Shown here in pieces: positions 1 to 64,000 of a stretch of DNA of 64,000 nucleotides. The notes under the pieces are model-generated. The model searched no databases, was not told the DNA's origin, and saw only the letters and a program-made list of their open reading frames with translations. How positions within the stretch are numbered: the stretch's first letter is position 1; the number at the start of each line of letters is the position of its first letter. The translations under genes and the position numbers were made by a program. Source of the stretch: a virus. Location of the stretch: the IMG/VR virus record IMGVR_UViG_3300042731_005935, positions 19,164 to 83,163 of that record. The stretch is one strand, 5' to 3'.

Positions 1-213
1 ATGAAGACCTGTTGTGATTTCGGTCCGGAAGACTTGGTTAAGTTGACTCCTTCTCAAATTCGCGAAATTTACGATGGTTTCAAAAAAGTGAATTCGGATT
101 TTTTATCTTCGTTAAAAGCACTGGGGGTGGCGGAAGCCCTGGTAAATATCAGGGACGTAGCTCTCAATCGCTTTTCAAAAATGCTTGTCACCTTGTTGAA
201 TCAGGACATGTAA
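1..213 (+). CDS. Putative tail assembly chaperone (gpG-like), possibly cut by the window edge
   Basis: A 70-residue, mostly helical protein directly upstream of the tape measure gene, where long-tailed phages place the gpG-type chaperone that coats the tape measure during tail assembly. It begins at base 1, so the true start may lie outside the window. The -1 frame stays open past its stop codon up to the tape measure gene, as in G/GT gene pairs. The assignment rests on position and frame layout, not on a recognised domain. Confidence 0.5.
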   Translation: MKTCCDFGPEDLVKLTPSQIREIYDGFKKVNSDFLSSLKALGVAEALVNIRDVALNRFSKMLVTLLNQDM

Positions 214-365
214 ATGTCTTCCAATACGGCTTTTCATTTTTTCTCCAAGCGTTGAATGAGCATCAAATTATTTCCAACATTCAACGAAAAAACATGGCTA
301 TTGCCATGCGGGTTGCCCGATGGGCGTCTGATAGAGAATGGAAGAAATTCATGAAAAGGAAGTAA
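180..365 (+). CDS. Probable -1 frameshift extension of the tail chaperone (gpGT-like)
   Basis: The frame one base behind the upstream gene has no stop from about base 42 to the TAA at 363-365. Its 3' part reads as a plausible charged helical protein ending in KKFMKRK, two bases before the tape measure ATG. It has no good start codon of its own. Candidate slip sites in the upstream gene are a canonical T TTT TTA heptamer at 99-105 and an A-run at 177-181. The later site preserves more of the upstream protein. Inference from layout; the slip site is unproven. Confidence 0.4.
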   Translation, partial: NACHLVESGHVNVFQYGFSFFLQALNEHQIISNIQRKNMAIAMRVARWASDREWKKFMKRK

Positions 366-366
366 A

Positions 367-3300
367 ATGACCGAACGACTGGATATAATAGTCCGGATTA
401 GAGATGCCGCCCAAGCTGGAGTGCGGTCGGTTAAAAAGGGTCTTGCAGGAATCGGAAGTACTGCTTCAGCAACAACTGGAGCAATCCGTGGAATGTATGG
501 ACAACTTGCAGCCGTCACCGCACTCTTTGCCGGTGGAGCATTTCTTGGCAGCGCCGTCAAAACTTTTACCCAGTTTGATGATGTAATGAGGCAAGCTGGT
601 GCTGTAACAAATGCCACCAAGGGAGAAATGGAGGCGATGACGGAGCAGGCAAAAGAAATGGGTAAGACAACTCGTTTTACTGCTTCCGATGCTGCCAATG
701 GTTTGCGTTTGCTCGGTATGGCGGGGTTTGAAGCCAGTGAATCTACCGCAGCACTTCCTGGAGTACTTAATCTCGCTGCCGCTGGTAGTATTGATCTTGG
801 AACTGCGGCAGATATTGCAACGAATGTCTTGGCTGGCTTTGGTTTAGAAGTGGAGAATTTAGGTCAGGTTAATGATGTTCTGGTTCAAACTTTTACTTCT
901 TCAAACACTACCATCACCGAACTTGGCGAAGCGTTTAAACTTGTTGGCCCAATTGCAAAAGGTGTTGGATCAAATTTTGAAGACTTATTCGCCGCGATTG
1001 GAAAGTTAGGTGATGCAGGTCTGAAAGGAACACTTGCCGGTACAGCATTAAGAGGAGCAATCAACGCCCTATTGAATCCAACCAAAGAAGAAGAGAAATT
1101 AATGGAAGGATTGCAAAAACGTCTTGGCGGAGTTGCTCTAAAAGTCAAAGATGCCGAAGGAAATTTTATTGGCTTTACTTCGATTATCAAGCAATTGGAG
1201 GATGCTGGCTTAAAAGGAGATGAAGCCCTCAAGCTTTTTGGATTGAGGGCTGGGCCAGGTATGGCAGCATTATTAAACCAGGGCTCGGAAGCACTTGCAG
1301 AACTTGAACGTAAAATAAATAATGCTGGTGGAGTAAGTGAAGAAATTGCTGATAAGATGGAGTCAGGAATCGGTGGTGCGGCACGTGAGGCGGCCGCAGC
1401 ATTTGAGGCGGTAAAGATTGCTATCGGAGAAGCATTTTCGGAAGATATTATTAAGGCAATTAGAGGGTTCCGCGATCGGATGCTTGAGGTTATTGATATT
1501 ATCAAGCAATTAAAAAAAGAAGGAACCCTTAAAGCATATGTTGACGCGGTGTCCGCAACATTAAATTTTCTTGGCAGGAGAATTGAAGAAATTACAACCG
1601 GATTTAAGGAACTTACCAAGGTTATAGTTGCGGGAATTGCTGCAATAAATGGAGATTTAGGAATAGCAAAGGAGGCATTAAAAGATATTGGGTCTGATTT
1701 CGATAGACTTCTTGTTAAGAGGGGTTTACTTGAATCACAAACCAAGAGAGAGTCAATGGCAATAAAGGAGCAAATTAATGCCATTCAAAATCAAATTGTT
1801 ATCTCTGAAAAGAAAATAGAGCAGGATAAAGAGGATCTGAACGGTTGGAGGGCCAAAATTGCAGGTTCCAAAGTTTATCAGAAACAACTTGAAAAACACC
1901 AAAGGCAGTTACAATCATTATATGATGAGCTTGACAAACTTAATAAGAAGAAAACACAAATTGATGTTAAATTAAATATTGAACAAATAAAAGAGGAAGG
2001 GGAGTATATTGATTATTGGGCAAGAAGTGTTGGTAAAAAATTAGAAGAAGAGTCAAAGCCAAGCGGTCCGATTGGAACCGGCGGGAAGAAAGTTGCAGAG
2101 ACAATTGCGGAGTCAATTGTTCCTGATTCTCCAACAATGGAAGCATTAATGAAAGCCGGTCTCACCAAACTCACTGCTACACTTCAGACAGAAGCAGCAA
2201 AGATTGAAGGCCAGTATGACCAGAATTTGATTTCTCTTGATGAATATTTCAATCAAAGGCGAACATTGATTGAGAGGAGAATTCAACAGGAACTCGCTCT
2301 CCTTAGAGCCCAGGCGGAATCGGAGACTGATACCGACAAACGTGCCTTAATTAATGCTCAGATATTCGCCAAAGAGCAACAACTCCAAACAGCCTTACTC
2401 CAGTTGGAGAATGAACGCTATGAGGAACAAGATCGATTAAAACAAGATCAACTCCGAAAAGAGGATCAACTCAATAACCTCCGGTTAAAAGCAGAGAAGG
2501 CATTTCAGGATCAAAAGGCTCGGGTTGCTGGTGGTCCTTCGTTTGGTCTTGAAGCTACATTCTTGGAAGAACAAGCAAAACTCCAGCAGCGTCAGAATGC
2601 GGAACTTGCAGCAATCCAAGAATTTTATTCCCAAAAACTCCAATTACTCCGGGAGAATAAAGCTGCCGAAGCTGAAATCGAAGCAGCTTTTCAGGAACAG
2701 AAGGCTTCAATTGAAGAACAACACAGGTTACAACAGAAGGAGAAGATTAGATTAACGCAAGACCAGGAACAACGCCTGGCCGAATATAGACTCAACAATA
2801 TTGCTCAGACAGCGCAAGGAGTCTCCCAAATCTTCACCCAATTGTATCAGTTAACTGGGAAGAAACAGAAAGAATTCTTTTACATTGCCAAAGCGGCAGC
2901 AATCGCAGAGGCAACCATAAATGTAGCACAAGGTGTTACTAAAGCTTTAGCGCAGGGTGGCTTCTTTGGAATTATTACGGGTACTCTTGTCGCAGCCGCA
3001 GGCGCAATTCAGATTGCTACAATTGCAAATCAGAGCCTTGCTGAGGGTGGCCTTGTTGCTGGTAAATCTCCAACGAAATCTTCGGATGATAAATTGATTA
3101 ATGCAACATCTGGAGAATTTATGCAGCCGGTTGATGCAGTGAATTATTATGGTCTCGGTGTTATGGAAGCAATGCGCCGAAAATCAATTCCTAAAGGAAT
3201 CTTTGATGGATTTTCTATGCCTGGGGTTCGATACGGAACGAGCCACTTTGCAGAGGGTGGAGCAGTTAAAGCACAAAACAGTGGTATTGGAGATACCAAG

Positions 3301-3462
3301 AATGATACGAAAAAAGGACAACAAACAAATATTGTAAACGTACTTGATCCGGCTGTGTTTGAGCAGTGGTCAAGCAGTACTCCCGGCCAGCGCAATATTT
3401 TGAATGTATTGTCTCAAAATATCTTCGAAGTCAGGCAGATGGTTTTTGATAACCAAAGTTAA
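367..3462 (+). CDS. Tail tape measure protein (TP901 type)
   Basis: A 1031-residue protein that would set tail length inside the tail tube. Residues ~70-300 contain the TP901 core, with motifs such as FDDVMRQAGAVT, TRFTASDAANGLRLLGMAG and LRGAINALLNP. Two long coiled-coil blocks follow (~450-560 and ~610-830, rich in Q, E, K and L). A hydrophobic Ala/Gly segment lies near 860-900, and the C-terminus has an AEGG/ATSGEF region typical of tape measure ends. An AAGGA-type ribosome site precedes the ATG. It is followed 10 bases later by a tail protein gene. Confidence 0.9.
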   Translation: MTERLDIIVRIRDAAQAGVRSVKKGLAGIGSTASATTGAIRGMYGQLAAVTALFAGGAFLGSAVKTFTQFDDVMRQAGAVTNATKGEMEAMTEQAKEMGKTTRFTASDAANGLRLLGMAGFEASESTAALPGVLNLAAAGSIDLGTAADIATNVLAGFGLEVENLGQVNDVLVQTFTSSNTTITELGEAFKLVGPIAKGVGSNFEDLFAAIGKLGDAGLKGTLAGTALRGAINALLNPTKEEEKLMEGLQKRLGGVALKVKDAEGNFIGFTSIIKQLEDAGLKGDEALKLFGLRAGPGMAALLNQGSEALAELERKINNAGGVSEEIADKMESGIGGAAREAAAAFEAVKIAIGEAFSEDIIKAIRGFRDRMLEVIDIIKQLKKEGTLKAYVDAVSATLNFLGRRIEEITTGFKELTKVIVAGIAAINGDLGIAKEALKDIGSDFDRLLVKRGLLESQTKRESMAIKEQINAIQNQIVISEKKIEQDKEDLNGWRAKIAGSKVYQKQLEKHQRQLQSLYDELDKLNKKKTQIDVKLNIEQIKEEGEYIDYWARSVGKKLEEESKPSGPIGTGGKKVAETIAESIVPDSPTMEALMKAGLTKLTATLQTEAAKIEGQYDQNLISLDEYFNQRRTLIERRIQQELALLRAQAESETDTDKRALINAQIFAKEQQLQTALLQLENERYEEQDRLKQDQLRKEDQLNNLRLKAEKAFQDQKARVAGGPSFGLEATFLEEQAKLQQRQNAELAAIQEFYSQKLQLLRENKAAEAEIEAAFQEQKASIEEQHRLQQKEKIRLTQDQEQRLAEYRLNNIAQTAQGVSQIFTQLYQLTGKKQKEFFYIAKAAAIAEATINVAQGVTKALAQGGFFGIITGTLVAAAGAIQIATIANQSLAEGGLVAGKSPTKSSDDKLINATSGEFMQPVDAVNYYGLGVMEAMRRKSIPKGIFDGFSMPGVRYGTSHFAEGGAVKAQNSGIGDTKNDTKKGQQTNIVNVLDPAVFEQWSSSTPGQRNILNVLSQNIFEVRQMVFDNQS

Positions 3463-3472
3463 GGAGTAAATT

Positions 3473-4786
3473 ATGCCTTTAAATGGAGCAATTCAGACAG
3501 GAACAGTCACCAGTTTCTCCGGTGCAAACGGACTTTTGCAGGCTTTGTTGGATTTTGTGGCTGGAACAAAAGTAACAGGAGCAACAACGACTGGTTCTGG
3601 CTCAGGACCATACACGGCAACCTTGACCACTACTGTTGGTTTAGGATCTGTTATCATCAATTATACAGTTGGCGGGATAGATTTCGAGGCACAAGATGAT
3701 GGTGCGAACGGCTTAAATGATGCAACAGATGGATATATCTCTTCAGGATCGATTGATTATGGAACCGGAGCGTTTACAGTAACTTTTACCACAACACCAG
3801 ATGCAAATCCAACAATTGATTATGTACACGGAGATGATGGTCAGGACTGGGAAATTAAATATCAACGTAATACGAGAGATAGCGATAAGTTAACACCAGA
3901 GGAGCCATTCGGAAGTGATTGTGAGGAGGTTATTCTACACAACCGTGGACTATCTGGTGCTGAGAATGTTCTGATTGGTATCCGTGAATGGAAGTATGTT
4001 GCTGGCGCTGCATATGGTTGGGATCTTACTGGCTATCAGGCATACACGGATGGGATGTATTGGGGAAAGACAATCATTGATGATTTGTCTCTTGATTATG
4101 ATTCATTATGGGATCATTTTGATGATACTCCAATCCTCCCGCTCATTGATGATACAATGTACTACTGGTTTTATAGTAACCGTCAGCGCATAGTTGTTAT
4201 AGTAAAAGTACAGAGCAATTATGAATGTTGTTACATGGGTTTCGCAAACCGCTTCGGGAATCCAGAAGATTATCCATATCCGCTTGTTATTAAGGGTTGT
4301 GGATATGGTAATATCAACAACACAAGTACTTCACAAAGTAACCATTCATATATACCGTATGGACCATCTAATGGAACAGAAATGCTCCATAATGTTCTTC
4401 CTAACAATGCTTGGAGTATAAACTGGGGAACAGGATCGACCTACTTTGCAACATGGCTGTTCCCAACGGCGAATTGGGCAGATACAGGACAGATGTACGA
4501 GGCTCCGGCTAAGAAGGAAGTAATGATGACTCCTGTTATTGGTATGAATGCGCTAATAAATGCTGGACTTTGGGAACTGGATGGAGTATATCATGTTTCC
4601 GGTATCGGTGTCCAATCCGAAGACTACATTCGGGCGCATGATGGAATAAAGTACCGGGCTTTTCAGGATATTGCCAGAATAGAATACGACGATTGGATGG
4701 GTGTGGCAGAAATAGAATTTACTACCACAAGCACTTCTACAACCACAACAACTACTACATCAAGTACCACAACAACTACAGTATAG
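3473..4786 (+). CDS. Virion/tail protein with Thr-rich C-terminal tail
   Basis: A 437-residue protein with a Gly/Thr-rich beta-type N-terminus and many aromatic residues, typical of phage tail surface proteins; no named family recognised. The last ~25 residues are almost only Thr and Ser. The final 34 bases of this tract, including the stop and part of the next ribosome site, are identical to the end of the tip protein gene at 11374. AAGGAG precedes the start. Probably a surface-exposed tail component; the Thr tract may be a glycosylation substrate (inference). Confidence 0.6.
   Translation: MPLNGAIQTGTVTSFSGANGLLQALLDFVAGTKVTGATTTGSGSGPYTATLTTTVGLGSVIINYTVGGIDFEAQDDGANGLNDATDGYISSGSIDYGTGAFTVTFTTTPDANPTIDYVHGDDGQDWEIKYQRNTRDSDKLTPEEPFGSDCEEVILHNRGLSGAENVLIGIREWKYVAGAAYGWDLTGYQAYTDGMYWGKTIIDDLSLDYDSLWDHFDDTPILPLIDDTMYYWFYSNRQRIVVIVKVQSNYECCYMGFANRFGNPEDYPYPLVIKGCGYGNINNTSTSQSNHSYIPYGPSNGTEMLHNVLPNNAWSINWGTGSTYFATWLFPTANWADTGQMYEAPAKKEVMMTPVIGMNALINAGLWELDGVYHVSGIGVQSEDYIRAHDGIKYRAFQDIARIEYDDWMGVAEIEFTTTSTSTTTTTTTSSTTTTTV
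4719..4782 (+). repeat. ACN-codon repeat encoding a Thr/Ser tail
   Basis: Run of ACA/ACC/ACT codons with a few Ser codons at the 3' end of the tail gene. Bases 4757-4790 match 11345-11378 exactly (34 bases). Confidence 0.85.
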
Positions 4787-4798
4787 GAGAAGCGAGTC

Positions 4799-5740
4799 AT
4801 GCCGTATGTACTTTCAGAATCAATACACTATAATCCGACTGATACAAAAGAAGCTATTGACTACATACGCCAGTTTGCCTTATCCGTTGGGTGGACCGTA
4901 GATACATGGGTTACCGGAGAGCCGACGCAATTACAATTGTGGTCTCCTGGTTATGTTGCACAAGAACTTTGCTACCGAATCCAGGTAGTGGATGTTGATG
5001 CTCAGGAGCAAACATTATCATTGAAGGGGGTTGTGCCCGGGTATCGTTCAACAAGTTTTTCAGTTACAGACTCAGTATCTACCTGGGGTGGTAACAGTAC
5101 ATCATATTACAACACCTCTCTTACAGCCTCTTTTTTTGATGCGTTATATTTGTATGGTAATAAGCATTTTATTTGCGCTATTTTCCATGTAGATCCGATT
5201 GCTGTGATTACTCTTCAGATTGGTTCATGGGATCTTTATCCAAGTTGGTGGTATTATAGCCCTGGTATAAACTTTGTATACAACCCACAGGATAATTGGG
5301 GGTCTTCCTCTACATATAAATGGTATAATATGACAAGTAATCCGACTCGTTGGGCACCACCAATGTCCCAGAGATGGTCTATTTCGTTAGGGTCCAATGT
5401 GTGGTATGAAGGAGCAAAGAGAGGATCATCAGATTATGCTTGTAACTACAGGCCAGCAGCCGATATTTCTCTTGGTTTAGAAGCAGGAGAATTTAATCGA
5501 GCGAAAGGAATCTTAACCTATAATAGTTATACAGCAAAGAGGATGGCTTTTCAATCATCCTTCTTTGTTAGAAACCCATCACTTGGTATTTGGTACCCAG
5601 TTGGTGTTAGTCCATTTGCATGGATAAATGGTAGGAACCTGACTATTGGAGAAGTAGTTAAGTTTGGAGCAGATGAATACAGATGCTTCCCAGGGGTATT
5701 CAGTACTTATGAACACTGGCAAGCGTATAGGATTGCATAA
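4799..5740 (+). CDS. Putative tail structural protein
   Basis: A 313-residue protein rich in Trp, Tyr and Ser, without signal peptide or membrane segment. Its composition resembles the preceding gene product (many W/Y in short beta-like strands), but no conserved family is recognised. It lies 12 bases after the previous stop. Its TAA overlaps the next ATG (TAATG), which implies coupled translation within the tail operon. Confidence 0.55.
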   Translation: MPYVLSESIHYNPTDTKEAIDYIRQFALSVGWTVDTWVTGEPTQLQLWSPGYVAQELCYRIQVVDVDAQEQTLSLKGVVPGYRSTSFSVTDSVSTWGGNSTSYYNTSLTASFFDALYLYGNKHFICAIFHVDPIAVITLQIGSWDLYPSWWYYSPGINFVYNPQDNWGSSSTYKWYNMTSNPTRWAPPMSQRWSISLGSNVWYEGAKRGSSDYACNYRPAADISLGLEAGEFNRAKGILTYNSYTAKRMAFQSSFFVRNPSLGIWYPVGVSPFAWINGRNLTIGEVVKFGADEYRCFPGVFSTYEHWQAYRIA

Positions 5741-6840
5741 TGGCAAATGATGGAGCTATAAACTCAATAATCAATGGGATTGAACGCACTATTGTTCGGA
5801 AGAATTATGAGCAGCAGTATGCTGATAGAACACCTGTGCTTCAAAATCCAATTGTTAATAAGATCTGTGCCGTGTATACAACAATAGGAGAATCTGAGAA
5901 GAGAAGACAAACTCCTGTCATAACACCAGCTCAGGACAATCATGCTGGGCTATTTTCTACAGACCCTGGCGGAGGCTTTTTCTTTGAGAGGGTTTGGGTA
6001 GAACCCTTGCTTTTTGCTTTACAATTTATTACAGAAGATAACGAATATGAAATCAAGATCTGGAACGCATACCGTTCAAAGAATGTTCAAACCACTTCTG
6101 TTATCGTTCTAAATCAGGAAGGTACTAATTTAACATATCCTACACTTCCTGATACAATTAATATTTTTGGTGATACAATTTACACACTTGACGTCTATGG
6201 AGATGGACCACCGCTACAGGACACTTCTTATACCCTTACTATTGACGGTGAGGAATATGTAATTGAAATAACTGGCATTCGGATCATTCCATTTGATCTT
6301 GATCCGAATTGGGATGAAAATTTGCAATTTACATATGATTTTGCTACAACCATCTGGTCAAATGATAGATTCACGGAACAACGGAGACCTTTGAGCCGAG
6401 AAAGTTGGTTTACAATGGTTGCATCTTTTGACGCTTCTGGTGCCCGTAATCGGAAGGTGATGAATCTTCTTGGATATGGAAAAGATAAAGTATTTGGTAT
6501 TCCAGTCTTTACAGAGAAGATGACGCCAGTGTCAGCGGCGGCTGAATCTTCAACTATAATAGTAAATGAAGATTTTACATACTTCTACAATTTAAAGAGT
6601 CGGGCTGGATATATTATCATTGTTGATCATAATGTAGGGCAAGCGGAGATTAAAGTGATATCGAGCCTAACAGGAACAAACCAGATTGACCTAACCCAGC
6701 CGATCTCCGCAACATTTGATTTGAAGTATACATATATATATCCATGCATGTTTGTTATCATTAATTCATTTTCAGGCAATAATATTACGGATGATTTTGA
6801 TAATGTGAAGATAAACTTTAAGGAGTTTAAAAGTGGTTGA
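5740..6840 (+). CDS. Putative tail tip/hub adaptor protein
   Basis: A 366-residue protein between the tape measure and the DUF2163-like gene. Around residues 205-260 it has a pattern (QRRPLSRESWF, then a stretch leading to VFGIPVF) that resembles hub/adaptor proteins in gene-transfer-agent-like tails, which carry ExR...PR and a later 'P-W/F' element. The start overlaps the previous stop and the end overlaps the next gene by 8 bases. Function inferred from position and this faint pattern. Confidence 0.5.
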   Translation: MANDGAINSIINGIERTIVRKNYEQQYADRTPVLQNPIVNKICAVYTTIGESEKRRQTPVITPAQDNHAGLFSTDPGGGFFFERVWVEPLLFALQFITEDNEYEIKIWNAYRSKNVQTTSVIVLNQEGTNLTYPTLPDTINIFGDTIYTLDVYGDGPPLQDTSYTLTIDGEEYVIEITGIRIIPFDLDPNWDENLQFTYDFATTIWSNDRFTEQRRPLSRESWFTMVASFDASGARNRKVMNLLGYGKDKVFGIPVFTEKMTPVSAAAESSTIIVNEDFTYFYNLKSRAGYIIIVDHNVGQAEIKVISSLTGTNQIDLTQPISATFDLKYTYIYPCMFVIINSFSGNNITDDFDNVKINFKEFKSG

Positions 6841-7471
6841 TAGTCTTCTTGACATCGGTGGTGAACCTGAATTCCCACTATCCATTGATTGGAGTAGCCA
6901 GCCTAGTTATAATTTTCAAATCAGCAGGTACCTATTCGAAGGGCGCGGAACAGCATCTAAGATTGAGGAGAAAAACCCGGAGACACCAATTAGCTTTGAA
7001 GCAAAGTTTTATGTTGGGGACCGTGAGACTGAATATGCTTTTCTGGACTTTATTCATACAACTGTTGGAAGAACAAACCGCTTTTGGCTTAGATATCCAA
7101 AACAGTCGTTTATCCCAACGGAAGGACTTTCAAACGGTTCTATGATTTTAAAGGTTGAACCAAATAATTTTGATCTATTTCACGTTGGACATGAACGGAT
7201 ATATATCCAAACAATTTATGGGGATACAATAACAAGGCATGTTAGTAATGCGACTTATGATGCAACATTTGATGAAATAAGTCTCCAGTTGCTAACTGCA
7301 ATTGATAGAGATATCTCCTTGGATGAATTCTTAATAATTGGGAGATACTTGCTTGTAAGGTTTGATCACGATGACTTTAACATAAATGTTTTAACTGAGG
7401 ATAAATTTGACTTCTCATTAAAGTTTATTGAATTAATAAGAGATTATTCGGATCTTGCGGCTAATCCATAG
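6833..7471 (+). CDS. Putative tail hub protein (DUF2460-like position)
   Basis: A 212-residue protein whose middle (FLDFIHTTVGRTNRFWLRYP) resembles the 'dFf....G....FW' core of DUF2460-like hub proteins. Those lie just before DUF2163 and an NlpC/P60 peptidase in gene-transfer-agent and many siphophage tails, and the order here is the same. A PNNFDLF/RHV segment follows. Family membership is a weak resemblance; the tail-hub role is supported mainly by gene order. Confidence 0.5.
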   Translation: MVDSLLDIGGEPEFPLSIDWSSQPSYNFQISRYLFEGRGTASKIEEKNPETPISFEAKFYVGDRETEYAFLDFIHTTVGRTNRFWLRYPKQSFIPTEGLSNGSMILKVEPNNFDLFHVGHERIYIQTIYGDTITRHVSNATYDATFDEISLQLLTAIDRDISLDEFLIIGRYLLVRFDHDDFNINVLTEDKFDFSLKFIELIRDYSDLAANP

Positions 7472-7480
7472 GAGTAGAAA

Positions 7481-8290
7481 ATGGCAGAGTATGAAGAAAA
7501 TTTAGAAGCTGTACAACAATCTCCAGTACCTGAGTTTTTTCTATTCAATGCGTCAGGAACCGTTGAAAGATATACATCATACTCCTCTTCTCTTACGTTC
7601 CTTGGACAGTATTGGGCGGCTGCATCTATAACCCGTGGTGGTATTAAGCAAGATTTAAACTTTGGTGTGACAACACTTAACATTACTACTCCGATCACGC
7701 CAAATATTGCAAAGTACATCCCGAATCAGCCGGTTGAACCGGTAGATGTGACAATCTACCGTAGCCATATTGATTACCTTGACCAGTATGATATTTTTTT
7801 CAGAGGTAAGGTTAAATATGTTCAGTTGAAAGGGAAACTGGCATCGGCTCAATGTGAGGCAAAGAATAAGTATATGGCAACGAAGATTCCAAATATTATC
7901 TACCAGTCAAATTGTAACCATGATATATATGATGATGGATGCGGAGTTGACGAATTTGCATACCGTCGAACTGCGAACGTATCAAATATTGTTGGTAGTA
8001 AATTGTATTTCTCCTTCACAGATGGTGGTAGCCCTGTCTCCACCGGATACTTCACAGGTGGAAAAGTTAAATATGGCAATGATCTCCGGTTCATAACCTA
8101 TGCAACTAATACATATCTTGATCTCCATATTCCGTTTGATAGTAAAGTTGCAATTGGTACAGAAGTTTATATATATCCTGGTTGTGATGGCAATCCTGCC
8201 ACATGCGTTGGAAGATATAACAATTTGAATAACTTCTTGGGAATGCCATATATTCCTGAGACAAACCCGGTAATCTGGGGGTTTAAATAA
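7481..8290 (+). CDS. Tail hub protein, DUF2163/BR0599-like
   Basis: A 269-residue protein carrying the diagnostic C-terminal motif NCNHDIYDDGCGVDEFAYR (~residues 145-163), matching the 'C..-lyg..CGvd...y' signature of the DUF2163/phage BR0599 family. A second Cys pair (CDGNPATC) follows, as usual for the family. These proteins sit at the tail hub next to an NlpC/P60 cell-wall peptidase, encoded immediately downstream with overlapping TAATG. Good match in motif and neighbourhood. Confidence 0.75.
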   Translation: MAEYEENLEAVQQSPVPEFFLFNASGTVERYTSYSSSLTFLGQYWAAASITRGGIKQDLNFGVTTLNITTPITPNIAKYIPNQPVEPVDVTIYRSHIDYLDQYDIFFRGKVKYVQLKGKLASAQCEAKNKYMATKIPNIIYQSNCNHDIYDDGCGVDEFAYRRTANVSNIVGSKLYFSFTDGGSPVSTGYFTGGKVKYGNDLRFITYATNTYLDLHIPFDSKVAIGTEVYIYPGCDGNPATCVGRYNNLNNFLGMPYIPETNPVIWGFK

Positions 8291-8805
8291 TGTGGACGCC
8301 TTATTTTAATGATGATGCCATCTGGAAGAAGTATAGGGATGAAGTATTGTCCTGGGAAGGTACGCCGTATAAGCATTTGAAAATGGTAAAGGGAAGGGGA
8401 GCCGATTGTACAATGTTTATTGGGGCTCAATGGTTGTATATGGGTATCCTTAAGCAGGTGGAGTATGACTACTATCCGAAGGACTGGTACATCCATAAAC
8501 CAACAGAGTTCGTCATTCAACAATTACACTACCATTGGCAGAATTACTCAGCACCGGGTTTTGACATTTTGAAGATAGACACCCGTTATGAGAAAGACTT
8601 CATAAGAGGAGATGTGCTTTGTTTTGCTCTATCTACAACCGGAGTGACGAACCATGCAACAATTTGGTTTGGGTATTTTGATGAGACGAGGCAGCGCCGG
8701 CAAATGTATAATTCAATAAATGGTCATGGAGTCTGCAGAATGACATATGGTAGTTTTTGGAGAGATAAACTGACAACTATTTTCAGGGTGATGAGGGACG
8801 TATAA
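8290..8805 (+). CDS. Tail-associated NlpC/P60-type peptidase
   Basis: A 171-residue cell-wall hydrolase-like protein. Residues 18-38 show WEGTPYKHLK and GRGADCTMF, where the Cys is the expected NlpC/P60 nucleophile after the 'G-T-P-Y' element. NHATIWFG near residue 122 supplies the catalytic His. In gene-transfer-agent-like tails this enzyme (TIGR02219 type) lies between DUF2163 and the tip protein, exactly as here. It probably opens peptidoglycan locally during DNA entry. Confidence 0.75.
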   Translation: MWTPYFNDDAIWKKYRDEVLSWEGTPYKHLKMVKGRGADCTMFIGAQWLYMGILKQVEYDYYPKDWYIHKPTEFVIQQLHYHWQNYSAPGFDILKIDTRYEKDFIRGDVLCFALSTTGVTNHATIWFGYFDETRQRRQMYNSINGHGVCRMTYGSFWRDKLTTIFRVMRDV

Positions 8806-8806
8806 G

Positions 8807-11374
8807 ATGGTAACTGGACTAATTATAGCAATTGTCGTTCTTGTTGCTGGTTTGTATATGGCATCTATGAATAGGCCTGATACGGAGCAACAAGATATGT
8901 CTCCAAACACCCTGGAGTCATTTAAAGCAACAACAAATCAGGAAGGTGCTGTTGTTCCTCTTGTCTTTGGACAGGCAAGAATATCCGCTAATCTTTTGTG
9001 GTATGGAAATCTTGAGACCGAAGAAGTAACAGAAGAGGTTGAAACAGGTGGTAAGGGTGGTGGCGGCGGAAATAAAGAAGATGTTACTGTTGGATATAGA
9101 TATTACATGGACATATGGGAAGCGCTCTGCATTGGTCCTGGTGTATCAGTACTTGGGACTTTTGTTAATGACAAGTTTGCCGGTGGAGCACTTGGAACCC
9201 TTAATCCAGGTGATACAACTTATTATCCGACGGAACCTGGTAGTTATGCGGCGCCTTTAAACCCGGTCGCACATGTTTTCATGAAACGCCAATATCTTGG
9301 TGAAAATGTAGCATCAGTGCCAACCTATCATTGGATAGTAAAAAGGCTTAGTGATGCGCCTTTAACACATGCTAACCTATCAAACGGAGTTAATCCAGCC
9401 GCAGCTATCTATGATATGTTACGGATGTCTGGTGCCGAACCTTCTGCATTTGTTCTATCTACCTTTCAAGATGCGGCTACTTATTGGTATACCAAAGGAT
9501 ATGGAATTAACATTACTCTCTCCAGGCAGGAGGAGACAAGAAATGGAATTAAAAGGATCTTTACTTATGTTGATGGCAATCTTCGGGTGGATAATCAAGA
9601 CCGCTTTGAACTAATTGCATGGAAAGATACAGATACATATCAGTATACAATTGATCAAAACGATATCAAGGAATTTAACTTCAGGCGACGGAGTTGGTAT
9701 GATGTATATACAGACTTCAGGGCAAACTTTATAGATAGTACACGTTCATATACTCAGCGAACAATCAGAGTGCGCAACACAGCCGTTCGGGATATAACTG
9801 GACAAGATCGCCAACTAACGGTAGATTTGACAGCATTCATTGACGTAAATACAGCAAGTAAACGCCTTTGGGAGATTATGAAGCAAATGTCTTATCCAGA
9901 AGCGGAAGTGTCAATGAAGGTAAGTTGGAAATATATTGGTGTTCGGGTTGGTGATGTTGTTCGTGTAAGCTATAATGATTATGGGATATCAGATCTTGAT
10001 TTCCGCATTATTGGTATAGATATATCCAAAGCTGATTCCAATGAAATAACATGGACTTGTAAGCAACTTTTAAGCACTCTCTTTGATGCAAATTTTGAAT
10101 TAGGAGGAGATCCACAATGGGTTGCTCCAAGTTATTCTCCACAGGTTCCATATGCGGCGCAAGTATTTGAATTACCCTACAATGAATTCACCGGACGTTC
10201 TCCTGCTTATTTACTACTCTGTGCCAGAAAAGGAGCGGAGACTGGCTTCAAGTGTATGTTATCTATAACCGGAACGGATTATGTAAGTAAAGGAACCTTC
10301 GGAACATTCACCCAACATGGTACACTGGATGAGACTTATCCAGCAACAACGTATACAATTGATGATGAAATAGGCGTTCTATATACTCCAGATAGGGAAG
10401 ATCCGCTATTTGATGATCTTGATAGAGCAGACCTTTTTTCAACAATGCGCTTTGTGATTATAGATGATGAAATTATGGCTTTCCAGAATGTTGATTATGA
10501 GGGTGGTGCTGGAGCTATAAGACTGACTGGAATTATTCGTGGAATCCTGAATACTACTATTGCCCAGCATAACTCCGGCGCTCATATCTGGATCACTGCT
10601 CTTCGGAATAATATCTTGAAAAACGTTACATCAACAAATTTTTATATTAAGATGTTGCCATATTTTGGAACAGAAGTGGTTGACGCCTCTTCGGTTAGTC
10701 CAATATCTGTAACCTATGAAGAGAAGGCTGTGACACCTTGGACTCCATGGAATGGTGTTGCAACTCGCTCTGGCTCAGATATCTCCGTTGTCTTGAATAA
10801 TACTACACAAGAGATCCTTGGAGCTGGAATGAGGGCCGCTGAGAATCAAACGCTTGAGGAGGTTCATCAGATAGAAGGCTTCATTCAATATGGTATTAAC
10901 TCCCAGGCAGCACAATACGAATCGGTAACAGCGGAGTTTTCTTATGTCCAGGCTGGTTCACATTATCTTTATATGCGGCAATACCTTGAAGGAAGATATA
11001 CCAACTGGGTAAGTATCTATGTTGGTGCGGCAGATGGTGATTACTATGTAGCTGCGAATCAGCTTACAAATACAGGTTTGGAGAAGGTTCAATGGGGGTC
11101 CCAGGGATTTATCGAAGTAATAAACAGAAATCTTTCAAGACTTAATGATGAATTACTTCTCGTATCGGGACTCCTTGATGTAGACCTTTCTGGCCTTGCA
11201 GATACAAATGCGTTGACGTGGAATGAATCAGCGCAAAAGTTTGAACCACTTGATTTTGAGGTTGCATTTTCAACTACCACGACAACAACCACCACCACAA
11301 CCACTACAACCACAACCAGCTCAAGTTCCACAACCACAACAACCACATCAAGTACCACAACAACTACAGTATAG
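8807..11374 (+). CDS. Tail tip / host-specificity protein with Thr-rich tail
   Basis: An 855-residue protein. It has a hydrophobic N-terminus, then the tail-tip motif VPLVFGQARISANLLWYGN (~residues 45-65), a Gly-rich loop, a GYRYYMD segment and a large beta-rich body, as in gene-transfer-agent/lambda J-like host-specificity proteins. Residues ~760-810 form a module that recurs in the next two small genes. It ends in about 35 nearly pure Thr/Ser residues sharing 34 bases of DNA with the gene at 3473. Likely contacts the host surface. Confidence 0.75.
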   Translation: MVTGLIIAIVVLVAGLYMASMNRPDTEQQDMSPNTLESFKATTNQEGAVVPLVFGQARISANLLWYGNLETEEVTEEVETGGKGGGGGNKEDVTVGYRYYMDIWEALCIGPGVSVLGTFVNDKFAGGALGTLNPGDTTYYPTEPGSYAAPLNPVAHVFMKRQYLGENVASVPTYHWIVKRLSDAPLTHANLSNGVNPAAAIYDMLRMSGAEPSAFVLSTFQDAATYWYTKGYGINITLSRQEETRNGIKRIFTYVDGNLRVDNQDRFELIAWKDTDTYQYTIDQNDIKEFNFRRRSWYDVYTDFRANFIDSTRSYTQRTIRVRNTAVRDITGQDRQLTVDLTAFIDVNTASKRLWEIMKQMSYPEAEVSMKVSWKYIGVRVGDVVRVSYNDYGISDLDFRIIGIDISKADSNEITWTCKQLLSTLFDANFELGGDPQWVAPSYSPQVPYAAQVFELPYNEFTGRSPAYLLLCARKGAETGFKCMLSITGTDYVSKGTFGTFTQHGTLDETYPATTYTIDDEIGVLYTPDREDPLFDDLDRADLFSTMRFVIIDDEIMAFQNVDYEGGAGAIRLTGIIRGILNTTIAQHNSGAHIWITALRNNILKNVTSTNFYIKMLPYFGTEVVDASSVSPISVTYEEKAVTPWTPWNGVATRSGSDISVVLNNTTQEILGAGMRAAENQTLEEVHQIEGFIQYGINSQAAQYESVTAEFSYVQAGSHYLYMRQYLEGRYTNWVSIYVGAADGDYYVAANQLTNTGLEKVQWGSQGFIEVINRNLSRLNDELLLVSGLLDVDLSGLADTNALTWNESAQKFEPLDFEVAFSTTTTTTTTTTTTTTTSSSSTTTTTTSSTTTTTV
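11269..11371 (+). repeat. ACN-codon repeat encoding a long Thr/Ser tail
   Basis: About 34 consecutive Thr/Ser codons (ACC, ACA, ACT with a short Ser block). The trinucleotide repeat could vary in length by slippage. Its end (11345-11378) duplicates 4757-4790. Confidence 0.85.
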
Positions 11375-11415
11375 GAGATAACCTAATATTATATGCGAAA
11401 GTGTAGGTAAACAAA

Positions 11416-11625
11416 ATGACAGTACTATCTCCAAGCGGACTTGAAACATTTGACTACGGGACACCCGGATGGAACCACATTTACAATCGTAATATGGATC
11501 TTCTTGAGAATCAGCTATTGAAACTGGCTGCTTTGCAGGATGTAGATGTAACAGGCTTAACCGATGAAGATGTTTTAATCTGGAGTACTTCTGCAAATAA
11601 ATGGATTAGGACGGAGAGGTATTAA
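11416..11625 (+). CDS. Small tail-tip module paralogue 1
   Basis: A 69-residue protein related to the C-terminal module of the tip protein and to the next gene. All share a 'N(R)N...L...LL.L..L.DVDV(T/S)GL.D.D.L.W....KW/KF' pattern (here NRNMDLLENQLLKLAALQDV and VLIWSTSANKW). It also has a PSGLETFDYGTPGWNHI start. It may be a separate subunit that assembles with the tip or carries a receptor-binding end. No known name. Confidence 0.6.
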   Translation: MTVLSPSGLETFDYGTPGWNHIYNRNMDLLENQLLKLAALQDVDVTGLTDEDVLIWSTSANKWIRTERY

Positions 11626-11626
11626 T

Positions 11627-11839
11627 ATGTCTATAAACTTGAACCCATCAGGACTTGACCAGAGTGAGGTTGGTGATAGTAATTGGGTAAATACGCAGAA
11701 TTCGAATATTACTTATCTCAACAGCACCTTGCTTAAATTAAATTCACTCGGAGATGTTAATGTTTCGTCTCAACAGGATTTTGATGGATTGCAATGGGGT
11801 GAAGGTGCTGGTGAATGGGTGAATGTACCAACTATATAA
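11627..11839 (+). CDS. Small tail-tip module paralogue 2
   Basis: A 70-residue protein closely parallel to the preceding one: NPSGLDQSEVGDSNWVN, then NSNITYLNSTLLKLNSLGDV and DGLQWGEGAGEWV. It starts one base after the previous stop. It looks like a tandem duplication of the tip-protein C-terminal module. Function unknown; part of the tail operon. Confidence 0.6.
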   Translation: MSINLNPSGLDQSEVGDSNWVNTQNSNITYLNSTLLKLNSLGDVNVSSQQDFDGLQWGEGAGEWVNVPTI

Positions 11840-11853
11840 GGATAAATGAACCT

Positions 11854-12123
11854 ATGTCTGGATCAATTGACAAGGGTGTAGCGGATGTCGCCACTGGGAT
11901 AGCTAAATTGATTGGAGATCCTGTGTTGATTGTACTTACAATCGTTATTATTTCTCTTATCATCTTGCTATTCCTTATGACGAAATCTATGGAAAGGAAG
12001 GATAAAGCTCATAAACAATCAATAAAAGAACTTACACATGAATTGCATGAGAATAGTCAAACTCTCATGCGGCTTGCTACTTTAATCGAGGTACTTGTCC
12101 ATGGAAGAAAACAAACTAGTTAA
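11854..12123 (+). CDS. Small membrane protein, possible holin-like
   Basis: An 89-residue protein with one clear membrane segment (~residues 24-46, LIVLTIVIISLIILLFLM) followed by a charged, coiled-coil-prone C-terminus rich in K, E and H. The ATG at 11854 is chosen because AAGGAT lies just upstream; an earlier in-frame ATG would overlap the previous gene. Position after the tail genes suggests a lysis or membrane role, but no holin family is recognised. Confidence 0.55.
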   Translation: MSGSIDKGVADVATGIAKLIGDPVLIVLTIVIISLIILLFLMTKSMERKDKAHKQSIKELTHELHENSQTLMRLATLIEVLVHGRKQTS

Positions 12124-12139
12124 TCAGGAAGGCAGCACT

Positions 12140-12364
12140 ATGAATATTTTTAAAATGTTAGCAAATACAATACTCTATAAAGGATCTAAAGTTGCTGATT
12201 CAATGGTGATAGAGGCCAAGAGTAGAGCCAAAGAAGCCAGAGATGTTACACAACAGAAGATTGAAAATGTTTACGCACAACTGAATAGTTGTGTTGAGCG
12301 CGGAGATAGATGGTTTCTTGTACCGAATACTCCAATTGATGAATGTGGTAGAGAAGATAAATAA
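12140..12364 (+). CDS. Small helical protein, unknown function
   Basis: A 74-residue protein with an amphipathic N-terminus (MNIFKMLANTILYKGSKVAD) and a charged helix. Start chosen at 12140 because AGGAAGG lies 8 bases upstream; a longer reading from 12095 would need a TTG start and overlap the previous gene. Two Cys near the end. No family recognised. Confidence 0.5.
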   Translation: MNIFKMLANTILYKGSKVADSMVIEAKSRAKEARDVTQQKIENVYAQLNSCVERGDRWFLVPNTPIDECGREDK

Positions 12365-12460
12365 TTTTACCCCCGCATAAATAATATTTCAAAAGAATAG
12401 GAGGTGAAAAAAAAGTAAAATTGGTGGCAGAAAACAATTACTTTGAAAAGGAGAAAAATA

Positions 12461-12853
12461 ATGCTTCAACAATTTACCATGTTTGTGGTTAACGCCTTGC
12501 TGTCCGTTTTGACACCTGAAAAGGTACGTGGATTCCTTCAATCCGGTATTGCCAAAATCAAGGAGTATGTCAGATCGACGCCAACCGATATTGATAATTC
12601 CCTTGTTATTCCGGCTTGCAATCTGGTGCTTGCTGCCCTTGAAATTCCCGGCCCAGACGGACAGATTGACATTAATGGAGAACTCAGAAAATTGTTTGAC
12701 GCTCTGGGTGATCTGAAAACAATTTTTCTTGATGCTGGCCTGGATTATATTGAAGATAGGGTGATTGCCTCGGAGAACAAAGTTGACAATGCACTTATCC
12801 TGCCGGCGTGCAGTTTGGTACGTACCGTTCTCCGCGTACCCGATAATGATTAA
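12461..12853 (+). CDS. Protein with internal duplication, unknown function
   Basis: A 130-residue protein preceded by AAAGGAG. Two copies of a motif are visible: DNSLVIPACNLVLAALEIPG (~residues 43-62) and DNALILPACSLVRTVLRVPD near the C-terminus, each after a helix-rich stretch. An N-terminal hydrophobic helix (MFVVNALLSVLTPEKV) may be membrane-associated. No family name can be given. Confidence 0.6.
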   Translation: MLQQFTMFVVNALLSVLTPEKVRGFLQSGIAKIKEYVRSTPTDIDNSLVIPACNLVLAALEIPGPDGQIDINGELRKLFDALGDLKTIFLDAGLDYIEDRVIASENKVDNALILPACSLVRTVLRVPDND

Positions 12854-12879
12854 CTAAAATGGCAAAAGGAGGGACTCTA

Positions 12880-13269
12880 ATGTTTCAAAGAAAACAATTC
12901 ATAATGCTCCTGGTAATGTTTATTACCATGGTATTTCTCTTTGGCTGTCCAATGATGCCAACTGGAGCGAAATCGGTTTCCCAGATGACACCGAAAGAAA
13001 AAGTCACCTGGATGTATGGAGTCTACAATTCGCAGTATGCGGATTATCAATCGATGACTGGACATATCTGGGACGATACATCAGAGACATGGAAGAAGAC
13101 TTCTTCTCCAACTTTGTCGGAAGATCAAAAGGAAATTCTGCGGAAACGCAAAGAAATCCTTACCAGGGTATATCCAATTATTAAATTATATGATTCTATG
13201 TTGAACAGCGGTGCTGTGCCGGACAGGGAGACCGAGCAAAAGATCATTGATCTTTTGAACGGATTGTAA
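12880..13269 (+). CDS. Putative lipoprotein
   Basis: A 129-residue protein with a lipoprotein signal: positive start (MFQRKQF), hydrophobic core (MLLVMFITMVFLFG), then a lipobox-like LFGC. The mature part is hydrophilic. Start 12880 is supported by AAAGGAGGG ending about 7 bases upstream; an upstream ATG at 12859 precedes that ribosome site. A spanin or envelope-active role is possible because it follows membrane protein genes, but nothing proves it. Confidence 0.65.
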   Translation: MFQRKQFIMLLVMFITMVFLFGCPMMPTGAKSVSQMTPKEKVTWMYGVYNSQYADYQSMTGHIWDDTSETWKKTSSPTLSEDQKEILRKRKEILTRVYPIIKLYDSMLNSGAVPDRETEQKIIDLLNGL

Positions 13270-13286
13270 CTGATATAATCCGTTCC
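13258..13286 (+). other. Inverted repeat over the lipoprotein stop codon
   Basis: GAACGGATT and AATCCGTTC flank a short loop across the stop codon of the lipoprotein gene. It could end or stabilise the tail transcript. A TATAAT hexamer lies shortly after, near 13306. Confidence 0.4.
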
Positions 13287-13346
13287 AAAACCTTGTAAAA
13301 TATAGTATAATGGAAGTATAACTTTAGAAGCAAAGGAGATCGAACC

Positions 13347-13514
13347 ATGGCCGATCCGGCACTTGTTGTAATTGAAGGAGGCAAATTAATCCTGCAAGCG
13401 TATCTTAATTATATGCGGCAGGCGGGCAAGACGGAGGAAGAGGCTGAGGCACTCTACCGATCGGAAAAATCCCAGTTTGATTTCAATAAGCCGTCCAGCC
13501 TGGAAGACGTCTAA
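13347..13514 (+). CDS. Small acidic protein, unknown function
   Basis: A 55-residue protein beginning MADPALVVIEGGKLIL, with an AAAGGAG ribosome site 8 bases upstream and a clear stop, followed by a stable GC hairpin. Helical, rich in Glu and Ala. Codon use and ribosome site support a real gene. No family known. Confidence 0.6.
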   Translation: MADPALVVIEGGKLILQAYLNYMRQAGKTEEEAEALYRSEKSQFDFNKPSSLEDV

Positions 13515-13535
13515 ACCCCCACACACCCATCGAAT

Positions 13536-13555
13536 GCCCCGGGTTCGCCCGGGGC
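13536..13555 (+). terminator. GC-rich hairpin, probable transcription end of the tail operon
   Basis: Perfect 8-bp stem GCCCCGGG / CCCGGGGC with a TTCG tetraloop. No T-run follows directly, so intrinsic termination is uncertain; it may also protect the 3' end. The rest of the gap to 13672 is AT-rich and shows no gene. Confidence 0.5.
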
Positions 13556-13672
13556 AACTAAGGAATAAATTATAAAAAATCAAGATAACCAATTAATATA
13601 TCCACCTAATCTTTTAAATATCCATAATTGCTCCGCTTGGCGGAAAGTAAATGGAGAAAAGAGGAGTAGAAA

Positions 13673-15163
13673 ATGAAAAAGAAAGATAAAAGAACCATTG
13701 GCATTTTCACGAATTTTCAAGAGTTTAATCCTGGTTATAGCCTAACCGGCATTGTTGTTGATCAATCATTAATGCTCCTGGAAAACGGACATGATGTTCA
13801 TGTGTTCGTCAATGAAACCTTCAATTCGAAATACAATCAGGACGCAAGAATCTCCTACCTAATGAATAAATTCAGAGGGAAATTTCATTTACATAAAGCG
13901 ACCAAGTTTATGCATTTGATTGATTATGAAACAAAATCCACCCTTACGGAAGACCACAAAAAAGCCCTAATCGATGCTGCAAAGATCTTTACAGATAGCA
14001 TTTTAAAATTTGACATTGATCGGATTTATACCCACGATTTTATTTTTACTGGATGGAATCTTCCGTATGCTCTTGCAATAAAAGAAGCAAGCAGACTTCT
14101 ATCCATAGCTGGCAAACAAGTTTATTGGCTCCATTGGATCCATAGTGTGCCAGGATCCCATCGGAGAGATTGGTGGGATATTAATCAGTATGGGGATAAT
14201 CATCTGATTGTATTTCCAAATAATATTGAAATTAATCGGATATGTGAAACATTTATGACAAATCCGTCAAGGGTCCGTATGATTCCACACATTAAAGATA
14301 TCCGTACATGGTACGATTTTTCTGATGAATCGTGGGAATTCACAAAACGGTATCCTCAGATAATGGAAGCAAATGTGGTCCAAGTTTATCCTATCTCAAC
14401 CGACCGCATGTCAGCAAAGCAATTACAATTGGTGATCAAAATATTTGGTTATATGAAACAAGCCAAAGTTCCTGTTTTCCTGTGTGCTGCAAATCAATGG
14501 GCTACCGGTCGCCGGCGCAAGGAAGATGTTAATAAATACATCCTTCTTGCGGAACATTGTGGTCTTGAATATGGTAAGGAATTTGTCTTTACTTCTGAAT
14601 ATTCATATGATCCAGTACTTAATGATATTATCGAAAGCTCGGAGAATTTCGAGGAATTAGATCAAAGATTACCGAAATGCGAATCTTCCGGAGATGAAAA
14701 AGATGATACATATGGGCAATTCCTAAAAGGTATTAAATGGGATGGTGATTTTGCGGAAGAAAAAGTCCGACTTCTGCAACTCTCCCAACCATATGCTACA
14801 GGTATCAGCCGCCGGATGCTTCGCGAACTTCAACTCCTATCTAATTTATTTATTTTTCCAACCCGTGAGGAGAGTTTTGGATTGGTTGGGCCAGAGGCAG
14901 CATTTTCAGGTGCCTTATGTATTATTAATCGAAGCTTAATTATGCAGTTTGAGGTTATGGGTTCAAATGCTCCGGCGTTTGACTTTGGTTCACACTATAA
15001 TAATACTCCAAGTATTAATGATGAAAAATATATCCGTGGAGTCTCCTTTGCGATTCTAAATCGGATTTATTCTAATGAGGCGATCACGACCAAAATCCAT
15101 TGTCGCCGGCGATACAACATGAACTCGATTTATAACCGGTATTATGTTCCCAATGCAATATAA
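13673..15163 (+). CDS. Glycosyltransferase, GT-B fold (GT4-like)
   Basis: A 496-residue enzyme. The N-terminal half starts with a Rossmann strand and a glycine-containing turn (GIFTNFQEFNPGYSLTG). The C-terminal half has PTREESFGLVGPEAAFSG (~residues 399-416), the EX7E-like nucleotide-sugar site of GT4-type retaining transferases. It opens a cassette of sugar-modifying genes that runs to 20.5 kb. Likely transfers a sugar to a phage component or a growing glycan; acceptor and donor unknown. GAGGAG lies upstream. Confidence 0.75.
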   Translation: MKKKDKRTIGIFTNFQEFNPGYSLTGIVVDQSLMLLENGHDVHVFVNETFNSKYNQDARISYLMNKFRGKFHLHKATKFMHLIDYETKSTLTEDHKKALIDAAKIFTDSILKFDIDRIYTHDFIFTGWNLPYALAIKEASRLLSIAGKQVYWLHWIHSVPGSHRRDWWDINQYGDNHLIVFPNNIEINRICETFMTNPSRVRMIPHIKDIRTWYDFSDESWEFTKRYPQIMEANVVQVYPISTDRMSAKQLQLVIKIFGYMKQAKVPVFLCAANQWATGRRRKEDVNKYILLAEHCGLEYGKEFVFTSEYSYDPVLNDIIESSENFEELDQRLPKCESSGDEKDDTYGQFLKGIKWDGDFAEEKVRLLQLSQPYATGISRRMLRELQLLSNLFIFPTREESFGLVGPEAAFSGALCIINRSLIMQFEVMGSNAPAFDFGSHYNNTPSINDEKYIRGVSFAILNRIYSNEAITTKIHCRRRYNMNSIYNRYYVPNAI

Positions 15164-15172
15164 GTGGGCGCC

Positions 15173-15847
15173 ATGCATATTGCTATTATACCAACAATGG
15201 AGATGGATCGTTGTCTCGATCTTGTTTACTCTATAAATAAAGGGAAAATTAAACCAAGCAGAATTATTATTATCAATAATTCTGGTTCTGTTTACACTAA
15301 GGATTTATCTTTATATAATACTATTGTATGTAATTATTCTAAAAATATTGGTGTAAATGCAGCATGGAACATTGGTTTAAAACTTGCCAAAGAGCAGTCC
15401 TCGCATTTATCTATATTAAATGATGATATTCTAATCAAAGAAGACTTTTTCAAAAGGATCAATCTCCTTCTTTCCATTAGATTATTACTCGATGTTCCTG
15501 TCTTTTGCCCATCTACAACTCATGATAAAACTTTATTTGATCGGTCGGAAGTAAATAATCATACAAGCCGGACTCATTATATGAGGAAGAAAGAAGGTTG
15601 GGCTTTTACAATCCGAGACCGGTTTGTTAAAATGATCAAACCGATTCCAGAGGAATTATTTGTTTTCTGTGGAGATGATTGGATTTGGAATGAAACGGTT
15701 AAGTATGGTACGATGTGGGTAAAAGATGAAAGAAATATTATCTACCATACGGTTGGAGCAACTTTAAAAAATAACCCCAAACTCCGTGCTTTATTGAAGC
15801 ATGAGAAAAGGATATTTCATGGGAAGGGTAAGTCTTGGAAGGCATAG
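15173..15847 (+). CDS. Glycosyltransferase, GT-A fold (GT2-like)
   Basis: A 224-residue protein with GT-A features: IIINNSGS after the first strand, NIGVNAAWNIGL in the nucleotide-binding region, and ILNDDI near residue 78, the metal-binding acidic motif. The ATG at 15173 is used; a GTG at 15164 is the alternative. Its 3' end overlaps the start region of the acetyltransferase gene. Acceptor unknown. Confidence 0.65.
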   Translation: MHIAIIPTMEMDRCLDLVYSINKGKIKPSRIIIINNSGSVYTKDLSLYNTIVCNYSKNIGVNAAWNIGLKLAKEQSSHLSILNDDILIKEDFFKRINLLLSIRLLLDVPVFCPSTTHDKTLFDRSEVNNHTSRTHYMRKKEGWAFTIRDRFVKMIKPIPEELFVFCGDDWIWNETVKYGTMWVKDERNIIYHTVGATLKNNPKLRALLKHEKRIFHGKGKSWKA

Positions 15848-16331
15848 TTATGGAGATATTAAAGTAATTGGACAACGTTGCCATGTCTATGTTGGTAACT
15901 TTTGCTCTATTGCTGACCATGTTAAGGTGATTGTCCTCGGGCATGATCCAAACAATGTTTCCACATATCCTTTTAATAAGAAAAACTGGCAAAGGGCCGC
16001 CGATTCAAAAACGCATCCGGTTGTTTACGGAGATGTCCATATCGGGAATGATGTTTGGATCGGTTACAATGTAACGATAATGGGTGGAGTAAAGATTTGT
16101 GATGGAGCAGTGATTGCTGCCGAATCAGTTGTAACGAAAAATATTGAACCTTATACAATTAATTATGGTGTTCCAACCAGAGTAAAACGTTTAAGATTTA
16201 CTCCATCAATTGTTTATAAATTATTAAATATAAAATGGTGGGAGTGGCCGGATGAAAAGATCGCCGAAAACGCTCATTTGCTTTGCAGTAAAAACATTGA
16301 TGAATTCATAAGACTTCACGGGAGGAAGTAA
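15819..16331 (+). CDS. Hexapeptide-repeat acetyltransferase (CatB/XAT-like)
   Basis: A 170-residue left-handed beta-helix acyltransferase. Its repeats of [LIV]-G-x4 (VYVGNFCSIADHV, VHIGNDVWIGYNV, VKICDGAVIAAESVV) are followed by the family's GVPTRVKRLRF end. It resembles xenobiotic/sugar O-acetyltransferases using acetyl-CoA. Start 15819 is preferred because AAAAGGA lies 6 bases upstream. Within a glycosyltransferase cassette it probably acetylates a sugar residue. Confidence 0.8.
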   Translation: MGRVSLGRHSYGDIKVIGQRCHVYVGNFCSIADHVKVIVLGHDPNNVSTYPFNKKNWQRAADSKTHPVVYGDVHIGNDVWIGYNVTIMGGVKICDGAVIAAESVVTKNIEPYTINYGVPTRVKRLRFTPSIVYKLLNIKWWEWPDEKIAENAHLLCSKNIDEFIRLHGRK

Positions 16332-16332
16332 A

Positions 16333-16905
16333 ATGGCAATCAAGACACCGAGGGAATATCGGCAGATGGAATTCAGGCAATTACTTTTCGAATTGGTATG
16401 CCTGCTCAAACCACATACTTATGTGGAGATTGGAGTAAAAGACGGGTGGACATTCAATAAGATTGCTCCACTTGTTGAACGCGCCGTTGGTGTGGATATT
16501 GTAGCGTCTCCAGTAGAAAGACTTCCACATGTTGAATTTATCCATGATAATTCTGCCAGGTTTGCAAAAACATGGAAGGATCCAATCGATTTCCTTTTTA
16601 TTGATGCATACCACGAATGTGAAGGAGTCTTACTTGATTTCTACCGTTTGCATCCTTTCGTTCGGCCAGAAACCGGAATGATTTTTCTCCATGATACATA
16701 TCCTGTGAAACCGGAATTACTTCTTCCAGGTTATTGTCACAATGCATGGAGAGCGGCAAAGACGATCCGGGAGAAGTTTGTTGAAGAATTTGAAATTGTT
16801 ACACTCCCCGGTCCGTGGGCAGGCCTCTCAATACTTCGGAAATTGAAAGATGGCAGGCACGGGTGGATGGACAAAGATGCCTTCGCTGGAGGGAGAGGAA
16901 GATGA
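16333..16905 (+). CDS. Class I SAM-dependent methyltransferase
   Basis: A 190-residue methyltransferase of the small O-methyltransferase type. Motif I is VEIGVKDGWTFNKIAP (~residues 36-51), the acidic strand-2 end is GVDIV, and the active-site strand is IDFLFIDAYHECEGVLLD, where D-x-H is typical for metal-assisted sugar or catechol O-methylation. It lies between glycosyltransferase genes and overlaps the next start (ATGA), so sugar methylation is likely. Confidence 0.7.
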   Translation: MAIKTPREYRQMEFRQLLFELVCLLKPHTYVEIGVKDGWTFNKIAPLVERAVGVDIVASPVERLPHVEFIHDNSARFAKTWKDPIDFLFIDAYHECEGVLLDFYRLHPFVRPETGMIFLHDTYPVKPELLLPGYCHNAWRAAKTIREKFVEEFEIVTLPGPWAGLSILRKLKDGRHGWMDKDAFAGGRGR

Positions 16906-18044
16906 CTAAATTACTTTTTCTTTTTATGAGCCAAGGGGCAGCATCTCCTGGAACGACTAAACGGGTGTATCCAACAAATGATTGTGGAACAAAATATATG
17001 GATGCATTTGCAGGAGAAGGCTATTTCAAGATGCTGGATGTACTCCTCAAAAATAAAGTGATTGATGACTTGAAGATTTTCTTTGAGTCGAATGTCCAGC
17101 CCGGCATAGCGTCCTGGGTGAAGGGCCCTTCAACATATTGCGAAGTAATTCCGGAGATTCGTTTTGTTGAGGAGTATATTGAGGAGGACACAATCATCTT
17201 TGTCCGCGGCGGGTTTAAACACTGGCATGATTTACTTTTGAAATACAAAAATAAAAATTGGCTTTTACTTTATGGTGCAAATACCGGAAGAGAAAGATGG
17301 ACATGGTGGGATATTATTTTTGATGATATCTTGTGTAAAAATGAAATTGATCGGCATGGAAGATATTGGTTTCCTTTTATCAAACCAATAAATGAGGAGA
17401 TGTTTTTTCCGGAAGATACGATACGGCAGCAACCAATTCCTCAATGGGACTTTTGCATCGGAGCATCTCATATTCATGACAGGAAAGGACAATGGAGAAT
17501 TTTTAACGCTATACTGGAATATAATAAAAAATATGGAGAACTTCATACGATTATGCCTGGCGGACCGCGACGTGGATTGAAAACGCTTGAGATGATTAAA
17601 AATCTTCCGAATGCAAAGTATGTAGAAACGCCCGGTCATGTTCATCGAACCGAACTTCAGAGAATTTTTAATGATTCAAAATATTTTATCCACTTTGGTG
17701 CTCATGGACAAAATGACCGCGGTCCGATTGAGGCACTTGCATGTGGGACACCTGTAGTAATTGGTTCTCCGAGTTATCATGCACCATTCTTATCTGATAT
17801 ATGTTACACGGGTTGCAATATTAATGATCCGGTTTCGATAGCAGAGAGTTTGAAGATATTACTTGAACGCTGGACAATTGAGGAGAAAAGTAAAACATAT
17901 TGGAAATATAAGAAGAAAAGTGGATTCAATGAAATAATTATTCCAAGGATGATAATGCTATTTTCTCTCATAAAACACATGAAACCAACAATAAAGGCAA
18001 AACAACTTATAATGGAGGAGGTAATGAATCATGCGATCAGTTAG
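16902..18044 (+). CDS. Glycosyltransferase, GT-B fold (GT4-like)
   Basis: A 380-residue enzyme starting at an ATG that overlaps the previous stop. The C-terminal half has HRTELQRIFNDSKYFIHFG, then GPIEALACGTPVVIGSPSYH (~residues 277-297), the usual acidic motif and glycine turn of GT4 transferases. The N-terminal domain is less conserved. Part of the same cassette; donor and acceptor are unknown. Confidence 0.7.
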   Translation: MTKLLFLFMSQGAASPGTTKRVYPTNDCGTKYMDAFAGEGYFKMLDVLLKNKVIDDLKIFFESNVQPGIASWVKGPSTYCEVIPEIRFVEEYIEEDTIIFVRGGFKHWHDLLLKYKNKNWLLLYGANTGRERWTWWDIIFDDILCKNEIDRHGRYWFPFIKPINEEMFFPEDTIRQQPIPQWDFCIGASHIHDRKGQWRIFNAILEYNKKYGELHTIMPGGPRRGLKTLEMIKNLPNAKYVETPGHVHRTELQRIFNDSKYFIHFGAHGQNDRGPIEALACGTPVVIGSPSYHAPFLSDICYTGCNINDPVSIAESLKILLERWTIEEKSKTYWKYKKKSGFNEIIIPRMIMLFSLIKHMKPTIKAKQLIMEEVMNHAIS

Positions 18045-18657
18045 TAAAATGTATGGTGATAGTTTCTTCCATCGTAGGAAGAAGTTGATTTGGCGCGCTC
18101 CAATACTTTGTGAAATTATTAAAGAAATATTTCCTGGTGCAAAAAGTATCATTGATGTTGGTTGCGCCATTGGAGAGTTTGTACATCAATTCCAAAAAAT
18201 GGGGATATCTTCAGAAGGTATTGAGGGTAGTGAAAGTGCATTAAAGTACGCATCTCCAGAGACCGGTATATCATTATGGGATATTAGAACACCATTACCT
18301 ACCTCAAAAACCTGTATTGGTAAAACATGGAATTTGTGCATGTGTCTTGAAGTTGCAGAACATATCGAAGAGGAATATACAAATATATTTATTGATAATC
18401 TTTGCTTCTTATCAAATACTATTTTGATATCTGCTGCACCCCCAGGACAACAAGGATACGGTCATTTTAATTGTCAAAAAATGGAATATTGGGAAATCAA
18501 ATTCGGAATTAGAGACTACAGGAGAAGAGTTGAAAAAGAAAAGCGTTTTAAAAGTCTCCTTGAACCTTACAAGAGGAAGAAGGGTTTGAGTGGATATTAT
18601 AACAATATCATGATTTATGAACATAATGATATTATATTGCATAAATATTGGGGGTAA
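18031..18657 (+). CDS. SAM-dependent methyltransferase (class I)
   Basis: A 208-residue protein with motif I IIDVGCAIGEFVHQF (~residues 36-50), GIEGSESAL as the acidic SAM contact and LCMCLEVAEHIEEE as motif III, as in Methyltransf_23/11 families. GGAGGAGG lies upstream and the start overlaps the previous gene by 14 bases. Likely methylates a sugar or lipid intermediate in this cassette. Confidence 0.75.
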   Translation: MRSVSKMYGDSFFHRRKKLIWRAPILCEIIKEIFPGAKSIIDVGCAIGEFVHQFQKMGISSEGIEGSESALKYASPETGISLWDIRTPLPTSKTCIGKTWNLCMCLEVAEHIEEEYTNIFIDNLCFLSNTILISAAPPGQQGYGHFNCQKMEYWEIKFGIRDYRRRVEKEKRFKSLLEPYKRKKGLSGYYNNIMIYEHNDIILHKYWG

Positions 18658-18658
18658 A

Positions 18659-19429
18659 ATGAATAAGGAAATATTTGATATTACTTGTACAGCAACACTT
18701 CGACCAGGACTCCTCGATAGAACACTTTCTTCATTTACAAAGAATTTATTCAAGGAAAGGATATCTTGTGCAAGGCTTATTATTAATATTGATATGGCTG
18801 GTGCAGAAAAAAGCAGAGAAAAACAGAAATTGATTGATGTAATCAATGTAATAGATAAATATCCTTTTTGCAGAAGAGAAATTAGGATTGGAAGAGAGCC
18901 GCATTTCCCAACAGCTTTTACTTGGTGTATGGATGAAGTCTACAGCAAGTATTTTTTTCATCTTGAGGAAGATTGGGAATTGCTTTTTCCTATCGATTTT
19001 GAAGCAATGTGGGGTTTACTTGACAAGTATGGAGACCTTGCCCACCTTCGATTATCGCAATTTACTTCCGAAGAGTTTCGGTGTAAAAATTGGAACAAGT
19101 TTCTTGTCTGGAACGGAGAATTCTTTGAAGTGCCGCTCGATGAAAAATTGGTGATCGGATGGGCTGGCCATCCGTCGCTCAATCGATCATCTTTTATAAA
19201 AGACTGTCTACCATACATTGATCGAATGGCAAATCCCGAAAAGCAGATCAAAGGCAAGATACATCCATGTATAACTCAATCAATTAATGCACACAGGTTT
19301 GGTTCATTTCATCCACAAAACTCGCCGAATTCAATTGTGGATATCGGGCGAGAGTGGATGGTCAATAATGGGTGGAGTAAAGCAGGCAATAAAGCCTGGT
19401 TCACCAATTGGGAAAGGAGTAATCAGTAA
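18659..19429 (+). CDS. Putative glycosyltransferase, GT-A type
   Basis: A 256-residue protein with a GT-A-like layout: DITCTATLRPGLLDRTLSSF at the N-terminus, FPTAFTWCMDEV, and FFHLEEDWEL (~residues 98-107), whose acidic cluster matches the metal site of GT2-type enzymes. The C-terminal NNGWSKAGNKAWF segment is Trp-rich. Start chosen at ATG 18659 after GGGGGT. It overlaps the next gene by one base. Confidence 0.6.
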   Translation: MNKEIFDITCTATLRPGLLDRTLSSFTKNLFKERISCARLIINIDMAGAEKSREKQKLIDVINVIDKYPFCRREIRIGREPHFPTAFTWCMDEVYSKYFFHLEEDWELLFPIDFEAMWGLLDKYGDLAHLRLSQFTSEEFRCKNWNKFLVWNGEFFEVPLDEKLVIGWAGHPSLNRSSFIKDCLPYIDRMANPEKQIKGKIHPCITQSINAHRFGSFHPQNSPNSIVDIGREWMVNNGWSKAGNKAWFTNWERSNQ

Positions 19430-20469
19430 TGGATTTATCTATCATCATTCCGTTTGTTGGAGAATACCCGCAAGTATTATGGACAATTCAATCGATTGCA
19501 CAAGGCTTGATTGAAACGGAGATTGAGTTTGAAATTATTGCAGTGGATAACTACTGCGAACAGGCTGTCCGTCAATGTAATGTGGCAACTCAGAAAGCAA
19601 TTGACAAATTGAAACAGATTTACTTCAACGAAGGAAGAGAAATTGAGGCTTCCGATATGTTTGAAATCCATGACATGATCCCGCCAATTTATAAAAATAG
19701 AAGCGGAGAGGCAATCAAGGCTTGTGCGCGTGGGAATCCGTGGCTCCGTTATGTTGAATATCCTGACAGTTTATCACATTGGCAGGCAAAGCGTGTTGGT
19801 GTTCAAGAATCAGATGGAAAAGTTCTCCTGTTTGTTGATGCACATACCATTCCGTCGGTTGATGCAATTGAAGAAATGTTTTTAGAATATACACGTGGAT
19901 CATACAATGAAAATGGAACAATGCATTTACCTTTAACATACAAGATCCTTGAATGGCACCGATTGATCTACAAGTTTTTTGTTGAGAATGAATTTTTCTA
20001 CAGTTATAAGTTTACTCCTTTCAGACAAGCCAAAGAGCCGTACGAGGTACAATGCATGTCAACTTGTGGCATGATGATCTCCAGAAGTATTTATGATCAA
20101 CTCGGCGGCTGGCCAGCAACTCTTGGAGTTTATGGTGGCGGAGAAAATTTCATGAATTATACGCTGGCAGTATGCGGTTTTAAGAAGTGGATATATCCGC
20201 ATGGGACGCTTTTTCATCATGCGGATAGACGTGATTACCATTGGTATGGTGATAATTTGATTTATAACAGGATGCTTGCTCATTATCTTTTCGGGGGTAA
20301 AGACTTGTTGGCGAAGTTTACTTCTATTTGTAAAGGTAGACCATCTACTCTGCAAATGTTTGCAGAGATGGCCCTTAAGGAAGGTTTCGATCAACGGCAG
20401 CAAATCAAATCAATTCAAAAAATGACTATTGAGGAATGGGCGGAGAAATGGAGAGAAAATGAACTTTAA
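19429..20469 (+). CDS. GT2 glycosyltransferase resembling polypeptide GalNAc-transferases
   Basis: A 346-residue GT-A enzyme. It begins MDLSIIIPFVGEYPQVL and has LLFVDAHTIPS (~residues 132-142), a D-x-H metal motif as in eukaryotic-type polypeptide GalNAc-transferases. Then comes GGWPATLGVYGGGENFMNY with the 'GG.x..G.YGGEN' catalytic-loop pattern and YPHGTLFHH. It may glycosylate Ser/Thr of a phage protein; the Thr tails encoded at 4.7 and 11.3 kb are candidate acceptors (inference). Confidence 0.7.
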   Translation: MDLSIIIPFVGEYPQVLWTIQSIAQGLIETEIEFEIIAVDNYCEQAVRQCNVATQKAIDKLKQIYFNEGREIEASDMFEIHDMIPPIYKNRSGEAIKACARGNPWLRYVEYPDSLSHWQAKRVGVQESDGKVLLFVDAHTIPSVDAIEEMFLEYTRGSYNENGTMHLPLTYKILEWHRLIYKFFVENEFFYSYKFTPFRQAKEPYEVQCMSTCGMMISRSIYDQLGGWPATLGVYGGGENFMNYTLAVCGFKKWIYPHGTLFHHADRRDYHWYGDNLIYNRMLAHYLFGGKDLLAKFTSICKGRPSTLQMFAEMALKEGFDQRQQIKSIQKMTIEEWAEKWRENEL

Positions 20470-20878
20470 AGATTACCTTTGTAAATTCGAAAGACAAGTA
20501 ATTTATACAGGGTTTATGATGGGTCGTTTCGGAGAACGCAAGGAAGAGATTGTGCCTCTCCGATATGGAAAATTATCAAAGTCGGAATTTGGAGAATTCA
20601 TTGAAAAGACATTTGATGCTGGTGTTTTACTTGCGATCAATTATTATGGACTTTTCAAACTATCGACTGAAATAATTAAAGCGGCTGAATCTGTGAGACA
20701 TATTTTTGGAGAAATTCGATCCATAAAATCTCCAGTTGTTCATTTTAATTCCATAAAAATTGAGGATGTTAAGGAACTTGCACCAGAGTTGTTTCCGGAT
20801 TATCTAGAATTCAAGAAGTATATTGTGGAATTGAGATGGGGCCAGCGTGATGCCAGCCCAGATTTAAAGATTATTTAA
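20459..20878 (+). CDS. Unknown protein at the end of the glycan cassette
   Basis: A 139-residue protein starting at ATG 20459, inside the previous gene's end, with GGAGAG upstream. Mixed alpha/beta, no motif recognised. It ends 8 bases into the convergent leftward gene, so the two transcription units collide here without an obvious terminator. Confidence 0.6.
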   Translation: MNFKDYLCKFERQVIYTGFMMGRFGERKEEIVPLRYGKLSKSEFGEFIEKTFDAGVLLAINYYGLFKLSTEIIKAAESVRHIFGEIRSIKSPVVHFNSIKIEDVKELAPELFPDYLEFKKYIVELRWGQRDASPDLKII

Positions 20879-21254
20879 GAGAGTTCAGGAAGTTAATGAA
20901 TTTCTGAAACATTGCAAACCATTTTTCACGAATAAGCCCGCCAAATCCATTTGTCCAGAATTCATTGTTAGCTTGTTGAATTCTTTCCTTATCTGTTTCA
21001 TATTGCTTCACATAAGGCGGCCAGTTTGGTGTATTTCCATAGATGGAGATGAGTTCATTTATTTCTGCTTTTGTTTTACAATCAATCAACGGCCGTTTGA
21101 AATTTCTGATAAAATTTTCTTGTGCAAGTCTGATTTGAAGACCAAAACCATCATTGTAAAAATGGGCTTGGTAATGTTCATCAGTCGGTGATACAGGTTG
21201 GAGAATTTGAGCTGCTTCTGCCAATGTTTCCTTATTGAAATATTTTGGTTTCAT
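20871..21254 (-). CDS. Unknown protein, last gene of the leftward arm
   Basis: A 127-residue helical protein (MKPKYFNKETLAEAAQIL..., with a Trp-rich middle NTPNWPPYVKQYE). Preceded by an AAAGGAG site. It overlaps the rightward gene by 8 bases at the convergence point. No family recognised. Confidence 0.6.
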   Translation of the reverse strand: MKPKYFNKETLAEAAQILQPVSPTDEHYQAHFYNDGFGLQIRLAQENFIRNFKRPLIDCKTKAEINELISIYGNTPNWPPYVKQYETDKERIQQANNEFWTNGFGGLIREKWFAMFQKFINFLNSLK

Positions 21255-21275
21255 TTGTTTCTAAATCTCCTTTGT

Positions 21276-21536
21276 TTAAAACTTTTTAAGAAATGTACCA
21301 GGATTGATTGCGGTTATAACTCTTTTCAGGCATTCAAGCATACCTTGAAAAGAAGGATGTACGAGGATCATAATAGCTACATTAAGTTCGTGACCACAAC
21401 CTATGCAGTTATCTCTCCATATTTTGGTTACGTCCTTGTCGAAGATACGAAGGTCAATCTTCTGAACCTTGCCGCATTTCGGGCATTGCACCATTGGGGT
21501 TCTTTCTTCTTGTTGGATTTTAATTAGTTCGCCCAT
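21276..21536 (-). CDS. Small zinc-ribbon protein
   Basis: An 86-residue protein with CPKC at ~residues 18-21 and CIGC at ~45-48, a four-Cys zinc ribbon. The rest is a hydrophobic helix. GGAG ribosome site upstream. One of many small zinc-binding proteins in this arm; partner unknown. Confidence 0.6.
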   Translation of the reverse strand: MGELIKIQQEERTPMVQCPKCGKVQKIDLRIFDKDVTKIWRDNCIGCGHELNVAIMILVHPSFQGMLECLKRVITAINPGTFLKKF

Positions 21537-21544
21537 GTTTTCTC

Positions 21545-22165
21545 CTATTCTTTGAATGCTGTAGGTTTGATTTCGGATTCGATTGGCAATTGCTCCAAAC
21601 GATGGATTAAGTTCAGGAATTCCGAGGAGATTTTGTTTACATCAATCTCCTCCTTGATTAACCTGGCAAGTGTACGTCGGCCTTTCTCGATATGCTTCCT
21701 GGCACCAGCACCGCCAAATTTGGTGCGTTTTTTCATTACTTCGGTTATAAGGTGATAAGTGTTCCACCAGTAGGCGTAGACATAGACAAAACGACGACGA
21801 AGGTTGACAAGTTGTTCATCCTTTTCTAAATCCAGGTCTTTTATTTTCGCTCGGAGTATTTTATTAAAATGATGACTCCAGATCCCAAATTCGGTTTCAA
21901 TGTCTTCCCACATCAACATCCATTTGGCCCTGGATGCGCGTTCTTTTTTCTTTGCACCCGTCGGTTTTCGAAATGGCAGGATGTATTTTTGCAAAGTTGC
22001 AGTTACCAAATCAACCTGTGCCATCATATCAATAGGATGCATTTCTTTTAACTTATCTTCATCCCACTCCATGATATTTTCAAGACCAAGTGTGTAAACA
22101 AATCCAATTGACTCGATCATCTCCAGTGGAGTTTTTCTTTTTTCCTCGGTCGTCGTTTCTTCCAT
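21545..22165 (-). CDS. Unknown helical protein
   Basis: A 206-residue, highly charged helical protein with a Gly/Ala-rich linker (TKFGGAGARKHIEKGRRTL) and Trp-rich helices (KWMLMWEDIETEFGIWSHHF). It overlaps the upstream membrane gene by one base. No known family. Confidence 0.6.
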   Translation of the reverse strand: MEETTTEEKRKTPLEMIESIGFVYTLGLENIMEWDEDKLKEMHPIDMMAQVDLVTATLQKYILPFRKPTGAKKKERASRAKWMLMWEDIETEFGIWSHHFNKILRAKIKDLDLEKDEQLVNLRRRFVYVYAYWWNTYHLITEVMKKRTKFGGAGARKHIEKGRRTLARLIKEEIDVNKISSEFLNLIHRLEQLPIESEIKPTAFKE

Positions 22166-22389
22166 TATCGCACCCTTTCACGTTGTTTGATTATCTTCAC
22201 ATTCCGCCTTACCTGCATAATAACCTGGAAAACAAGATATGGCCAAATAAGGCAGAAGAAAACTATTAACACGGCGACCCAGAAAGGTTTCTTCCCACGA
22301 AGTATTGGGTTACCGATAATTCTGATAATCGTGGCAACAAGCCCGATCACCGCTATCGCCAAATAGATTTTTAGAATAAGAAATAACAT
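22165..22389 (-). CDS. Small membrane protein with two transmembrane segments
   Basis: A 74-residue protein with hydrophobic segments at ~2-22 and ~36-60 joined by a short basic loop (RGKKPFW) and ending in a basic tail. Probably sits in the inner membrane. Function unknown. Confidence 0.6.
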   Translation of the reverse strand: MLFLILKIYLAIAVIGLVATIIRIIGNPILRGKKPFWVAVLIVFFCLIWPYLVFQVIMQVRRNVKIIKQRERVR

Positions 22390-22406
22390 GGTTTTACCTC
22401 ATAAGT

Positions 22407-22748
22407 TTATTTGATTTGGATATCTTGGTAGATTTGTATAATAATCTTTGTTTTCAGGTTGACAGTTATCTCCGTCCAATAACGGTGTTTGACACTACCA
22501 CTTGATACTTCAAATTCCAGAGAATACTTTAGATATTTATCATTCTGATTCCATTTCTCACTTCCATCGATGACTCTTACATCTCCACCAGATGCAAGTT
22601 GGAATTGATATAAACCACGCATCATGATTCGCTTGGTTTTGGTATAAATATCTTCGGCGTCCGCTCGTCCGTGAAAAATCACAATCAAAAGAAGTATTAC
22701 TCCGATTGTGATGATTGATAATGCTTTAGTAAGTTTTTCCGGTGTCAT
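22407..22748 (-). CDS. Putative exported or membrane-anchored protein
   Basis: A 113-residue protein. ATG 22748 follows GGAAGGA and gives an N-terminal basic stretch plus hydrophobic helix (ALSIITIGVILLLIVIF), then a beta-rich outside domain. It could be cleaved after the Ala-rich end or stay anchored. An upstream start would overlap the next gene heavily and is less likely. No family known. Confidence 0.55.
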   Translation of the reverse strand: MTPEKLTKALSIITIGVILLLIVIFHGRADAEDIYTKTKRIMMRGLYQFQLASGGDVRVIDGSEKWNQNDKYLKYSLEFEVSSGSVKHRYWTEITVNLKTKIIIQIYQDIQIK

Positions 22749-22749
22749 C

Positions 22750-23010
22750 TTAATGTTCCTTCCTGAAGAAGTCATAATCATAAGTGTTGTCAGTTTCATC
22801 TTCATCTAAGATTCCATATTTTTTTCTGAACTGATATTCTCGATCAGCAGCCCAACAGATCGCTTTGTTTTGCTCTGAATCTTCCCGCCAGTTTTCTGCT
22901 ACCCATTTAAGATACCAAGATGGACATTTGGAGACTGGAGTCCATACTTTTTTAAATGGAATCTTTATCTCCTTCGGTTCAACCTTCCTGAGTTTCTTCC
23001 GTTTTTCCAT
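22750..23010 (-). CDS. DUF3820-like small protein
   Basis: An 86-residue protein whose core IPFKKVWTPVSKCPSWYLKW (~residues 16-35) resembles the 'pfGKykG.pl..vP..YL.Wl' pattern of DUF3820-like domains found in many phages. Start 23010 is preferred because AGGAG lies 8 bases upstream, though this lies inside the upstream gene. Function of the family is unclear. Confidence 0.5.
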   Translation of the reverse strand: MEKRKKLRKVEPKEIKIPFKKVWTPVSKCPSWYLKWVAENWREDSEQNKAICWAADREYQFRKKYGILDEDETDNTYDYDFFRKEH

Positions 23011-23509
23011 TAATTGGCTCCTGTAGCTTATCAATTGTTGTTTCAATATGGATTTCTCTAATGCCAATCCCATCGACAAATTTTCCTAAAGCCTTGATCG
23101 ATTGGTGAATATAGGCATCAGTGGATATTGACGTAACATAACATCCAGACCGTTCTTGGAAGCGTTGGATAGCTTGAAGGATATCACCTTCAAATATTTG
23201 CTTTGCTTCATCATATGCTTGTTTGGGGTTGATATTCCTGAACTTCTCCTTGATCCGCTCAGCATATACTTTTGAACCATAAGGGGTAACTGGAATAATA
23301 TCTTCGGAAGCCTGATCCCAGAAGAAATGATTATCCAATTTAAATTCATTCATTATTTGACCGCTTGTGCCGAAGTTTATCCTTTCTCCTGTATCAATAT
23401 TTTCCATTGTTAGTGATGGACTGGAACAGTATGCACAAACACGCCAGAACCCTTCTCCCTGGTAACTGTAAACTCCTCTTTGCAATGTGAAGTCCTTTGA
23501 TGGTATCAT
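22979..23509 (-). CDS. Unknown protein with Cys pair
   Basis: A 176-residue protein with CAYC near residue 25 in a small beta domain (the start of a possible zinc site), then helices with a central ERSGCYVTSISTDAYIHQSI. It overlaps the downstream gene by ~32 bases. Family not recognised. Confidence 0.55.
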   Translation of the reverse strand: MIPSKDFTLQRGVYSYQGEGFWRVCAYCSSPSLTMENIDTGERINFGTSGQIMNEFKLDNHFFWDQASEDIIPVTPYGSKVYAERIKEKFRNINPKQAYDEAKQIFEGDILQAIQRFQERSGCYVTSISTDAYIHQSIKALGKFVDGIGIREIHIETTIDKLQEPINGKTEETQEG

Positions 23510-23516
23510 TATTTCC

Positions 23517-23849
23517 TCACTTTTTTGGAATTTCTAATACTTTCATACCGAAAACTTTTTCAATGCATTGTTTGCCACTTCTGTATGCATTTATTTTCGA
23601 TTGATATTCCTTTTTATCATTCGGTTTAATAACATAATCATGTGTGGTTATTTCGTTTCCTCTTCCTCTTATTCGACAAACATATGCAATCCATGAAAAA
23701 TAGAAATCTCCAGGCTCCTTTGACCTCCTAATTTTTACTCCTTCGACATGGCAGCCGCGTTTTATTTTTATGCGATGGTTCTTTTTCTCCTGGTCGCGGA
23801 TAGCCGTATTTACACATTGAGTAATCCGGTTTGCTTGGGTGTTTGACAT
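23517..23849 (-). CDS. Unknown basic protein
   Basis: A 110-residue basic protein (MSNTQANRITQCVNTA...) with a beta-strand middle (FYFSWIAYVCRIRGRG). Start 23849 follows GGAGGG with normal spacing. Its first ~120 bases overlap, in another frame, the 3' end of the nuclease gene. Function unknown; net charge suggests nucleic-acid contact. Confidence 0.5.
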   Translation of the reverse strand: MSNTQANRITQCVNTAIRDQEKKNHRIKIKRGCHVEGVKIRRSKEPGDFYFSWIAYVCRIRGRGNEITTHDYVIKPNDKKEYQSKINAYRSGKQCIEKVFGMKVLEIPKK

Positions 23850-24573
23850 ACTCATAACCCTCCTCGTTTTCCTGATATAATCCACGGAAGTTTATAATTC
23901 GATTGCCACCATATCTCCCGCGGTTCCATATTTTCCTTCTCGACGATAAAATGTTGACCTTCCGAAAGAAAGCATTTGGTGGACACCAATGGAGAAAATC
24001 TTCAAGTCTGAAAATATGGAAGTTAAGGTGGAAAAGTAATATTTGACAAGACTGTCCATCTGTCATTGTAAAATTCCGGTAATTATTTCGGAGCATTTTG
24101 TAAGTATGATCCATAATTATAATGCAGGAGACTTTGCGATCACGTCGGAATATAATGATCGGATGATCCTTTTTGTGCTGTTTTGCTTCTTTGATTGCTT
24201 TATCGATCCAGCGTAGTAATACAGGACCCCTTTTTAGTTTTTTGGAAAGAGGTGCGTCAAGCATATTTAAAATGGATATTCCATTATTTGTATGATCCGA
24301 ATACCCACGTTTTAACTCAATCATACAAATCCTGGTAAGTTTTCTTCCGATCCGATGCAAGGCCATTACATCTCCACAGGAATTGGCAGTTCTAATATCC
24401 TTTTTCATGCGAACGGTTGCCCTCGCACCGGATGCGGAAGTTCTCCAAAATATATCGTCACGTGGTTCACCAAATGATTTTGAAAACCACAGAGAGAGTT
24501 CCTTGCATGTGGAACGTTCGTATGCTCCACCTTTTTTTGGATTACCCTTCTTCTTTTTTTTCTTTTTTGGCAT
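23728..24573 (-). CDS. Putative PD-(D/E)XK endonuclease (resolvase-like)
   Basis: A 281-residue basic protein with a poly-Lys N-terminus. The nuclease core is at residues ~15-100: an early E (YERSTCKELSLWFS), an aspartate in CGDVMAL, and IELKRGY forming the E-x-K. This D...ExK spacing fits Holliday-junction-resolvase-like or other PD-(D/E)XK phage nucleases. The C-terminal ~100 residues are unrelated, end in RLPCRRSKN and overlap the next gene. Exact substrate unknown. Confidence 0.55.
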   Translation of the reverse strand: MPKKKKKKKGNPKKGGAYERSTCKELSLWFSKSFGEPRDDIFWRTSASGARATVRMKKDIRTANSCGDVMALHRIGRKLTRICMIELKRGYSDHTNNGISILNMLDAPLSKKLKRGPVLLRWIDKAIKEAKQHKKDHPIIIFRRDRKVSCIIIMDHTYKMLRNNYRNFTMTDGQSCQILLFHLNFHIFRLEDFLHWCPPNAFFRKVNILSSRRKIWNRGRYGGNRIINFRGLYQENEEGYEYVKHPSKPDYSMCKYGYPRPGEKEPSHKNKTRLPCRRSKN

Positions 24574-24609
24574 CTTTCAACCCTTCTTATGCTGCGAACT
24601 TCTCTTCCA

Positions 24610-25230
24610 TTATAACATGTTTTTGCGGATCACCTTGACCCGGGATTTGCCTTTTACATGTTCAATTTTAAATACTTTGTCGGCAATTTCAATTAGATCG
24701 TCATCATGTGTAATTAGGATAACCTGGAATCGAAGTTTTTTGGAAAGTTCTTTCATTATCATTCCGGTTAAGGAGATAAGTTTGCCAGTCCACTTGAATG
24801 GTTCGTCAAGAATAAATACGTTCCGTGTTTTAGGAGAAGACATATGCCACAAGATAATTCGAAACGTGAAAGATATTATATCTATAATGCTGCCACCAAG
24901 ATCATCTTTAGGATCGAGTTCCTCTCCATTCTCTTTTACTATAATCCTGGATTCAATTTCATTTCTTTTCACTTTGTAAACGAGTTCAAAGGATAAATCC
25001 CTATTAAATATCTGCCGAATCGATCTTGTTACTGTTGCTTCGATCCTATTTTTAAATTTCTTGTGGATAATTTCAATTGCTTTATTGAGTAAATTCCTGG
25101 CATCAATATGATCTTTTATCTTCCGCCTTGTCTTGCGGATTTTCCTGGTAAGTTTTCTTTCCTCTATTAGGAGGCTTGCCTTCTTTGCAAATAACCTATC
25201 GTACCGATTTTTAATATCTTCGAATTCCAA
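24610..25230 (-). CDS. SbcC/Rad50/gp46-like ATPase, C-terminal half
   Basis: A 206-residue protein starting with a TTG codon after GGAGATATAAA. A coiled coil (1-~75) leads to the ABC C-terminal lobe: signature-like DDLGGSIIDIISFTFRI (~127-143), Walker B NVFILDEPF (~155-163) and an H-loop ITHDDDL. It lacks Walker A, which is in the gene at 27253-28218. Together they match one gp46/SbcC (about 530 residues). It would act with the gp47/SbcD-like nuclease in end resection. Confidence 0.8.
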   Translation of the reverse strand: MEFEDIKNRYDRLFAKKASLLIEERKLTRKIRKTRRKIKDHIDARNLLNKAIEIIHKKFKNRIEATVTRSIRQIFNRDLSFELVYKVKRNEIESRIIVKENGEELDPKDDLGGSIIDIISFTFRIILWHMSSPKTRNVFILDEPFKWTGKLISLTGMIMKELSKKLRFQVILITHDDDLIEIADKVFKIEHVKGKSRVKVIRKNML

Positions 25231-25231
25231 T

Positions 25232-25483
25232 TTATATCTCCAATGTAAATTTTCTGTATCTTATATAATTATATAAACATGTTGGAAGACCTATAGGTAT
25301 CCAAAAAACAAGAATCATTCCCGGTAATATAAGATTCATAAATGGAATTATTCCAAAAAATACAGATATAAAATAATGAAACCAGTATTGTTTTCTACCA
25401 TCCATATCATTTATAGTATAAATAAAAGCAATCCAAATTGGAATACATATAACACATGATAAAATATAATAAAGTAATTCCAT
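25232..25483 (-). CDS. Small membrane protein
   Basis: An 83-residue protein with two or three hydrophobic segments (MELLYYILSCVICIPIWIAFIY start; a central FGIIPFMNLILPGMILVFW). It overlaps the coiled-coil gene by one base. Unknown function; unusual in sitting between the two SbcC halves. Confidence 0.5.
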   Translation of the reverse strand: MELLYYILSCVICIPIWIAFIYTINDMDGRKQYWFHYFISVFFGIIPFMNLILPGMILVFWIPIGLPTCLYNYIRYRKFTLEI

Positions 25484-25716
25484 TACCTAACCTTATCCAG
25501 AATACGTCTTGCTTTCTCTTTGAGGGTTTTCGCCCTACTGGAGAGTTCTTTTAGTTTGTCGTCAATCCTCTCCAATTCTTTTTCAGCCTTCTGTGGAGTA
25601 CTAAGATCAAAATCACCAAGTTCTGATTTCTTCTTCTTGATGATTTCATCCTTTACACCGATTTGAATTTTTATATCCTGCAACTCCTTGGATAGTTCTC
25701 TAATATCAGTTTTCAT
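25483..25716 (-). CDS. Short coiled-coil protein
   Basis: A 77-residue, almost wholly helical, charged protein (heptad-like E/K/L spacing, e.g. ELERIDDKLKELSSRAKTLK). Start 25716 lies just after GGAAG; an upstream start is possible. It lies between the two SbcC halves and could be an extra coiled-coil partner (speculative). Confidence 0.5.
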   Translation of the reverse strand: MKTDIRELSKELQDIKIQIGVKDEIIKKKKSELGDFDLSTPQKAEKELERIDDKLKELSSRAKTLKEKARRILDKVR

Positions 25717-26018
25717 TTTCTTCCTTCTTATTTGGTGATGGGTCTGCAATTAATTTCATTCTACCAGATTTTCCGCATTGACCACAAAAAGAATCTTCAT
25801 CATTTAAAAAAGTAAGACAATCCCACGGGATATCATATTGATTTCCACATTCGCATCCAACTAATACAGTATCAAGGTCAGCTTCATTTGGTTTCCAATC
25901 AATTTTCTCCCTTTTTTCTTCAACTACCTTTCCATTTTTAAATCTTGTTGTAATTAATTCACCTGGTTTTATATTTTTTTGGAACGATATTCAATAGATA
26001 ATCTATTATTTTTTTCAT
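25706..26018 (-). pseudogene. Zinc-ribbon gene split by a frameshift at an A7 run
   Basis: From ATG 26018 (AGGAT upstream) a frame begins MKKIIDYLLNIVPKK and stops early. The -1 frame continues without a stop to TGA 25706-25708 and encodes a zinc-binding protein (CECGNQYDIPWDC ... CGQCGKSG). The switch falls exactly at CC AAAAAAA (plus-strand T run 25974-25980), an A AAA AAA slippery heptamer in frame. It is either programmed frameshifting, a natural indel or a sequencing error. The product would be about 104 residues. Confidence 0.5.
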
Positions 26019-26019
26019 T

Positions 26020-26229
26020 TTAAAATCCTTCCACATCAATTCCAAGGTCTAATGCTTTTTGAATTATGTTTAGGTAGCATTGGGTAAGTAGCCTAGATTT
26101 ATATGACCTGTCTTCTATCTTGTGGGCCCTTATTTGACCAAATCTTGACATGTTAAGCCTTATCGCCATGCATAAATCCGTATACTCCAGTAAGTTAAGT
26201 TTATCAAATACTATCGGTTTCAATATCAA
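26020..26229 (-). CDS. Unknown small protein
   Basis: A 69-residue protein (MILKPIVFDKLNLLEYTDL...), partly helical and basic. It overlaps the end of the SbcD-like gene by 26 bases in another frame, so translation is probably coupled. No family known. Confidence 0.5.
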   Translation of the reverse strand: MILKPIVFDKLNLLEYTDLCMAIRLNMSRFGQIRAHKIEDRSYKSRLLTQCYLNIIQKALDLGIDVEGF

Positions 26230-27142
26230 TCTCCTTTGCTACCTCAGCGAGGACACTTTTGATCCCGCGTTTATTTTTTGCTTTCATTAGGAGCATTTCG
26301 ATAACCCTTAAAATGTTAACTTCTTCAATTTGTTTAGTACTTATATACAAATCACCGAGGGTTTCTTCGGTGACAATTTCTTCATGGACACCAAAGTTTA
26401 AAACATCTCTGGCTGGAGCAACCGGGATATCAACAACATCAAAATTCCTATCCGTCGAATCATAAACTACCACACGTGGTTTATGCTCTTTCATGTAGTC
26501 TGTGACCTCAAGACGCATCATTGGACCAGTGTTTGCAAAAACTCCCGGTTTTTGGCTTTTCGTATAGTAGTAATGCATTGATGATCGATGGATATCTCCC
26601 ATTACAATAAAGTCAAATAAATTGCCGTATGTATCTATCCACCTGGTTGTCTTCTTAAATTTGTGTCCAGGAAATAGGGAATTCCTTGTTATTGGAGCAT
26701 GAGCAGCAAGAACATTCCTATATGGGTCCCTTCGGAAATGCTTCGGGACAGGAAATTTATCTCCCCAATTACATCCATACAAAAAACAATTTCCACATTT
26801 TATTGGTTCACTTCCGAGTAATTCGATTACTCCAGAACGCGCCAGAATCGCAAGGTTATTGATTACTTTTTTATTCCTCATATACATATCATGTTGACCA
26901 TAAACAGTATAAAAGGGAACGTCTGGGAACCGCATGGTGATGGATAAAAACTTAAACAAGGCGAGAATATCCCGTGGAGAGTTAAAAAGATCACCCGCAC
27001 AAATTATTGGAGCGTTCCCCAAATCCGATGCAAGTTTGAAGACAAACTGCATTTTATTCCTGAAGTCAGAAAGTGGATTACCAAGTCTACCTCTTGGAAT
27101 CCTGCTCGTACAATGTGGATCACTAATGCCGATTAATTTCAT
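26204..27142 (-). CDS. SbcD/Mre11/gp47-like nuclease
   Basis: A 312-residue calcineurin-like phosphoesterase. Metal-binding motifs in order: GISDPHC (~4-10), ICAGDLFNSPRD (~47-58), VYGQHDMY (~79-86), AAHAPI and MGDIHRS (~180-186). These match the Mre11/SbcD/T4 gp47 nuclease, which works with gp46 to resect DNA ends for recombination and to degrade DNA. It lies between the two halves of the gp46-like ATPase. The first ATG is preceded by AGGAG. Confidence 0.85.
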   Translation of the reverse strand: MKLIGISDPHCTSRIPRGRLGNPLSDFRNKMQFVFKLASDLGNAPIICAGDLFNSPRDILALFKFLSITMRFPDVPFYTVYGQHDMYMRNKKVINNLAILARSGVIELLGSEPIKCGNCFLYGCNWGDKFPVPKHFRRDPYRNVLAAHAPITRNSLFPGHKFKKTTRWIDTYGNLFDFIVMGDIHRSSMHYYYTKSQKPGVFANTGPMMRLEVTDYMKEHKPRVVVYDSTDRNFDVVDIPVAPARDVLNFGVHEEIVTEETLGDLYISTKQIEEVNILRVIEMLLMKAKNKRGIKSVLAEVAKEIDIETDSI

Positions 27143-27155
27143 TTTTACTCCTAAT

Positions 27156-27269
27156 TTATTTTACAAGCGATTGTAAAAAACGACCAATAAAACTCCCAAG
27201 TGATAATGAAAAAAATGTTAAAATAATTATTCCCATAATGAGTAATTCAAATTTATTTTTCAATTTCAT
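27156..27269 (-). CDS. Tiny single-pass membrane protein
   Basis: A 37-residue frame MKLKNKFELLIMGIIILTFF... with a basic start and one long hydrophobic helix, ending FLQSLVK. AAGGA lies ~9 bases upstream; the start overlaps the 3' end of the gp46-N gene. It fills an otherwise empty 110-base gap. Small, so only moderate support. Confidence 0.45.
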   Translation of the reverse strand: MKLKNKFELLIMGIIILTFFSLSLGSFIGRFLQSLVK

Positions 27270-28218
27270 TTCGTATTTCCTTAATCCTCTCTGCGGTGAT
27301 TCTCGAAAGACAAGTTGGACATCTCCTCGATTTTTTTAATTCTTTTATGTAACTATTAAGCTTTTTAGAAAATTTCTCCCGAAGTTTTTCAAGTTCCGAT
27401 TGATTGTCAAGTAAGGATATAATTCCATCCTGTTTATCTTCCAAATCCTCAAGTTGTTCTCCAATTTTAATCGCTTCTTTAATTATATCTTCAGCTTTTA
27501 AAGCTCGCTCAAGTCTTCTCTTTGCCTGCTCTGCTGCTTTAATTTCAGCCACTATTGATTCTATAGTATAATATTTTCTTTCCAATTTTATTTGTTGTTG
27601 TTCGATTTTCTGGAGTTCTTCCATTATTGGTTCAAGTTTCTCCAGGTCTTTCAATGCGGCAATATCTTCTCGGACGCTTTTGCGTTCCTGAACGGCATCA
27701 TCTAATATAATAGATAGACTTTTAACGTCCTGGTTTATTCGTTTGATCCAATTATCTACCGAACTAACTTTTGTTATGTCGTTAATGATCTTTGTTACCT
27801 GACCGGCAGAATTGGAGACAATGTAAGGAAGATCAAGTTGACTTTGAAAGTTTATCTCCTTTAGATTTAATGCATCTTTAACCTCAGATGGAACTGTTTT
27901 ATTTATCTTCCTGAAAGTTTGCGTTTTACCTGATTTATTCTGCAAGGTATAAACCGGTTTTGATTCTCTTCCTTGTTTTAAATTAACAATAAATCCATCC
28001 GATGTTTTAAGTTCAATTTCAGATAGTGTATTTTTTGGAGCAAAGTGGCTCATAAACTTGAGATTAATCGGACGAAAATCTTTTATCCTTCTGATTGCTC
28101 GTAGGATGTTAGACTTACCTGCCAAGCCTTCTCCAATGATAGCATTGACTCCACGGTGGAAGACAAATTTTTGATCCTTATAACTTCGGAAATTTTTAAC
28201 TGTTAATATTTTTAACAT
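27253..28218 (-). CDS. SbcC/Rad50/gp46-like ATPase, N-terminal half with zinc hook
   Basis: A 321-residue protein. It begins MLKILTVKNFRSYKDQKF, the classic start of RecF/SMC-type ATPases, followed by Walker A GEGLAGKSN (~33-41) and a Q-loop region. A long coiled coil (~180-300) ends at CPTC (~301-304), the Rad50 zinc hook, after which only ~17 residues remain. The returning coil and Walker B are in a separate gene at 24610-25230. It overlaps the upstream gene by 23 bases. Confidence 0.85.
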   Translation of the reverse strand: MLKILTVKNFRSYKDQKFVFHRGVNAIIGEGLAGKSNILRAIRRIKDFRPINLKFMSHFAPKNTLSEIELKTSDGFIVNLKQGRESKPVYTLQNKSGKTQTFRKINKTVPSEVKDALNLKEINFQSQLDLPYIVSNSAGQVTKIINDITKVSSVDNWIKRINQDVKSLSIILDDAVQERKSVREDIAALKDLEKLEPIMEELQKIEQQQIKLERKYYTIESIVAEIKAAEQAKRRLERALKAEDIIKEAIKIGEQLEDLEDKQDGIISLLDNQSELEKLREKFSKKLNSYIKELKKSRRCPTCLSRITAERIKEIRNEIEK

Positions 28219-28462
28219 TTTTTCGATGCTTTCTTATTCGCCTGATTATTGCTGCAAATTCCCTGGAAAAAGAACTTATTTTGTGAAGTTTTACTCCTAA
28301 TTTCCTCGCTGGTAAATCTCTGCCTTGGTTGAAACTGGCTACATTTTTGGATAAGTCATCTACCATCAAGATTAATCGTTTGAACAGGTGGTCAATATTA
28401 TCCTTTTTTATTGTCTTTTCAATTTCTTCTTCCATGTTTTGTATGACTCGCCTACGTGGCAT
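28196..28462 (-). CDS. Small basic protein, histone-H1/Hc1-like
   Basis: An 88-residue basic protein starting MPRRRVIQ after AAGGAG. The second half (NQGRDLPARKLGVKLHKISS followed by a basic helix) resembles bacterial Hc1-like domains with 'G.K.AA.R.rk.L..l' and a Lys-rich tail. It may bind DNA. Resemblance is by eye only. Confidence 0.45.
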   Translation of the reverse strand: MPRRRVIQNMEEEIEKTIKKDNIDHLFKRLILMVDDLSKNVASFNQGRDLPARKLGVKLHKISSFSREFAAIIRRIRKHRKNVKNINS

Positions 28463-28463
28463 A

Positions 28464-28604
28464 TTAAAATCTCCTTAGCCAGTTATTAAATTTATCCAAT
28501 GATGATTTGTGAATAAATTTCCAAATAAGTATAATTAAATTACTGGTGTATTTGCGAAAGCAAATCAAAAATAATCCAATAAAAAGATAATTAATTGAAT
28601 TCAC
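28464..28604 (-). CDS. Tiny membrane protein (GTG start)
   Basis: A 46-residue frame beginning at a GTG that overlaps the upstream TGA (GTGA). It holds a hydrophobic stretch (INYLFIGLFLICF) and a basic tail, and ends just before the next gene's ATG, containing that gene's ribosome site. It explains an otherwise unassigned gap; moderate support. Confidence 0.4.
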   Translation of the reverse strand: MNSINYLFIGLFLICFRKYTSNLIILIWKFIHKSSLDKFNNWLRRF

Positions 28605-29500
28605 CTCAAGAAAACTCTTTCCCACTGATCGAAAGTCTCCTTTTCAAGAAAACTCTTAAAATGATATTTATCGAAAACCTGGATAAATTTCTTGCGCGTA
28701 CATTTATCCCGGCGGATAAAAGGATCTTTCATTTTTTCTGGCATATATGGAAGAGTAACGATTGGAAGATTTTTCTTTATTATCTTTTGACCTTCGTCAG
28801 AAGTAATTCGATCATATATAACGCCTGTTGATATCTCTCCGCGGACATATTGCATGGTACGACTTCTTGGACCCTTTTTCATGTCTTTCGGGTCTCCACA
28901 ACCTTTAATGCCAATAACATTATCTCCAGAACAACCGCCGATTGATTTGCAAATTGGCCATTGTGACGGAAGCACTTTATAAATTGAAATAAACTTCTCC
29001 GCCGTCATCCGTTTAAATGTTGTTGGGTTTATAATATCACAATGATCTAAACATTGCCACATGTCGTTGTCCGCTGTTACCATCAAGACTTTCTTTGTTT
29101 TGAGTCGTTCAGCAATTACCGCCATAAAGTCGTCAGATTCGTAGCCTCTTTGTTGGAAATGGTTCATAAATCCCATGTGATGGAGTGTGGAATCTTTTAA
29201 TTCGTTTTCTTGTTTGAATTTAAGTTTATATTCTTCCTCTTCTGTTGGGGTAAGATCTGTTCGGCGATTAAATTTATAAATTGGATAAACTTCTTTCCGG
29301 AAATTAGTTGGGTGGTCCCAGCAAAATAGGATATGGCGGGTCCTAAATTTCTTTCCTAATTGTAGAACTTTTTTTAGAAATCCATAGATTACTCCAGTTG
29401 GTTTATTGTTATATGTTAACACCGGTCCGAATGCAAAGAAAGCAGCATAAACCAAACTGGAGCAATCAATTACCAAATGATTTTTATTAAAAATCTTCAT
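28601..29500 (-). CDS. 5'-3' exonuclease / flap endonuclease (RNase H, gp rnh-like)
   Basis: A 299-residue PIN-fold nuclease: VIDCSSLVYAAFFAFG (~9-24), FCWDHPTNFRKEVYPIYKFNR (metal and arch region), the ESDD motif (~121-124), MVTADNDMWQCL (~140-151), and GDNVIGIKGCG for the helix-hairpin-helix. It matches T4 RNase H/T5 flap nuclease, which removes RNA primers and flaps at the fork. Lies next to the recombinase. Confidence 0.85.
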   Translation of the reverse strand: MKIFNKNHLVIDCSSLVYAAFFAFGPVLTYNNKPTGVIYGFLKKVLQLGKKFRTRHILFCWDHPTNFRKEVYPIYKFNRRTDLTPTEEEEYKLKFKQENELKDSTLHHMGFMNHFQQRGYESDDFMAVIAERLKTKKVLMVTADNDMWQCLDHCDIINPTTFKRMTAEKFISIYKVLPSQWPICKSIGGCSGDNVIGIKGCGDPKDMKKGPRSRTMQYVRGEISTGVIYDRITSDEGQKIIKKNLPIVTLPYMPEKMKDPFIRRDKCTRKKFIQVFDKYHFKSFLEKETFDQWERVFLR

Positions 29501-29673
29501 TTTTTATGATATCTTTCATCGGTTAATATTTCATCAAGAAGAAGTTTTGCATATTCCGGTTCTTCTGGAAGTTTTCTCATTGCTTCATCAATCTTATTGC
29601 ACATCCAATTGATTGTTCGCTGCAATTCAAGAATATGGTTTTTTCTTTTTTCTGCCTGCTTATAAATATCCAT
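29497..29673 (-). CDS. Small helical protein
   Basis: A 58-residue charged helical protein (MDIYKQAEKRKNHILEL...) filling the gap between the recombinase and the flap nuclease. Its TGA overlaps the downstream ATG (ATGA). Probable coiled coil; function unknown. Confidence 0.55.
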   Translation of the reverse strand: MDIYKQAEKRKNHILELQRTINWMCNKIDEAMRKLPEEPEYAKLLLDEILTDERYHKK

Positions 29674-30783
29674 CTATAATTCCTTGCCACCAAGTTGATC
29701 AATTTCTCCATCAAAAGCTTCCTCAACTCGGTTCCAAATTCTTTCGACTTTTCTGGAGAGTTTATCCTCAAGACCGCGTTTCTTAACTTCCGATGCAAAC
29801 TTCAGCCAGTTTGCTTCTGAAGTATCGAGACCTTTCCATTTTTCGATCTTGTGCTTTTTCAGGTAATTTGCCATGGCGATAACATCACTCATACCATGGT
29901 TTCGAATAATGACAAATTCTTGAGTGTTGAATGCCGGCCCAACTTTGCTTCTTTCAACATTAACTCCGCAAAGTGTTCCATAAACCCTGTATTCTCCGAG
30001 GCGTTGTTTGGAGAGTTTCTTGATTACTCTTATCCATGGCACCAGGTGAGTGTAGAAGTTAAGAGCATCTCCACCACTCCTGTATTGTTTCTTTCCAAAT
30101 GTAATGCCGATCCTTGATTTTGTTTGACTGATGATAATCAAAGTGGCGTCCACCTTGTTGCTTTCGATAAGTTCACAAACATCGGCGAAAAACTGCCAGG
30201 CAAATTGTTGCTTTTTCAGTTTCATGCTTTTGGCAATATCTTCATCCTTTGTTTCCCTGATCTTGTTATCATGGATCGATCGGAAGGAATCCCATGAATC
30301 GATGATATAAAGAAGAGCCTCTCCTTTTTTGAGTTTGTCCGCCTCTTCAAGAAAGTCCCGGCCGGCGGATTCAATTGTTTTACTCCTCCGCCATGTTATC
30401 ATCTTTTCGAATTTCTCTCCATACATGCGTTTCAATGGAAAGTCCATAACTCCCTCTCCATTATTATACACGACTTTAGCTTTTTTTACCTTGCCAAATA
30501 TGTTGCTTTTGATGGAGTAAATGAATTTCAGGAACCAGAAGACAAGTTCAAGAGCAAGCAATGTCTTTCCGCTTGATCCATCTCCTACAATATTTGAAAC
30601 TCTGGCACGTGGCCACCCAAACTTTGCTAAACCAGTTAGAGCAAGATTGAGCATTGTGGCACCAGAAGTAAAGAACTCAACCTTTTTGCTCCTCTCCCTG
30701 GAACCTTTCTTCGATTTCCCTGACAATTTCACGGACTTTGCGAGAGTCTGCGTTTTCTTCCTCCGTTTCGGTAATACCTTCAT
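29674..30783 (-). CDS. RecA/UvsX-like recombinase
   Basis: A 369-residue strand-exchange ATPase. A basic N-terminus (MKVLPKRRKK, then a Ser/Lys-rich stretch) precedes the RecA core: Walker A GDGSSGKT (~66-73), an acidic NNGEGVMDF in place of the usual catalytic-Glu strand, Walker B ALLYIIDSWDS, and IISQTKSRIG. It should coat single-stranded DNA made by gp46/47 and pair it with homologous DNA. Start 30783 is chosen for its GGGAGG site, though the frame opens earlier. Confidence 0.8.
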   Translation of the reverse strand: MKVLPKRRKKTQTLAKSVKLSGKSKKGSRERSKKVEFFTSGATMLNLALTGLAKFGWPRARVSNIVGDGSSGKTLLALELVFWFLKFIYSIKSNIFGKVKKAKVVYNNGEGVMDFPLKRMYGEKFEKMITWRRSKTIESAGRDFLEEADKLKKGEALLYIIDSWDSFRSIHDNKIRETKDEDIAKSMKLKKQQFAWQFFADVCELIESNKVDATLIIISQTKSRIGITFGKKQYRSGGDALNFYTHLVPWIRVIKKLSKQRLGEYRVYGTLCGVNVERSKVGPAFNTQEFVIIRNHGMSDVIAMANYLKKHKIEKWKGLDTSEANWLKFASEVKKRGLEDKLSRKVERIWNRVEEAFDGEIDQLGGKEL

Positions 30784-30979
30784 AGTTCCTCCCATTTCTT
30801 ACGCCGCGCTTTCCTTTGTTAAATTCAATCATACTTCTTTTAAGGAATTCAATACTGTTAATTAAATCCCTCGTGGTGAACTTTTTGGAGTTATCTCCAA
30901 TAATAGATTCATTCCTATAGATTTCCTCGGAAAATCCTTTGCTTGAGTAAATTCCAATTTTAATATCAATCTTCGGCAT
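30677..30979 (-). CDS. Unknown protein overlapping the recombinase start
   Basis: A 100-residue protein beginning MPKIDIKIGIYSSKG after GGAGAAAAAG. The first ~60 residues look like a small alpha/beta domain; the last 35 are hydrophilic (E/R-rich) and overlap the recombinase gene by ~107 bases in a different frame. Unknown family. Confidence 0.5.
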   Translation of the reverse strand: MPKIDIKIGIYSSKGFSEEIYRNESIIGDNSKKFTTRDLINSIEFLKRSMIEFNKGKRGVRNGRNYEGITETEEENADSRKVREIVREIEERFQGEEQKG

Positions 30980-31184
30980 CTTTTTCTCCAATTTCTTCAA
31001 AGCTAACCGTAAATACTTGGAGGACGACATACTTTTGACCAGGAACGGTTAAATCTATTATTGCGGCATTAATTTCGTCTTTACTGCCAGATTTTATAAA
31101 TTGGAGCCTTCCTTTTGTATGGATGCGGAAGAGTCCAAGTTCTGTGTGATATTGGAAATTCAAAGGTTCTGTAGGCATATCCAT
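30966..31184 (-). CDS. Unknown small beta-rich protein
   Basis: A 72-residue protein (MDMPTEPLNFQYHTELGLF...) predicted beta-rich with an acidic end, overlapping the downstream gene by 14 bases. AAGGAAA precedes the start. No family recognised. Confidence 0.5.
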   Translation of the reverse strand: MDMPTEPLNFQYHTELGLFRIHTKGRLQFIKSGSKDEINAAIIDLTVPGQKYVVLQVFTVSFEEIGEKDAED

Positions 31185-31189
31185 TTTCC

Positions 31190-31444
31190 TTATATCTTTA
31201 ATGCTTCAGTAAGTTGCTCCGGCCATGGATGACCAGACTCTGCCAGATAGTTATTTATTAATGCTTTGATATCAAATATGCGTTTATTGGTGGAAGCAAA
31301 GTCTCCGTGGAAAAGTGAGAGCGCCCGATACATTCCAGCTTCAAGTTCTCTCCTGAAATTTGAATTTGGATTTATGTCATAGAAAGAAATTTCGTAAAAT
31401 TTTTCACCATATTTAATAATAATTTTAGTAGGAATATTGCCCAT
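31190..31444 (-). CDS. Unknown small protein
   Basis: An 84-residue protein starting MGNIPTKIIIKYGEKFYE with AAGGAGGAG upstream of ATG 31444. Short beta domain followed by a helix. No motif recognised; lies in the recombination gene block. Confidence 0.5.
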   Translation of the reverse strand: MGNIPTKIIIKYGEKFYEISFYDINPNSNFRRELEAGMYRALSLFHGDFASTNKRIFDIKALINNYLAESGHPWPEQLTEALKI

Positions 31445-31457
31445 TATTTTCTCCTCC

Positions 31458-31889
31458 TTAGAATGGAATATCATCCTCCCTATCTTCTACTTTCTTATCA
31501 TATTGGTAAAATTTTCTATCATAATCCTCATTTATCTGTGGTTTCGGTGTTCTTTTTACTTTTGAATTTTTAATGTATTTTAGAATCCCGGTTGCAGCAG
31601 CTTTCCAATGGTCTCTCCTTGGGATCTTATTTGCTGGTTTGGATGCTCTATCAATAATCCGTATAAGTCTTTTATATAGGTAGTTTGGGATAACATAGCA
31701 TTTTATCCTCGGAGTATAATTCATCGCTCGATTAATAGAATTAAATTCTACATCTGTATAGAAAATTTGAGCAAGAAAAGCGCCAGGCTTCTTCTTCTCG
31801 GACATGCGAGTTAAAACTTTAGTTGCGCCTTCCATTTTCTTCACTTGCTCTGGAGTTAATTCGATTTCAATTTGCAGGATTGGTTTCAT
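31458..31889 (-). CDS. Protein with SSB-type C-terminal tip (DDIPF)
   Basis: A 143-residue protein: beta-rich N-terminus, basic middle (KIPRRDHWK, KVKRTPKPQ), then an acidic tail ending EDREDDIPF. Bacterial SSB proteins end in D-D-I-P-F, the docking site for many repair and replication proteins. The body does not obviously look like an OB-fold SSB, and a gp32-like SSB is encoded elsewhere. It may be a second SSB or a mimic that recruits SSB partners (inference). Confidence 0.55.
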   Translation of the reverse strand: MKPILQIEIELTPEQVKKMEGATKVLTRMSEKKKPGAFLAQIFYTDVEFNSINRAMNYTPRIKCYVIPNYLYKRLIRIIDRASKPANKIPRRDHWKAAATGILKYIKNSKVKRTPKPQINEDYDRKFYQYDKKVEDREDDIPF

Positions 31890-31890
31890 T

Positions 31891-32223
31891 TTATTCTTTC
31901 TTGTAACGAAGATATTTCCTATTGTAGTGAAGATATTTCCACACTTTGTGGCTTTTTAAAATCATTGACCGTTCAACATTATTTGTAGAAATATCTCCTC
32001 TTTGTGCCATCAAATGGATTGCAAACATCAAATGTCCGAGTTCCGTTTCAAGATCTCCACGGTTGTTATACTCAATACCTTCGAAACTCGCGTGGTAACC
32101 GTGTCTCTGGATTTTACCGATTATTTGTAATACTTCACCGATTTCTTCCACGAGAAGTGAAAATCGTTCGTATTCTTCCGGAGTCATCGTGTCATAGCCA
32201 GATGGAGGTGGATGATTTTTCAT
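31891..32223 (-). CDS. MazG-like nucleotide pyrophosphohydrolase
   Basis: A 110-residue all-alpha protein with LLVEEIGEVLQIIGKIQRHG and a later ETELGHLMFAIHLM, the two acidic helices of MazG-type NTP pyrophosphatases. Start ATG 32223 overlaps the upstream stop (ATGA). It likely hydrolyses a nucleotide triphosphate or (p)ppGpp-like signal, as proposed for phage MazG proteins; substrate unknown. Confidence 0.65.
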   Translation of the reverse strand: MKNHPPPSGYDTMTPEEYERFSLLVEEIGEVLQIIGKIQRHGYHASFEGIEYNNRGDLETELGHLMFAIHLMAQRGDISTNNVERSMILKSHKVWKYLHYNRKYLRYKKE

Positions 32224-32393
32224 TGAATTGTTTTTCCTTCTTTCACAATAAGGTTGCAAAGTATCGCCTCATTTTCATCGATATTCCGGTCAAGATGACA
32301 TTGACACCTCCAGTCTGGTTTTTCTTCTCCGACCGGGTTATTGCGGAATAATGGTTCATCAAAACAACTGACATAGCAAACAGAGCAATGCAT
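32220..32393 (-). CDS. Small Cys-rich protein
   Basis: A 57-residue protein (MHCSVCYVSCFDEPLF...CQCHL...C) with an excellent AGGAGG site. Its ATG overlaps the deaminase stop (TGATG) and its stop overlaps the MazG-like start. The paired Cys/His suggest zinc binding. Unknown family. Confidence 0.55.
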   Translation of the reverse strand: MHCSVCYVSCFDEPLFRNNPVGEEKPDWRCQCHLDRNIDENEAILCNLIVKEGKTIQ

Positions 32394-32938
32394 CACAACC
32401 TCCTATCGGAAGTAAAGGACATTATGATTCTTTTGATTTGGTTTATTTCGGAATGTGTGAAATGGATTTCTTCCGTTTCAAGTTTATATTCCTCTGCCTT
32501 CTTGAGCCAATATCTATCGCGTTCCTCGTCATCACTCTGGTAAATAAGTTCATAATATATTTTAGTGATTCCGACTCGTTTGATATTCTTTAGACAGTGA
32601 ATGCATGGGAATAAAGTGCAGTAAAGAACAGAACCACGGAGACCGATTCCGCCGAATTCTGCTATTTGGTTGATGGCGTTTTGTTCTGCATGAATCGATG
32701 GGCAGTCCTGGTACTTTTTAATTCCGGAATCATCTCTTCCAAGTTCTCTCCGCAAACAGAATTTGGGCCCTTTATCCGTGCATTGCGGCTCGCCAGGCAT
32801 ACTGCCATTATAGCCGGTTGCAACGACTCGCCTACCGGAAACAATTACTGCTCCGGTAGGACGAGAGTTGCAACCGGACCTCACGGCGGCCAGTTTTGCC
32901 AACGCCATGAAGTACTTATTCCAAGGAAGCCGGTTCAT
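32393..32938 (-). CDS. Deoxycytidylate (dCMP) deaminase
   Basis: A 181-residue zinc deaminase. SRPTGAVIV and GYNG precede the zinc motif SIHAEQNAI (~88-96) and TLFPCIHCLKNI (~114-125), the HAE...PCxxC signature. dCMP deaminase makes dUMP, the substrate for thymidylate synthase, encoded two genes upstream. Start 32938 overlaps the upstream stop (TAATG); a longer reading exists but is less likely. Confidence 0.85.
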   Translation of the reverse strand: MNRLPWNKYFMALAKLAAVRSGCNSRPTGAVIVSGRRVVATGYNGSMPGEPQCTDKGPKFCLRRELGRDDSGIKKYQDCPSIHAEQNAINQIAEFGGIGLRGSVLYCTLFPCIHCLKNIKRVGITKIYYELIYQSDDEERDRYWLKKAEEYKLETEEIHFTHSEINQIKRIIMSFTSDRRL

Positions 32939-33144
32939 TAATCTGCCGCTCTGGAATACGGAAATTTCCGCATCCGCAGGGCACATTCAAAAGCATCGCG
33001 GAGTTTTTCGTCCGAAGCATGGAAGTTTTCTTTGATCCATTCAAGGACGATTCTGGGCGACGAAGCATCTTGGGCCCGCAAGGTAAACATTTCCTCATCG
33101 TCTCCAATTTTAACCAATGTTGGACATGTTGATTTAAGTGCCAT
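32938..33144 (-). CDS. Unknown small protein
   Basis: A 68-residue protein (MALKSTCPTLVKIGDDEEMF...) preceded by AAGGAG. Acidic, with a helical C-terminus. Lies between deaminase and thymidylate-synthase-like genes, so may belong to nucleotide metabolism, but no domain is recognised. Confidence 0.5.
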   Translation of the reverse strand: MALKSTCPTLVKIGDDEEMFTLRAQDASSPRIVLEWIKENFHASDEKLRDAFECALRMRKFPYSRAAD

Positions 33145-33160
33145 ATTTCTTCTCCTTTCT

Positions 33161-33265
33161 TTAGTTAAAGTATATCATATAAAGAACCCCTAATGATATA
33201 CCAATCCATATTCCGGATGAAAAGCCTTGCCACCAAATTTTCCAAAAATCTTTTTTGTTATTCAT
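33161..33265 (-). CDS. Tiny membrane protein
   Basis: A 34-residue frame MNNKKDFWKIWWQGF... followed by a hydrophobic helix (GIWIGISLGVLYMIYF). Its ATG overlaps the upstream TGA, and AAAGGAG for the next gene follows. It fills an otherwise empty ~115-base gap. Confidence 0.45.
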   Translation of the reverse strand: MNNKKDFWKIWWQGFSSGIWIGISLGVLYMIYFN

Positions 33266-34017
33266 TTAATTTCATCAATCCTTTTCTCCCTGGGATTCTT
33301 CCGAAGATAAGCTGCTACCGCTTCAATCTGATAATGATAACAGTGGAGTCCTTGGGAGTAAAACGAAAGTGGGCCGGGTTCAATACCGAGTTGGTCGGCG
33401 ATGTATTGGTTAAGGAGTGTAAATCCTCCCATATTCTCCGGGAACCCAGCATATAAGTCCCATGAACGGTAAACAATGCCAAGAAGTACTTTCTTGGCTT
33501 TGACTTTGATATCAAGACCTCGAAGACATGGCGATGTCCTCCGCTCGGTTTCAGTCGTGTAAGGGATATCATAATTGAAGTTGATTCGTGGGTCGCCAAC
33601 AGTAATAAAACAATGGTTGTTTCCGAATCCTTTGGTGGCAAGATGTCTAATGCACCAATCAAGCTGAGTGATCATTGCTCCGCTGAATGGATGTGCAAAG
33701 TGACCATTGATCCATGTAGAATACCTGTACTCCTCATTTGGATTGAGTTCAGGGTCCATAAGATAGTTGGTGAAGTACTTCTCGATTTCTTCATCCGTAG
33801 TGGTTGCAGGAATGCCGGTTGGCATGATTGGTGCAAGCGGACGGGTATGCGGGTAGTGAATGAATCCAGCGGCGACCGGGAATTCTAATCTTCCGCCGCC
33901 CTTGCCTGAACCTTCATCAATAGCGATATTGTATCCGGTTTCGTAGCATTTTGAAATCAATTGGAAGTATGCTTCATCCAACGTCATTGCTTCGACAAAT
34001 GCTGGGACGAATTTCAT
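33262..34017 (-). CDS. Thymidylate synthase / pyrimidine hydroxymethylase family protein
   Basis: A 251-residue enzyme of the ThyA superfamily. The probable nucleophile is Cys in TSPCLRGLDIKV (~160-171). Then come YRSWDLYAGFPENMGGFTLL (the RSxDxxxGxPxN nucleotide-binding motif), GIEPGPLSFYSQGLHCYHY and a C-terminal helix. In classical ThyA the Cys is followed by His and the strand by Gln; here they are Leu and Asp, so the exact reaction (dUMP methylation or hydroxymethylation) cannot be settled by eye. Confidence 0.7.
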   Translation of the reverse strand: MKFVPAFVEAMTLDEAYFQLISKCYETGYNIAIDEGSGKGGGRLEFPVAAGFIHYPHTRPLAPIMPTGIPATTTDEEIEKYFTNYLMDPELNPNEEYRYSTWINGHFAHPFSGAMITQLDWCIRHLATKGFGNNHCFITVGDPRINFNYDIPYTTETERRTSPCLRGLDIKVKAKKVLLGIVYRSWDLYAGFPENMGGFTLLNQYIADQLGIEPGPLSFYSQGLHCYHYQIEAVAAYLRKNPREKRIDEIK

Positions 34018-34127
34018 TTTACCTCCTCCTTTTTTTCAAGAACACCTCCGCAACAACATAAATCTCCGTCATCAAACGGCGCTGATTCCTCATAGCCACA
34101 GTTTTCACAACAGAGTAAATCTTTCAT
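34014..34127 (-). CDS. Tiny zinc-ribbon protein
   Basis: A 37-residue frame (MKDLLCCENCGYEES...LCCCGGVL) with CxxC pairs, a very short zinc ribbon. Its TGA overlaps the next ATG and it carries that gene's GGAGG ribosome site. It fills the gap here; function unknown. Confidence 0.45.
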   Translation of the reverse strand: MKDLLCCENCGYEESAPFDDGDLCCCGGVLEKKEEVK

Positions 34128-34365
34128 TGAAATCCGATTTGAAATTGTTGCGGATATTTTTTGCTAATGCTTCTTGCATATCATGAAGACAAGCGGAACA
34201 GATTCTTAAACTCCTACTCCGGTTATTTAATTTTGTATCCATGAAGGTTGTTTTTGGAATACATAGAACTTGTGAAGCAAACCGCTGGCAGAAGTCGCAT
34301 GGATATTCCATGCTAAAGCTGTTTGCTTCTGTTCGCTTATTTCGAAGGATATTGAATTGGGTCAT
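34105..34365 (-). CDS. Small zinc-binding protein
   Basis: An 86-residue basic protein with CDFCQRFASQVLC and CSACLHDM, four or more metal-type Cys. Preceded by an AGG-type site. Unknown role, perhaps nucleic-acid binding. Confidence 0.55.
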   Translation of the reverse strand: MTQFNILRNKRTEANSFSMEYPCDFCQRFASQVLCIPKTTFMDTKLNNRSRSLRICSACLHDMQEALAKNIRNNFKSDFNERFTLL

Positions 34366-34383
34366 TTCCCCTACCTTTTATGG

Positions 34384-35559
34384 TTAATCATTGATTCCGA
34401 GTTCGTCGCAAATTTCATCCCGGAGGTCATCAATGCTGTCCTTGTCATAATCATCGATATCAACGTCCAGGCCTTCTTCTTTGATTAACTTCTTCAGTTT
34501 AACCCAGGACATGTCGTCAATATCGTCCCGGTCGTAATCTGGCTCATTGTCATCTCCGCCGCTATTTTCTTCCGCTTCTTCCAATCTCTCCTTCAGATAG
34601 GCAATAACCTTCTTCTTCTCCTTCTTAAACCTGCCTTTCTCATCGAAGTCAGCATCATCCAGGTCATTATCATCAACAAATTCCTCCAATTCGTCCATTT
34701 TATCGATGTCTTCCAATTCATCGATCAATTCCTGGATTTCTTCGACGGCATTGGCGACGCCATCTTCAGTGCCACCTTTCGGTTCGCCTACGTCGCCATC
34801 TTCGAGACAGGATGCATCTTTGATTTCGTCATAGGTTGCAATTACAACAATTTCATCCAAGACGAAAGCGGCATCCAGGATATCGTCATCAATTTCATAT
34901 TCCCGGTCATCAAAAGAGTGGCCAACAAAGGATGGAAAGTCATTTTTACTTTTTGCAGGCTCGATGGTAAACGTAATGGACTTGCCATCTTCAGGATGGA
35001 CAAAGTTAACTGTCTTTTCCTCTTTGCCATCCCGACTCGGTTTGCGACTAATAGCCATCAATTGTTTTTCGAAGTAATACCATGAAACATCCCAAATTTG
35101 GACACCCTTCTTTGCTTCCTTCTTGTCGTCGTATGAAATAACGTTGTAAAGATTACGAGTCTTTGGAAAGTAATCTTTATACCGGTCATCATCCTTATCC
35201 CGAAGTTTTTGGCGATATTCGCAAATCGGACATTTTTTATCAAACATTGCCGGGCAAATATATTGCTTATTGGCAGGGCCGACGTTCGTATGGACTTGGT
35301 ATTCAAAAGTATAAGTCGGACTTCCTTCCTCAGTTGCAGGATCACGTTTGCCGGCCAGGTAGGGAATAATATCAATAATATGAGTCCCATCCTTCGGTTT
35401 CCAGATCGGAAGACTTTTGTCCTCCGGGAAGATATTCGAGCGGCGACCTTTTGACTTTTGTTGACCGGTCTTTATCCGTTTCTGAAGACCATTACCTTTA
35501 AATAATCTTGCCTTCCGACTTTCTTTTGTTGATTTCTTTTCTTTGCGATTTCTTTTCAT
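34384..35559 (-). CDS. gp32-like single-stranded DNA-binding protein
   Basis: A 391-residue protein with a basic N-terminal arm, an OB-type core with zinc Cys residues (NKQYICPAMFDKKCPICEYR, ~95-114), and WDVSWYYFEKQLM, as in T4 gp32. It ends in a long acidic region (~235-391) that contains a folded-looking SWVKLKKLIKEEGLDVDI module. It would protect single strands at the fork and load recombination and replication proteins. AAAGGAGG lies upstream. Confidence 0.8.
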   Translation of the reverse strand: MKRNRKEKKSTKESRKARLFKGNGLQKRIKTGQQKSKGRRSNIFPEDKSLPIWKPKDGTHIIDIIPYLAGKRDPATEEGSPTYTFEYQVHTNVGPANKQYICPAMFDKKCPICEYRQKLRDKDDDRYKDYFPKTRNLYNVISYDDKKEAKKGVQIWDVSWYYFEKQLMAISRKPSRDGKEEKTVNFVHPEDGKSITFTIEPAKSKNDFPSFVGHSFDDREYEIDDDILDAAFVLDEIVVIATYDEIKDASCLEDGDVGEPKGGTEDGVANAVEEIQELIDELEDIDKMDELEEFVDDNDLDDADFDEKGRFKKEKKKVIAYLKERLEEAEENSGGDDNEPDYDRDDIDDMSWVKLKKLIKEEGLDVDIDDYDKDSIDDLRDEICDELGIND

Positions 35560-35725
35560 GGAAAATTCCTCCTTTTCTACCCCGTTTTAGGTCTTTAGCT
35601 TGGTAAATACTTTTTGCAATTGCTAAGGTTAGAAGTCTTACAAATATGTAAACGATTGCTACACATACAAGCAATGCGCTAAATGCCATAAATCCGTTTC
35701 CGATTATTTCAATTATATTTCTCAT
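35498..35725 (-). CDS. Small membrane protein
   Basis: A 75-residue protein with one long hydrophobic helix (~12-38) and a Lys/Arg-rich C-terminus that overlaps the SSB gene start by 62 bases in another frame. Start overlaps the upstream stop. Unknown function. Confidence 0.5.
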   Translation of the reverse strand: MRNIIEIIGNGFMAFSALLVCVAIVYIFVRLLTLAIAKSIYQAKDLKRGRKGGIFHEKKSQRKEINKRKSEGKII

Positions 35726-36252
35726 TTATATCCTCGCCGCCGTTTTAATTTTCTGTTTCCACTTGGTCGGTAAGTCCCACGTAATTGATTTTCAATATCC
35801 TTGCGTGTGTCTTCACTCATACGCTTTTGCTCTTCACGCGGTACACGGACATCTCCTTCCATTTTTTTATTCCGATAGTAAAGATAGGCTTCAAGCATAC
35901 GCTTCCGCTGTTCAAATGCTTTCTCTGCCTTTTTCAATAGATTAAAGTTTGTCCTTGCGTGTGTCCACTTGCGCCGGGCGCGTTTTACTTTGCTGTTAGA
36001 ATTAAGGGCGGATTTGATTGCGCCTTCGGTAATATTCGAATCGGAATCGAAGTACTTATCAGGATTTGTTCTGATATCATATTCCACATCGATCAAAACC
36101 AGGTCATAATTATCTTTTGCATCATCCCGTTCAACTTCTGCTTCCGCTGTGGCCTGGGCCCAGTCGTAGTACTTTTGTGGTTGCTCCAGCAATTCATCGT
36201 CCAAACGGTGCTTGTTGATTCTCAAATCCGCCCTATATCTATTTTTTGCCAT
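35722..36252 (-). CDS. Helical protein, possible UvsY-like recombination mediator
   Basis: A 176-residue, highly charged helical protein (AEAEVERDDAKDNYDLVLID, then ITEGAIKSALNSN and AFEQRKRMLEAYLYY). The arrangement of acidic-basic helices with a 'TE..iK..l' turn resembles UvsY/recombination-mediator proteins of T4-like and other phages. It lies just upstream of SSB in a block with RecA, gp46/47 and UvsW. Assignment is by resemblance and context. Confidence 0.45.
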   Translation of the reverse strand: MAKNRYRADLRINKHRLDDELLEQPQKYYDWAQATAEAEVERDDAKDNYDLVLIDVEYDIRTNPDKYFDSDSNITEGAIKSALNSNSKVKRARRKWTHARTNFNLLKKAEKAFEQRKRMLEAYLYYRNKKMEGDVRVPREEQKRMSEDTRKDIENQLRGTYRPSGNRKLKRRRGYK

Positions 36253-36410
36253 TATTCGGTTTCTCCAGCCTCTTGCGCGTCGGCGTCAATGTAGCCTTCA
36301 TTCCAGATTTTAATATCTCTTTCCTTTGTATAAGGACAGGAATCGGAACTTTCCCCTTTTCTGAATGCTTCCGCGCCTTTGTAGTAAATATTCAATTGCT
36401 TTTTATTCAT
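36252..36410 (-). CDS. RMF-like mini protein
   Basis: A 52-residue protein: MNKKQLNIYYKGAEAFRKGE, then CPYTKERDIKIWNEGYIDA. The 'G..A...G.....CPY......W..GY..A' pattern is that of ribosome modulation factor (RMF) and related phage/plasmid mini proteins. RMF dimerises ribosomes; in phage the family is uncharacterised. Start overlaps the upstream TGA (ATGA); stop overlaps the next ATG (TAATG). Confidence 0.65.
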   Translation of the reverse strand: MNKKQLNIYYKGAEAFRKGESSDSCPYTKERDIKIWNEGYIDADAQEAGETE

Positions 36411-36871
36411 TTTCCCTCCTTAATCTTGTTTTCGGTTTTCCTTGCTAATCTTGTAGCACCAAGTGGTTTGAATACATTCTTTTGGTGTGCAACCTTGATC
36501 ATATGGATAATTAGTGCAGGGTACCATGTGGCAGGCAAATTAGAAAGAATATTTATTAAGTTATCCCATCCGAGAGCATCAATACCAGCGCATTTTGGAA
36601 GTATTTGATCTTTACTTCCAAAATGCGCCTCACCAGATTTCTGATCACCTCCTAAGATTATATCTCCACAATGAAAACATCTGTAATGTTGGGCTTGATA
36701 ATCGATTGAAAGTGGATTGAAATGGCATTCCCATGCTTGATGGTCATTATCTCCGCAGACGGCGCAGCAATTACCATCTGGTTTTAATTGTTCCATGGCA
36801 AGTTTGCATTTATGTATTATTTCTACATAGTCGCGTTCTGTCGGCAATCTTTTCGGTTTAGGTATCTGCAT
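36407..36871 (-). CDS. Zinc-finger protein containing a long inverted repeat
   Basis: A 154-residue protein with CAVCGDNDHQAWECH (~36-50) and YRCFHCGDI (~63-71), two zinc-type Cys/His pairs, as in primase-type or HNH-like zinc domains, followed by a helical half. A perfect 16-bp inverted repeat lies inside the gene (36588-36628). No family name assigned. Confidence 0.55.
   Translation of the reverse strand: MQIPKPKRLPTERDYVEIIHKCKLAMEQLKPDGNCCAVCGDNDHQAWECHFNPLSIDYQAQHYRCFHCGDIILGGDQKSGEAHFGSKDQILPKCAGIDALGWDNLINILSNLPATWYPALIIHMIKVAHQKNVFKPLGATRLARKTENKIKEGK
36588..36628. repeat. Perfect 16-bp inverted repeat within a coding sequence
   Basis: Arms GCGCATTTTGGAAGTA (36588-36603) and TACTTCCAAAATGCGC (36613-36628) with a 9-base loop. 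In RNA this makes a very stable hairpin inside the zinc-finger gene. Confidence 0.9.
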
Positions 36872-36873
36872 AG

Positions 36874-37260
36874 CTAAATCCTAAATGTTTCTTGCTTAAT
36901 ATTGTTTTTCTCCGCTTTTTTCTTCTGGGCAGCATTGATTTTGCGAAGTTTGTGTCCGCATTTCCGGATGAAACGCATTCGCCTTTGAAAAGTCTTCAAG
37001 GTATACATTTCACCAACGCGCAGGACAAATAATTCATCATTTTCTTTCTTATCGATAGTGAATAGGGCGTCGACCTTTCCTTTAGTGGTGATGTATGTAT
37101 CACGGAAGACATTATAGGATTGATTGAGGTACTGGTTTGGTAGTTCTTCGCGGCGTAATGCTTCAATTTTAACCACCTCAATTTTCACCGACGGAGTTGT
37201 CAACATTTGATCGCTGTGGAGTTTTCTTTGATATTGTTTAGCTTTTATTATTATTGCCAT
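36874..37260 (-). CDS. Unknown basic protein
   Basis: A 128-residue basic protein (MAIIIKAKQYQRKLHSDQML...; C-terminal KKKAEKNNIKQETFRI), with a beta-strand middle (FRDTYITTKGKVDALFTID). Preceded by GGAGGG. Function unknown; charge suggests nucleic-acid binding. Confidence 0.55.
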   Translation of the reverse strand: MAIIIKAKQYQRKLHSDQMLTTPSVKIEVVKIEALRREELPNQYLNQSYNVFRDTYITTKGKVDALFTIDKKENDELFVLRVGEMYTLKTFQRRMRFIRKCGHKLRKINAAQKKKAEKNNIKQETFRI

Positions 37261-37273
37261 TTTCTCCCTCCTT

Positions 37274-37492
37274 TTAGTTTTTTATTTCATGTATTTTAAA
37301 TTTTATTCTTAAAAATGGTTTAATATTTTCGGCAAATATTTTTGGATTAATATTTTCAGTCCCGGATGTATGACTAAGTTCCTGAATCGGATGAACCTGT
37401 CTGTGTTCAAGTATTATTTCCTCGATTATAACGTCATTTCTCGGTCTGGCATAATCGATTACTTCATTGATTAATTTGTCTATTATTTTCAT
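37274..37492 (-). CDS. Unknown small protein
   Basis: A 72-residue protein (MKIIDKLINEVIDYARPRN...) directly after the polymerase gene, preceded by GGAGAT. Mixed alpha/beta; nothing recognised. Confidence 0.5.
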   Translation of the reverse strand: MKIIDKLINEVIDYARPRNDVIIEEIILEHRQVHPIQELSHTSGTENINPKIFAENIKPFLRIKFKIHEIKN

Positions 37493-37495
37493 TTT

Positions 37496-40400
37496 TTATC
37501 TCCTTCTCTTCCTATTATATACTGTTTTATCAGAAAGTCCGGGCGCTAATATCCGCATTAATCGGAAGAAATTTTTCATCCCTGCGATATAAAATGATTT
37601 ATTATCAGGATTATGGAATGTTGCTGCTGGATGTAAACACCAAGCAATCCAACAACCATACTTTTCATTCCATGTAGTTCTGCCGCTCATTCCGGTAATA
37701 CCAGATTTTATTCCTTCAAAGAATTGAAGAGAAGTGTTACCAAATGCAAGAATTAAAACGGGTTTAATTTGCTTTAATTCATCATTAAGATATCTGGAAG
37801 TACATTCTTGAATTTGCTTTGAGTTTGGTTTTCTACTTTTGCTTGGATAGCATTTATTGATATTGGTTACATGAAATAATGATCGTTCATATCCTTTTCG
37901 ATTTATATCTCCCCAGAGTAACCCTCCTGCCGGTGCTTCTTCGTAAAAACCCCAACCAAATTGGTCTTCCTTTGGACCAGGTGCTTCTCCAGCTAATACT
38001 ATATTATATTTTCCTGGGCTGGGCATAACAGGTCGATGGCATTCATTTCTCAATTTGCAAGCAGTACAGGATTGTAGTTCATAATATCCATATTTCTTGA
38101 ATCTTCTCCTTTTAACTGCATTGCCGCCAAGTTTTTTAAGTTCTTTTGTCTCCCCATTCAAAGTATTATCAAGTCGATCCAAACGGATACTACCTCCAAA
38201 GAGATTATAAAGATTTTTGTAATTCTCTTTTGGATTAGAAACCACTCTAAAATCAAAGTATTCACGCATTTCTTCGGTAATTGTTGTGTCAGTTGGATCA
38301 TATGCCTTGATGGCATCGAGTTTCTTTCCCAGATCACCAGGATGTCTTTTTATCTTTTTAACTTTCATTTTATTTTCCTTATTAAAGAATTTAGTAATTC
38401 CAGGATCATCGTCTTTTATTCCACCACCTCTTGCTGCCTCAACTGCTTTGACAGGTCCAAGTCCTCCAACTTCTTTAAATGGAATAAAAAGCATATTATC
38501 ACGCGCAACCCACTTGGTAGCATGGCTGATACCAATCTTCGGCAGTCGCATTACAAGTCCGAGCCGATATGCTTCTTCCACAATCTCTCTTTTTTTCTCT
38601 TTTGCTCCAAATGTTAATGATGCACAAATAAACTCTGTCGGATAGTAATGCTTTATCCACATACACCACATTCCAAGGATTGCATATTCCACAGCATGGG
38701 CCCGGTTGAAACCATATCGTGACCACTTTTGCAAACCAGCCCAGAATTGCGTTGCTTCACGTTCTGAGAATATCTTCGTTTTCCGGCAACCGCGCATGAA
38801 CTTCCGTTCGAACTTCTTAAATTCTTTGGCATCACGTTTCTTACCAATAATTTTTCGGATTTTATCTGCCGTTTCATATGGTAGACCAGCAACCTTATTA
38901 ATTACTGCCATAATCTGCTCTTGAAAGACAAGAAGTCCGTAGGTATCAGAAGTTAATTCTTCATAAACATGGTGCATTTTGTCCCAGTGTTCTCCACGTT
39001 TTCTCTTTATATAATTATCGGTCATTCCCGATTCAGTTGGGCCGGGTCGTACGAGAGAGATTGCATGGGCTATATGATTAAACTCTTCCACACCCATGTC
39101 TTTGATCAAATTTGTCATTGCCCAAGTATTTATTTGAAATGCTCCTACCGTATTGCCCTCACTTATCTCCTTTAGCACTTGTGGGTTTTCAAGTTCAAGG
39201 AGATCAAGTTCGATGTTTTTGTTGTGGTTCTGTTTAATGAGTTCGATGGCATGGGATAGAATAGAGAGGAGTTTTAATCCAAGGGAGTCAAGTTTCATCA
39301 AACCGACAAATTCTGTATCATCCTTCTCCCAATTAATGTTTCTTCCTTTTTTGGTATCGATAAGAACACAACGACCAGACTTGCCGATTTCTTGCATGGA
39401 AACAATGATCGCCGCGGCGTGCTTTCCATAGTTCTTTACCTGCCCTGCAAGTTGTTTTGCATACTTAATTATCCTCGGATAATTCTCTGCAAACTCTTGA
39501 CAGACCTGGTATTCATCAATAGCGTTTTGAATCTTTTCCGCTTCGGTACCAGGGAACTTATCATCAATCATTTTTGTAAAAGAGTTCGCTTCACCTTCGC
39601 TAACCTCAAAAACTCTGGCGACGTCTTTGACTGCCGCTTTTGCTTTCATTCTATTGAAAGAAGAAACACCGGAAATATTTCCTTCCCCATATAATTCTTC
39701 CAAATGTTCCTTAATAAGGTGGCGCTTTGTGTCTTCAAAATCAATATCAATATCCGGATAGTCAATACGATCTTTGTTAATAAATCGATCAAAAATCAAA
39801 TTGTGTTTTATTGGATCAACAGAAGTAATTCCGAGGAGATAAGCCATTAAACTTCCGCCAACAGAACCGCGGCCGGGTCCAATTAAGATTCCTTGTTTCT
39901 TGCACCAACTGCATAGTTCCCATACAATTAGAAAGTATCGTGTAAACTTTTTCTCCACGATAAGGTCGTATTCCATCTTTAATCGCTCTTTGTATTCAGT
40001 ATTATGGGAAACACTTCGATGGAATCGATCCCTATAACCGTCCACGCAAAGTTGCCAAAGTGTTTTGTTTTCTTTGTCTGGATCAATACCTGGGACATGT
40101 GGAAGTTTAATGTCTCGTTTTGGGATTCTGTAGTCCGAACATTTTTCTGCAATCTCTAAAGTATTAATAAGGAATTTTTCATTATATATTCCAACCGCTT
40201 TCATTGCTCGGATCATTTCGTTAGTTTTACGAAGATGAAGTCCGTGGAATCCAAAACTCCATCTTTTAGGATCATTCCATGTTACCTTACGCTGAATTGC
40301 GAGAAGTACATCATGGACTTTCCAATCAGACCGATCAATATAATGGCAGTCATTAGTGACGATTACTTTTACTCTTGTTTCTTTGGCAAGTTTCAGGATT

Positions 40401-40930
40401 CTTTTGTTATGCTCCGCCTGGATTTTAATATCATGAGGCATTAATTCCAGATATAGATCATCTTTCATTCTTTTATGGAGTTTATGAAAGAAATCAATAC
40501 CGCCTTCAACATTAATGAAACTCATAACACAAGCAGTTCCAATAACCAGTCCGCGTCTGTATTTCATCAAAGTTTTGAAATCAATTCTTGGTTTGTAGTG
40601 ATAGCCCTCCAGATTTGCTATGGTTAGCATTTTGCAGAGATTTCGAAATCCGGTGTTATTTTTTATCCATAAAGAGACGTGACCTCGGACCGCTTTCTTC
40701 TTCCATTCATTGACCAGGTAACCTTCGCAACCGAGAATTGGTTTGATTCCTGCCTGGTCACATGCTTTCTGGAATTTAATAAGTCCATCGATATTACCGT
40801 GATCAGTACAGGCCAAGAATTTCTGACCATTAGCCACGGCCTTCTCCGCATATTTGGACGCAGAGCCGAATCCATCAAGTTGAGAATATTCGGAGTGGAG
40901 ATGTAAATGGCAAAAGTCTTCTTTATTCAT
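37496..40930 (-). CDS. dnaE: C-family DNA polymerase III alpha subunit fused to a uracil-DNA glycosylase
   Basis: An 1144-residue protein. The N-terminal PHP domain starts CHLHLHSEYSQLDG with ACTDHGN. The C-family palm has GPGRGSVGGSLMAYLLG and the catalytic PDIDIDF (~391-397), and fingers follow (FQINTWAMTNLIKDMG, LVRPGPTESG, RKIIGKKRDAKEF, QKWSRYGFNRAHAVEYA). The C-terminal ~200 residues are a family-4-like UDG: CTACKLRNEC with Fe-S-type Cys, LAGEAPGPKED, INKCYPSKSRKPN and HPAATFHNP. GGAG precedes ATG 40930. Confidence 0.85.
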   Translation of the reverse strand: MNKEDFCHLHLHSEYSQLDGFGSASKYAEKAVANGQKFLACTDHGNIDGLIKFQKACDQAGIKPILGCEGYLVNEWKKKAVRGHVSLWIKNNTGFRNLCKMLTIANLEGYHYKPRIDFKTLMKYRRGLVIGTACVMSFINVEGGIDFFHKLHKRMKDDLYLELMPHDIKIQAEHNKRILKLAKETRVKVIVTNDCHYIDRSDWKVHDVLLAIQRKVTWNDPKRWSFGFHGLHLRKTNEMIRAMKAVGIYNEKFLINTLEIAEKCSDYRIPKRDIKLPHVPGIDPDKENKTLWQLCVDGYRDRFHRSVSHNTEYKERLKMEYDLIVEKKFTRYFLIVWELCSWCKKQGILIGPGRGSVGGSLMAYLLGITSVDPIKHNLIFDRFINKDRIDYPDIDIDFEDTKRHLIKEHLEELYGEGNISGVSSFNRMKAKAAVKDVARVFEVSEGEANSFTKMIDDKFPGTEAEKIQNAIDEYQVCQEFAENYPRIIKYAKQLAGQVKNYGKHAAAIIVSMQEIGKSGRCVLIDTKKGRNINWEKDDTEFVGLMKLDSLGLKLLSILSHAIELIKQNHNKNIELDLLELENPQVLKEISEGNTVGAFQINTWAMTNLIKDMGVEEFNHIAHAISLVRPGPTESGMTDNYIKRKRGEHWDKMHHVYEELTSDTYGLLVFQEQIMAVINKVAGLPYETADKIRKIIGKKRDAKEFKKFERKFMRGCRKTKIFSEREATQFWAGLQKWSRYGFNRAHAVEYAILGMWCMWIKHYYPTEFICASLTFGAKEKKREIVEEAYRLGLVMRLPKIGISHATKWVARDNMLFIPFKEVGGLGPVKAVEAARGGGIKDDDPGITKFFNKENKMKVKKIKRHPGDLGKKLDAIKAYDPTDTTITEEMREYFDFRVVSNPKENYKNLYNLFGGSIRLDRLDNTLNGETKELKKLGGNAVKRRRFKKYGYYELQSCTACKLRNECHRPVMPSPGKYNIVLAGEAPGPKEDQFGWGFYEEAPAGGLLWGDINRKGYERSLFHVTNINKCYPSKSRKPNSKQIQECTSRYLNDELKQIKPVLILAFGNTSLQFFEGIKSGITGMSGRTTWNEKYGCWIAWCLHPAATFHNPDNKSFYIAGMKNFFRLMRILAPGLSDKTVYNRKRRR

Positions 40931-41141
40931 ATTTTTTTTCACTCCATAATAAACAGGGGCCTTGTCCTGAACCAACAATATACCATCCTATTTTTTTATG
41001 CCTTCCGATGCCAATAAGTGGCTCGGAGTTATCAACTACTTCCTTGCATTCTTTTGGCATTATGTCATAAAAATGTTTCCATAATTCAGAAGGAAGCATT
41101 ATTTTTTCAAGTTCTAAATATCCAGTTTCTTTTGTTCTCAT
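40923..41141 (-). CDS. Unknown small protein upstream of the polymerase
   Basis: A 72-residue protein (MRTKETGYLELEKIMLP...) ending in a hydrophobic strand with GSGQGPCLLW. ATG 41141 is 8 bases after AAGGA. It overlaps the polymerase start by 8 bases. Confidence 0.5.
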   Translation of the reverse strand: MRTKETGYLELEKIMLPSELWKHFYDIMPKECKEVVDNSEPLIGIGRHKKIGWYIVGSGQGPCLLWSEKKYE

Positions 41142-41356
41142 AAGAAGCATTCCTTTTCTTCCGTATTGAATTCCGGATTGTCGAACGTAAAGTAAATATT
41201 GTTAAGTCCAAGAATCTCAATCAACTCCATGGCCGACATCTCTTTCAATCGATCAATTGTGAAACCTGATATCGCTCCTCCGGCTTTATGTATTGATTGG
41301 AGAAGACTATGGAGACAAGCCGTCCTTGAAACCAGGACGTATTTATTCTTGATCAT
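41138..41356 (-). CDS. Unknown small protein
   Basis: A 72-residue protein from ATG 41356 (MIKNKYVLVSRTACLHSLL...) with AAAGGA upstream; longer readings would overlap the previous gene more. Alpha/beta with a C-terminal acidic tail. No family. Confidence 0.5.
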   Translation of the reverse strand: MIKNKYVLVSRTACLHSLLQSIHKAGGAISGFTIDRLKEMSAMELIEILGLNNIYFTFDNPEFNTEEKECFL

Positions 41357-42065
41357 TTCCATCATCCTTTCCGAGCAATTCTTTCGCCGCGATGTTTTTC
41401 CATTGTTCTTTCCATTGTTCTTTGTTTTTCTCAATCTCTTCTATTATATCATCCATTATATCATGCTTTAAAAAATATGCCGTGAACGATTTAAAAGCAA
41501 TTCCAATCCATGACGCCAGTAATGCGTTTCCTTTGGTGATCTCCTCAAGTCTCTTGGATATCTTCGCATATCGAGACATGAACCGTTCTTGATTGTTTTC
41601 GGTGATTATAGCTATATGTGGATGTTCAAACCTTAAATCTTCTACTATGTTTCCTTGGGCAATCTTCCATATCAATTCATACCTATCCGTGTAGTATTTC
41701 CCCCAGTTCTTTTTGATTCTCTCCCATACTTCTTCCGTGTAGTTGTCGAATACCTCTTGGATAACTTCGTGAATATTGGTACAGGAGAAGAAAACGCGGG
41801 AGCCAATTGGTGGGATATAATTTGGAGTGAATCGATCATGACTCCAATTAATGTGTTGCATCGTGCCACGACAGAAAGGACAACCAACCATGAATGGTGT
41901 TACTCCGTCACGGCTATTCCAGATGATTTCTACCTTGCCGCATTCCTCGCATCCATACTCCATCAAGGCAAATGCTTCATGTGGATATTGAAAGGAGTTT
42001 TTCATTTGGATATCCATGAATGGCGGTTCTTTGATTGTTAATTCTACAGACGGTTTGTTTTCCAT
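41343..42065 (-). CDS. Unknown protein with zinc-ribbon N-terminus
   Basis: A 240-residue protein: CEECGKVEIIW (~34-44) and CPFCRGTM (~62-69) form a zinc ribbon. The rest is helical and acidic, with a C-terminal EQWKEQWK repeat. It lies upstream of the polymerase cluster; unknown role. Confidence 0.5.
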   Translation of the reverse strand: MENKPSVELTIKEPPFMDIQMKNSFQYPHEAFALMEYGCEECGKVEIIWNSRDGVTPFMVGCPFCRGTMQHINWSHDRFTPNYIPPIGSRVFFSCTNIHEVIQEVFDNYTEEVWERIKKNWGKYYTDRYELIWKIAQGNIVEDLRFEHPHIAIITENNQERFMSRYAKISKRLEEITKGNALLASWIGIAFKSFTAYFLKHDIMDDIIEEIEKNKEQWKEQWKNIAAKELLGKDDGNDQE

Positions 42066-42074
42066 TTCCTCACC

Positions 42075-42317
42075 TCACGGTTTTAAAATATAAAGTTTTT
42101 CGGCAATATCGAGTAGGCGATCAAATTGCTTCTCGGTCACCTTCATTTTCTCTCCATGCAGGCGAAACTTTTGGATCAAGTTGTTAACCAGGTCTACCTC
42201 AAATTGTGTCATCATTACCGTGTGAGGGTGGAGGTCCCTCAGAGTGATGATAAGGTCAGCAACTTCCTCCTGATCAATATTTTTGTCTTTGTCTTCTTTT
42301 GGGTAATATGCTGCCAT
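42075..42317 (-). CDS. Unknown small helical protein
   Basis: An 80-residue helical, charged protein (MAAYYPKEDKDKNIDQEEVADL...). It overlaps the acetyltransferase gene end by 44 bases. No family recognised. Confidence 0.5.
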   Translation of the reverse strand: MAAYYPKEDKDKNIDQEEVADLIITLRDLHPHTVMMTQFEVDLVNNLIQKFRLHGEKMKVTEKQFDRLLDIAEKLYILKP

Positions 42318-42780
42318 GTTTTTTACTCCTTATTAAATTGTTAATTGTTACGCGCCGGCACATTACCAGCCCCTTTATTATATTGTTCTTCCATGCAATA
42401 TCTCCTACTTTCCGAAACCGATTGCGTTTGTAGAATTTAATTGCCTGGTAATTATCTGCTTTGACGTTTAGGAAGACAGTTCTACCGTGGCAAAACTTCT
42501 CTATAATTTGGTGAGCGTAACCGCTCTTTGGGGATGTATTGATTAATTGGTGGAGCATGTAAGAACCTTTCGGAGCAAGTACTGTTCCGAGTCTTACCGC
42601 CTTGACGTATTTCTGGAAGACTATGACCACGCCTTTTTCAAATATAACCAAGTCATTGTCGATCATACGCTGGAGATAATCTTTACGAATATGAGAAAAG
42701 ATATCCCTTAATTCGGTCATCCTTTTAAAAATAAAATCCAGATCTTTCTCCGTTGCCATTTTAAACTTTTTGGAAGACAT
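42274..42780 (-). CDS. GNAT-like acetyltransferase
   Basis: A 168-residue protein from ATG 42780 after GGAG. Strand-helix pattern of GNAT folds with VFLNVKADNYQAIKFYKRNRFRKVG (a 'N..A...Y...GF' end motif, here with N and F conserved); the acetyl-CoA loop (SPKSGYAHQIIEKF) is weak. It ends in SILPKRRQRQKY. Could acetylate a protein or small molecule; substrate unknown. Confidence 0.5.
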   Translation of the reverse strand: MSSKKFKMATEKDLDFIFKRMTELRDIFSHIRKDYLQRMIDNDLVIFEKGVVIVFQKYVKAVRLGTVLAPKGSYMLHQLINTSPKSGYAHQIIEKFCHGRTVFLNVKADNYQAIKFYKRNRFRKVGDIAWKNNIIKGLVMCRRVTINNLIRSKKHGSILPKRRQRQKY

Positions 42781-43783
42781 ATATTTTCTCCATCTTTTTC
42801 GGTGTGTCTTCACAACCAAAAAGACTATTCATCGGAAGCGCCAATATCTCTTTTAGGTTTCCGAATATTTTTGTGCCAAATCGTTCCGCATCTCTACCAC
42901 AAGGATAATTTTTACCTTTAATATTTATATCTGCAATATTTATTATAAAATAACCACCAGATTTTAACAGTTTGTAGCAGTTCTTTATGGTCTTGCGAAG
43001 GAAGAAGATTCTCCACATGTCGTAGGTTGGGTATTTTTTAAAAGATTGCTCATTGTCTTCCGAGTAAAGTTCTTTGCAGAAGTAGGGAGGAGAAGAAAAA
43101 GCAAGATCGATAGTGCTATGGAGTTCGTTTGGACAAAATGCTTCAGCAATAGTTTTGTGTATAACCGCTTTATTCTTTGCATGGAGAAATCCTATCATAT
43201 TATTGAGGCCATCAACGGCCGGGGTTGAAGGGTCAACTCCAATATATTTCGAAGTCCTGGCATACTTGCTTGCAAGAAATCCAGAAAGTCTCCCGCCGAA
43301 CCCAGCGCAAAAATCATAGGCGACCGAACCGTTTCGGAGATACCGTTCATATATTGCTTTTGCTGCGGCTGGCCTAAAGTTTGTTGCAAATTGATGCCAT
43401 TCTATTCGTGACAAGTACGAGCGGACCGATGTGTTGGTTATCTTTCCACTGTACTGGTATGCCATTCTTATTGATTTTCGGAGAAGTCTTCTTTTACTGA
43501 ATGCATCAACTGGACTTCCCATCGAGCCGAATACCTTCACGGTGTATTGGTGTGGCATAAAGTGTTTGCAGAATTCAATGCCAGCAAGGCCGGTTCCAAC
43601 TGAGTAGAAAAGTCTGCCTTTATAGTCATAGCGTTTTGTGATGACTGGCTTTGATTCCAGGAGTTTTTTAAAGTCTACCAACAATTCGTGAGGAGTCAAA
43701 GAAACAAAAGGGAAGCCGACGCACTTATAATAATTGTATGCTTCCTTTAATATCCAGTGGTCAACGTTTTTTACTTCAATCAT
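42761..43783 (-). CDS. DNA methyltransferase (SPPY type)
   Basis: A 340-residue SAM methyltransferase. Motif I: DFCAGFGGRLSGFLAS (~152-167); GVDPSTPAV; catalytic LAFSSPPYFCKELY (~228-241), the [S/N/D]PPY motif of N4-cytosine/N6-adenine methyltransferases; and KSGGYFIINI. It may methylate phage DNA for protection from restriction. Target sequence cannot be read. It overlaps the GNAT gene by 20 bases. Confidence 0.75.
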   Translation of the reverse strand: MIEVKNVDHWILKEAYNYYKCVGFPFVSLTPHELLVDFKKLLESKPVITKRYDYKGRLFYSVGTGLAGIEFCKHFMPHQYTVKVFGSMGSPVDAFSKRRLLRKSIRMAYQYSGKITNTSVRSYLSRIEWHQFATNFRPAAAKAIYERYLRNGSVAYDFCAGFGGRLSGFLASKYARTSKYIGVDPSTPAVDGLNNMIGFLHAKNKAVIHKTIAEAFCPNELHSTIDLAFSSPPYFCKELYSEDNEQSFKKYPTYDMWRIFFLRKTIKNCYKLLKSGGYFIINIADINIKGKNYPCGRDAERFGTKIFGNLKEILALPMNSLFGCEDTPKKMEKIYVFQKV

Positions 43784-43977
43784 GATAGAATATCCTTATA
43801 TTTTTGCAATAGTACTTTCCGCCTATGTCCATTTTTAAATTTTATTTTAATTCCACAATTCGGACAATATTTATAACTGGATAAAATTTTGTCACATGTA
43901 CATTTAGGACAATTAAACCACTCGGTATATAATTCGTCATATCCAGTACTATCATCAATATCTATTTTTATTATCAT
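43780..43977 (-). CDS. Small zinc-ribbon protein
   Basis: A 65-residue protein with CPKCTC (~23-28) and CPNCGIKI (~38-45), a compact zinc ribbon with a basic tail. Start overlaps the upstream stop by 4 bases. Function unknown. Confidence 0.6.
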   Translation of the reverse strand: MIIKIDIDDSTGYDELYTEWFNCPKCTCDKILSSYKYCPNCGIKIKFKNGHRRKVLLQKYKDILS

Positions 43978-44357
43978 TTCGGCTTCTCCATTCCAAATAA
44001 TGATTCTGGTTTTATGTTCATCCTGCGATACAATTCAATGGTTTGGCGTCCATGTTTGCTATTACAATTGAATGCACGGCAAATCTTCTGGAGTAAAATT
44101 GGTTCTTGTTTCGGTTTTTTCTTTGGGTACCGAACCCATGGAGCATTTTTAGTGCCGACAAATTTCCGATAAATCAGAAGCAAAAGTTTGTTTGGGATTC
44201 GACCAACGAATTGATTGCATATAATGGAGATAACAAAATCATCCGTTAATGACATTAGACGGTTGGCCATAAAAGGAGAGGTTAAATCCATATCGTCGTC
44301 GGATTCAAATATCTCCTTAAATTCAGCGAATATCGGATTACCCTTTTTGTTTATCAT
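43974..44357 (-). CDS. gp62-like clamp loader small subunit
   Basis: A 127-residue protein matching the phage clamp-loader A family pattern: SPFMANRLMSLTDDFVISII (cf. 'PF..NR.LS...D.v'), a mid helix LLLIYRKFVGTKNAPWVRYP, then QKICRAFNCNSKHGRQTIEL near the C-terminus. It would form the clamp loader with the gp44-like ATPase, from which it is separated only by a homing endonuclease gene. Confidence 0.65.
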   Translation of the reverse strand: MINKKGNPIFAEFKEIFESDDDMDLTSPFMANRLMSLTDDFVISIICNQFVGRIPNKLLLLIYRKFVGTKNAPWVRYPKKKPKQEPILLQKICRAFNCNSKHGRQTIELYRRMNIKPESLFGMEKPK

Positions 44358-44358
44358 A

Positions 44359-44847
44359 TTAGTTATTCCATCTTTTATTATTAATTATTAACCCAACATG
44401 ACCGGTTGAAACCATAAATACTTTCCCTAACTCCTTTTGTGTATACTTACCAGTCTTATATAAATTCCTTATCCATTTTACTTTCTTTTTGGTTAGTTTG
44501 GATTGGGAATTATTCTCACCATAACTATTCCTTAAACCAATTTTAAAAGCGTGAATTTTATTATTTGAAGATGTTACCCACTCCAAGTTTCCTATCCAAT
44601 TAAACGACTTATCTCCATCTTTATGATTACATTCATGAATTGGAGATGGTTTTGTCGGACCGAAGTATTCCAGGACGAGTCTATGAATATAAAATGTTTT
44701 CTTTTTACCAAATTTTGATAATGTTATTATTTTATAATTCCATTTATTTTTGCTTTGTTTTAGAATTATTTTGTTTCTGATAGACCTAATCCTACCAAAA
44801 TTCGATACTTTGTAATGCCAACCCGATATTTTCTTCCATTGTTCCAT
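44359..44847 (-). CDS. HNH homing endonuclease (NUMOD4-type)
   Basis: A 162-residue protein: NUMOD4-like WKKISGWHYKVSNFGRIRS, then YIHRLVLEYF, HECNHKDGDKSFNWIGNLEW (~92-111, the H-N-N HNH core) and a C-terminal helix-turn-helix (YTQKELGKVFMVSTGHV). It is a free-standing mobile gene sitting precisely between clamp-loader subunits. It probably cuts related phage DNA lacking it to spread by recombination. Confidence 0.85.
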   Translation of the reverse strand: MEQWKKISGWHYKVSNFGRIRSIRNKIILKQSKNKWNYKIITLSKFGKKKTFYIHRLVLEYFGPTKPSPIHECNHKDGDKSFNWIGNLEWVTSSNNKIHAFKIGLRNSYGENNSQSKLTKKKVKWIRNLYKTGKYTQKELGKVFMVSTGHVGLIINNKRWNN

Positions 44848-44850
44848 ATT

Positions 44851-45777
44851 TTAAAAAGTAATATTTTTAATGTCCATATTTTGCATAATTTCAATTATAC
44901 ATGCTGTTGCATTGATTTCTCTATCAATAACCGAATTATCTTTTAGCATATACTCCGCAACGGTGATTGCTGATGCCGCTGCCGCTTGATTATCTTTCAA
45001 TGCTGGAATAAATTCATCAATCAAATACTTCCATAGCCACCTGAATGAAACCGTACCAGCCCATTTTTCTCTTATTGCTCCAATCTTGCCAAGTTCAAGT
45101 AAAGACTTCAGCAAACCCAGATCAATATCACCTTCAAGCAAGTGGTCGAGGTTCATTTTACCACCGATAGAGCATGACTGGAGATTGTTCAATACGGTTC
45201 TGATATCAGGAAAGAACTTATCAACGATGGTTTGGACATCCTCCTTTGAATGCTTTACTCCTTCAGATTTCAAAATCTTGGCGCAGTACCGGACGATTTT
45301 CTTTTTCGGAATTTGTTCAAACTGGAAATGTTGACACCTGGAATATATTGCTTCATCGATTGCGCCGAAGTCGTTTGCTGTAAAGATAAAGCGGCAGTTT
45401 TTGACGTACCGTTCGATGGTATTCTTTAGACCACGCTGGGCGTCACGGGTTAAACCGTCCGCTTCATCGAAGAAAACAATATTTGTCTTGTCTTTCTTCC
45501 GGCGCATTGAACCAGCGAAATGTCTTACTTTCCCTTTAATGACACCGACACCACGATCCTCGCTTGAACCATTCAATTCCAATTTAGAACTTGCACAATG
45601 ATCAATCAAAATCATAGCAAGAGTTGTCTTCCCGCTACCTGGTGGCCCAGTAAAGAGTAAATGTGGAATCTGTTCTTCCTCAATATATTCTTCCATTTTT
45701 GCTCGGCATCGATCATCGAGAGAAAGAGCCGACAAATCCTTCTGCCGATACTTTTCGTACCAAATCAGTTCTTTCAT
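44851..45777 (-). CDS. gp44/RFC-like clamp loader ATPase
   Basis: A 308-residue AAA+ protein: EKYRQKDLSALSLDDRCRAK, Walker A GPPGSGKTTLA (~44-54), Walker B NIVFFDEADGLTRDAQ (~101-116), RFIFTANDFGAIDEAIYSRC with the arginine finger. It matches T4 gp44 and RFC small subunits, which open the sliding clamp on primed DNA. Preceded by GGAATAAG. Confidence 0.85.
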   Translation of the reverse strand: MKELIWYEKYRQKDLSALSLDDRCRAKMEEYIEEEQIPHLLFTGPPGSGKTTLAMILIDHCASSKLELNGSSEDRGVGVIKGKVRHFAGSMRRKKDKTNIVFFDEADGLTRDAQRGLKNTIERYVKNCRFIFTANDFGAIDEAIYSRCQHFQFEQIPKKKIVRYCAKILKSEGVKHSKEDVQTIVDKFFPDIRTVLNNLQSCSIGGKMNLDHLLEGDIDLGLLKSLLELGKIGAIREKWAGTVSFRWLWKYLIDEFIPALKDNQAAAASAITVAEYMLKDNSVIDREINATACIIEIMQNMDIKNITF

Positions 45778-46037
45778 TTCTTATTCCTTTCTAACGGAAA
45801 TGCATTTGGATAATTGATCATTCTTGGAGGACCATCAACGAAAGGAACCGTTTTATCTCCAGATTCATATCTATTGTATAAAACAGCATGAACACCAAAC
45901 ATTAATGCTTCCTGCTTTTCTTTTGATATGTCGTGGCAGTTATCTGTAATTTCAACAACTATATCTAAAAGTTGCTTACCGTTCAGTTTATGAATTTGCA
46001 AAACTGCTTCGGCAATTATTTTGATGTTTTTGATCAT
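45774..46037 (-). CDS. Unknown small protein
   Basis: An 87-residue protein between clamp and clamp loader (MIKNIKIIAEAVLQIH... C-terminal RMINYPNAFPLERNKK). ATG overlaps the clamp gene stop (TAATG). No family recognised; context suggests a replisome link. Confidence 0.5.
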   Translation of the reverse strand: MIKNIKIIAEAVLQIHKLNGKQLLDIVVEITDNCHDISKEKQEALMFGVHAVLYNRYESGDKTVPFVDGPPRMINYPNAFPLERNKK

Positions 46038-46834
46038 TACTCTTCCTCCTCGGTCTCTCCTTCAGCGGACGGGAGTAATGCCCAAATGGTTTCCGAGTCA
46101 GTAATAAGTACCGGCTTAGAATCACCAATCCATAGTTGCGGTGGGTTTTCTTCATCGATTTCGATAGTGGAAAGAACCTTGTCAAGAAAATCTCCATTGA
46201 CCTTAAGGATGATATTCTCTCCATTGCCGTCAACGTCTTCGACCTCACCATCAATAGTAATGGAAAATTGATGCTCAATATCAGAGCCGATGGTTATAGT
46301 GATTTCCGACCCGTCGTATGCAACCTCGGTTGTTTTTGACTTCGAAAGCCCAACATAGGAATGGAAGTCCTGTATGACTTCACGGGTCAAAACAACTTTG
46401 TATTCCTGCATACCGCGGAACAATTCCGCTGTGTCTTCTTCTGGGTCATCTTTATCCAGGACGGTAGCAATCATTGACGGATCGGATAGAAGATACTTCA
46501 TCTGGCGCCGCTTGTCTTTGCGTATAAAGATCAATTTGTTTTCGCTCAATGAAGTATTGATCACCGGCTCCTTGATTGTTCCAAAGAACTTAATCAACGA
46601 ATCGATGCCACCGAGACCGAGTTCAAGCTCGTTGCTTTTCTGCTTTGAGATGGTAGCAGAAGTCACAACTACCAGATTGTTTGACAAGTCAACCGCTTCA
46701 ATATAACATTTCTTACCATTGACCACTGCCACAGCGTCTTCAATGATGCCGCCCAAGTGAACACGCTTCAATAGTGCAATGAAGTTTTTTGTGCGAATGG
46801 TTAGCTTGCCGGCACTCTTATTCCGACGTTTCAT
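46037..46834 (-). CDS. Sliding clamp (gp45/PCNA-like)
   Basis: A 265-residue protein with two PCNA-like domains: FIALLKRVHLGG...VAVVNG in the first, a central DKDD linker, and a C-terminal PVLITDSETIWALLPSAEGE that matches the end strand of PCNA/gp45 clamps. It lies directly upstream of the clamp loader genes. It should ring DNA and tether the polymerase. ATG 46834 follows GGAAAAG. Confidence 0.7.
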   Translation of the reverse strand: MKRRNKSAGKLTIRTKNFIALLKRVHLGGIIEDAVAVVNGKKCYIEAVDLSNNLVVVTSATISKQKSNELELGLGGIDSLIKFFGTIKEPVINTSLSENKLIFIRKDKRRQMKYLLSDPSMIATVLDKDDPEEDTAELFRGMQEYKVVLTREVIQDFHSYVGLSKSKTTEVAYDGSEITITIGSDIEHQFSITIDGEVEDVDGNGENIILKVNGDFLDKVLSTIEIDEENPPQLWIGDSKPVLITDSETIWALLPSAEGETEEEE

Positions 46835-46847
46835 GATACTTTTCCTT

Positions 46848-46955
46848 TCAATTATAAAGATTGAATTTGTAATAATATGCAATCATGACTTCCTTTGCCA
46901 TATCATATGCTCCGATCAACATGCAATTGTACCAGATACGGAAATGGATAGACAT
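46848..46955 (-). CDS. Tiny ORF before the clamp gene (weak)
   Basis: A 35-residue frame MSIHFRIWYNCMLIGAYDMA... open between the terminator and the clamp gene. No good ribosome site is seen. A promoter-like TTGTCC/TATGAC pair (17-base spacer) overlaps its start, so the region may instead be a leader. Low support. Confidence 0.3.
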   Translation of the reverse strand: MSIHFRIWYNCMLIGAYDMAKEVMIAYYYKFNLYN

Positions 46956-47031
46956 GTCATAAGCAAGGATATTTCGCCGGACAATTATTTGAAGTACTTT
47001 TGGCGATATGTTTTTTCATATATTCCACGAT

Positions 47032-47064
47032 AAAAAAGGGCGTGGGATAAACACCCACGCCCTT
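47032..47064 (-). terminator. Intrinsic terminator
   Basis: On the minus strand: GGGCGTGGG stem, TGTTTAT loop, CCCACGCCC, then TTTTTT. A textbook rho-independent terminator downstream of the repeat protein gene, separating it from the clamp operon. Confidence 0.85.
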
Positions 47065-47109
47065 CGGTTTTGAGGATTTAATTTGTTCTTACTTCAGGGC
47101 GCTGCCGAT

Positions 47110-48249
47110 CTAATCGTCGTCGGACGCGATGGAGACTTTTCCATCAGACAGATCACCGGAGTTTTTATACAGGATATTGATGGCACAAGATTTGGCAATA
47201 GATTTGGCGATGGTGCGAACGGCCATGTTGATGCATTTGTCGGCGTCTTTTTTCTTCTCTTTGCCGATCAGTTTGGCAATATCCATGATGGACATTTCAC
47301 TTTTCTGGAGTTTTTCATAGATCTTGGCCGGTAGTGAGTCTTTCCGCATTCCTTTCGGAAGTTTCCCACTTTTGTCTTTATCGGCCGCCTTGCCCTTGCC
47401 TTTACCACCTTTATTGGCTTTATTGGATTTGGTGGATTCGGCCTTCTCTTCCATGGCGTCCAGGATTTCCTCGATGGCATCTTCGGACTCATCCTCCCAA
47501 TCTTTTTTCTTGGGGAGGTCTACTTCAAGACCATTTTCTTTCACGAAGGCCTTGACCTCTTTATACTCCATGTCGCCGAGTTCTTCTTCCAGGGTGTCGC
47601 GGTCGAATTTGCCACCGGCATCGCCGGCATCACCCGATTTGGCCTTCTCTTCCATGGCGTCCAGGATTTCTTCGATGATGTCTTCGGATTCATCTTCCCA
47701 GGCCTTTTTCTTGGGCATATCGATGTCAAGGCCGTTGTCTTTGATATAGGCCTTAACCTCTTTATACTCCATGTCGGTCAGCGTTTCTTCCAGTTCATCC
47801 CGGTCGAAATCGCCGGCGGCGCTCTTGGCATCTTTCGTACCACCCTTGGCATTGCCGCTCTTGGATGACAGTTTCATGATTTCATCGATAACTTTGGAGA
47901 GATTTTTCTTGGTCACTTTGGTCTTGATTTCAAGATCATTTTCTTTGATGTAGGCTCTGACCTCCTTGATTTCCATGTCTTCCAGCTCATCACGGAGGTC
48001 ATCGCCGCCGGCTTCGCCTTTAGATTCGCCGTCGAATTGATCCATGACGCGGACATAAAATTTGATAATCTTTTTGTCCACTTCATCAGTCTTGCCATCG
48101 TCATCAATTTCTTCCATGGCGTTCATGAAATCCTCGGCGAGTTCTTCCGAATCATCGGTATCGGTATCGACCGACTCGTCGGTCAGTTCCAACTTGTTCA
48201 ACGCCTTTGCATTTTTCTTTAATTCTTCCAATGTGACTTTTTTTGCCAT
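47110..48249 (-). CDS. Acidic protein with three SAP/HeH-like repeats
   Basis: A 379-residue protein with three ~55-residue repeats (centred ~95, ~165, ~235): 'DMEYKEVKAYIKDNGLDID' then an acidic helix ending 'EEILDAMEE', as in HeH/SAP-type helical modules. The C-terminal domain (MSIMDIAKLIGKEKK...) looks helix-turn-helix-like. The same module recurs in the acidic tail of the SSB (34384-35559). It may bind DNA or proteins at the replisome. Monocistronic: a promoter lies upstream and a terminator downstream. Confidence 0.6.
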   Translation of the reverse strand: MAKKVTLEELKKNAKALNKLELTDESVDTDTDDSEELAEDFMNAMEEIDDDGKTDEVDKKIIKFYVRVMDQFDGESKGEAGGDDLRDELEDMEIKEVRAYIKENDLEIKTKVTKKNLSKVIDEIMKLSSKSGNAKGGTKDAKSAAGDFDRDELEETLTDMEYKEVKAYIKDNGLDIDMPKKKAWEDESEDIIEEILDAMEEKAKSGDAGDAGGKFDRDTLEEELGDMEYKEVKAFVKENGLEVDLPKKKDWEDESEDAIEEILDAMEEKAESTKSNKANKGGKGKGKAADKDKSGKLPKGMRKDSLPAKIYEKLQKSEMSIMDIAKLIGKEKKKDADKCINMAVRTIAKSIAKSCAINILYKNSGDLSDGKVSIASDDD

Positions 48250-48359
48250 TGTTTTTTCTCCTTTAGTATTTAGTTACGTGTAAATGAATTCAACTTCAAA
48301 TATTAATGAAAAGTATCTCACCTCCTCTCCCACTTCTCACTTCCAAAAATTCATGAATT

Positions 48360-48524
48360 TGGTAGGGTAGATGGGATTCGAACCCACAAAAACATAATTT
48401 CCGCACCCTTTACTCCAGCAGAGGTGGAAAAATAACCACATAACTGGCCGCGCTGGTAGCAGTAATTATGTCGCGTTTTACCGCTGACACAAAAGCCGCC
48501 TTTACCATTTTTGGCAACTACCCC
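48360..48524 (-). tRNA. tRNA-like element, 165 bases, with expanded or degenerate middle
   Basis: The 3' part is a convincing tRNA half: T arm GTGGG-TTCGAAT-CCCAT, acceptor CTACCCT, then A and CCA. The 5' end GGGGTAG pairs with that acceptor over 7 bp. D-arm-like segments (AATGGTAAAGGC; CAGCGGTAAAACGC) and an ACATA/TATGT pair suited to an anticodon stem are present, but ~90 extra bases lie between. It could be a tRNA with insertions, a pseudogene or a fused pair. Anticodon not assignable. Confidence 0.5.
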
Positions 48525-48571
48525 ACAATTTCCGTGATTTCAAAGAACAATGAACTTTCACTTACAAATAT

Positions 48572-48600
48572 ATTATAACATGGTTTATAATTTCATGGAA
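48572..48600 (-). promoter_or_regulatory. Extended -10 promoter candidate
   Basis: On the minus strand TGTTATAAT (TGn plus perfect TATAAT, plus-strand 48572-48577) with a weak TTCCAT -35-like hexamer 17 bases upstream. It would drive the tRNA-like element and the repeat-protein gene. Confidence 0.45.
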
Positions 48601-48602
48601 TC

Positions 48603-50255
48603 CTAATCATCGGTCCTTTTGGTTTTACAAACTTGGTAATCCTTGGATTTATCCCACCACCATTCTGAGTCAAGAATGACATTACCGGTTTCCAGGCGTT
48701 GTGTCATCATAATTTCCGCTGAATGTAACCGTCCTTTGCGCCTAAAGAGCATCCCAAGACGTTCCAACCCGAGTTCGTATTCAAGTAATGTTTTATTTAA
48801 AGTTAAGCGCATATCAATATGAGCATCTTTAGTTTTACTTTCACTCGTATCCATAACATCCAAGGAACGTTTATTTCTTGCTGCTTTTACCCCTTGATCA
48901 GCCACGAAAATGGCACAATCCAATTCCTGAGATAAACCAGCGATTTTCTTCCAATTATAATCAATATTAAAACGATCCATTAAAACACCTTGAATTGGTG
49001 CCATAATATCTGGATAATCGATTGTTATACCATGAGGTTTAAAATTCTTTTTTCTTATATACCGATAAATGTATTCAATAACATCATCCAATGTAGCAGA
49101 AAATCTTGGAAAACATTTTATCCGATAATTTCCGATTCCGTACGGTTGTTTTGCCTTTATCCCGGAATATAATCGTCTTTCTGTCATTACTTTAATGCGT
49201 TTTGTTTTGAACCAGATTGCTGGAATAAACCTCTTCGTCCGTTTGGCATTTGATCTTGTTCTTTCTTCCCTGCATTTTGTACATACCTGCCAATGTTTGT
49301 TTTCATCATATGCCGCAATATCTTCCGGATAGAGAAGTAAAGCACTTTTATTTAATGGCTTTCTAAGTACTTCGCAAGTTCCATGTTGATTATTTTGACA
49401 ATCAAAAATTGGAAAGACAATTTTTCCAGCATGGTCTTCATCTATTGCAAATCCTGTTTCACGCTGCCAAAAACGTTCCTCTTTATCTTCTGTTGGCATT
49501 TCAAGATTGATATCAAGCCATTTTAATTTATTATAAATCACTCCAGTCCGTCCAATTTCCTGAGCAGTCCAAGTTTTACCTGATTTCTCGATTCCTGTTA
49601 TCGCATATAATTTTGATTTACATATCGGCCCCATAAACTCACCGACGGCGCCTGGCATTCTAAATAAAACATTTTGATCTTTTTCTTCGGAGTAATATTT
49701 CCGAACCGCTTGGATTGAGCCCGGTTTTGCTGTACCAAGATCTGGATCCTCTTCATCGTCAGATATCTGCGTAAATGAATCAACTACTTTTCCAATATCA
49801 TCAACTTCATTTCTCTCCAATTTCTTTGTCAATTGGTCAATAACTAACTCTGCCTCCATTCTTTTCTGGAAGCGTGGTATAACTTCCTTTTTTATAAATT
49901 CAGGATCAATTCCGTCTTCTTTGAATTTTGAAAATTCAGTAGCGAGTCTATCTAAATACTCTGCAATTATATCCGCTGTCTCCTTATTCATTGCCTGTTT
50001 ATTATAATTATAAACTTCTTGTATAGTTTGTTTTGGTGCGCGTTCATATTCTTTGAAATATCGTACCAACCATCGGAATACATGTTGAAAGTAAAGCCCA
50101 AAATGCTTCGTTTTTATCTGACCAGATTTATACTTCCGATAGATATATTGCATGATTTCACTATTCATAATCATGTGGCTGAGGATTAGCCATTCATCCT
50201 CTGGTTTTATTTCGATATGTTCAATCAGGTTAGAAAGTTTCTCTTTAGTAATCAT
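48603..50255 (-). CDS. DnaB/gp41-like replicative helicase with zinc insertion
   Basis: A 550-residue RecA-fold helicase. Helical N-terminal domain, a linker, then Walker A ITGIEKSGKTWTAQ (~219-232), Walker B GITIDYPDIMAP and a later VADQGVK motif, as in DnaB-type hexamers. Between Walker A and B is a ~100-residue insertion with Cys (FDCQNNQHGTC..., VCTKCREE), a likely zinc site not usual in DnaB. It should unwind the fork with the primase encoded downstream. Confidence 0.75.
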   Translation of the reverse strand: MITKEKLSNLIEHIEIKPEDEWLILSHMIMNSEIMQYIYRKYKSGQIKTKHFGLYFQHVFRWLVRYFKEYERAPKQTIQEVYNYNKQAMNKETADIIAEYLDRLATEFSKFKEDGIDPEFIKKEVIPRFQKRMEAELVIDQLTKKLERNEVDDIGKVVDSFTQISDDEEDPDLGTAKPGSIQAVRKYYSEEKDQNVLFRMPGAVGEFMGPICKSKLYAITGIEKSGKTWTAQEIGRTGVIYNKLKWLDINLEMPTEDKEERFWQRETGFAIDEDHAGKIVFPIFDCQNNQHGTCEVLRKPLNKSALLLYPEDIAAYDENKHWQVCTKCREERTRSNAKRTKRFIPAIWFKTKRIKVMTERRLYSGIKAKQPYGIGNYRIKCFPRFSATLDDVIEYIYRYIRKKNFKPHGITIDYPDIMAPIQGVLMDRFNIDYNWKKIAGLSQELDCAIFVADQGVKAARNKRSLDVMDTSESKTKDAHIDMRLTLNKTLLEYELGLERLGMLFRRKGRLHSAEIMMTQRLETGNVILDSEWWWDKSKDYQVCKTKRTDD

Positions 50256-50292
50256 AGTCGCCGTTACCTTTCAACTTCTTCAATACGTGGTT

Positions 50293-51516
50293 TTATATCA
50301 AATTTATTCGTTCGTGATGTTCAAACATACCCCATTTTTTAAGTGCATCTGGAATTGTATTCCGCCAGAAATAATCGGTAAGGAGATAATTTGTATTCTT
50401 TACATGAGTATTTTGATCGGAAAGAATAATGTCTTTCAAAATACTTATTAAATCTCTGGCAGATTTTATTCTTGATTGGTTTGCGTCACGGAAGATGAAA
50501 CATTTTTCAACAAACCTAACCAAGTTGTCGTGTTCATGTGACTTGATATCTGGAGACTTTTTGAAATCAAGCCAAATCTTCTCCATTTCTTTAGTGAGTT
50601 CTGGATGTGAATCCTTTTGACGTTTTACAAAATATTCCTCAATGTGGTCCTGCCCTTTCGCAAATTCCTTGAACCATGACTTTACCCCTATCCGCTGAAG
50701 TGCTTTTGATCTATTTATAGTTTCAGTATGATATTTGAAAAACTCATAAACTGTTATTTTCTTCATTGGATTATAGATGAAACGAGGATTGGAGAAATAA
50801 CTATTTCCAAGCCTAAAAATATCAACCAGTGAAGATCTATACCGGCGGTAATGTTTTTGTACGAATTCAAAACTTTTTTTATAGGATTGCGAAGATTTTC
50901 GGTGGGAAACAAACCAGTGGAGTTTCATAATTTCGGCAAGAATCTTTTCTGTGACTTGATCTAAGGAATTATGATTTTCCCTGACAAGTTTTCTTTTTTT
51001 CTTTTTTGTTAAATTGCCAACTGTTTTCTTTTCCGGTAATAGTTCATACAATGCTTTCCGTAATGGAGATTTTTTACGTCTACGGTAAACGAGTTTTCCA
51101 TTTGCTACTAAGGCATCCATCGAATTGTTTTCCAACATATTATGTGGTAACGACGACGGCCCCAAGGCCGGAGGAGTGTTATCTACTTTTTCCGAAAAAG
51201 CCTCTTGACTTGCTTTTTCGTCAAGTAGCATATGGACTATATCTGGAAGATATAGGACACCACGTACACACATACCCCTACGCGTGGAGGAATCCAAGTA
51301 AAATTTTACTTGCAAATATAGGTTTTCCGGAGATTCATCCATCAATCTTGATCCGGTTATCCTTGTTTTAAAAACCTTTTTCTTTTTTGGATCGAAAAGC
51401 CTTACTGATAATTTTATTTTTATATCTTTGAAACCCCGGAGAGTTTTAATTGTATTTATTAATTCTCCGTTCGTTTTAAATGTTCTTCCAATTTCGATAG
51501 TTGTTTTATAAATCAT
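50293..51516 (-). CDS. Large unknown protein in the replication cluster
   Basis: About 407 residues from ATG 51516 (MIYKTTIEIGRTFKTNG...); alternative starts at 51561 (ATG) or 51588 (GTG) are possible. The first ~120 residues are beta-rich, then basic helical regions (KKKKRKLVREN; SSQSYKKSFEFV). No catalytic motif recognised. It lies between primase and helicase genes, so a replication or helicase-loading role is a guess. Confidence 0.55.
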   Translation of the reverse strand: MIYKTTIEIGRTFKTNGELINTIKTLRGFKDIKIKLSVRLFDPKKKKVFKTRITGSRLMDESPENLYLQVKFYLDSSTRRGMCVRGVLYLPDIVHMLLDEKASQEAFSEKVDNTPPALGPSSLPHNMLENNSMDALVANGKLVYRRRKKSPLRKALYELLPEKKTVGNLTKKKKRKLVRENHNSLDQVTEKILAEIMKLHWFVSHRKSSQSYKKSFEFVQKHYRRYRSSLVDIFRLGNSYFSNPRFIYNPMKKITVYEFFKYHTETINRSKALQRIGVKSWFKEFAKGQDHIEEYFVKRQKDSHPELTKEMEKIWLDFKKSPDIKSHEHDNLVRFVEKCFIFRDANQSRIKSARDLISILKDIILSDQNTHVKNTNYLLTDYFWRNTIPDALKKWGMFEHHERINLI

Positions 51517-51642
51517 ACTATCACCATGTTTAAATTGTTTAATCCTGCTTTGTGCCTTCATGTTGGTTGATCGATATATTAGAAACACAATACAATATAA
51601 GACTTGATAATAAAATTGATCACCACTGCGTTCTCCTCATTG

Positions 51643-51731
51643 GATTACTAATTTGGAAGAAGACTCCAACCGGGTCAATGGTCAGTTGATTTGGTGGGAA
51701 TTGGCTGAAGTCTTCCTCCAAATTAGTAATC
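51643..51731. repeat. 23-bp inverted repeat with structured loop
   Basis: Arms 51643-51665 and 51709-51731 pair with one mismatch (GATTACTAATTTGGA core). The loop of 43 bases has its own CCAA/TTGG pairing. The right arm overlaps the primase stop codon. Confidence 0.85.
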
Positions 51732-52643
51732 AAAACCAACGGCGCGTTTTATTTCCTCAACGTGGGTATTTTTTAATTTTCCAGGATCCTTGTATTTATT
51801 CAATTTTAGAATATGAGTTCTCCTGGCAATTGGCGCCAAGATGTTTGCGACTCGTTTTGATTCTCTTCGTCCTGTTTTATCATTATCATAAAATAAATAT
51901 AGGTTATTGATTTTCTTTGCTGCCAATTCCAATATACGTTGTGCAGTGATCTTTACTCCCATAAAACAAAATGTTCCATCACCCATCTTCCAAACATCAG
52001 TTGGACCTTCCACACAAAATGCATCTTTATATGGTTTGATGGAATCAAGGTTGTAAATTGCTTCACGTGGATCGATGACGCAATCCAGGCGTGCCGCTGC
52101 CTTGTATCTTAATTGTTGAGAATCTGTAACATCACGGGAAGTATAGGCGACAAGTTTATTATTTTGATAGATTGGAATGATGATTCGAAATTTGAATGGA
52201 CCGTGGGTATAACAGGCAAAAAGATTATATTTCCGTATAATCTGACGCGGGTTAAACCCACGGCTTTTAAGGTAGCGGAGATGGATGGAAGGGAATTCTT
52301 TTGTTGCCTCTGGAGGTAATTGGGCCCGTTGGAGTACATTAAAAGGAGATTTGGTGTTTTTATTTTCTGACGATTCATCTCCAACGGGTCCAGTTACATC
52401 CAGAGACTTAATAATTTTTTTTGCTTCTTTGAGAGTACAACCAACAATACTCTTAACAACATTGCCGAAATAATGGCTTCCACACTTCCAACAGGAAGTT
52501 TTCAGATCTGATTTCCGAATACCAAGGTGGTTGCTTTGATCATCACAAAACATACAATTGATATTAATCCAACCCTTGGCGACGTTCTTACCGCTCGTCC
52601 AGTACTGTACTCCATATTCCTCAAAGAAGTCTTTTAGATCCAT
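51723..52643 (-). CDS. DnaG-like primase (CHC2 zinc and TOPRIM)
   Basis: A 306-residue protein. Zinc domain: NCMFCDD and CWKCGSHYF (~29-57). TOPRIM core: FCVEGPTDVWKM (~207-218, catalytic Glu), LYLFYDNDKTGR (~247-258, DxD). It is shorter than bacterial DnaG and resembles phage primases. It makes RNA primers with the DnaB-like helicase encoded downstream. Confidence 0.8.
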   Translation of the reverse strand: MDLKDFFEEYGVQYWTSGKNVAKGWININCMFCDDQSNHLGIRKSDLKTSCWKCGSHYFGNVVKSIVGCTLKEAKKIIKSLDVTGPVGDESSENKNTKSPFNVLQRAQLPPEATKEFPSIHLRYLKSRGFNPRQIIRKYNLFACYTHGPFKFRIIIPIYQNNKLVAYTSRDVTDSQQLRYKAAARLDCVIDPREAIYNLDSIKPYKDAFCVEGPTDVWKMGDGTFCFMGVKITAQRILELAAKKINNLYLFYDNDKTGRRESKRVANILAPIARRTHILKLNKYKDPGKLKNTHVEEIKRAVGFDY

Positions 52644-52649
52644 TTAAAA

Positions 52650-52928
52650 TCAATCCTTGCATTTGTGTTCTTGTCCGGCGAAAACAATTTGATTGCATTT
52701 TTTACAGGTGTAAGAGGTTGAATTCATCATAGAATCATATTTATTATGAAATGGCTTAAAACGAATTAATGCTTGACCGTTCATGCAGATCCAAATTCTA
52801 CCGTCTTCGGCGATTTGTATCCCGAAATCTCCATGAACTGCGCTGATTTTCATATCTTGTTCTATGGAGATAATTCCATCCTGGTGTGTTTCATCATATG
52901 GTTTAATTTTCTTCTTTTCTATTGCCAT
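52650..52928 (-). CDS. Small zinc-binding protein
   Basis: A 92-residue protein with a beta-rich middle (DGRIWICMNGQALIRF) and a C-terminal zinc motif CKKCNQIVFAGQEHKC. Preceded by AAGGATAA. Unknown function. Confidence 0.5.
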   Translation of the reverse strand: MAIEKKKIKPYDETHQDGIISIEQDMKISAVHGDFGIQIAEDGRIWICMNGQALIRFKPFHNKYDSMMNSTSYTCKKCNQIVFAGQEHKCKD

Positions 52929-52932
52929 TATT

Positions 52933-53130
52933 TTATCCTTCTATATTAATTTTATATTGTATTGGTTCTGTTGAAATACTTTTTCCACACGGACATTTAA
53001 ATTCCTCATCTTCATCAAGATAAAAGTATTTTATTTTCCTACCACATGGACATCTTATTATAGAAGATTCAATATTTTCATTAGTTAATAACTGTCCATC
53101 AAATAATGTTATTTTATTTGTGTCTTTCAT
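52933..53130 (-). CDS. Small zinc-ribbon protein
   Basis: A 65-residue protein with CPCGRK and CPCGKS (~28-52), a rubredoxin-like double CxCG arrangement. AGGAGG precedes the start; it overlaps the upstream gene by 17 bases. Role unknown. Confidence 0.55.
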   Translation of the reverse strand: MKDTNKITLFDGQLLTNENIESSIIRCPCGRKIKYFYLDEDEEFKCPCGKSISTEPIQYKINIEG

Positions 53131-53314
53131 TTTTCCTCCTGTAAAGTTTACAATTTATTGCTATATCCATCTTCTTGTTCCAGCGTTCTTTGTTGAATAG
53201 TTTAACAGTTAACTTCCATTTTTTCTTCTCACACCCACAAGCGTTTTTCCTCCATGATAATTTTCCGATTGATCGGAAATGTTTACACCAGGCACAAAGT
53301 TTAATATCTGACAT
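53114..53314 (-). CDS. Small Cys-rich basic protein
   Basis: A 66-residue protein: CAWCKHF near the start, CGCEKKKW, and a final Cys, rich in Lys/Arg/Trp. Probable zinc binding. Overlaps both neighbours slightly. Confidence 0.5.
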   Translation of the reverse strand: MSDIKLCAWCKHFRSIGKLSWRKNACGCEKKKWKLTVKLFNKERWNKKMDIAINCKLYRRKNERHK

Positions 53315-53546
53315 AATTAAATTCCTCTTTTAGATATCTCTCCATTTTTTTAAATCTACGGCGTAAAAATTTAAAATACTTTATACCTACTGTATTGTTA
53401 TATTTTTCTTTTAGTGTTTTTACTCCAGCTTTTTCAGGACTGCATAAAATTATATAATGTCCATATTTATTTCCAACTTTGTTGAAGCAAATTTCTGCTT
53501 TATCTAATTTTATATGCCTTATTCCACATTCTGGGCATTTTTTCAT
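53301..53546 (-). CDS. Small zinc-ribbon protein
   Basis: An 81-residue protein from ATG 53546 (MKKCPECGIRHIKLDKAEIC...), with CPEC and later Cys residues. The ATG overlaps the helicase stop (ATGA). The C-terminus is basic and aromatic. Unknown function. Confidence 0.5.
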   Translation of the reverse strand: MKKCPECGIRHIKLDKAEICFNKVGNKYGHYIILCSPEKAGVKTLKEKYNNTVGIKYFKFLRRRFKKMERYLKEEFNYVRY

Positions 53547-55006
53547 TTTAACCACCCGAGTTTTTGGTAAATGCCAAAACGGAGAACACTGTGTTCAGCA
53601 AGGTACTTATAAGGATCCATGAAATCTGTTAACCTGATTTTATTTTTATTCTCCGTTGTTCTTAAACCACGACCCATAGCCTGTTTGATTCCTTTTTCTT
53701 CTTTTAGACCGGCAGCATAAATAATATGCCGAAGTGCTGGAATATTGATACCTTCTTTCCACACCTTTGTGCATATCGCTACCATTTTCTTTTCTGTTTT
53801 CATTTTACTTTTGACATTCTGGCGAATAAATCGATCCATGCTACCTCTTACAAATGAGGCATATATCTTCCTTGATTTTAACATGCTTTTGAGGATTTCT
53901 CCATGCTCAATTTTATCCACAATAATTAATACCACTTCGCCAGCTTTGATACTTGTAATAGTATCGGAGACAATTAGTTTGTTCCGCTTTCGGTTTTTCA
54001 CAATTCCATATTGGTAACAATTAGTATATTTCCAACCACACTCCTTATTGGTCTCCACTGAATATGGAACACAAATCAGATTAACTTTAGGCTTTGCAAT
54101 GATGCCAATTTCCACTCCTTCTTCTACCGTCAATTCCGCGATTGTCGGTCCGAACAAACCCTCATTTACAAGTATTTCATATTCCTTGGTTGGCTCGGTA
54201 GCAGTTAAAGCAATTCGAATTGGAGCAAGGTTATGAGACATTAACTTGCCGTATTGTGAATCCTCTTTGGCTGCATGGTGTGCCTCGTCTACAATGACGG
54301 CATCAAAATACGTCATTTGGTACTGCCTCGGCGCTTTGGAGAATGATTGAATCGTGGAGACAAGTATCATTGAATCATAATTATCCAATGATGACCATGA
54401 AATCTTCTTGCCGCCACCAAGCTGGAAGTAATCAAACCCGAACTTGTCAAGTTCTTCACAAGTCTGGGTTAATAAATCTTTTGTGTGACATAGAAACAAA
54501 ATCCTTAACTGTGGAAACATCGACATAAAGCCGAGAGCAATTAAAGTCTTACCGGATCCGGTAGGAGCAATTACTCTTCCACGTTGCTTTATCGCCATTT
54601 TGCGGATTGCTCTTAATTGATCTTTTCGGAATGTGATATCTTTTAAATATGGTTTTTTATGCTTCGGTTTGATCTTATCTTGTTCGCCTTTGAATTTGAT
54701 TTTGATTCCGTTTTTTCTACATTGTTTTTTAATACGAGGAAGAAGGCCGGTGTAAAAGTGACCGGCTGTTCCTTTTCTACCAGTGATTAAGGGAGAGGTA
54801 GTTTCTTCTATTCCACCAGATGATCTAACTTTTTTATTTTTCTTTCCTTTTAGAGACGTTTCTTGGACCCAGCGTCCACGCTTATAGAATGTTGATTTAT
54901 ATGATAGGAATGGCAGGATAATACTTCTGGCATGTTTGTTTGCATGACAGTGAACACTATCTAATATTGTTATTACTGGATTACTATCTAAAACGTTTTT
55001 ACCCAT
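53543..55006 (-). CDS. UvsW-like SF2 helicase
   Basis: A 487-residue SF2 helicase: FRKDQLRAIRKMAI (Q-like), Walker A APTGSGKTLIALGF (~146-159), DEAH box VIVDEAHHAAKED, TATEP, then the second RecA domain ending in GRGLRTTENKNKI (motif VI with QAMGRGLR). It matches UvsW/DEAD-type helicases that remodel recombination and origin intermediates. N-terminal domain ~130 residues. Confidence 0.8.
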   Translation of the reverse strand: MGKNVLDSNPVITILDSVHCHANKHARSIILPFLSYKSTFYKRGRWVQETSLKGKKNKKVRSSGGIEETTSPLITGRKGTAGHFYTGLLPRIKKQCRKNGIKIKFKGEQDKIKPKHKKPYLKDITFRKDQLRAIRKMAIKQRGRVIAPTGSGKTLIALGFMSMFPQLRILFLCHTKDLLTQTCEELDKFGFDYFQLGGGKKISWSSLDNYDSMILVSTIQSFSKAPRQYQMTYFDAVIVDEAHHAAKEDSQYGKLMSHNLAPIRIALTATEPTKEYEILVNEGLFGPTIAELTVEEGVEIGIIAKPKVNLICVPYSVETNKECGWKYTNCYQYGIVKNRKRNKLIVSDTITSIKAGEVVLIIVDKIEHGEILKSMLKSRKIYASFVRGSMDRFIRQNVKSKMKTEKKMVAICTKVWKEGINIPALRHIIYAAGLKEEKGIKQAMGRGLRTTENKNKIRLTDFMDPYKYLAEHSVLRFGIYQKLGWLK

Positions 55007-55365
55007 CTTGATATCTCCTTAACCGCGGAGTCGGCAATCAGTTTTGATTTCCATATATCAGAGAAAACCTTGAAAATCATCCTCCGAGAAATCTTACCGA
55101 GTTTTGGAGTTTTGAATAATTCGAGAATTTCTTCTGGACAATTTAGGATTGTAGAAATGATTTCCTTTGCTTCATTTGAAAGCTGATCATATTCTTCCAT
55201 CTTTATCATGAGTCTTTCCGGGTTGATGTCTTGTGACCTGAAAATAACCTCATAACCAGCTTTAACATCATCCGTTTCATTTTCATTCCGTGCAATGCGT
55301 TGAATATTATTTTGGAGTAATTGAAACGCGCAAAGGTAGTTAAAGTAATTGACCTTTTTAGCCAT
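54988..55365 (-). CDS. Unknown helical protein
   Basis: A 125-residue helical protein (MAKKVNYFNYLCAFQLLQNN... SRWVKTF). It overlaps the UvsW gene by 19 bases and the upstream gene by 8. Preceded by GGAGACAAA. No family recognised. Confidence 0.55.
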   Translation of the reverse strand: MAKKVNYFNYLCAFQLLQNNIQRIARNENETDDVKAGYEVIFRSQDINPERLMIKMEEYDQLSNEAKEIISTILNCPEEILELFKTPKLGKISRRMIFKVFSDIWKSKLIADSAVKEISRWVKTF

Positions 55366-55993
55366 TTTGTCTCCTTCTCTTTGGGAGTCTTGTTTTCTTT
55401 ATTTCACGACGGCGTGGGAGTTTTGATGATGTTCCAGTGAGTTTGTCCTTTGAACTTCTAATGAGGGTGATTGTGGATCCGTTCGCCATTATAATATCTG
55501 GTTTTTTCTTCCGTCTTCGTGGTAATTTTGAGGATGGTTTGACGATTTTTGGTTTTGATTTCCGCCGAGGCAAGATGAAGCCTTTCGGCATTCCATTTTT
55601 CTTCTTATCCCGCCTCAGCAATTTAAAACCTTTTGGAGTTTTTCTCCTTGGTATTACTGCAACTTGTTTGTCGGTTTTAATTCCATATTTGTCGCACATA
55701 GGCTTGATAATAATTTGATATTGCCGGCACTTTTCACATTCATTGTACATTGCAGGATATTTACCATGCTTTGAATATGCATGTCCATAGAGACATGTTG
55801 ATAAGTGCTTCCGACAATTCAATTTATAACAATAAAAAATTGTCGCTGGCTTGAAACGGCGGCATGGGCGGGAATTGCTTTTAATGTCTTTCCGGCGTTT
55901 TATACAATATTTAGTGAGCTTCTTTTCCTTGGTACGGATACTTACAACCCGGCTGCCCATCCACTGTTCGCAATACAAGCAAGTGTGATTCAT
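55358..55993 (-). CDS. Cys-rich basic protein with repeated LPRRR motifs
   Basis: A 211-residue protein. The first ~100 residues carry many Cys (CLYC, YCYKLNC, CEKCRQY), likely zinc sites. The second half is linker-like with five [VIL]P[RK]R motifs (VIPRRK, ILPRRK, KLPRRRKK, KLPRRRE, RLPKRRR) spaced by Lys/Ser/Thr. The same motif occurs in other proteins of this arm. Role unknown; it may be a nucleic-acid or partner-binding hub. Confidence 0.55.
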   Translation of the reverse strand: MNHTCLYCEQWMGSRVVSIRTKEKKLTKYCIKRRKDIKSNSRPCRRFKPATIFYCYKLNCRKHLSTCLYGHAYSKHGKYPAMYNECEKCRQYQIIIKPMCDKYGIKTDKQVAVIPRRKTPKGFKLLRRDKKKNGMPKGFILPRRKSKPKIVKPSSKLPRRRKKKPDIIMANGSTITLIRSSKDKLTGTSSKLPRRREIKKTRLPKRRRQNG

Positions 55994-56066
55994 TGCAGTA
56001 TCTCCTTACGAATAGTGAATCCTGGATTTTCTGGACAACTGACCATTTATTTGTTTATTGACCAAA

Positions 56067-56093
56067 ATTATACCTTAAACGATAATAAAGCAA
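56067..56093 (-). promoter_or_regulatory. Promoter candidate for the UvsW block
   Basis: On the minus strand a perfect TATAAT (plus-strand 56067-56072) with TTGCTT 15 bases upstream (a TTGACT lies farther, 22 bases). It sits between a terminator and the Cys-rich gene, consistent with a new transcription unit. Confidence 0.4.
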
Positions 56094-56100
56094 AAGTCAA

Positions 56101-56136
56101 GATAAAGAAAAGCGAGTCGGGATAAGCTCCCGACTC
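56101..56136 (-). terminator. Intrinsic terminator
   Basis: Minus strand: GAGTCGGGA stem, GCTTA loop, TCCCGACTC, then GCTTTTCTTTATC. Ends the AAA/DUF3150 transcription unit. Confidence 0.75.
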
Positions 56137-56145
56137 TGCTCTTGA

Positions 56146-57015
56146 TTAGATATCAAGTCTCCGTTTCAGTTCCAAATTTGGAACATTCTGGATCCGATCG
56201 ATAATCTTTCCCAACTTGCTACCCAACTTTATTCTCACCTGCTCATTATCTTTGAGCACCTCGGTGGAAGTTTTTTTCATTTCACGACGAAGGGAATTGA
56301 TAATATTTTTGAACTTTATCTGATCGACATGACCCTCCCACAAGTCTTCCCATTTTGTGATAAAGTTCTCCACGCTTTGAACGGTCGCAGCATTAATCGA
56401 GCCGCTTTCACACTGGGTTTCCAATGTTTTAACTCGCTTGTACAGGAGATTTCCGATCATATTAATGGTCATCTCTTCCATTTGGGACACCATATTTCGA
56501 AATTTTTCTGCCTCTTTCTTATATAGGGAAGGTGGCAGAACACCGCTGTCCTTATCAGGAATATCAAATTGGAAAAAGTTCCAGTAAAAATAGAACTTGC
56601 TCCGAAGTCCTTGCTTTGATGGATATTTTTGACTCTTGTAATATGCGGGATACCGTTTTCGGAATTCCCTTTTCAAAGCAGAGTAGCGGGACACAAGTTC
56701 CTCAGTCTTCGAATCATACTCCGCTCTGATTTCATTGAACAGGTCGTCCAATTCAGTAATTTTATGCTTTGGAACAAAGAAGACATTATCCACTGGGAAT
56801 GGCATCGAATTCATGAGCAAAGCATATTTGGCGCGCCGTCTCAAGTGCGCCAGATCATTTAAAATTGATCTATCGTGGATCAAATCTTGGCTTGCTTTCA
56901 TGATTTCCCTCGGAACTTTGTCGCCGAATTCATCTGGATTCAGTTTTGTGGAAGCGTTCCATCTACCCATCTTTAAGGAGCAGAGTACTCCTTCCTTTAA
57001 TCTGTCTTGATCCAT
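56146..57015 (-). CDS. DUF3150-like protein
   Basis: A 289-residue helical protein with the DUF3150 layout: CSLKMGRWNASTKLNPDEFG (~12-31), a mid region LMNSMPFPVDNVFFVPKHKI (the 'pF...G..fvP' landmark), FNEIRAEYDSKTEELVSRY, and WNFFQFDIP. DUF3150 proteins accompany AAA ATPases in phages and bacteria and are thought to be their partners; an AAA protein is encoded two genes upstream. Both end in KRRLDI. Confidence 0.6.
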   Translation of the reverse strand: MDQDRLKEGVLCSLKMGRWNASTKLNPDEFGDKVPREIMKASQDLIHDRSILNDLAHLRRRAKYALLMNSMPFPVDNVFFVPKHKITELDDLFNEIRAEYDSKTEELVSRYSALKREFRKRYPAYYKSQKYPSKQGLRSKFYFYWNFFQFDIPDKDSGVLPPSLYKKEAEKFRNMVSQMEEMTINMIGNLLYKRVKTLETQCESGSINAATVQSVENFITKWEDLWEGHVDQIKFKNIINSLRREMKKTSTEVLKDNEQVRIKLGSKLGKIIDRIQNVPNLELKRRLDI

Positions 57016-57045
57016 TTTGTATCTCCTCTTCTAAAAGTTACTATC

Positions 57046-57085
57046 ATCTGGCAGGGTCGGCGTATACGCCGACCCTTTACCAGAT
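57046..57085 (-). other. Strong palindromic hairpin after the LPRRR-protein stop
   Basis: 22-base palindrome GGGTCGGCGTA/TACGCCGACCC, with outer ATCTGG/CCAGAT arms and an internal loop. No T-run, so more likely an RNA processing or 3'-protection element than a simple terminator. Confidence 0.7.
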
Positions 57086-58365
57086 TATTCCGTCGGATTT
57101 GCATCTGTTTTTGGAATGAAGTAAATATCATCAAATTCATTTTTCATCTGGATGATTTGGATAATCACTCCGACGCGGCGTGTGAGAACGCGAATGGTGC
57201 TGGCAAACTTGCTTTTAGCACGTTTATCATCCATGCCATGTTCTTTCTTGAGGAGTTCAAGTAAAGTGGCCTTCCGGATGGGTTTCTCCTTGATTGCATT
57301 TGCAATCGAATAGATAGGAGTTCCAGCACGTTTGCCGAATAGTGTCTCCGTTTTCTTTCTTCGTCTGGGTAATGTGGCGGATGCAGATTCTTCCTTGTCT
57401 CTCTTCTGGCGCCGCCGGGGCAGTTTCGTTGTTGCTTCTTTTTTGTCCTTTTTCTTGCGCCGCTTTGGTAACCTTGTCAACGTCTTTTTCGGCTCGGGTT
57501 TGTCTTCCGATTTCTTTTCGTCTTTTTCATCGGCCGCTTGTTTTTGCTTTTTCTTGTCTGCCTCTTTCTGCAGTGATTCGGGATAATCACATCCGGCGAG
57601 TTTATGGGCCTGACCGAAGGCTAATCGCGCTTTACTCAAGAATTCTTGAGACGGGAGTGCCTTGCCGTCCCAGGATTCTTTGATATTGTTGAGTAAGAGA
57701 AGCGCTTGGGATACCACTTCATGCTTGACACCATCAAAAAATATCCGATCGCCAGCAACATGCTTGATTCGATACGTGAAATTAGCTTTCATCTCTGCCA
57801 TAAACTGACCCTTGATCGATGAAAGCATATTGGCGAGCATCAACAATTGATTTTTGTCGGGCTCTTCTTTGTTCTCCGTAGCCGCCGGGTCATTCAATGG
57901 TAACTCCGGCTTTTCTTCTTTCGTTTCTTTTATTGGCTTGCTGTCTTTTTTCTTCCCGGCTGGGGCTGATTTCGGTTTTTTCTTTTTCGTCACTTCTTTT
58001 TTTGGAGTCTGCTTTTTCTTCTTTGCCGCTGCCTCTTTTTTTATATCTTTGTGAGTAGCGCCGGCCGCTTTCTCCGCGTCTGAATGATCCGAAGGGTTGA
58101 TCTTGCCAGCCGCTTCTTTCTTCGGCTGTTCAACTTCAATCCCTTCCTTTGCGGAAATTCCGGCTGCTTGAATCAGGCCTTTATAGACGGCACCACGCAT
58201 ACATTTTTTGCATGAAACATTATTCACCGTCTTGTCATCTTCCGGAAGCATTTCTCTTTTCCGGTCGCACAAGGTGAAAACGTCATCCACGATAATGTGG
58301 ACAACTTTACCGTCGCCTTTAGCGTAACCGCTGACCTGACCTGTTTCTTGTTTCTTGTCTGTCAT
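57085..58365 (-). CDS. Low-complexity linker protein with LPRRR motifs
   Basis: A 426-residue protein. The N-terminus has CDRKREM and SCKKC (possible zinc). A long Lys/Ala/Glu-rich linker (~85-165) precedes a small domain (~170-275). A second linker holds three LP[RK]RR motifs (RLPKRRKKK, KLPRRRQKR, TLPRRRKK), and a C-terminal winged-helix-like region (ATLLELLKKEHGMDD) follows. It looks like a flexible scaffold of the AAA/DUF3150 module. Confidence 0.5.
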   Translation of the reverse strand: MTDKKQETGQVSGYAKGDGKVVHIIVDDVFTLCDRKREMLPEDDKTVNNVSCKKCMRGAVYKGLIQAAGISAKEGIEVEQPKKEAAGKINPSDHSDAEKAAGATHKDIKKEAAAKKKKQTPKKEVTKKKKPKSAPAGKKKDSKPIKETKEEKPELPLNDPAATENKEEPDKNQLLMLANMLSSIKGQFMAEMKANFTYRIKHVAGDRIFFDGVKHEVVSQALLLLNNIKESWDGKALPSQEFLSKARLAFGQAHKLAGCDYPESLQKEADKKKQKQAADEKDEKKSEDKPEPKKTLTRLPKRRKKKDKKEATTKLPRRRQKRDKEESASATLPRRRKKTETLFGKRAGTPIYSIANAIKEKPIRKATLLELLKKEHGMDDKRAKSKFASTIRVLTRRVGVIIQIIQMKNEFDDIYFIPKTDANPTE

Positions 58366-58378
58366 GATGTTCCTCCTT

Positions 58379-58428
58379 ATCTAATTTGAATGAATAAAAC
58401 TTAATCTAATTTGAACGAATGAAATCTA
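58379..58428. repeat. Tandem 25-bp direct repeat
   Basis: Two adjacent copies (58379-58403 and 58404-58428) of ATCTAATTTGAA-GAAT-AAA with 21 of 25 bases equal, just upstream of the ribosome site of the LPRRR-protein gene. Possible operator. Confidence 0.7.
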
Positions 58429-58638
58429 AAAAATTGGAATGATATACTCCGGATAAAATTGAACTTCATCCTTTTTAATCTTCTTCTTTTTTACCTCCCT
58501 TCTAACTGAAAGTCGATGGTGTTTTGATATCAGTGATACCTCACCAAAATCAATTTGTTTCACAAGCACCGTATGGGTATTTATTTTAATGACCATTCCG
58601 GTTTTTCTTCCAGTAGACGTTTTGAAAGTCGCAAACAC
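58426..58638 (-). CDS. Small basic beta protein (GTG start)
   Basis: A 70-residue protein from a GTG after AAAGGAGGG (MFATFKTSTGRKTGMVIKIN...). Strand-rich with VKQIDFGEVSLISKHHRLSV, reminiscent of small SH3/KOW-like folds, and a Lys-rich loop. Unknown function; lies in the AAA operon. Confidence 0.5.
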   Translation of the reverse strand: MFATFKTSTGRKTGMVIKINTHTVLVKQIDFGEVSLISKHHRLSVRREVKKKKIKKDEVQFYPEYIIPIF

Positions 58639-58649
58639 GATGCCCTCCT

Positions 58650-60047
58650 TTAATTGATATCAAGTCTTCGTTTAACAACTTCTTCCGCGTTTTTATCTGC
58701 GGGGACACACCTTACTTTTGCCCAGTCACGTAAAGCGTTTATTTCCTGTGACATTGTTTGGGCAATTGGGATAATGAACTGCTTTGACTCTTCGAGGGAA
58801 CATTTTTTCATTCTTGACACGTTGACCAATGCTTCGATTTCAGCACCGGAGAAGTTGCTCATTTCCGGTACACCCTTTGCTTTGATCTTGTGTTTCTTGG
58901 CGTAGAATTGGAGGATGGTCTTCCGTGTTTCATCTCCAGGCAGATCAATATAAAAAGGAGAAGTATCCCAGCGACCAGGCCGGAGATACTCAGGCGGGAT
59001 GCCAATGAAACTGTTTGCAGTTCCGGCAATGTAGACACCTTCAGGGCGGTTTTGAAGAAAATCTAACCATTTGCTTAGTGCTCTTTTGCTTGTACCGTGA
59101 TCGCCATCTCCGCTTCCACCAGCCCCAGCAAATTGCTTTTCAAATTCATCAATTAAGACAAAGCAATCACCAATTGCAGTGATGATGGAAATAACCATAT
59201 CGACATTTTTATCGGTATCACCGATGAACTTGGAGAAAAGTTTTCCCATATCCACAATGAGACCGAACTTTCCAGTTTCGCCGACGATTGCTTCAGCAAG
59301 AGAAGTCTTTCCGCAGCCTGGAGGGCCGACGAATAAAACTCCTTTTGCTGTTGGGTCTTCGATTGTATCAAGTATGAAGTTTTTAACAGCATCATACCCA
59401 ACAACATCGGAGAAATTTCTGTTTGCTGGAATAACTCTCAAGAAACCAGTTTTGGAAAGCGCCTGTGCCTTATATGCGTTAATTGTTTCGGTGTCAATCT
59501 TTTTGTTCCGAATCAGCGACAAGGAGAAAACACTCTCTAATTCCTTGCGTGTCAACCCCTTCGAAAACCGGACGATTTTCTCCAAGTCTTCATCTGTTGG
59601 CATGAATTTTTCTTCCGGAACAATGTGATTGATAGTAGAAACAATTGCTTCCCTACCTGGTAACTCCATTTCCATAACAAGGATATCCTTGTCAAGTTCT
59701 GCTGGGATTTCGATTTTGTGGGAGACAATCACGAAACACTTGCCGGCCGCAGCCCATAGTGGGAAAGCATTTTTGATTGCTTGAATTGGCTGCGGCTTTC
59801 CAATGAACCAGTGATAATTGAAGGCGAACATGACCGAATTGTCATCTCCTTCAATTAGTTTTTTGATCGGTTCCATTGGATCGGGAGATTGAATTAAATC
59901 CCAGTAATGTGTGGAGAAGTTGATTCGATCATAAGACTTGATCATCGGCTCAATTTCTCTTTGCACCCGTTCTGGCTCGTCAGTCTTTAACCAGATTACT
60001 GGGAAACCAGCCCGAAGATAATCAACCATTTCTGTGTGGTGAATCAT
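58650..60047 (-). CDS. Ycf46-like AAA ATPase
   Basis: A 465-residue AAA protein. N-terminal domain typical of Ycf46 (LRAGFPVIWLKTDEPERVQ, then MELPGREAI). Walker A FVGPPGCGKTSLAEAI (~236-251), Walker B CFVLIDEFEKQFAG (~292-305), HGTSKRALSKWLDFLQN, YIAGTANSFIGIPPEYLRPG with Arg fingers, and FYIDLPG. It matches cyanobacterial/plastid Ycf46. It neighbours Ycf35 and DUF2997 genes, its partners in cyanobacteria. Ends in KRRLDIN. Probably remodels a protein complex; target unknown. Confidence 0.75.
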   Translation of the reverse strand: MIHHTEMVDYLRAGFPVIWLKTDEPERVQREIEPMIKSYDRINFSTHYWDLIQSPDPMEPIKKLIEGDDNSVMFAFNYHWFIGKPQPIQAIKNAFPLWAAAGKCFVIVSHKIEIPAELDKDILVMEMELPGREAIVSTINHIVPEEKFMPTDEDLEKIVRFSKGLTRKELESVFSLSLIRNKKIDTETINAYKAQALSKTGFLRVIPANRNFSDVVGYDAVKNFILDTIEDPTAKGVLFVGPPGCGKTSLAEAIVGETGKFGLIVDMGKLFSKFIGDTDKNVDMVISIITAIGDCFVLIDEFEKQFAGAGGSGDGDHGTSKRALSKWLDFLQNRPEGVYIAGTANSFIGIPPEYLRPGRWDTSPFYIDLPGDETRKTILQFYAKKHKIKAKGVPEMSNFSGAEIEALVNVSRMKKCSLEESKQFIIPIAQTMSQEINALRDWAKVRCVPADKNAEEVVKRRLDIN

Positions 60048-60080
60048 AATACTACCTCCTTTAATAATGTGTTATTGTTC

Positions 60081-60144
60081 TGGCTACCATCGTCAGGTCA
60101 TACCCACCACAGTATGACGACGGGTCAAAAGACCCGTTTCGGTA
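60081..60144 (-). ncRNA. Hammerhead ribozyme copy 1 (type II order)
   Basis: Minus strand: stem II side ACC, GAA, stem III ACGGGUC/GACCCGU with UUUU loop, C at the cleavage position (plus 60119), stem I GUCAUAC/GUAUGAC, CUGACGA, then GGUAGCCA. Lies between Ycf35 and the AAA gene. Confidence 0.8.
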
Positions 60145-60154
60145 TTATTCTCCC

Positions 60155-60529
60155 TTAATATATGGTTAACTTCATTTGGATATCGCCGTTTTGCTGTTCG
60201 ATTGTGATATTATCCCAAAGCGTGGTATCGATGTTTTGCTTCACCACCTCCATGTTGTAATCTTGGAGCAGATCGCCAAATTGATCCATGCTGCCTGTTT
60301 GACTTCCGAAATTATCATAATGGATTCGTCCTTCTTCGTCGATGATTAAAGGATACCTCCATTTGGATAACTCGATCTTGGCGACGCCTGAATGGGTCTG
60401 GTCGCGGTAGAATTCTCCGGTCACCTTGCCGTTTGCAACTTGCGTGAAAGTAATTCCTTTTCCAAGGCAAACTTTCTTTAGGGAATTCAGATCGGTGATT
60501 TTGTGTTTGAAAATGGATATGTGGCTCAT
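60155..60529 (-). CDS. Ycf35/DUF1257-like protein
   Basis: A 124-residue protein matching DUF1257 (Ycf35): MSHISIFKHKITDLNSLKKV start, VTGEFYRDQTHSGVAKIEL, YPLIIDEEGRIHYDNFG, and QDYNMEVVKQN. In cyanobacteria and plastids Ycf35 is a conserved protein of uncertain role, often next to Ycf46 and DUF2997. Here the three are in one operon, so it is probably an AAA partner or adaptor. Confidence 0.7.
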   Translation of the reverse strand: MSHISIFKHKITDLNSLKKVCLGKGITFTQVANGKVTGEFYRDQTHSGVAKIELSKWRYPLIIDEEGRIHYDNFGSQTGSMDQFGDLLQDYNMEVVKQNIDTTLWDNITIEQQNGDIQMKLTIY

Positions 60530-60981
60530 GCTTTACTCCTTTTCCTCATAATGAATTGATCCCCAGAAACACCTGGATGGAATTGAGTCGGCCAGTGGCA
60601 AACAAGTTCGAAGCCATGCTTTTCTTCAAATTCTTGGATTATGGAAAGTAAATCCTTTGACTTGATTTTAAACTTTTTCGAGAAGTCAATTGGCATCGAC
60701 CATGTTCCGTTGCCGTCTGCAATTCCCCCTTGAACATCTCCCATATTGATATGGAAGCATAACATGGTGATTTTATTTTTTGCCATCTTTACCCCTTTTT
60801 TTGTTATTGGTTCAACCCATGTTTCAAGCGGGAAGTGGCAACGTTCACCACCAAGTCCTTCTCTTCGGAGTAGTTTGAGGACTTCTTCCGCTTGTTCCTT
60901 GGTATCATGTTTATCGGTTGTCATATCATTATAGAATCCGTGACATGGATCCCATTTAGCACATGATTTCCAATTTTTCAT
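60526..60981 (-). CDS. Unknown protein in the Ycf46 operon
   Basis: A 151-residue protein from ATG 60981 after AGGAGG (MKNWKSCAKWDPCHGFYNDM...). The first ~60 residues form a Cys/His/Trp-rich module (HDTKEQAEEVLKLLRREGLG, GERCHFPLETWVE); a second alpha/beta part follows. A longer reading lacks a good start. No family known. Confidence 0.55.
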   Translation of the reverse strand: MKNWKSCAKWDPCHGFYNDMTTDKHDTKEQAEEVLKLLRREGLGGERCHFPLETWVEPITKKGVKMAKNKITMLCFHINMGDVQGGIADGNGTWSMPIDFSKKFKIKSKDLLSIIQEFEEKHGFELVCHWPTQFHPGVSGDQFIMRKRSKA

Positions 60982-60991
60982 AGAACACCTC

Positions 60992-61204
60992 CTATCCGCA
61001 CCAGCCAGAGGGAAGACCGTCAGTTCCGCAGATGATCTGCTTTTCTTCTTCCTCATAGTAAGAGGGTTTGAGGTTGTGTTCCTCGGGTTCGCCAAAGATC
61101 CGTTTCAGGAAAGCAGTTTTCTCCAGACACTCACTACCTTTAAATCCGGTTGCTTCTGCTTTCACCGAGCCATCCTTTCCAAACGTAATAACTACCTGTC
61201 TCAT
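60992..61204 (-). CDS. DUF2997-like small protein
   Basis: A 70-residue protein: MRQVVITFGKDGSVKAEATG, FKGSECLEKTAFLKRIFGEP, then SYYEEEEK. This is the DUF2997 pattern ('i...dG.v..e..G..G.sC...t..le..lG'), a family found beside ycf35/ycf46 in cyanobacteria. The conserved Cys suggests modification or metal binding. Part of the AAA module. Confidence 0.65.
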   Translation of the reverse strand: MRQVVITFGKDGSVKAEATGFKGSECLEKTAFLKRIFGEPEEHNLKPSYYEEEEKQIICGTDGLPSGWCG

Positions 61205-61230
61205 GTTTTTTCTCCTTTCGTGTTAAGTTT

Positions 61231-61295
61231 CTGGCTCCATCGTCAGGGTATGACCACCACGTCATACCGACCGGGAAGTATTTCCCGGTTTCGGT
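61231..61295 (-). ncRNA. Hammerhead ribozyme copy 2
   Basis: GAA then stem III ACCGGGAA/UUCCCGGU (AUAC loop), C at the cleavage site (plus 61269), stem I GGUAUGAC/GUCAUACC with GUGGUG loop, CUGACGA, GGAGCCA. Stems differ from copy 1 but pair perfectly. Confidence 0.8.
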
Positions 61296-61304
61296 TGAGT
61301 TCTC

Positions 61305-61505
61305 CTAAAGTTTTGCCGTGAGGTGCTCTGCGGCTTTCATGATAGCAGGACAAACCCAGTACAGAAATCCAAATCCGAATATACCAAGAATAGCAGAAAT
61401 AACAATAGGTGTTAAACTTCTTCTCCTGTTAGCACTTACAAATCCGCAAAGGACGCATAAAGCGGCAAAAAAATATGCCAGCATATAAAACGTTCCGATG
61501 CTCAT
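61305..61505 (-). CDS. Small membrane protein
   Basis: A 66-residue protein with two hydrophobic segments (MLAYFFAALCVLCGFV; VISAILGIFGFGFLYWV) around a basic NRRR loop. GGAGAGGA upstream. Unknown function. Confidence 0.55.
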   Translation of the reverse strand: MSIGTFYMLAYFFAALCVLCGFVSANRRRSLTPIVISAILGIFGFGFLYWVCPAIMKAAEHLTAKL

Positions 61506-61515
61506 TTCCTCTCCT

Positions 61516-61794
61516 TTATTTAATGTTGAAATAATCAGTTATTGCCAAAGTGCCCAAAATATCTCCTTCAATATTGTTTTCTTCTCTGATATTATATTGG
61601 AAACAGATCATATAACGTCCGTCCTCTAATTCTATTCCGGTGCAACAATCCGTCCAACATTTTTCACTGCCGCAATATTCAATTAAATGGGCGTTTCCAT
61701 TATGTCTTTCGATTGCTCTTTGAAGAAGTTGGTGGACCGCATTGGTCAATTTCTCCTCATCAAAATTTTCTGGAAGTATCATATGTTTAAACAT
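61516..61794 (-). CDS. Unknown small protein
   Basis: A 92-residue protein (MFKHMILPENFDEEKLT..., then CGSEKCWTDCCTGIE) with clustered Cys. AGGAGA precedes. It lies between two ribozyme copies, so its message would be processed out. No family known. Confidence 0.5.
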   Translation of the reverse strand: MFKHMILPENFDEEKLTNAVHQLLQRAIERHNGNAHLIEYCGSEKCWTDCCTGIELEDGRYMICFQYNIREENNIEGDILGTLAITDYFNIK

Positions 61795-61822
61795 GTCTTC
61801 TCCTCTTGTTTTTTCATTCTAA

Positions 61823-61890
61823 GTGGCTACCTTCGTCAGGTCGTGGTCACCAACCACGACGACCGTGGAGAAGTATTCCACGGTTTCGGC
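61823..61890 (-). ncRNA. Hammerhead ribozyme copy 3
   Basis: GAA, stem III ACCGUGGA/UCCACGGU, C (plus 61861), stem I GUCGUGGU/ACCACGAC with UGGUG loop, CUGACGA, AGGUAGCCA. Nearly identical to copy 5, with a different stem III loop. Confidence 0.8.
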
Positions 61891-61891
61891 T

Positions 61892-62437
61892 TCATAAATC
61901 TTTAATTATTTTAAAATTATCAATTAAATTTAGATAATCCTTCAGATGCTTCGGATTGTTTTTATGGGTATTTTTGACTTGCTTCTCAAAACTCTTCAAT
62001 GTTCCGTGAAAGCAACCGGTAATTATTTGTATATCATCACCAATCCAGTAAAAGGTTACTTGGTCATTCCTACTGCCAATTGGTTTGCTGACATATCGTT
62101 GCGGATTTGATTTAAATAATGTACAACTATAGCAACTATAGCAACTACAGCAACCATAGCAATCATGGCAACCATAGCAATCATGGCAATTATGGCAATT
62201 ACAGCAACCATAGCAATCATAGCAATCATGGCAATCATAGCAATTATGGCAACCATGGCAATCATGGCAACCATGGCAATTACAGCAACCATAGCAATCA
62301 TGGCAATTATGGCAATTATGGCAATCATGGCAATCAGCTAACGAGTTTGAATATATTATTGCCATTGCCTCTGTAGTAGTTTTTGCATTCCAGGAATTGT
62401 TACTGTCATCAATCCATCTTTCGTTTAATTTCTTCAT
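61892..62437 (-). CDS. Cysteine-triplet repeat protein
   Basis: A 181-residue protein. After a short N-terminus, ~75 residues repeat C-x-x (mostly CHN, CHD, CYG, CYD) without a break, ~24 copies. A compact domain follows (PIGSRNDQVTFYWIG, GCFHGTLKSFEKQVKNTH). The period-3 pattern could form a metal-rich or beta-helical rod; the C-terminal domain resembles one seen with other short-repeat proteins in phages. Likely cytoplasmic. Function unknown. Confidence 0.65.
   Translation of the reverse strand: MKKLNERWIDDSNNSWNAKTTTEAMAIIYSNSLADCHDCHNCHNCHDCYGCCNCHGCHDCHGCHNCYDCHDCYDCYGCCNCHNCHDCYGCHDCYGCCSCYSCYSCTLFKSNPQRYVSKPIGSRNDQVTFYWIGDDIQIITGCFHGTLKSFEKQVKNTHKNNPKHLKDYLNLIDNFKIIKDL
62119..62340. 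repeat. 9-bp tandem repeats in the Cys-triplet gene
   Basis: Periodic GCAAYCATG/AGCAATTAT-like units in 9-base steps (three codons each) encode the C-x-x triplets. The tract is prone to length change. Confidence 0.85.
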
Positions 62438-62462
62438 TTCATTCTCCTTTAATATGTGTTAT

Positions 62463-62530
62463 TGGCTATCATCATCAGGAGTAAGGCACCACCCTTACTC
62501 GACCGGGAATTACTTCCCGGTTTCGACTTC
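62463..62530 (-). ncRNA. Hammerhead ribozyme copy 4
   Basis: UC-GAA, stem III ACCGGGAA/UUCCCGGU, C (plus 62501), stem I GAGUAAGG/CCUUACUC with GUGGUG loop, CUGAUGA, GAUAGCCA. Here the stem II pair is UC/GA instead of CC/GG. Confidence 0.8.
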
Positions 62531-62732
62531 ATTGCAATTTGCTCAAGTTGACCGTGATTACCTTTTCTTCTTTAGGGGAGTACCATTGTGAATTACCTGA
62601 CACCCATTGGGTTGAATAGCAATAATGGCCACGGTTTGTATCCACAAGATGTTTTGCTGCCCGATTAATATTTTCTTCGTATTCATCCCTCGGATTCGAA
62701 TATCTTTCGAGCATTTTGGTTGCCGTTTTCAT
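62529..62732 (-). CDS. Unknown small protein
   Basis: A 67-residue protein (MKTATKMLERYSNPRDEYEE..., C-terminal EEKVITVNLSKLQ) with GGAGAAAAAT upstream. Helix then beta. No family. Confidence 0.5.
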   Translation of the reverse strand: MKTATKMLERYSNPRDEYEENINRAAKHLVDTNRGHYCYSTQWVSGNSQWYSPKEEKVITVNLSKLQ

Positions 62733-62977
62733 TATTTTTCTCCTTCCAGAACTCGTTTCCAGTTTTTGTAGAAATCCATTGCCGCGTCAGCATTCTTGAA
62801 TTGGAGATAGATAGCATTTTTAATGGTTGGTACTCTATCCCACCTATCCAATTCTTTGTATTTCTTTTTTATACTTTTGAATGTTTCTACGGCTACACTG
62901 AAACCAACTTCTGAATCGAAATAAACTAAAAGTATTTTTGTTTTCTTCATGTAAAAATCAACATACTTTGCTTTCAT
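62732..62977 (-). CDS. Unknown small protein
   Basis: An 81-residue alpha/beta protein (MKAKYVDFYMKKTKILLVYF..., AIYLQFKNADAAMDFYKNWK). The pattern of strands and helices could be a small ferredoxin-like fold. AAAGGAG lies upstream. Overlaps the next gene by one base. Confidence 0.5.
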   Translation of the reverse strand: MKAKYVDFYMKKTKILLVYFDSEVGFSVAVETFKSIKKKYKELDRWDRVPTIKNAIYLQFKNADAAMDFYKNWKRVLEGEK

Positions 62978-63005
62978 TTCGTTCTCCTTTTTAATTGTAT
63001 TGTTC

Positions 63006-63072
63006 TGGCTACCATCGTCAGGTCGTGGTCACCAACCACGACGACCGTGGAGTAATACTCCACGGTTTCGGC
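63006..63072 (-). ncRNA. Hammerhead ribozyme copy 5
   Basis: GCC-GAA, stem III ACCGUGGAG/CUCCACGGU with UAUUA loop, C (plus 63043), stem I GUCGUGGU/ACCACGAC with UGGUG loop, CUGACGA, GGUAGCCA. Confidence 0.85.
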
Positions 63073-63504
63073 TTATTCGCAGTATGGAAGTGGATCTGCT
63101 TCGTAAGTAATCGTTCCGCATTTTTTACAATATTCGATTGGTTCACCGGCAAATCCGTTTGATTCTCTTAATTTATGAGAACCACAATTTGGACATTTTA
63201 CTCCGGCCGCTTTCAACCGTTTATCAATGATATACTCTCGATGCATATCCATAAACAGTTTAATTGGGTTATGTCCAAAACGAATATTGATTTTCCATAT
63301 GTAGATATGGAGACTAGTATAAGGATCTTTCCAACTGCCGGAGAATCCGATCCGAAACAATTTAAGATCTTGCCAAGAATGGGCGTTTCCATATCTCCAC
63401 ACCTCAACAAGAGTTCTGCCGTTATGTTGAAGTAACTTTGCCATTTGGATATGAGGAATTCTCCATTTTATCCACAGGTAAATTCTTTTTACTTTTTCTT
63501 TCAT
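63073..63504 (-). CDS. Unknown protein with C-terminal zinc ribbon
   Basis: A 143-residue protein, basic and Trp/His-rich at the N-terminus (IYLWIKWRIPHIQM), with a C-terminal CPNCGSHKLRE...YCKKCGT zinc ribbon (~103-130). AAAGGAG upstream. Unknown function. Confidence 0.55.
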   Translation of the reverse strand: MKEKVKRIYLWIKWRIPHIQMAKLLQHNGRTLVEVWRYGNAHSWQDLKLFRIGFSGSWKDPYTSLHIYIWKINIRFGHNPIKLFMDMHREYIIDKRLKAAGVKCPNCGSHKLRESNGFAGEPIEYCKKCGTITYEADPLPYCE

Positions 63505-63529
63505 GTCTTTTCTCCTTTTTAATGTTATT

Positions 63530-63597
63530 GGCTATCATCGTCAGTACCATGGCACCACCCACAGTAGACGGGCCCCCCGCAGGCCCGTTTCGAATTA
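63530..63597 (-). ncRNA. Hammerhead ribozyme copy 6
   Basis: UC-GAA, stem III ACGGGCC/GGCCCGU, C (plus 63567), stem I UACUGUGG/CCAUGGUA (two G-U pairs) with GUGGUG loop, CUGACGA, GAUAGCCA. The UC/GA stem II pair matches copy 4. Confidence 0.8.
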
Positions 63598-63759
63598 TTT
63601 TAAAACAATATCTCCCGAAGTGATTATATAATAAGCTTTGCTTTCGACTAATTTTTTAGCTGTTCTAAGATCAATCAGTCCAATGTCCCGACCACGTTTA
63701 TCAAGTATATTAATATTATCGCCGAGTAAATTATCTGGATTCATCATTGCTTGATTCAT
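63595..63759 (-). CDS. Unknown small protein
   Basis: A 54-residue protein from ATG 63759 (MNQAMMNPDNLLGDNINILD...) after AGAGGT; a longer reading to 63804 is possible. Short beta segments at the end (YYIITSGDIVL). No family. Confidence 0.5.
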   Translation of the reverse strand: MNQAMMNPDNLLGDNINILDKRGRDIGLIDLRTAKKLVESKAYYIITSGDIVLK

Positions 63760-63787
63760 GATTTTACCTCTCTTTAAGAAAGTTTTT

Positions 63788-63988
63788 TTAAACAAATCCC
63801 TCAAGTTCAGCCACGAACTCTTCCGGAGTCATCCCACACTCAAAACTTTCATGGGCGTTCATGGGTTGGATGCTATCGTTATAGGGGTCGATGTTGGCAC
63901 CAATAAGTTGCTGAACCCTTTTCCACCATTTTCCAAAGTCTCTATAATACAACTCCGCATCATTGAAAATCTGTTTAAATAATTTCAT
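63788..63988 (-). CDS. Unknown small protein at the window edge
   Basis: A 66-residue acidic helical protein (MKLFKQIFNDAELYYRDFGK..., ending TPEEFVAELEGFV), with AGGAGAAAAACA upstream. Complete in the window. No family recognised. Confidence 0.55.
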   Translation of the reverse strand: MKLFKQIFNDAELYYRDFGKWWKRVQQLIGANIDPYNDSIQPMNAHESFECGMTPEEFVAELEGFV

Positions 63989-64000
63989 TGTTTTTCTCCT

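Follow-up and report, generated by a model that had tools for sequence, protein, structure and literature searches.

Type II hammerhead elements between the early genes of a tailed phage and other structured elements at the same junctions in its relatives

In the early region of phage T7, RNase III sites lie between genes, and the long early transcript is cut at them. Hammerheads of types I-III are clustered in prophages, where they flank single genes or short gene blocks, and the processing of long transcripts has been proposed for them, according to the sections of Perreault et al. 2011 (PMC3088659) used here. The same sections report that three tandem arrangements were cleaved in vitro and that a triple cluster self-cleaved in E. 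coli, and they describe type II hammerheads with a 2-bp stem II and a pseudoknot between loop I and the 3' tail. In plants, retrozymes are non-autonomous elements in which hammerheads repeated in the DNA cut the transcripts into units (PMC4918200).

The window, i.e., the whole stretch of DNA that was analysed, is 64,000 nt long and corresponds to bases 19164-83163 of the virus record IMGVR_UViG_3300042731_005935 (83,163 bases). Its gene content (terminase, portal, tape measure, DNA polymerase and a DnaB-like helicase) is that of a tailed phage, and a search for DNA relatives among cultured phages gave no match. An original prediction had placed six hammerhead-like elements on the minus (coding) strand of the window, each between genes, and this is borne out by position and by Rfam. 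In a scan of the whole window with 4227 Rfam families, all six match RF02276 (Hammerhead_II) on the minus strand above its gathering score of 37 bits, at 41.6-54.8 bits; the E values, which refer to this complete scan, are 1.5e-8 to 4.3e-5. No further Rfam family reaches its gathering score in the 64 kb; sub-threshold matches (Termite-leu and others) are not part of the hammerhead finding. The cleavage-site C predicted for each copy coincides with C17 as computed independently. The count of six holds for the window but not for the whole genome, which contains eight copies, the other two being located at the opposite end of the contig. All eight score above 37 bits over the full RF02276 model. 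The copies are as follows:

60078..60144, minus strand: type II hammerhead, the final one in the array, with the AAA+ gene immediately downstream (54.8 bits; expected cut after C60119)
61229..61296, minus strand: type II hammerhead (51.9 bits; expected cut after C61269)
61821..61891, minus strand: type II hammerhead with A as the nucleotide after A9 (41.6 bits; expected cut after C61861)
62460..62528, minus strand: type II hammerhead with a CUGAUGA core (46.8 bits; expected cut after C62501)
63003..63073, minus strand: type II hammerhead (44.9 bits; expected cut after C63043)
63526..63595, minus strand: type II hammerhead (52.9 bits; expected cut after C63567)
L009:16-82 and L009:287-365 (= G000:C1:16-82 and 287-365), minus strand: the two hammerheads outside the window, matching RF02276, upstream of the 63526..63595 copy

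When the two contig ends are joined, a hammerhead is followed by a normal-length leader, AGGAG and ATG, arranged as at the other copies. The contig is therefore in all likelihood a whole genome in circularly permuted form, in which the eight hammerheads most likely stand in an unbroken row in the promoter-proximal part of the early operon. The remaining, downstream part of the operon has no hammerhead junctions, and no intrinsic terminators were found on the minus strand within the array. The genes of the array, called with a simple script, are:

58650..60047, minus strand: AAA+ ATPase, 465 aa, cluster c1 (Pfam AAA, 71 bits)
60155..60529, minus strand: 124-aa protein, cluster c0, conserved in the family
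60992..61204, minus strand: DUF2997 protein, 70 aa, cluster c3 (43.4 bits)
61305..61505, minus strand: 66-aa ORF between hammerheads
61516..61794, minus strand: 92-aa ORF between hammerheads
61892..62437, minus strand: 181-aa protein with a Cys-X-X repeat, between hammerheads
62529..62732, minus strand: 67-aa ORF between hammerheads
62732..62977, minus strand: 81-aa ORF between hammerheads
63073..63504, minus strand: 143-aa protein, possible zinc ribbon, between hammerheads
63788..63988, minus strand: 66-aa ORF, whose preceding junction crosses the contig end and contains the hammerhead L009:16-82

A comparison of these genes with PADLOC (defence) gave no match, except for a weak similarity of the AAA+ protein to IetA. 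In the window, a junction measures 90-107 nt if it contains a hammerhead and -4 to 28 nt if it does not, and the gene layout upholds the predicted role of the elements as gene separators in a phage operon.

Read from the 5' end of the transcript, the upstream stop codon (0-11 nt from the element, where an upstream gene exists) is followed by a stem II strand of 2-3 nt, GAAA, the stem III hairpin, C17, the stem I hairpin with its UGGU loop, CUGANGA, an extra U or A, the second stem II strand and the tail AGCCA, which is AGCUA in one copy. A short leader, the Shine-Dalgarno sequence and the ATG come next. The element spans the region from the upstream stop codon to a point about 20-30 nt short of the following start codon, and the Shine-Dalgarno sequence lies in the remaining interval. 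Stems I and III are closed by loops, and stem II (2-3 bp) is open. The predicted lengths, 7-9 bp for stem III and 7-8 bp for stem I, hold to within one base pair in the window (7-10 and 8-9 bp); across all eight genome copies stem III has 6-10 bp and stem I 8-9 bp.

Relatives were first sought with the AAA+ gene as query, a search blind to ribozymes, and all six relatives obtained (48-50% identity) have hammerhead arrays. A structural parse raises the counts to 11 in G002, 8 in G004, 7 in G005 and 15 in G006, and one more relative, G098, came from a search that used the DUF3150 gene as query; it has 11 Rfam matches and, by eye, 13 junctions. Arrays of 7-15 hammerheads are present in seven related phages; G003 and G004 seem to be one virus. 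In G035, a GC-rich contig that is not related, there are 24 hammerheads in 7.6 kb, mostly one per small gene; in these copies stem II overlaps the stop codon and the next ATG is about 10 nt downstream. A 334-aa protein of G035 matched only itself among viral contigs and had no relative in cultured phages. Among the matches listed, 47 other hammerhead-bearing IMG/VR contigs have one copy (27 contigs), two (19) or three (one), a comparison that favours consensus-type copies and is a sample, not a census. The stricter pattern behind this background count was used after a loose DNA pattern, which returned many chance contigs, had been dropped. No hammerhead was found in the distant AAA+ carriers Aeromonas HJ05, Rhodobacter RcKickapoo and Mycobacterium Shida.

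The core CUGANGA...GAAA, the A15.1-U16.1 pair and H17 are present in all eight genome copies. In all parsed copies, CUGANGA is found in 78/80, C17 in 77/80, and both A15.1-U16.1 and H17 in 80/80, where GAAA, the A-U pair and H17 were demanded by the parse itself and their counts are not independent of it. Three observations weigh against a reading as cleaving RNAs. First, the core is damaged in some of the relatives' copies, reading CCGANGA in G004 and G006 and UUGAUAAG in L284. Second, the early operon lacks such elements in its downstream part. Third, stem II follows directly after A9 in none of the eight genome copies, all of which depart from the canonical core by an extra nucleotide at this place, U in seven and A in one. 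The insertion recurs in G002 (among 11 copies, 8 have U and 1 has A) and is nearly absent in the other relatives. In the hammerhead class, an extra nucleotide after A9 is a tolerated variation and not among the defining residues. Work by De la Pena and Flores from 2001 is said to describe an extra A there as natural in the hammerhead of chrysanthemum chlorotic mottle viroid, and in a viroid-derived hammerhead a U at the extra site reportedly speeds cleavage, while C or G harm it.

Of the 80 parsed copies, 78 lie outside ORFs, in regions that are 72-87% coding; the other two overlap a called ORF in G035 that lacks a ribosome-binding site and is probably spurious. A stop codon is found at most 15 nt from the start of the element in 64/80 copies and a start codon within 40 nt in 71/80.

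The covariation claimed from the window alone extends to the genome. In the eight genome copies, which were taken from Rfam and not from the parse, 104/104 scored cells of stems I and III are paired, compared with 63% in shuffles, and double changes occur at 10 of 13 pair positions. For 73 distinct copies from seven phages, 99% of the stem I and III cells are paired versus 54% in shuffled sets, with double changes at 12/13 positions and with a slight bias toward pairing from the parse, which demanded at least 4 pairs per stem. The pseudoknot between loop I and the 3' tail is a stronger test than the stems, because it was not used by the parse. It is UGGU/GCCA here, and GGUU/AACC, UGAC/GUCA, UUUAGC/GCUAAA and UUGAUU/AAUCAA in relatives, these versions replacing one another. 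Its score is 718.5 over all copies against 618 +/- 15 when shuffled, and 180 against 132 +/- 9 within phage G006 alone; in both cases 0/1000 shuffles reach the true value. The predicted type II order is upheld by the covariance model, the core identity, the covariation and the pseudoknot. We consider it likely that all of these elements are type II hammerheads and that the early transcript is cut by them at the gene boundaries.

The conserved genes, i.e., those for the 124-aa protein (c0), the AAA+ ATPase (c1), the DUF3150 protein (c2), the DUF2997 protein (c3) and a 426-aa protein (c4), change order among the phages. With gene orders entered by hand from gene maps, adjacencies are kept in 38 of 44 comparisons without a hammerhead between the genes versus 22 of 62 with one, the comparisons not being independent of each other. 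Reordering of conserved genes occurs mainly where hammerheads lie; c3 and c0 never have a hammerhead between them. In G001, every one of the four possible combinations of two stem III with two stem I sequences is present, a sign that copies have recombined with each other inside the ribozyme. Six copies in G004 are identical over stems I and III, and in the window stem I of the 61821 copy is identical to that of the 63003 copy. It could be argued from the adjacencies, the G001 combinations and the uniform G004 copies that the hammerheads act above all as a repeat that spreads, or as a site of recombination, its homologous copies allowing small genes to be gained, lost and reordered, and that cleavage is incidental. 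However, nothing in a mere repeat would call for compensatory stem and pseudoknot changes between copies that have become unlike, the placement from stop codon to Shine-Dalgarno sequence is fixed, and the core is kept in G005, G006 and G035 even though most of their copies are dissimilar. We find this explanation unlikely.

A profile search revealed four more relatives, L253-L256, whose AAA+ proteins are 41-51% identical. No hammerheads were found in them, either by Rfam or by a looser scan of our own; other repeated elements fill the junctions, including the one before the same AAA+ gene. L256 has 18 copies of one kind, L254 has 11 of a second kind and two of the L256 kind, and L255 and L253 have about 11 repeated junction elements each. 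These elements gave no gathering match and no repeated weak match to Rfam, and all four sets are strongly structured (mean z -4.9 to -7.3). The L254 kind forms a 24-pair rod with 14 double-changed pairs (0/500 shuffles as good) as well as an alternative 3' hairpin that also covaries. At least the elements of L254-L256 share a common plan of a 5' strand a, a hairpin, a strand b, a short loop and a strand c, in which b can pair with either a or c. The L256 core pattern was also matched elsewhere in IMG/VR, where the two matches inspected are in sequence that looks protein-coding and the model gave no score to any match; these were attributed to chance.

In size, the rods of L254-L256 resemble RNase III substrates, for which irregular duplexes between genes with at least about 20 bp are expected, and the favoured reading is that they would be RNase III sites rather than a new ribozyme, which is possible. 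As no RNase III gene was found in the 11 virus records searched, processing by RNase III would need a host enzyme. It is doubtful, although worth stating, that the L253-L256 elements are one or more undescribed self-cleaving ribozymes that replaced the hammerhead and would carry the b:c hairpin on the new 5' end.

An element is present upstream of the AAA+ orthologue in every relative whose sequence includes this junction, i.e., in 11/11 distinct phages, as a hammerhead in seven and another element in four. In a tree of the AAA+ and DUF3150 proteins, L253, which has no hammerhead, is the sister of the hammerhead-bearing G005 (100/98 support), inside the hammerhead group. Because of this position the tree implies that the element was exchanged at least twice while its place was unchanged. 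The presence of other structured elements at the same junctions in four relatives argues for selection on the function of the junction, and the replacement hairpins probably do the job of the hammerhead. If other hairpins can occupy the same places, a hairpin may also suffice, and together with the few broken cores this would agree with elements that are past cleaving and only form hairpins at the ends of mRNAs or act as spacers that prevent translational coupling. Against this, the unpaired residues of the catalytic core are kept in 78/80 copies while the stems are freely rewritten, and we regard such a loss of cleavage as decidedly improbable.

The best reading is intercistronic cleavage that would leave each mRNA with a hairpin at its 5' and its 3' end; hammerheads would perform it in some phages, and an RNase III site or a new ribozyme in others. 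The proposal extends what can be read directly, i.e., the core, the covariation of stems and pseudoknot, and the position between genes, to cleavage in the cell, protection of the ends and an effect on expression. The long early mRNA would probably chop itself into gene-sized messages by self-cleavage after C17 at each junction. The 3' end of the upstream piece would then consist of the stem III hairpin followed by C17, which would carry a 2',3'-cyclic phosphate. The downstream piece would have a 5'-OH and begin with the stem I hairpin, and the loop of this hairpin could stay paired with the AGCCA tail. Both ends would be expected to resist exonucleases and enzymes that require a 5'-phosphate, and we propose that each gene could in this way have a separate mRNA lifetime. 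Gene blocks could also be reordered without loss of expression, since each would bring its own cut site. The replacement elements, if cut between the hairpin and b, would leave the hairpin upstream and form the b:c hairpin at the new 5' end. The shared end products, the conserved positions and the lack of terminator-like sites on the coding strand support intercistronic processing. We give very little chance to paired cuts that free gene-length RNAs for circularisation into circular mRNAs by the ribozymes or a host RtcB-type ligase: RtcB accepts the ends made by hammerheads (5'-OH and 2',3'-cyclic phosphate) and the units between successive copies are about 0.3-1.2 kb, but no RtcB or RNA-ligase gene was found in eight virus records searched, some of them fragments, and Perreault et al. 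sought circular or spliced products and found none (PMC3088659).

The purpose of hammerheads in bacteria and phages has been a question since 2011, and sister phages with a hammerhead or with its replacement make this question testable. The function of the junction appears conserved while the chemistry has been swapped; the replacement elements are concrete candidate RNAs for new ribozymes or processing sites, and the arrays are a natural design for self-processing, rearrangeable operons.

Compared with the RNase III sites of T7, the elements in the window have the same intergenic placement, but they are hammerheads and require no enzyme. Retrozymes (PMC4918200) also differ, as their unit is non-coding, 600-1000 nt long and within a retroelement, while the units here contain protein-coding genes, the hammerheads are type II rather than type III, and no signs of a retroelement were noticed. 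Compared with RF02276, an extra U or A is present between A9 and stem II here and in most G002 copies. As in the clusters of Perreault et al. (PMC3088659), several hammerheads on the same strand flank genes of a phage operon. In the sections of that paper used here the clusters are small, up to a triple, unlike the eight in this operon, the 7-15 in its relatives and the 24 in one contig; another difference is that the position is kept here while the sequence of the ribozyme or the type of element changes. The original prediction had called such repeated use unusual; clusters and a proposed role in mRNA processing have been known from that paper since 2011, and it is the copy number per operon that is unusual. 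No report of arrays this large, or of replacement by other elements, was found in the open-licence literature searched. Type II hammerheads, the pseudoknot and prophage clusters with proposed mRNA processing were already known (PMC3088659), while the size of the array, the strong covariation of stems and pseudoknot, the reordering linked to hammerheads, the sign of recombination between copies in one phage and the junction-for-junction replacement are new.

The four close relatives without hammerheads carry repeated structured intergenic elements, found at almost all junctions of their early operon:

L256:4032-13657
L254:320-7950
L255:3634-12739
L253:2340-13500

No matching Rfam family was found for these junction elements. 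In those of L254, L255 and L256, strand b can pair either with strand a, upstream, or with strand c, downstream.

Hammerheads of other phages and contigs are listed below, the usual core being CUGANGA.

L143 (G035:C1:7500-20500), copies at contig 9932-17520: 24 type II hammerheads, GC-rich, unrelated virus contig
L142 (G006:2050-2127): altered core, CCGAUGA
L140 (oriented 6927): altered core, CCGAUGA
L284:809-967: altered core, UUGAUAAG

The G035 copies mostly occur once per small gene, with stem II overlapping the stop codon. The copies with altered cores are possibly decaying or slow.

The following features were also seen in the window.

61892-62437, minus strand: gene for a 181-aa protein
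47011-47069, early strand, downstream of the array: sub-threshold Rfam match, Termite-leu
47435-47808, inside minus-strand ORF 47110-48249: tandem repeat (unit 201 bases, 1.9 copies, 79% alike)
56146-60047: genes for an AAA+ ATPase, a 426-aa protein and a DUF3150 protein

The 181-aa protein, whose gene contains a 9-nt tandem repeat (62129-62336), has a run of Cys-X-X tripeptides (DCHNCHNCHDCYGC...) and is perhaps metal-binding. The Termite-leu match resembles an intrinsic terminator, with a run of U after the hairpin. The three-gene module is conserved across the phage family, and its AAA+ ATPase is weakly similar to the anti-phage ATPase IetA.
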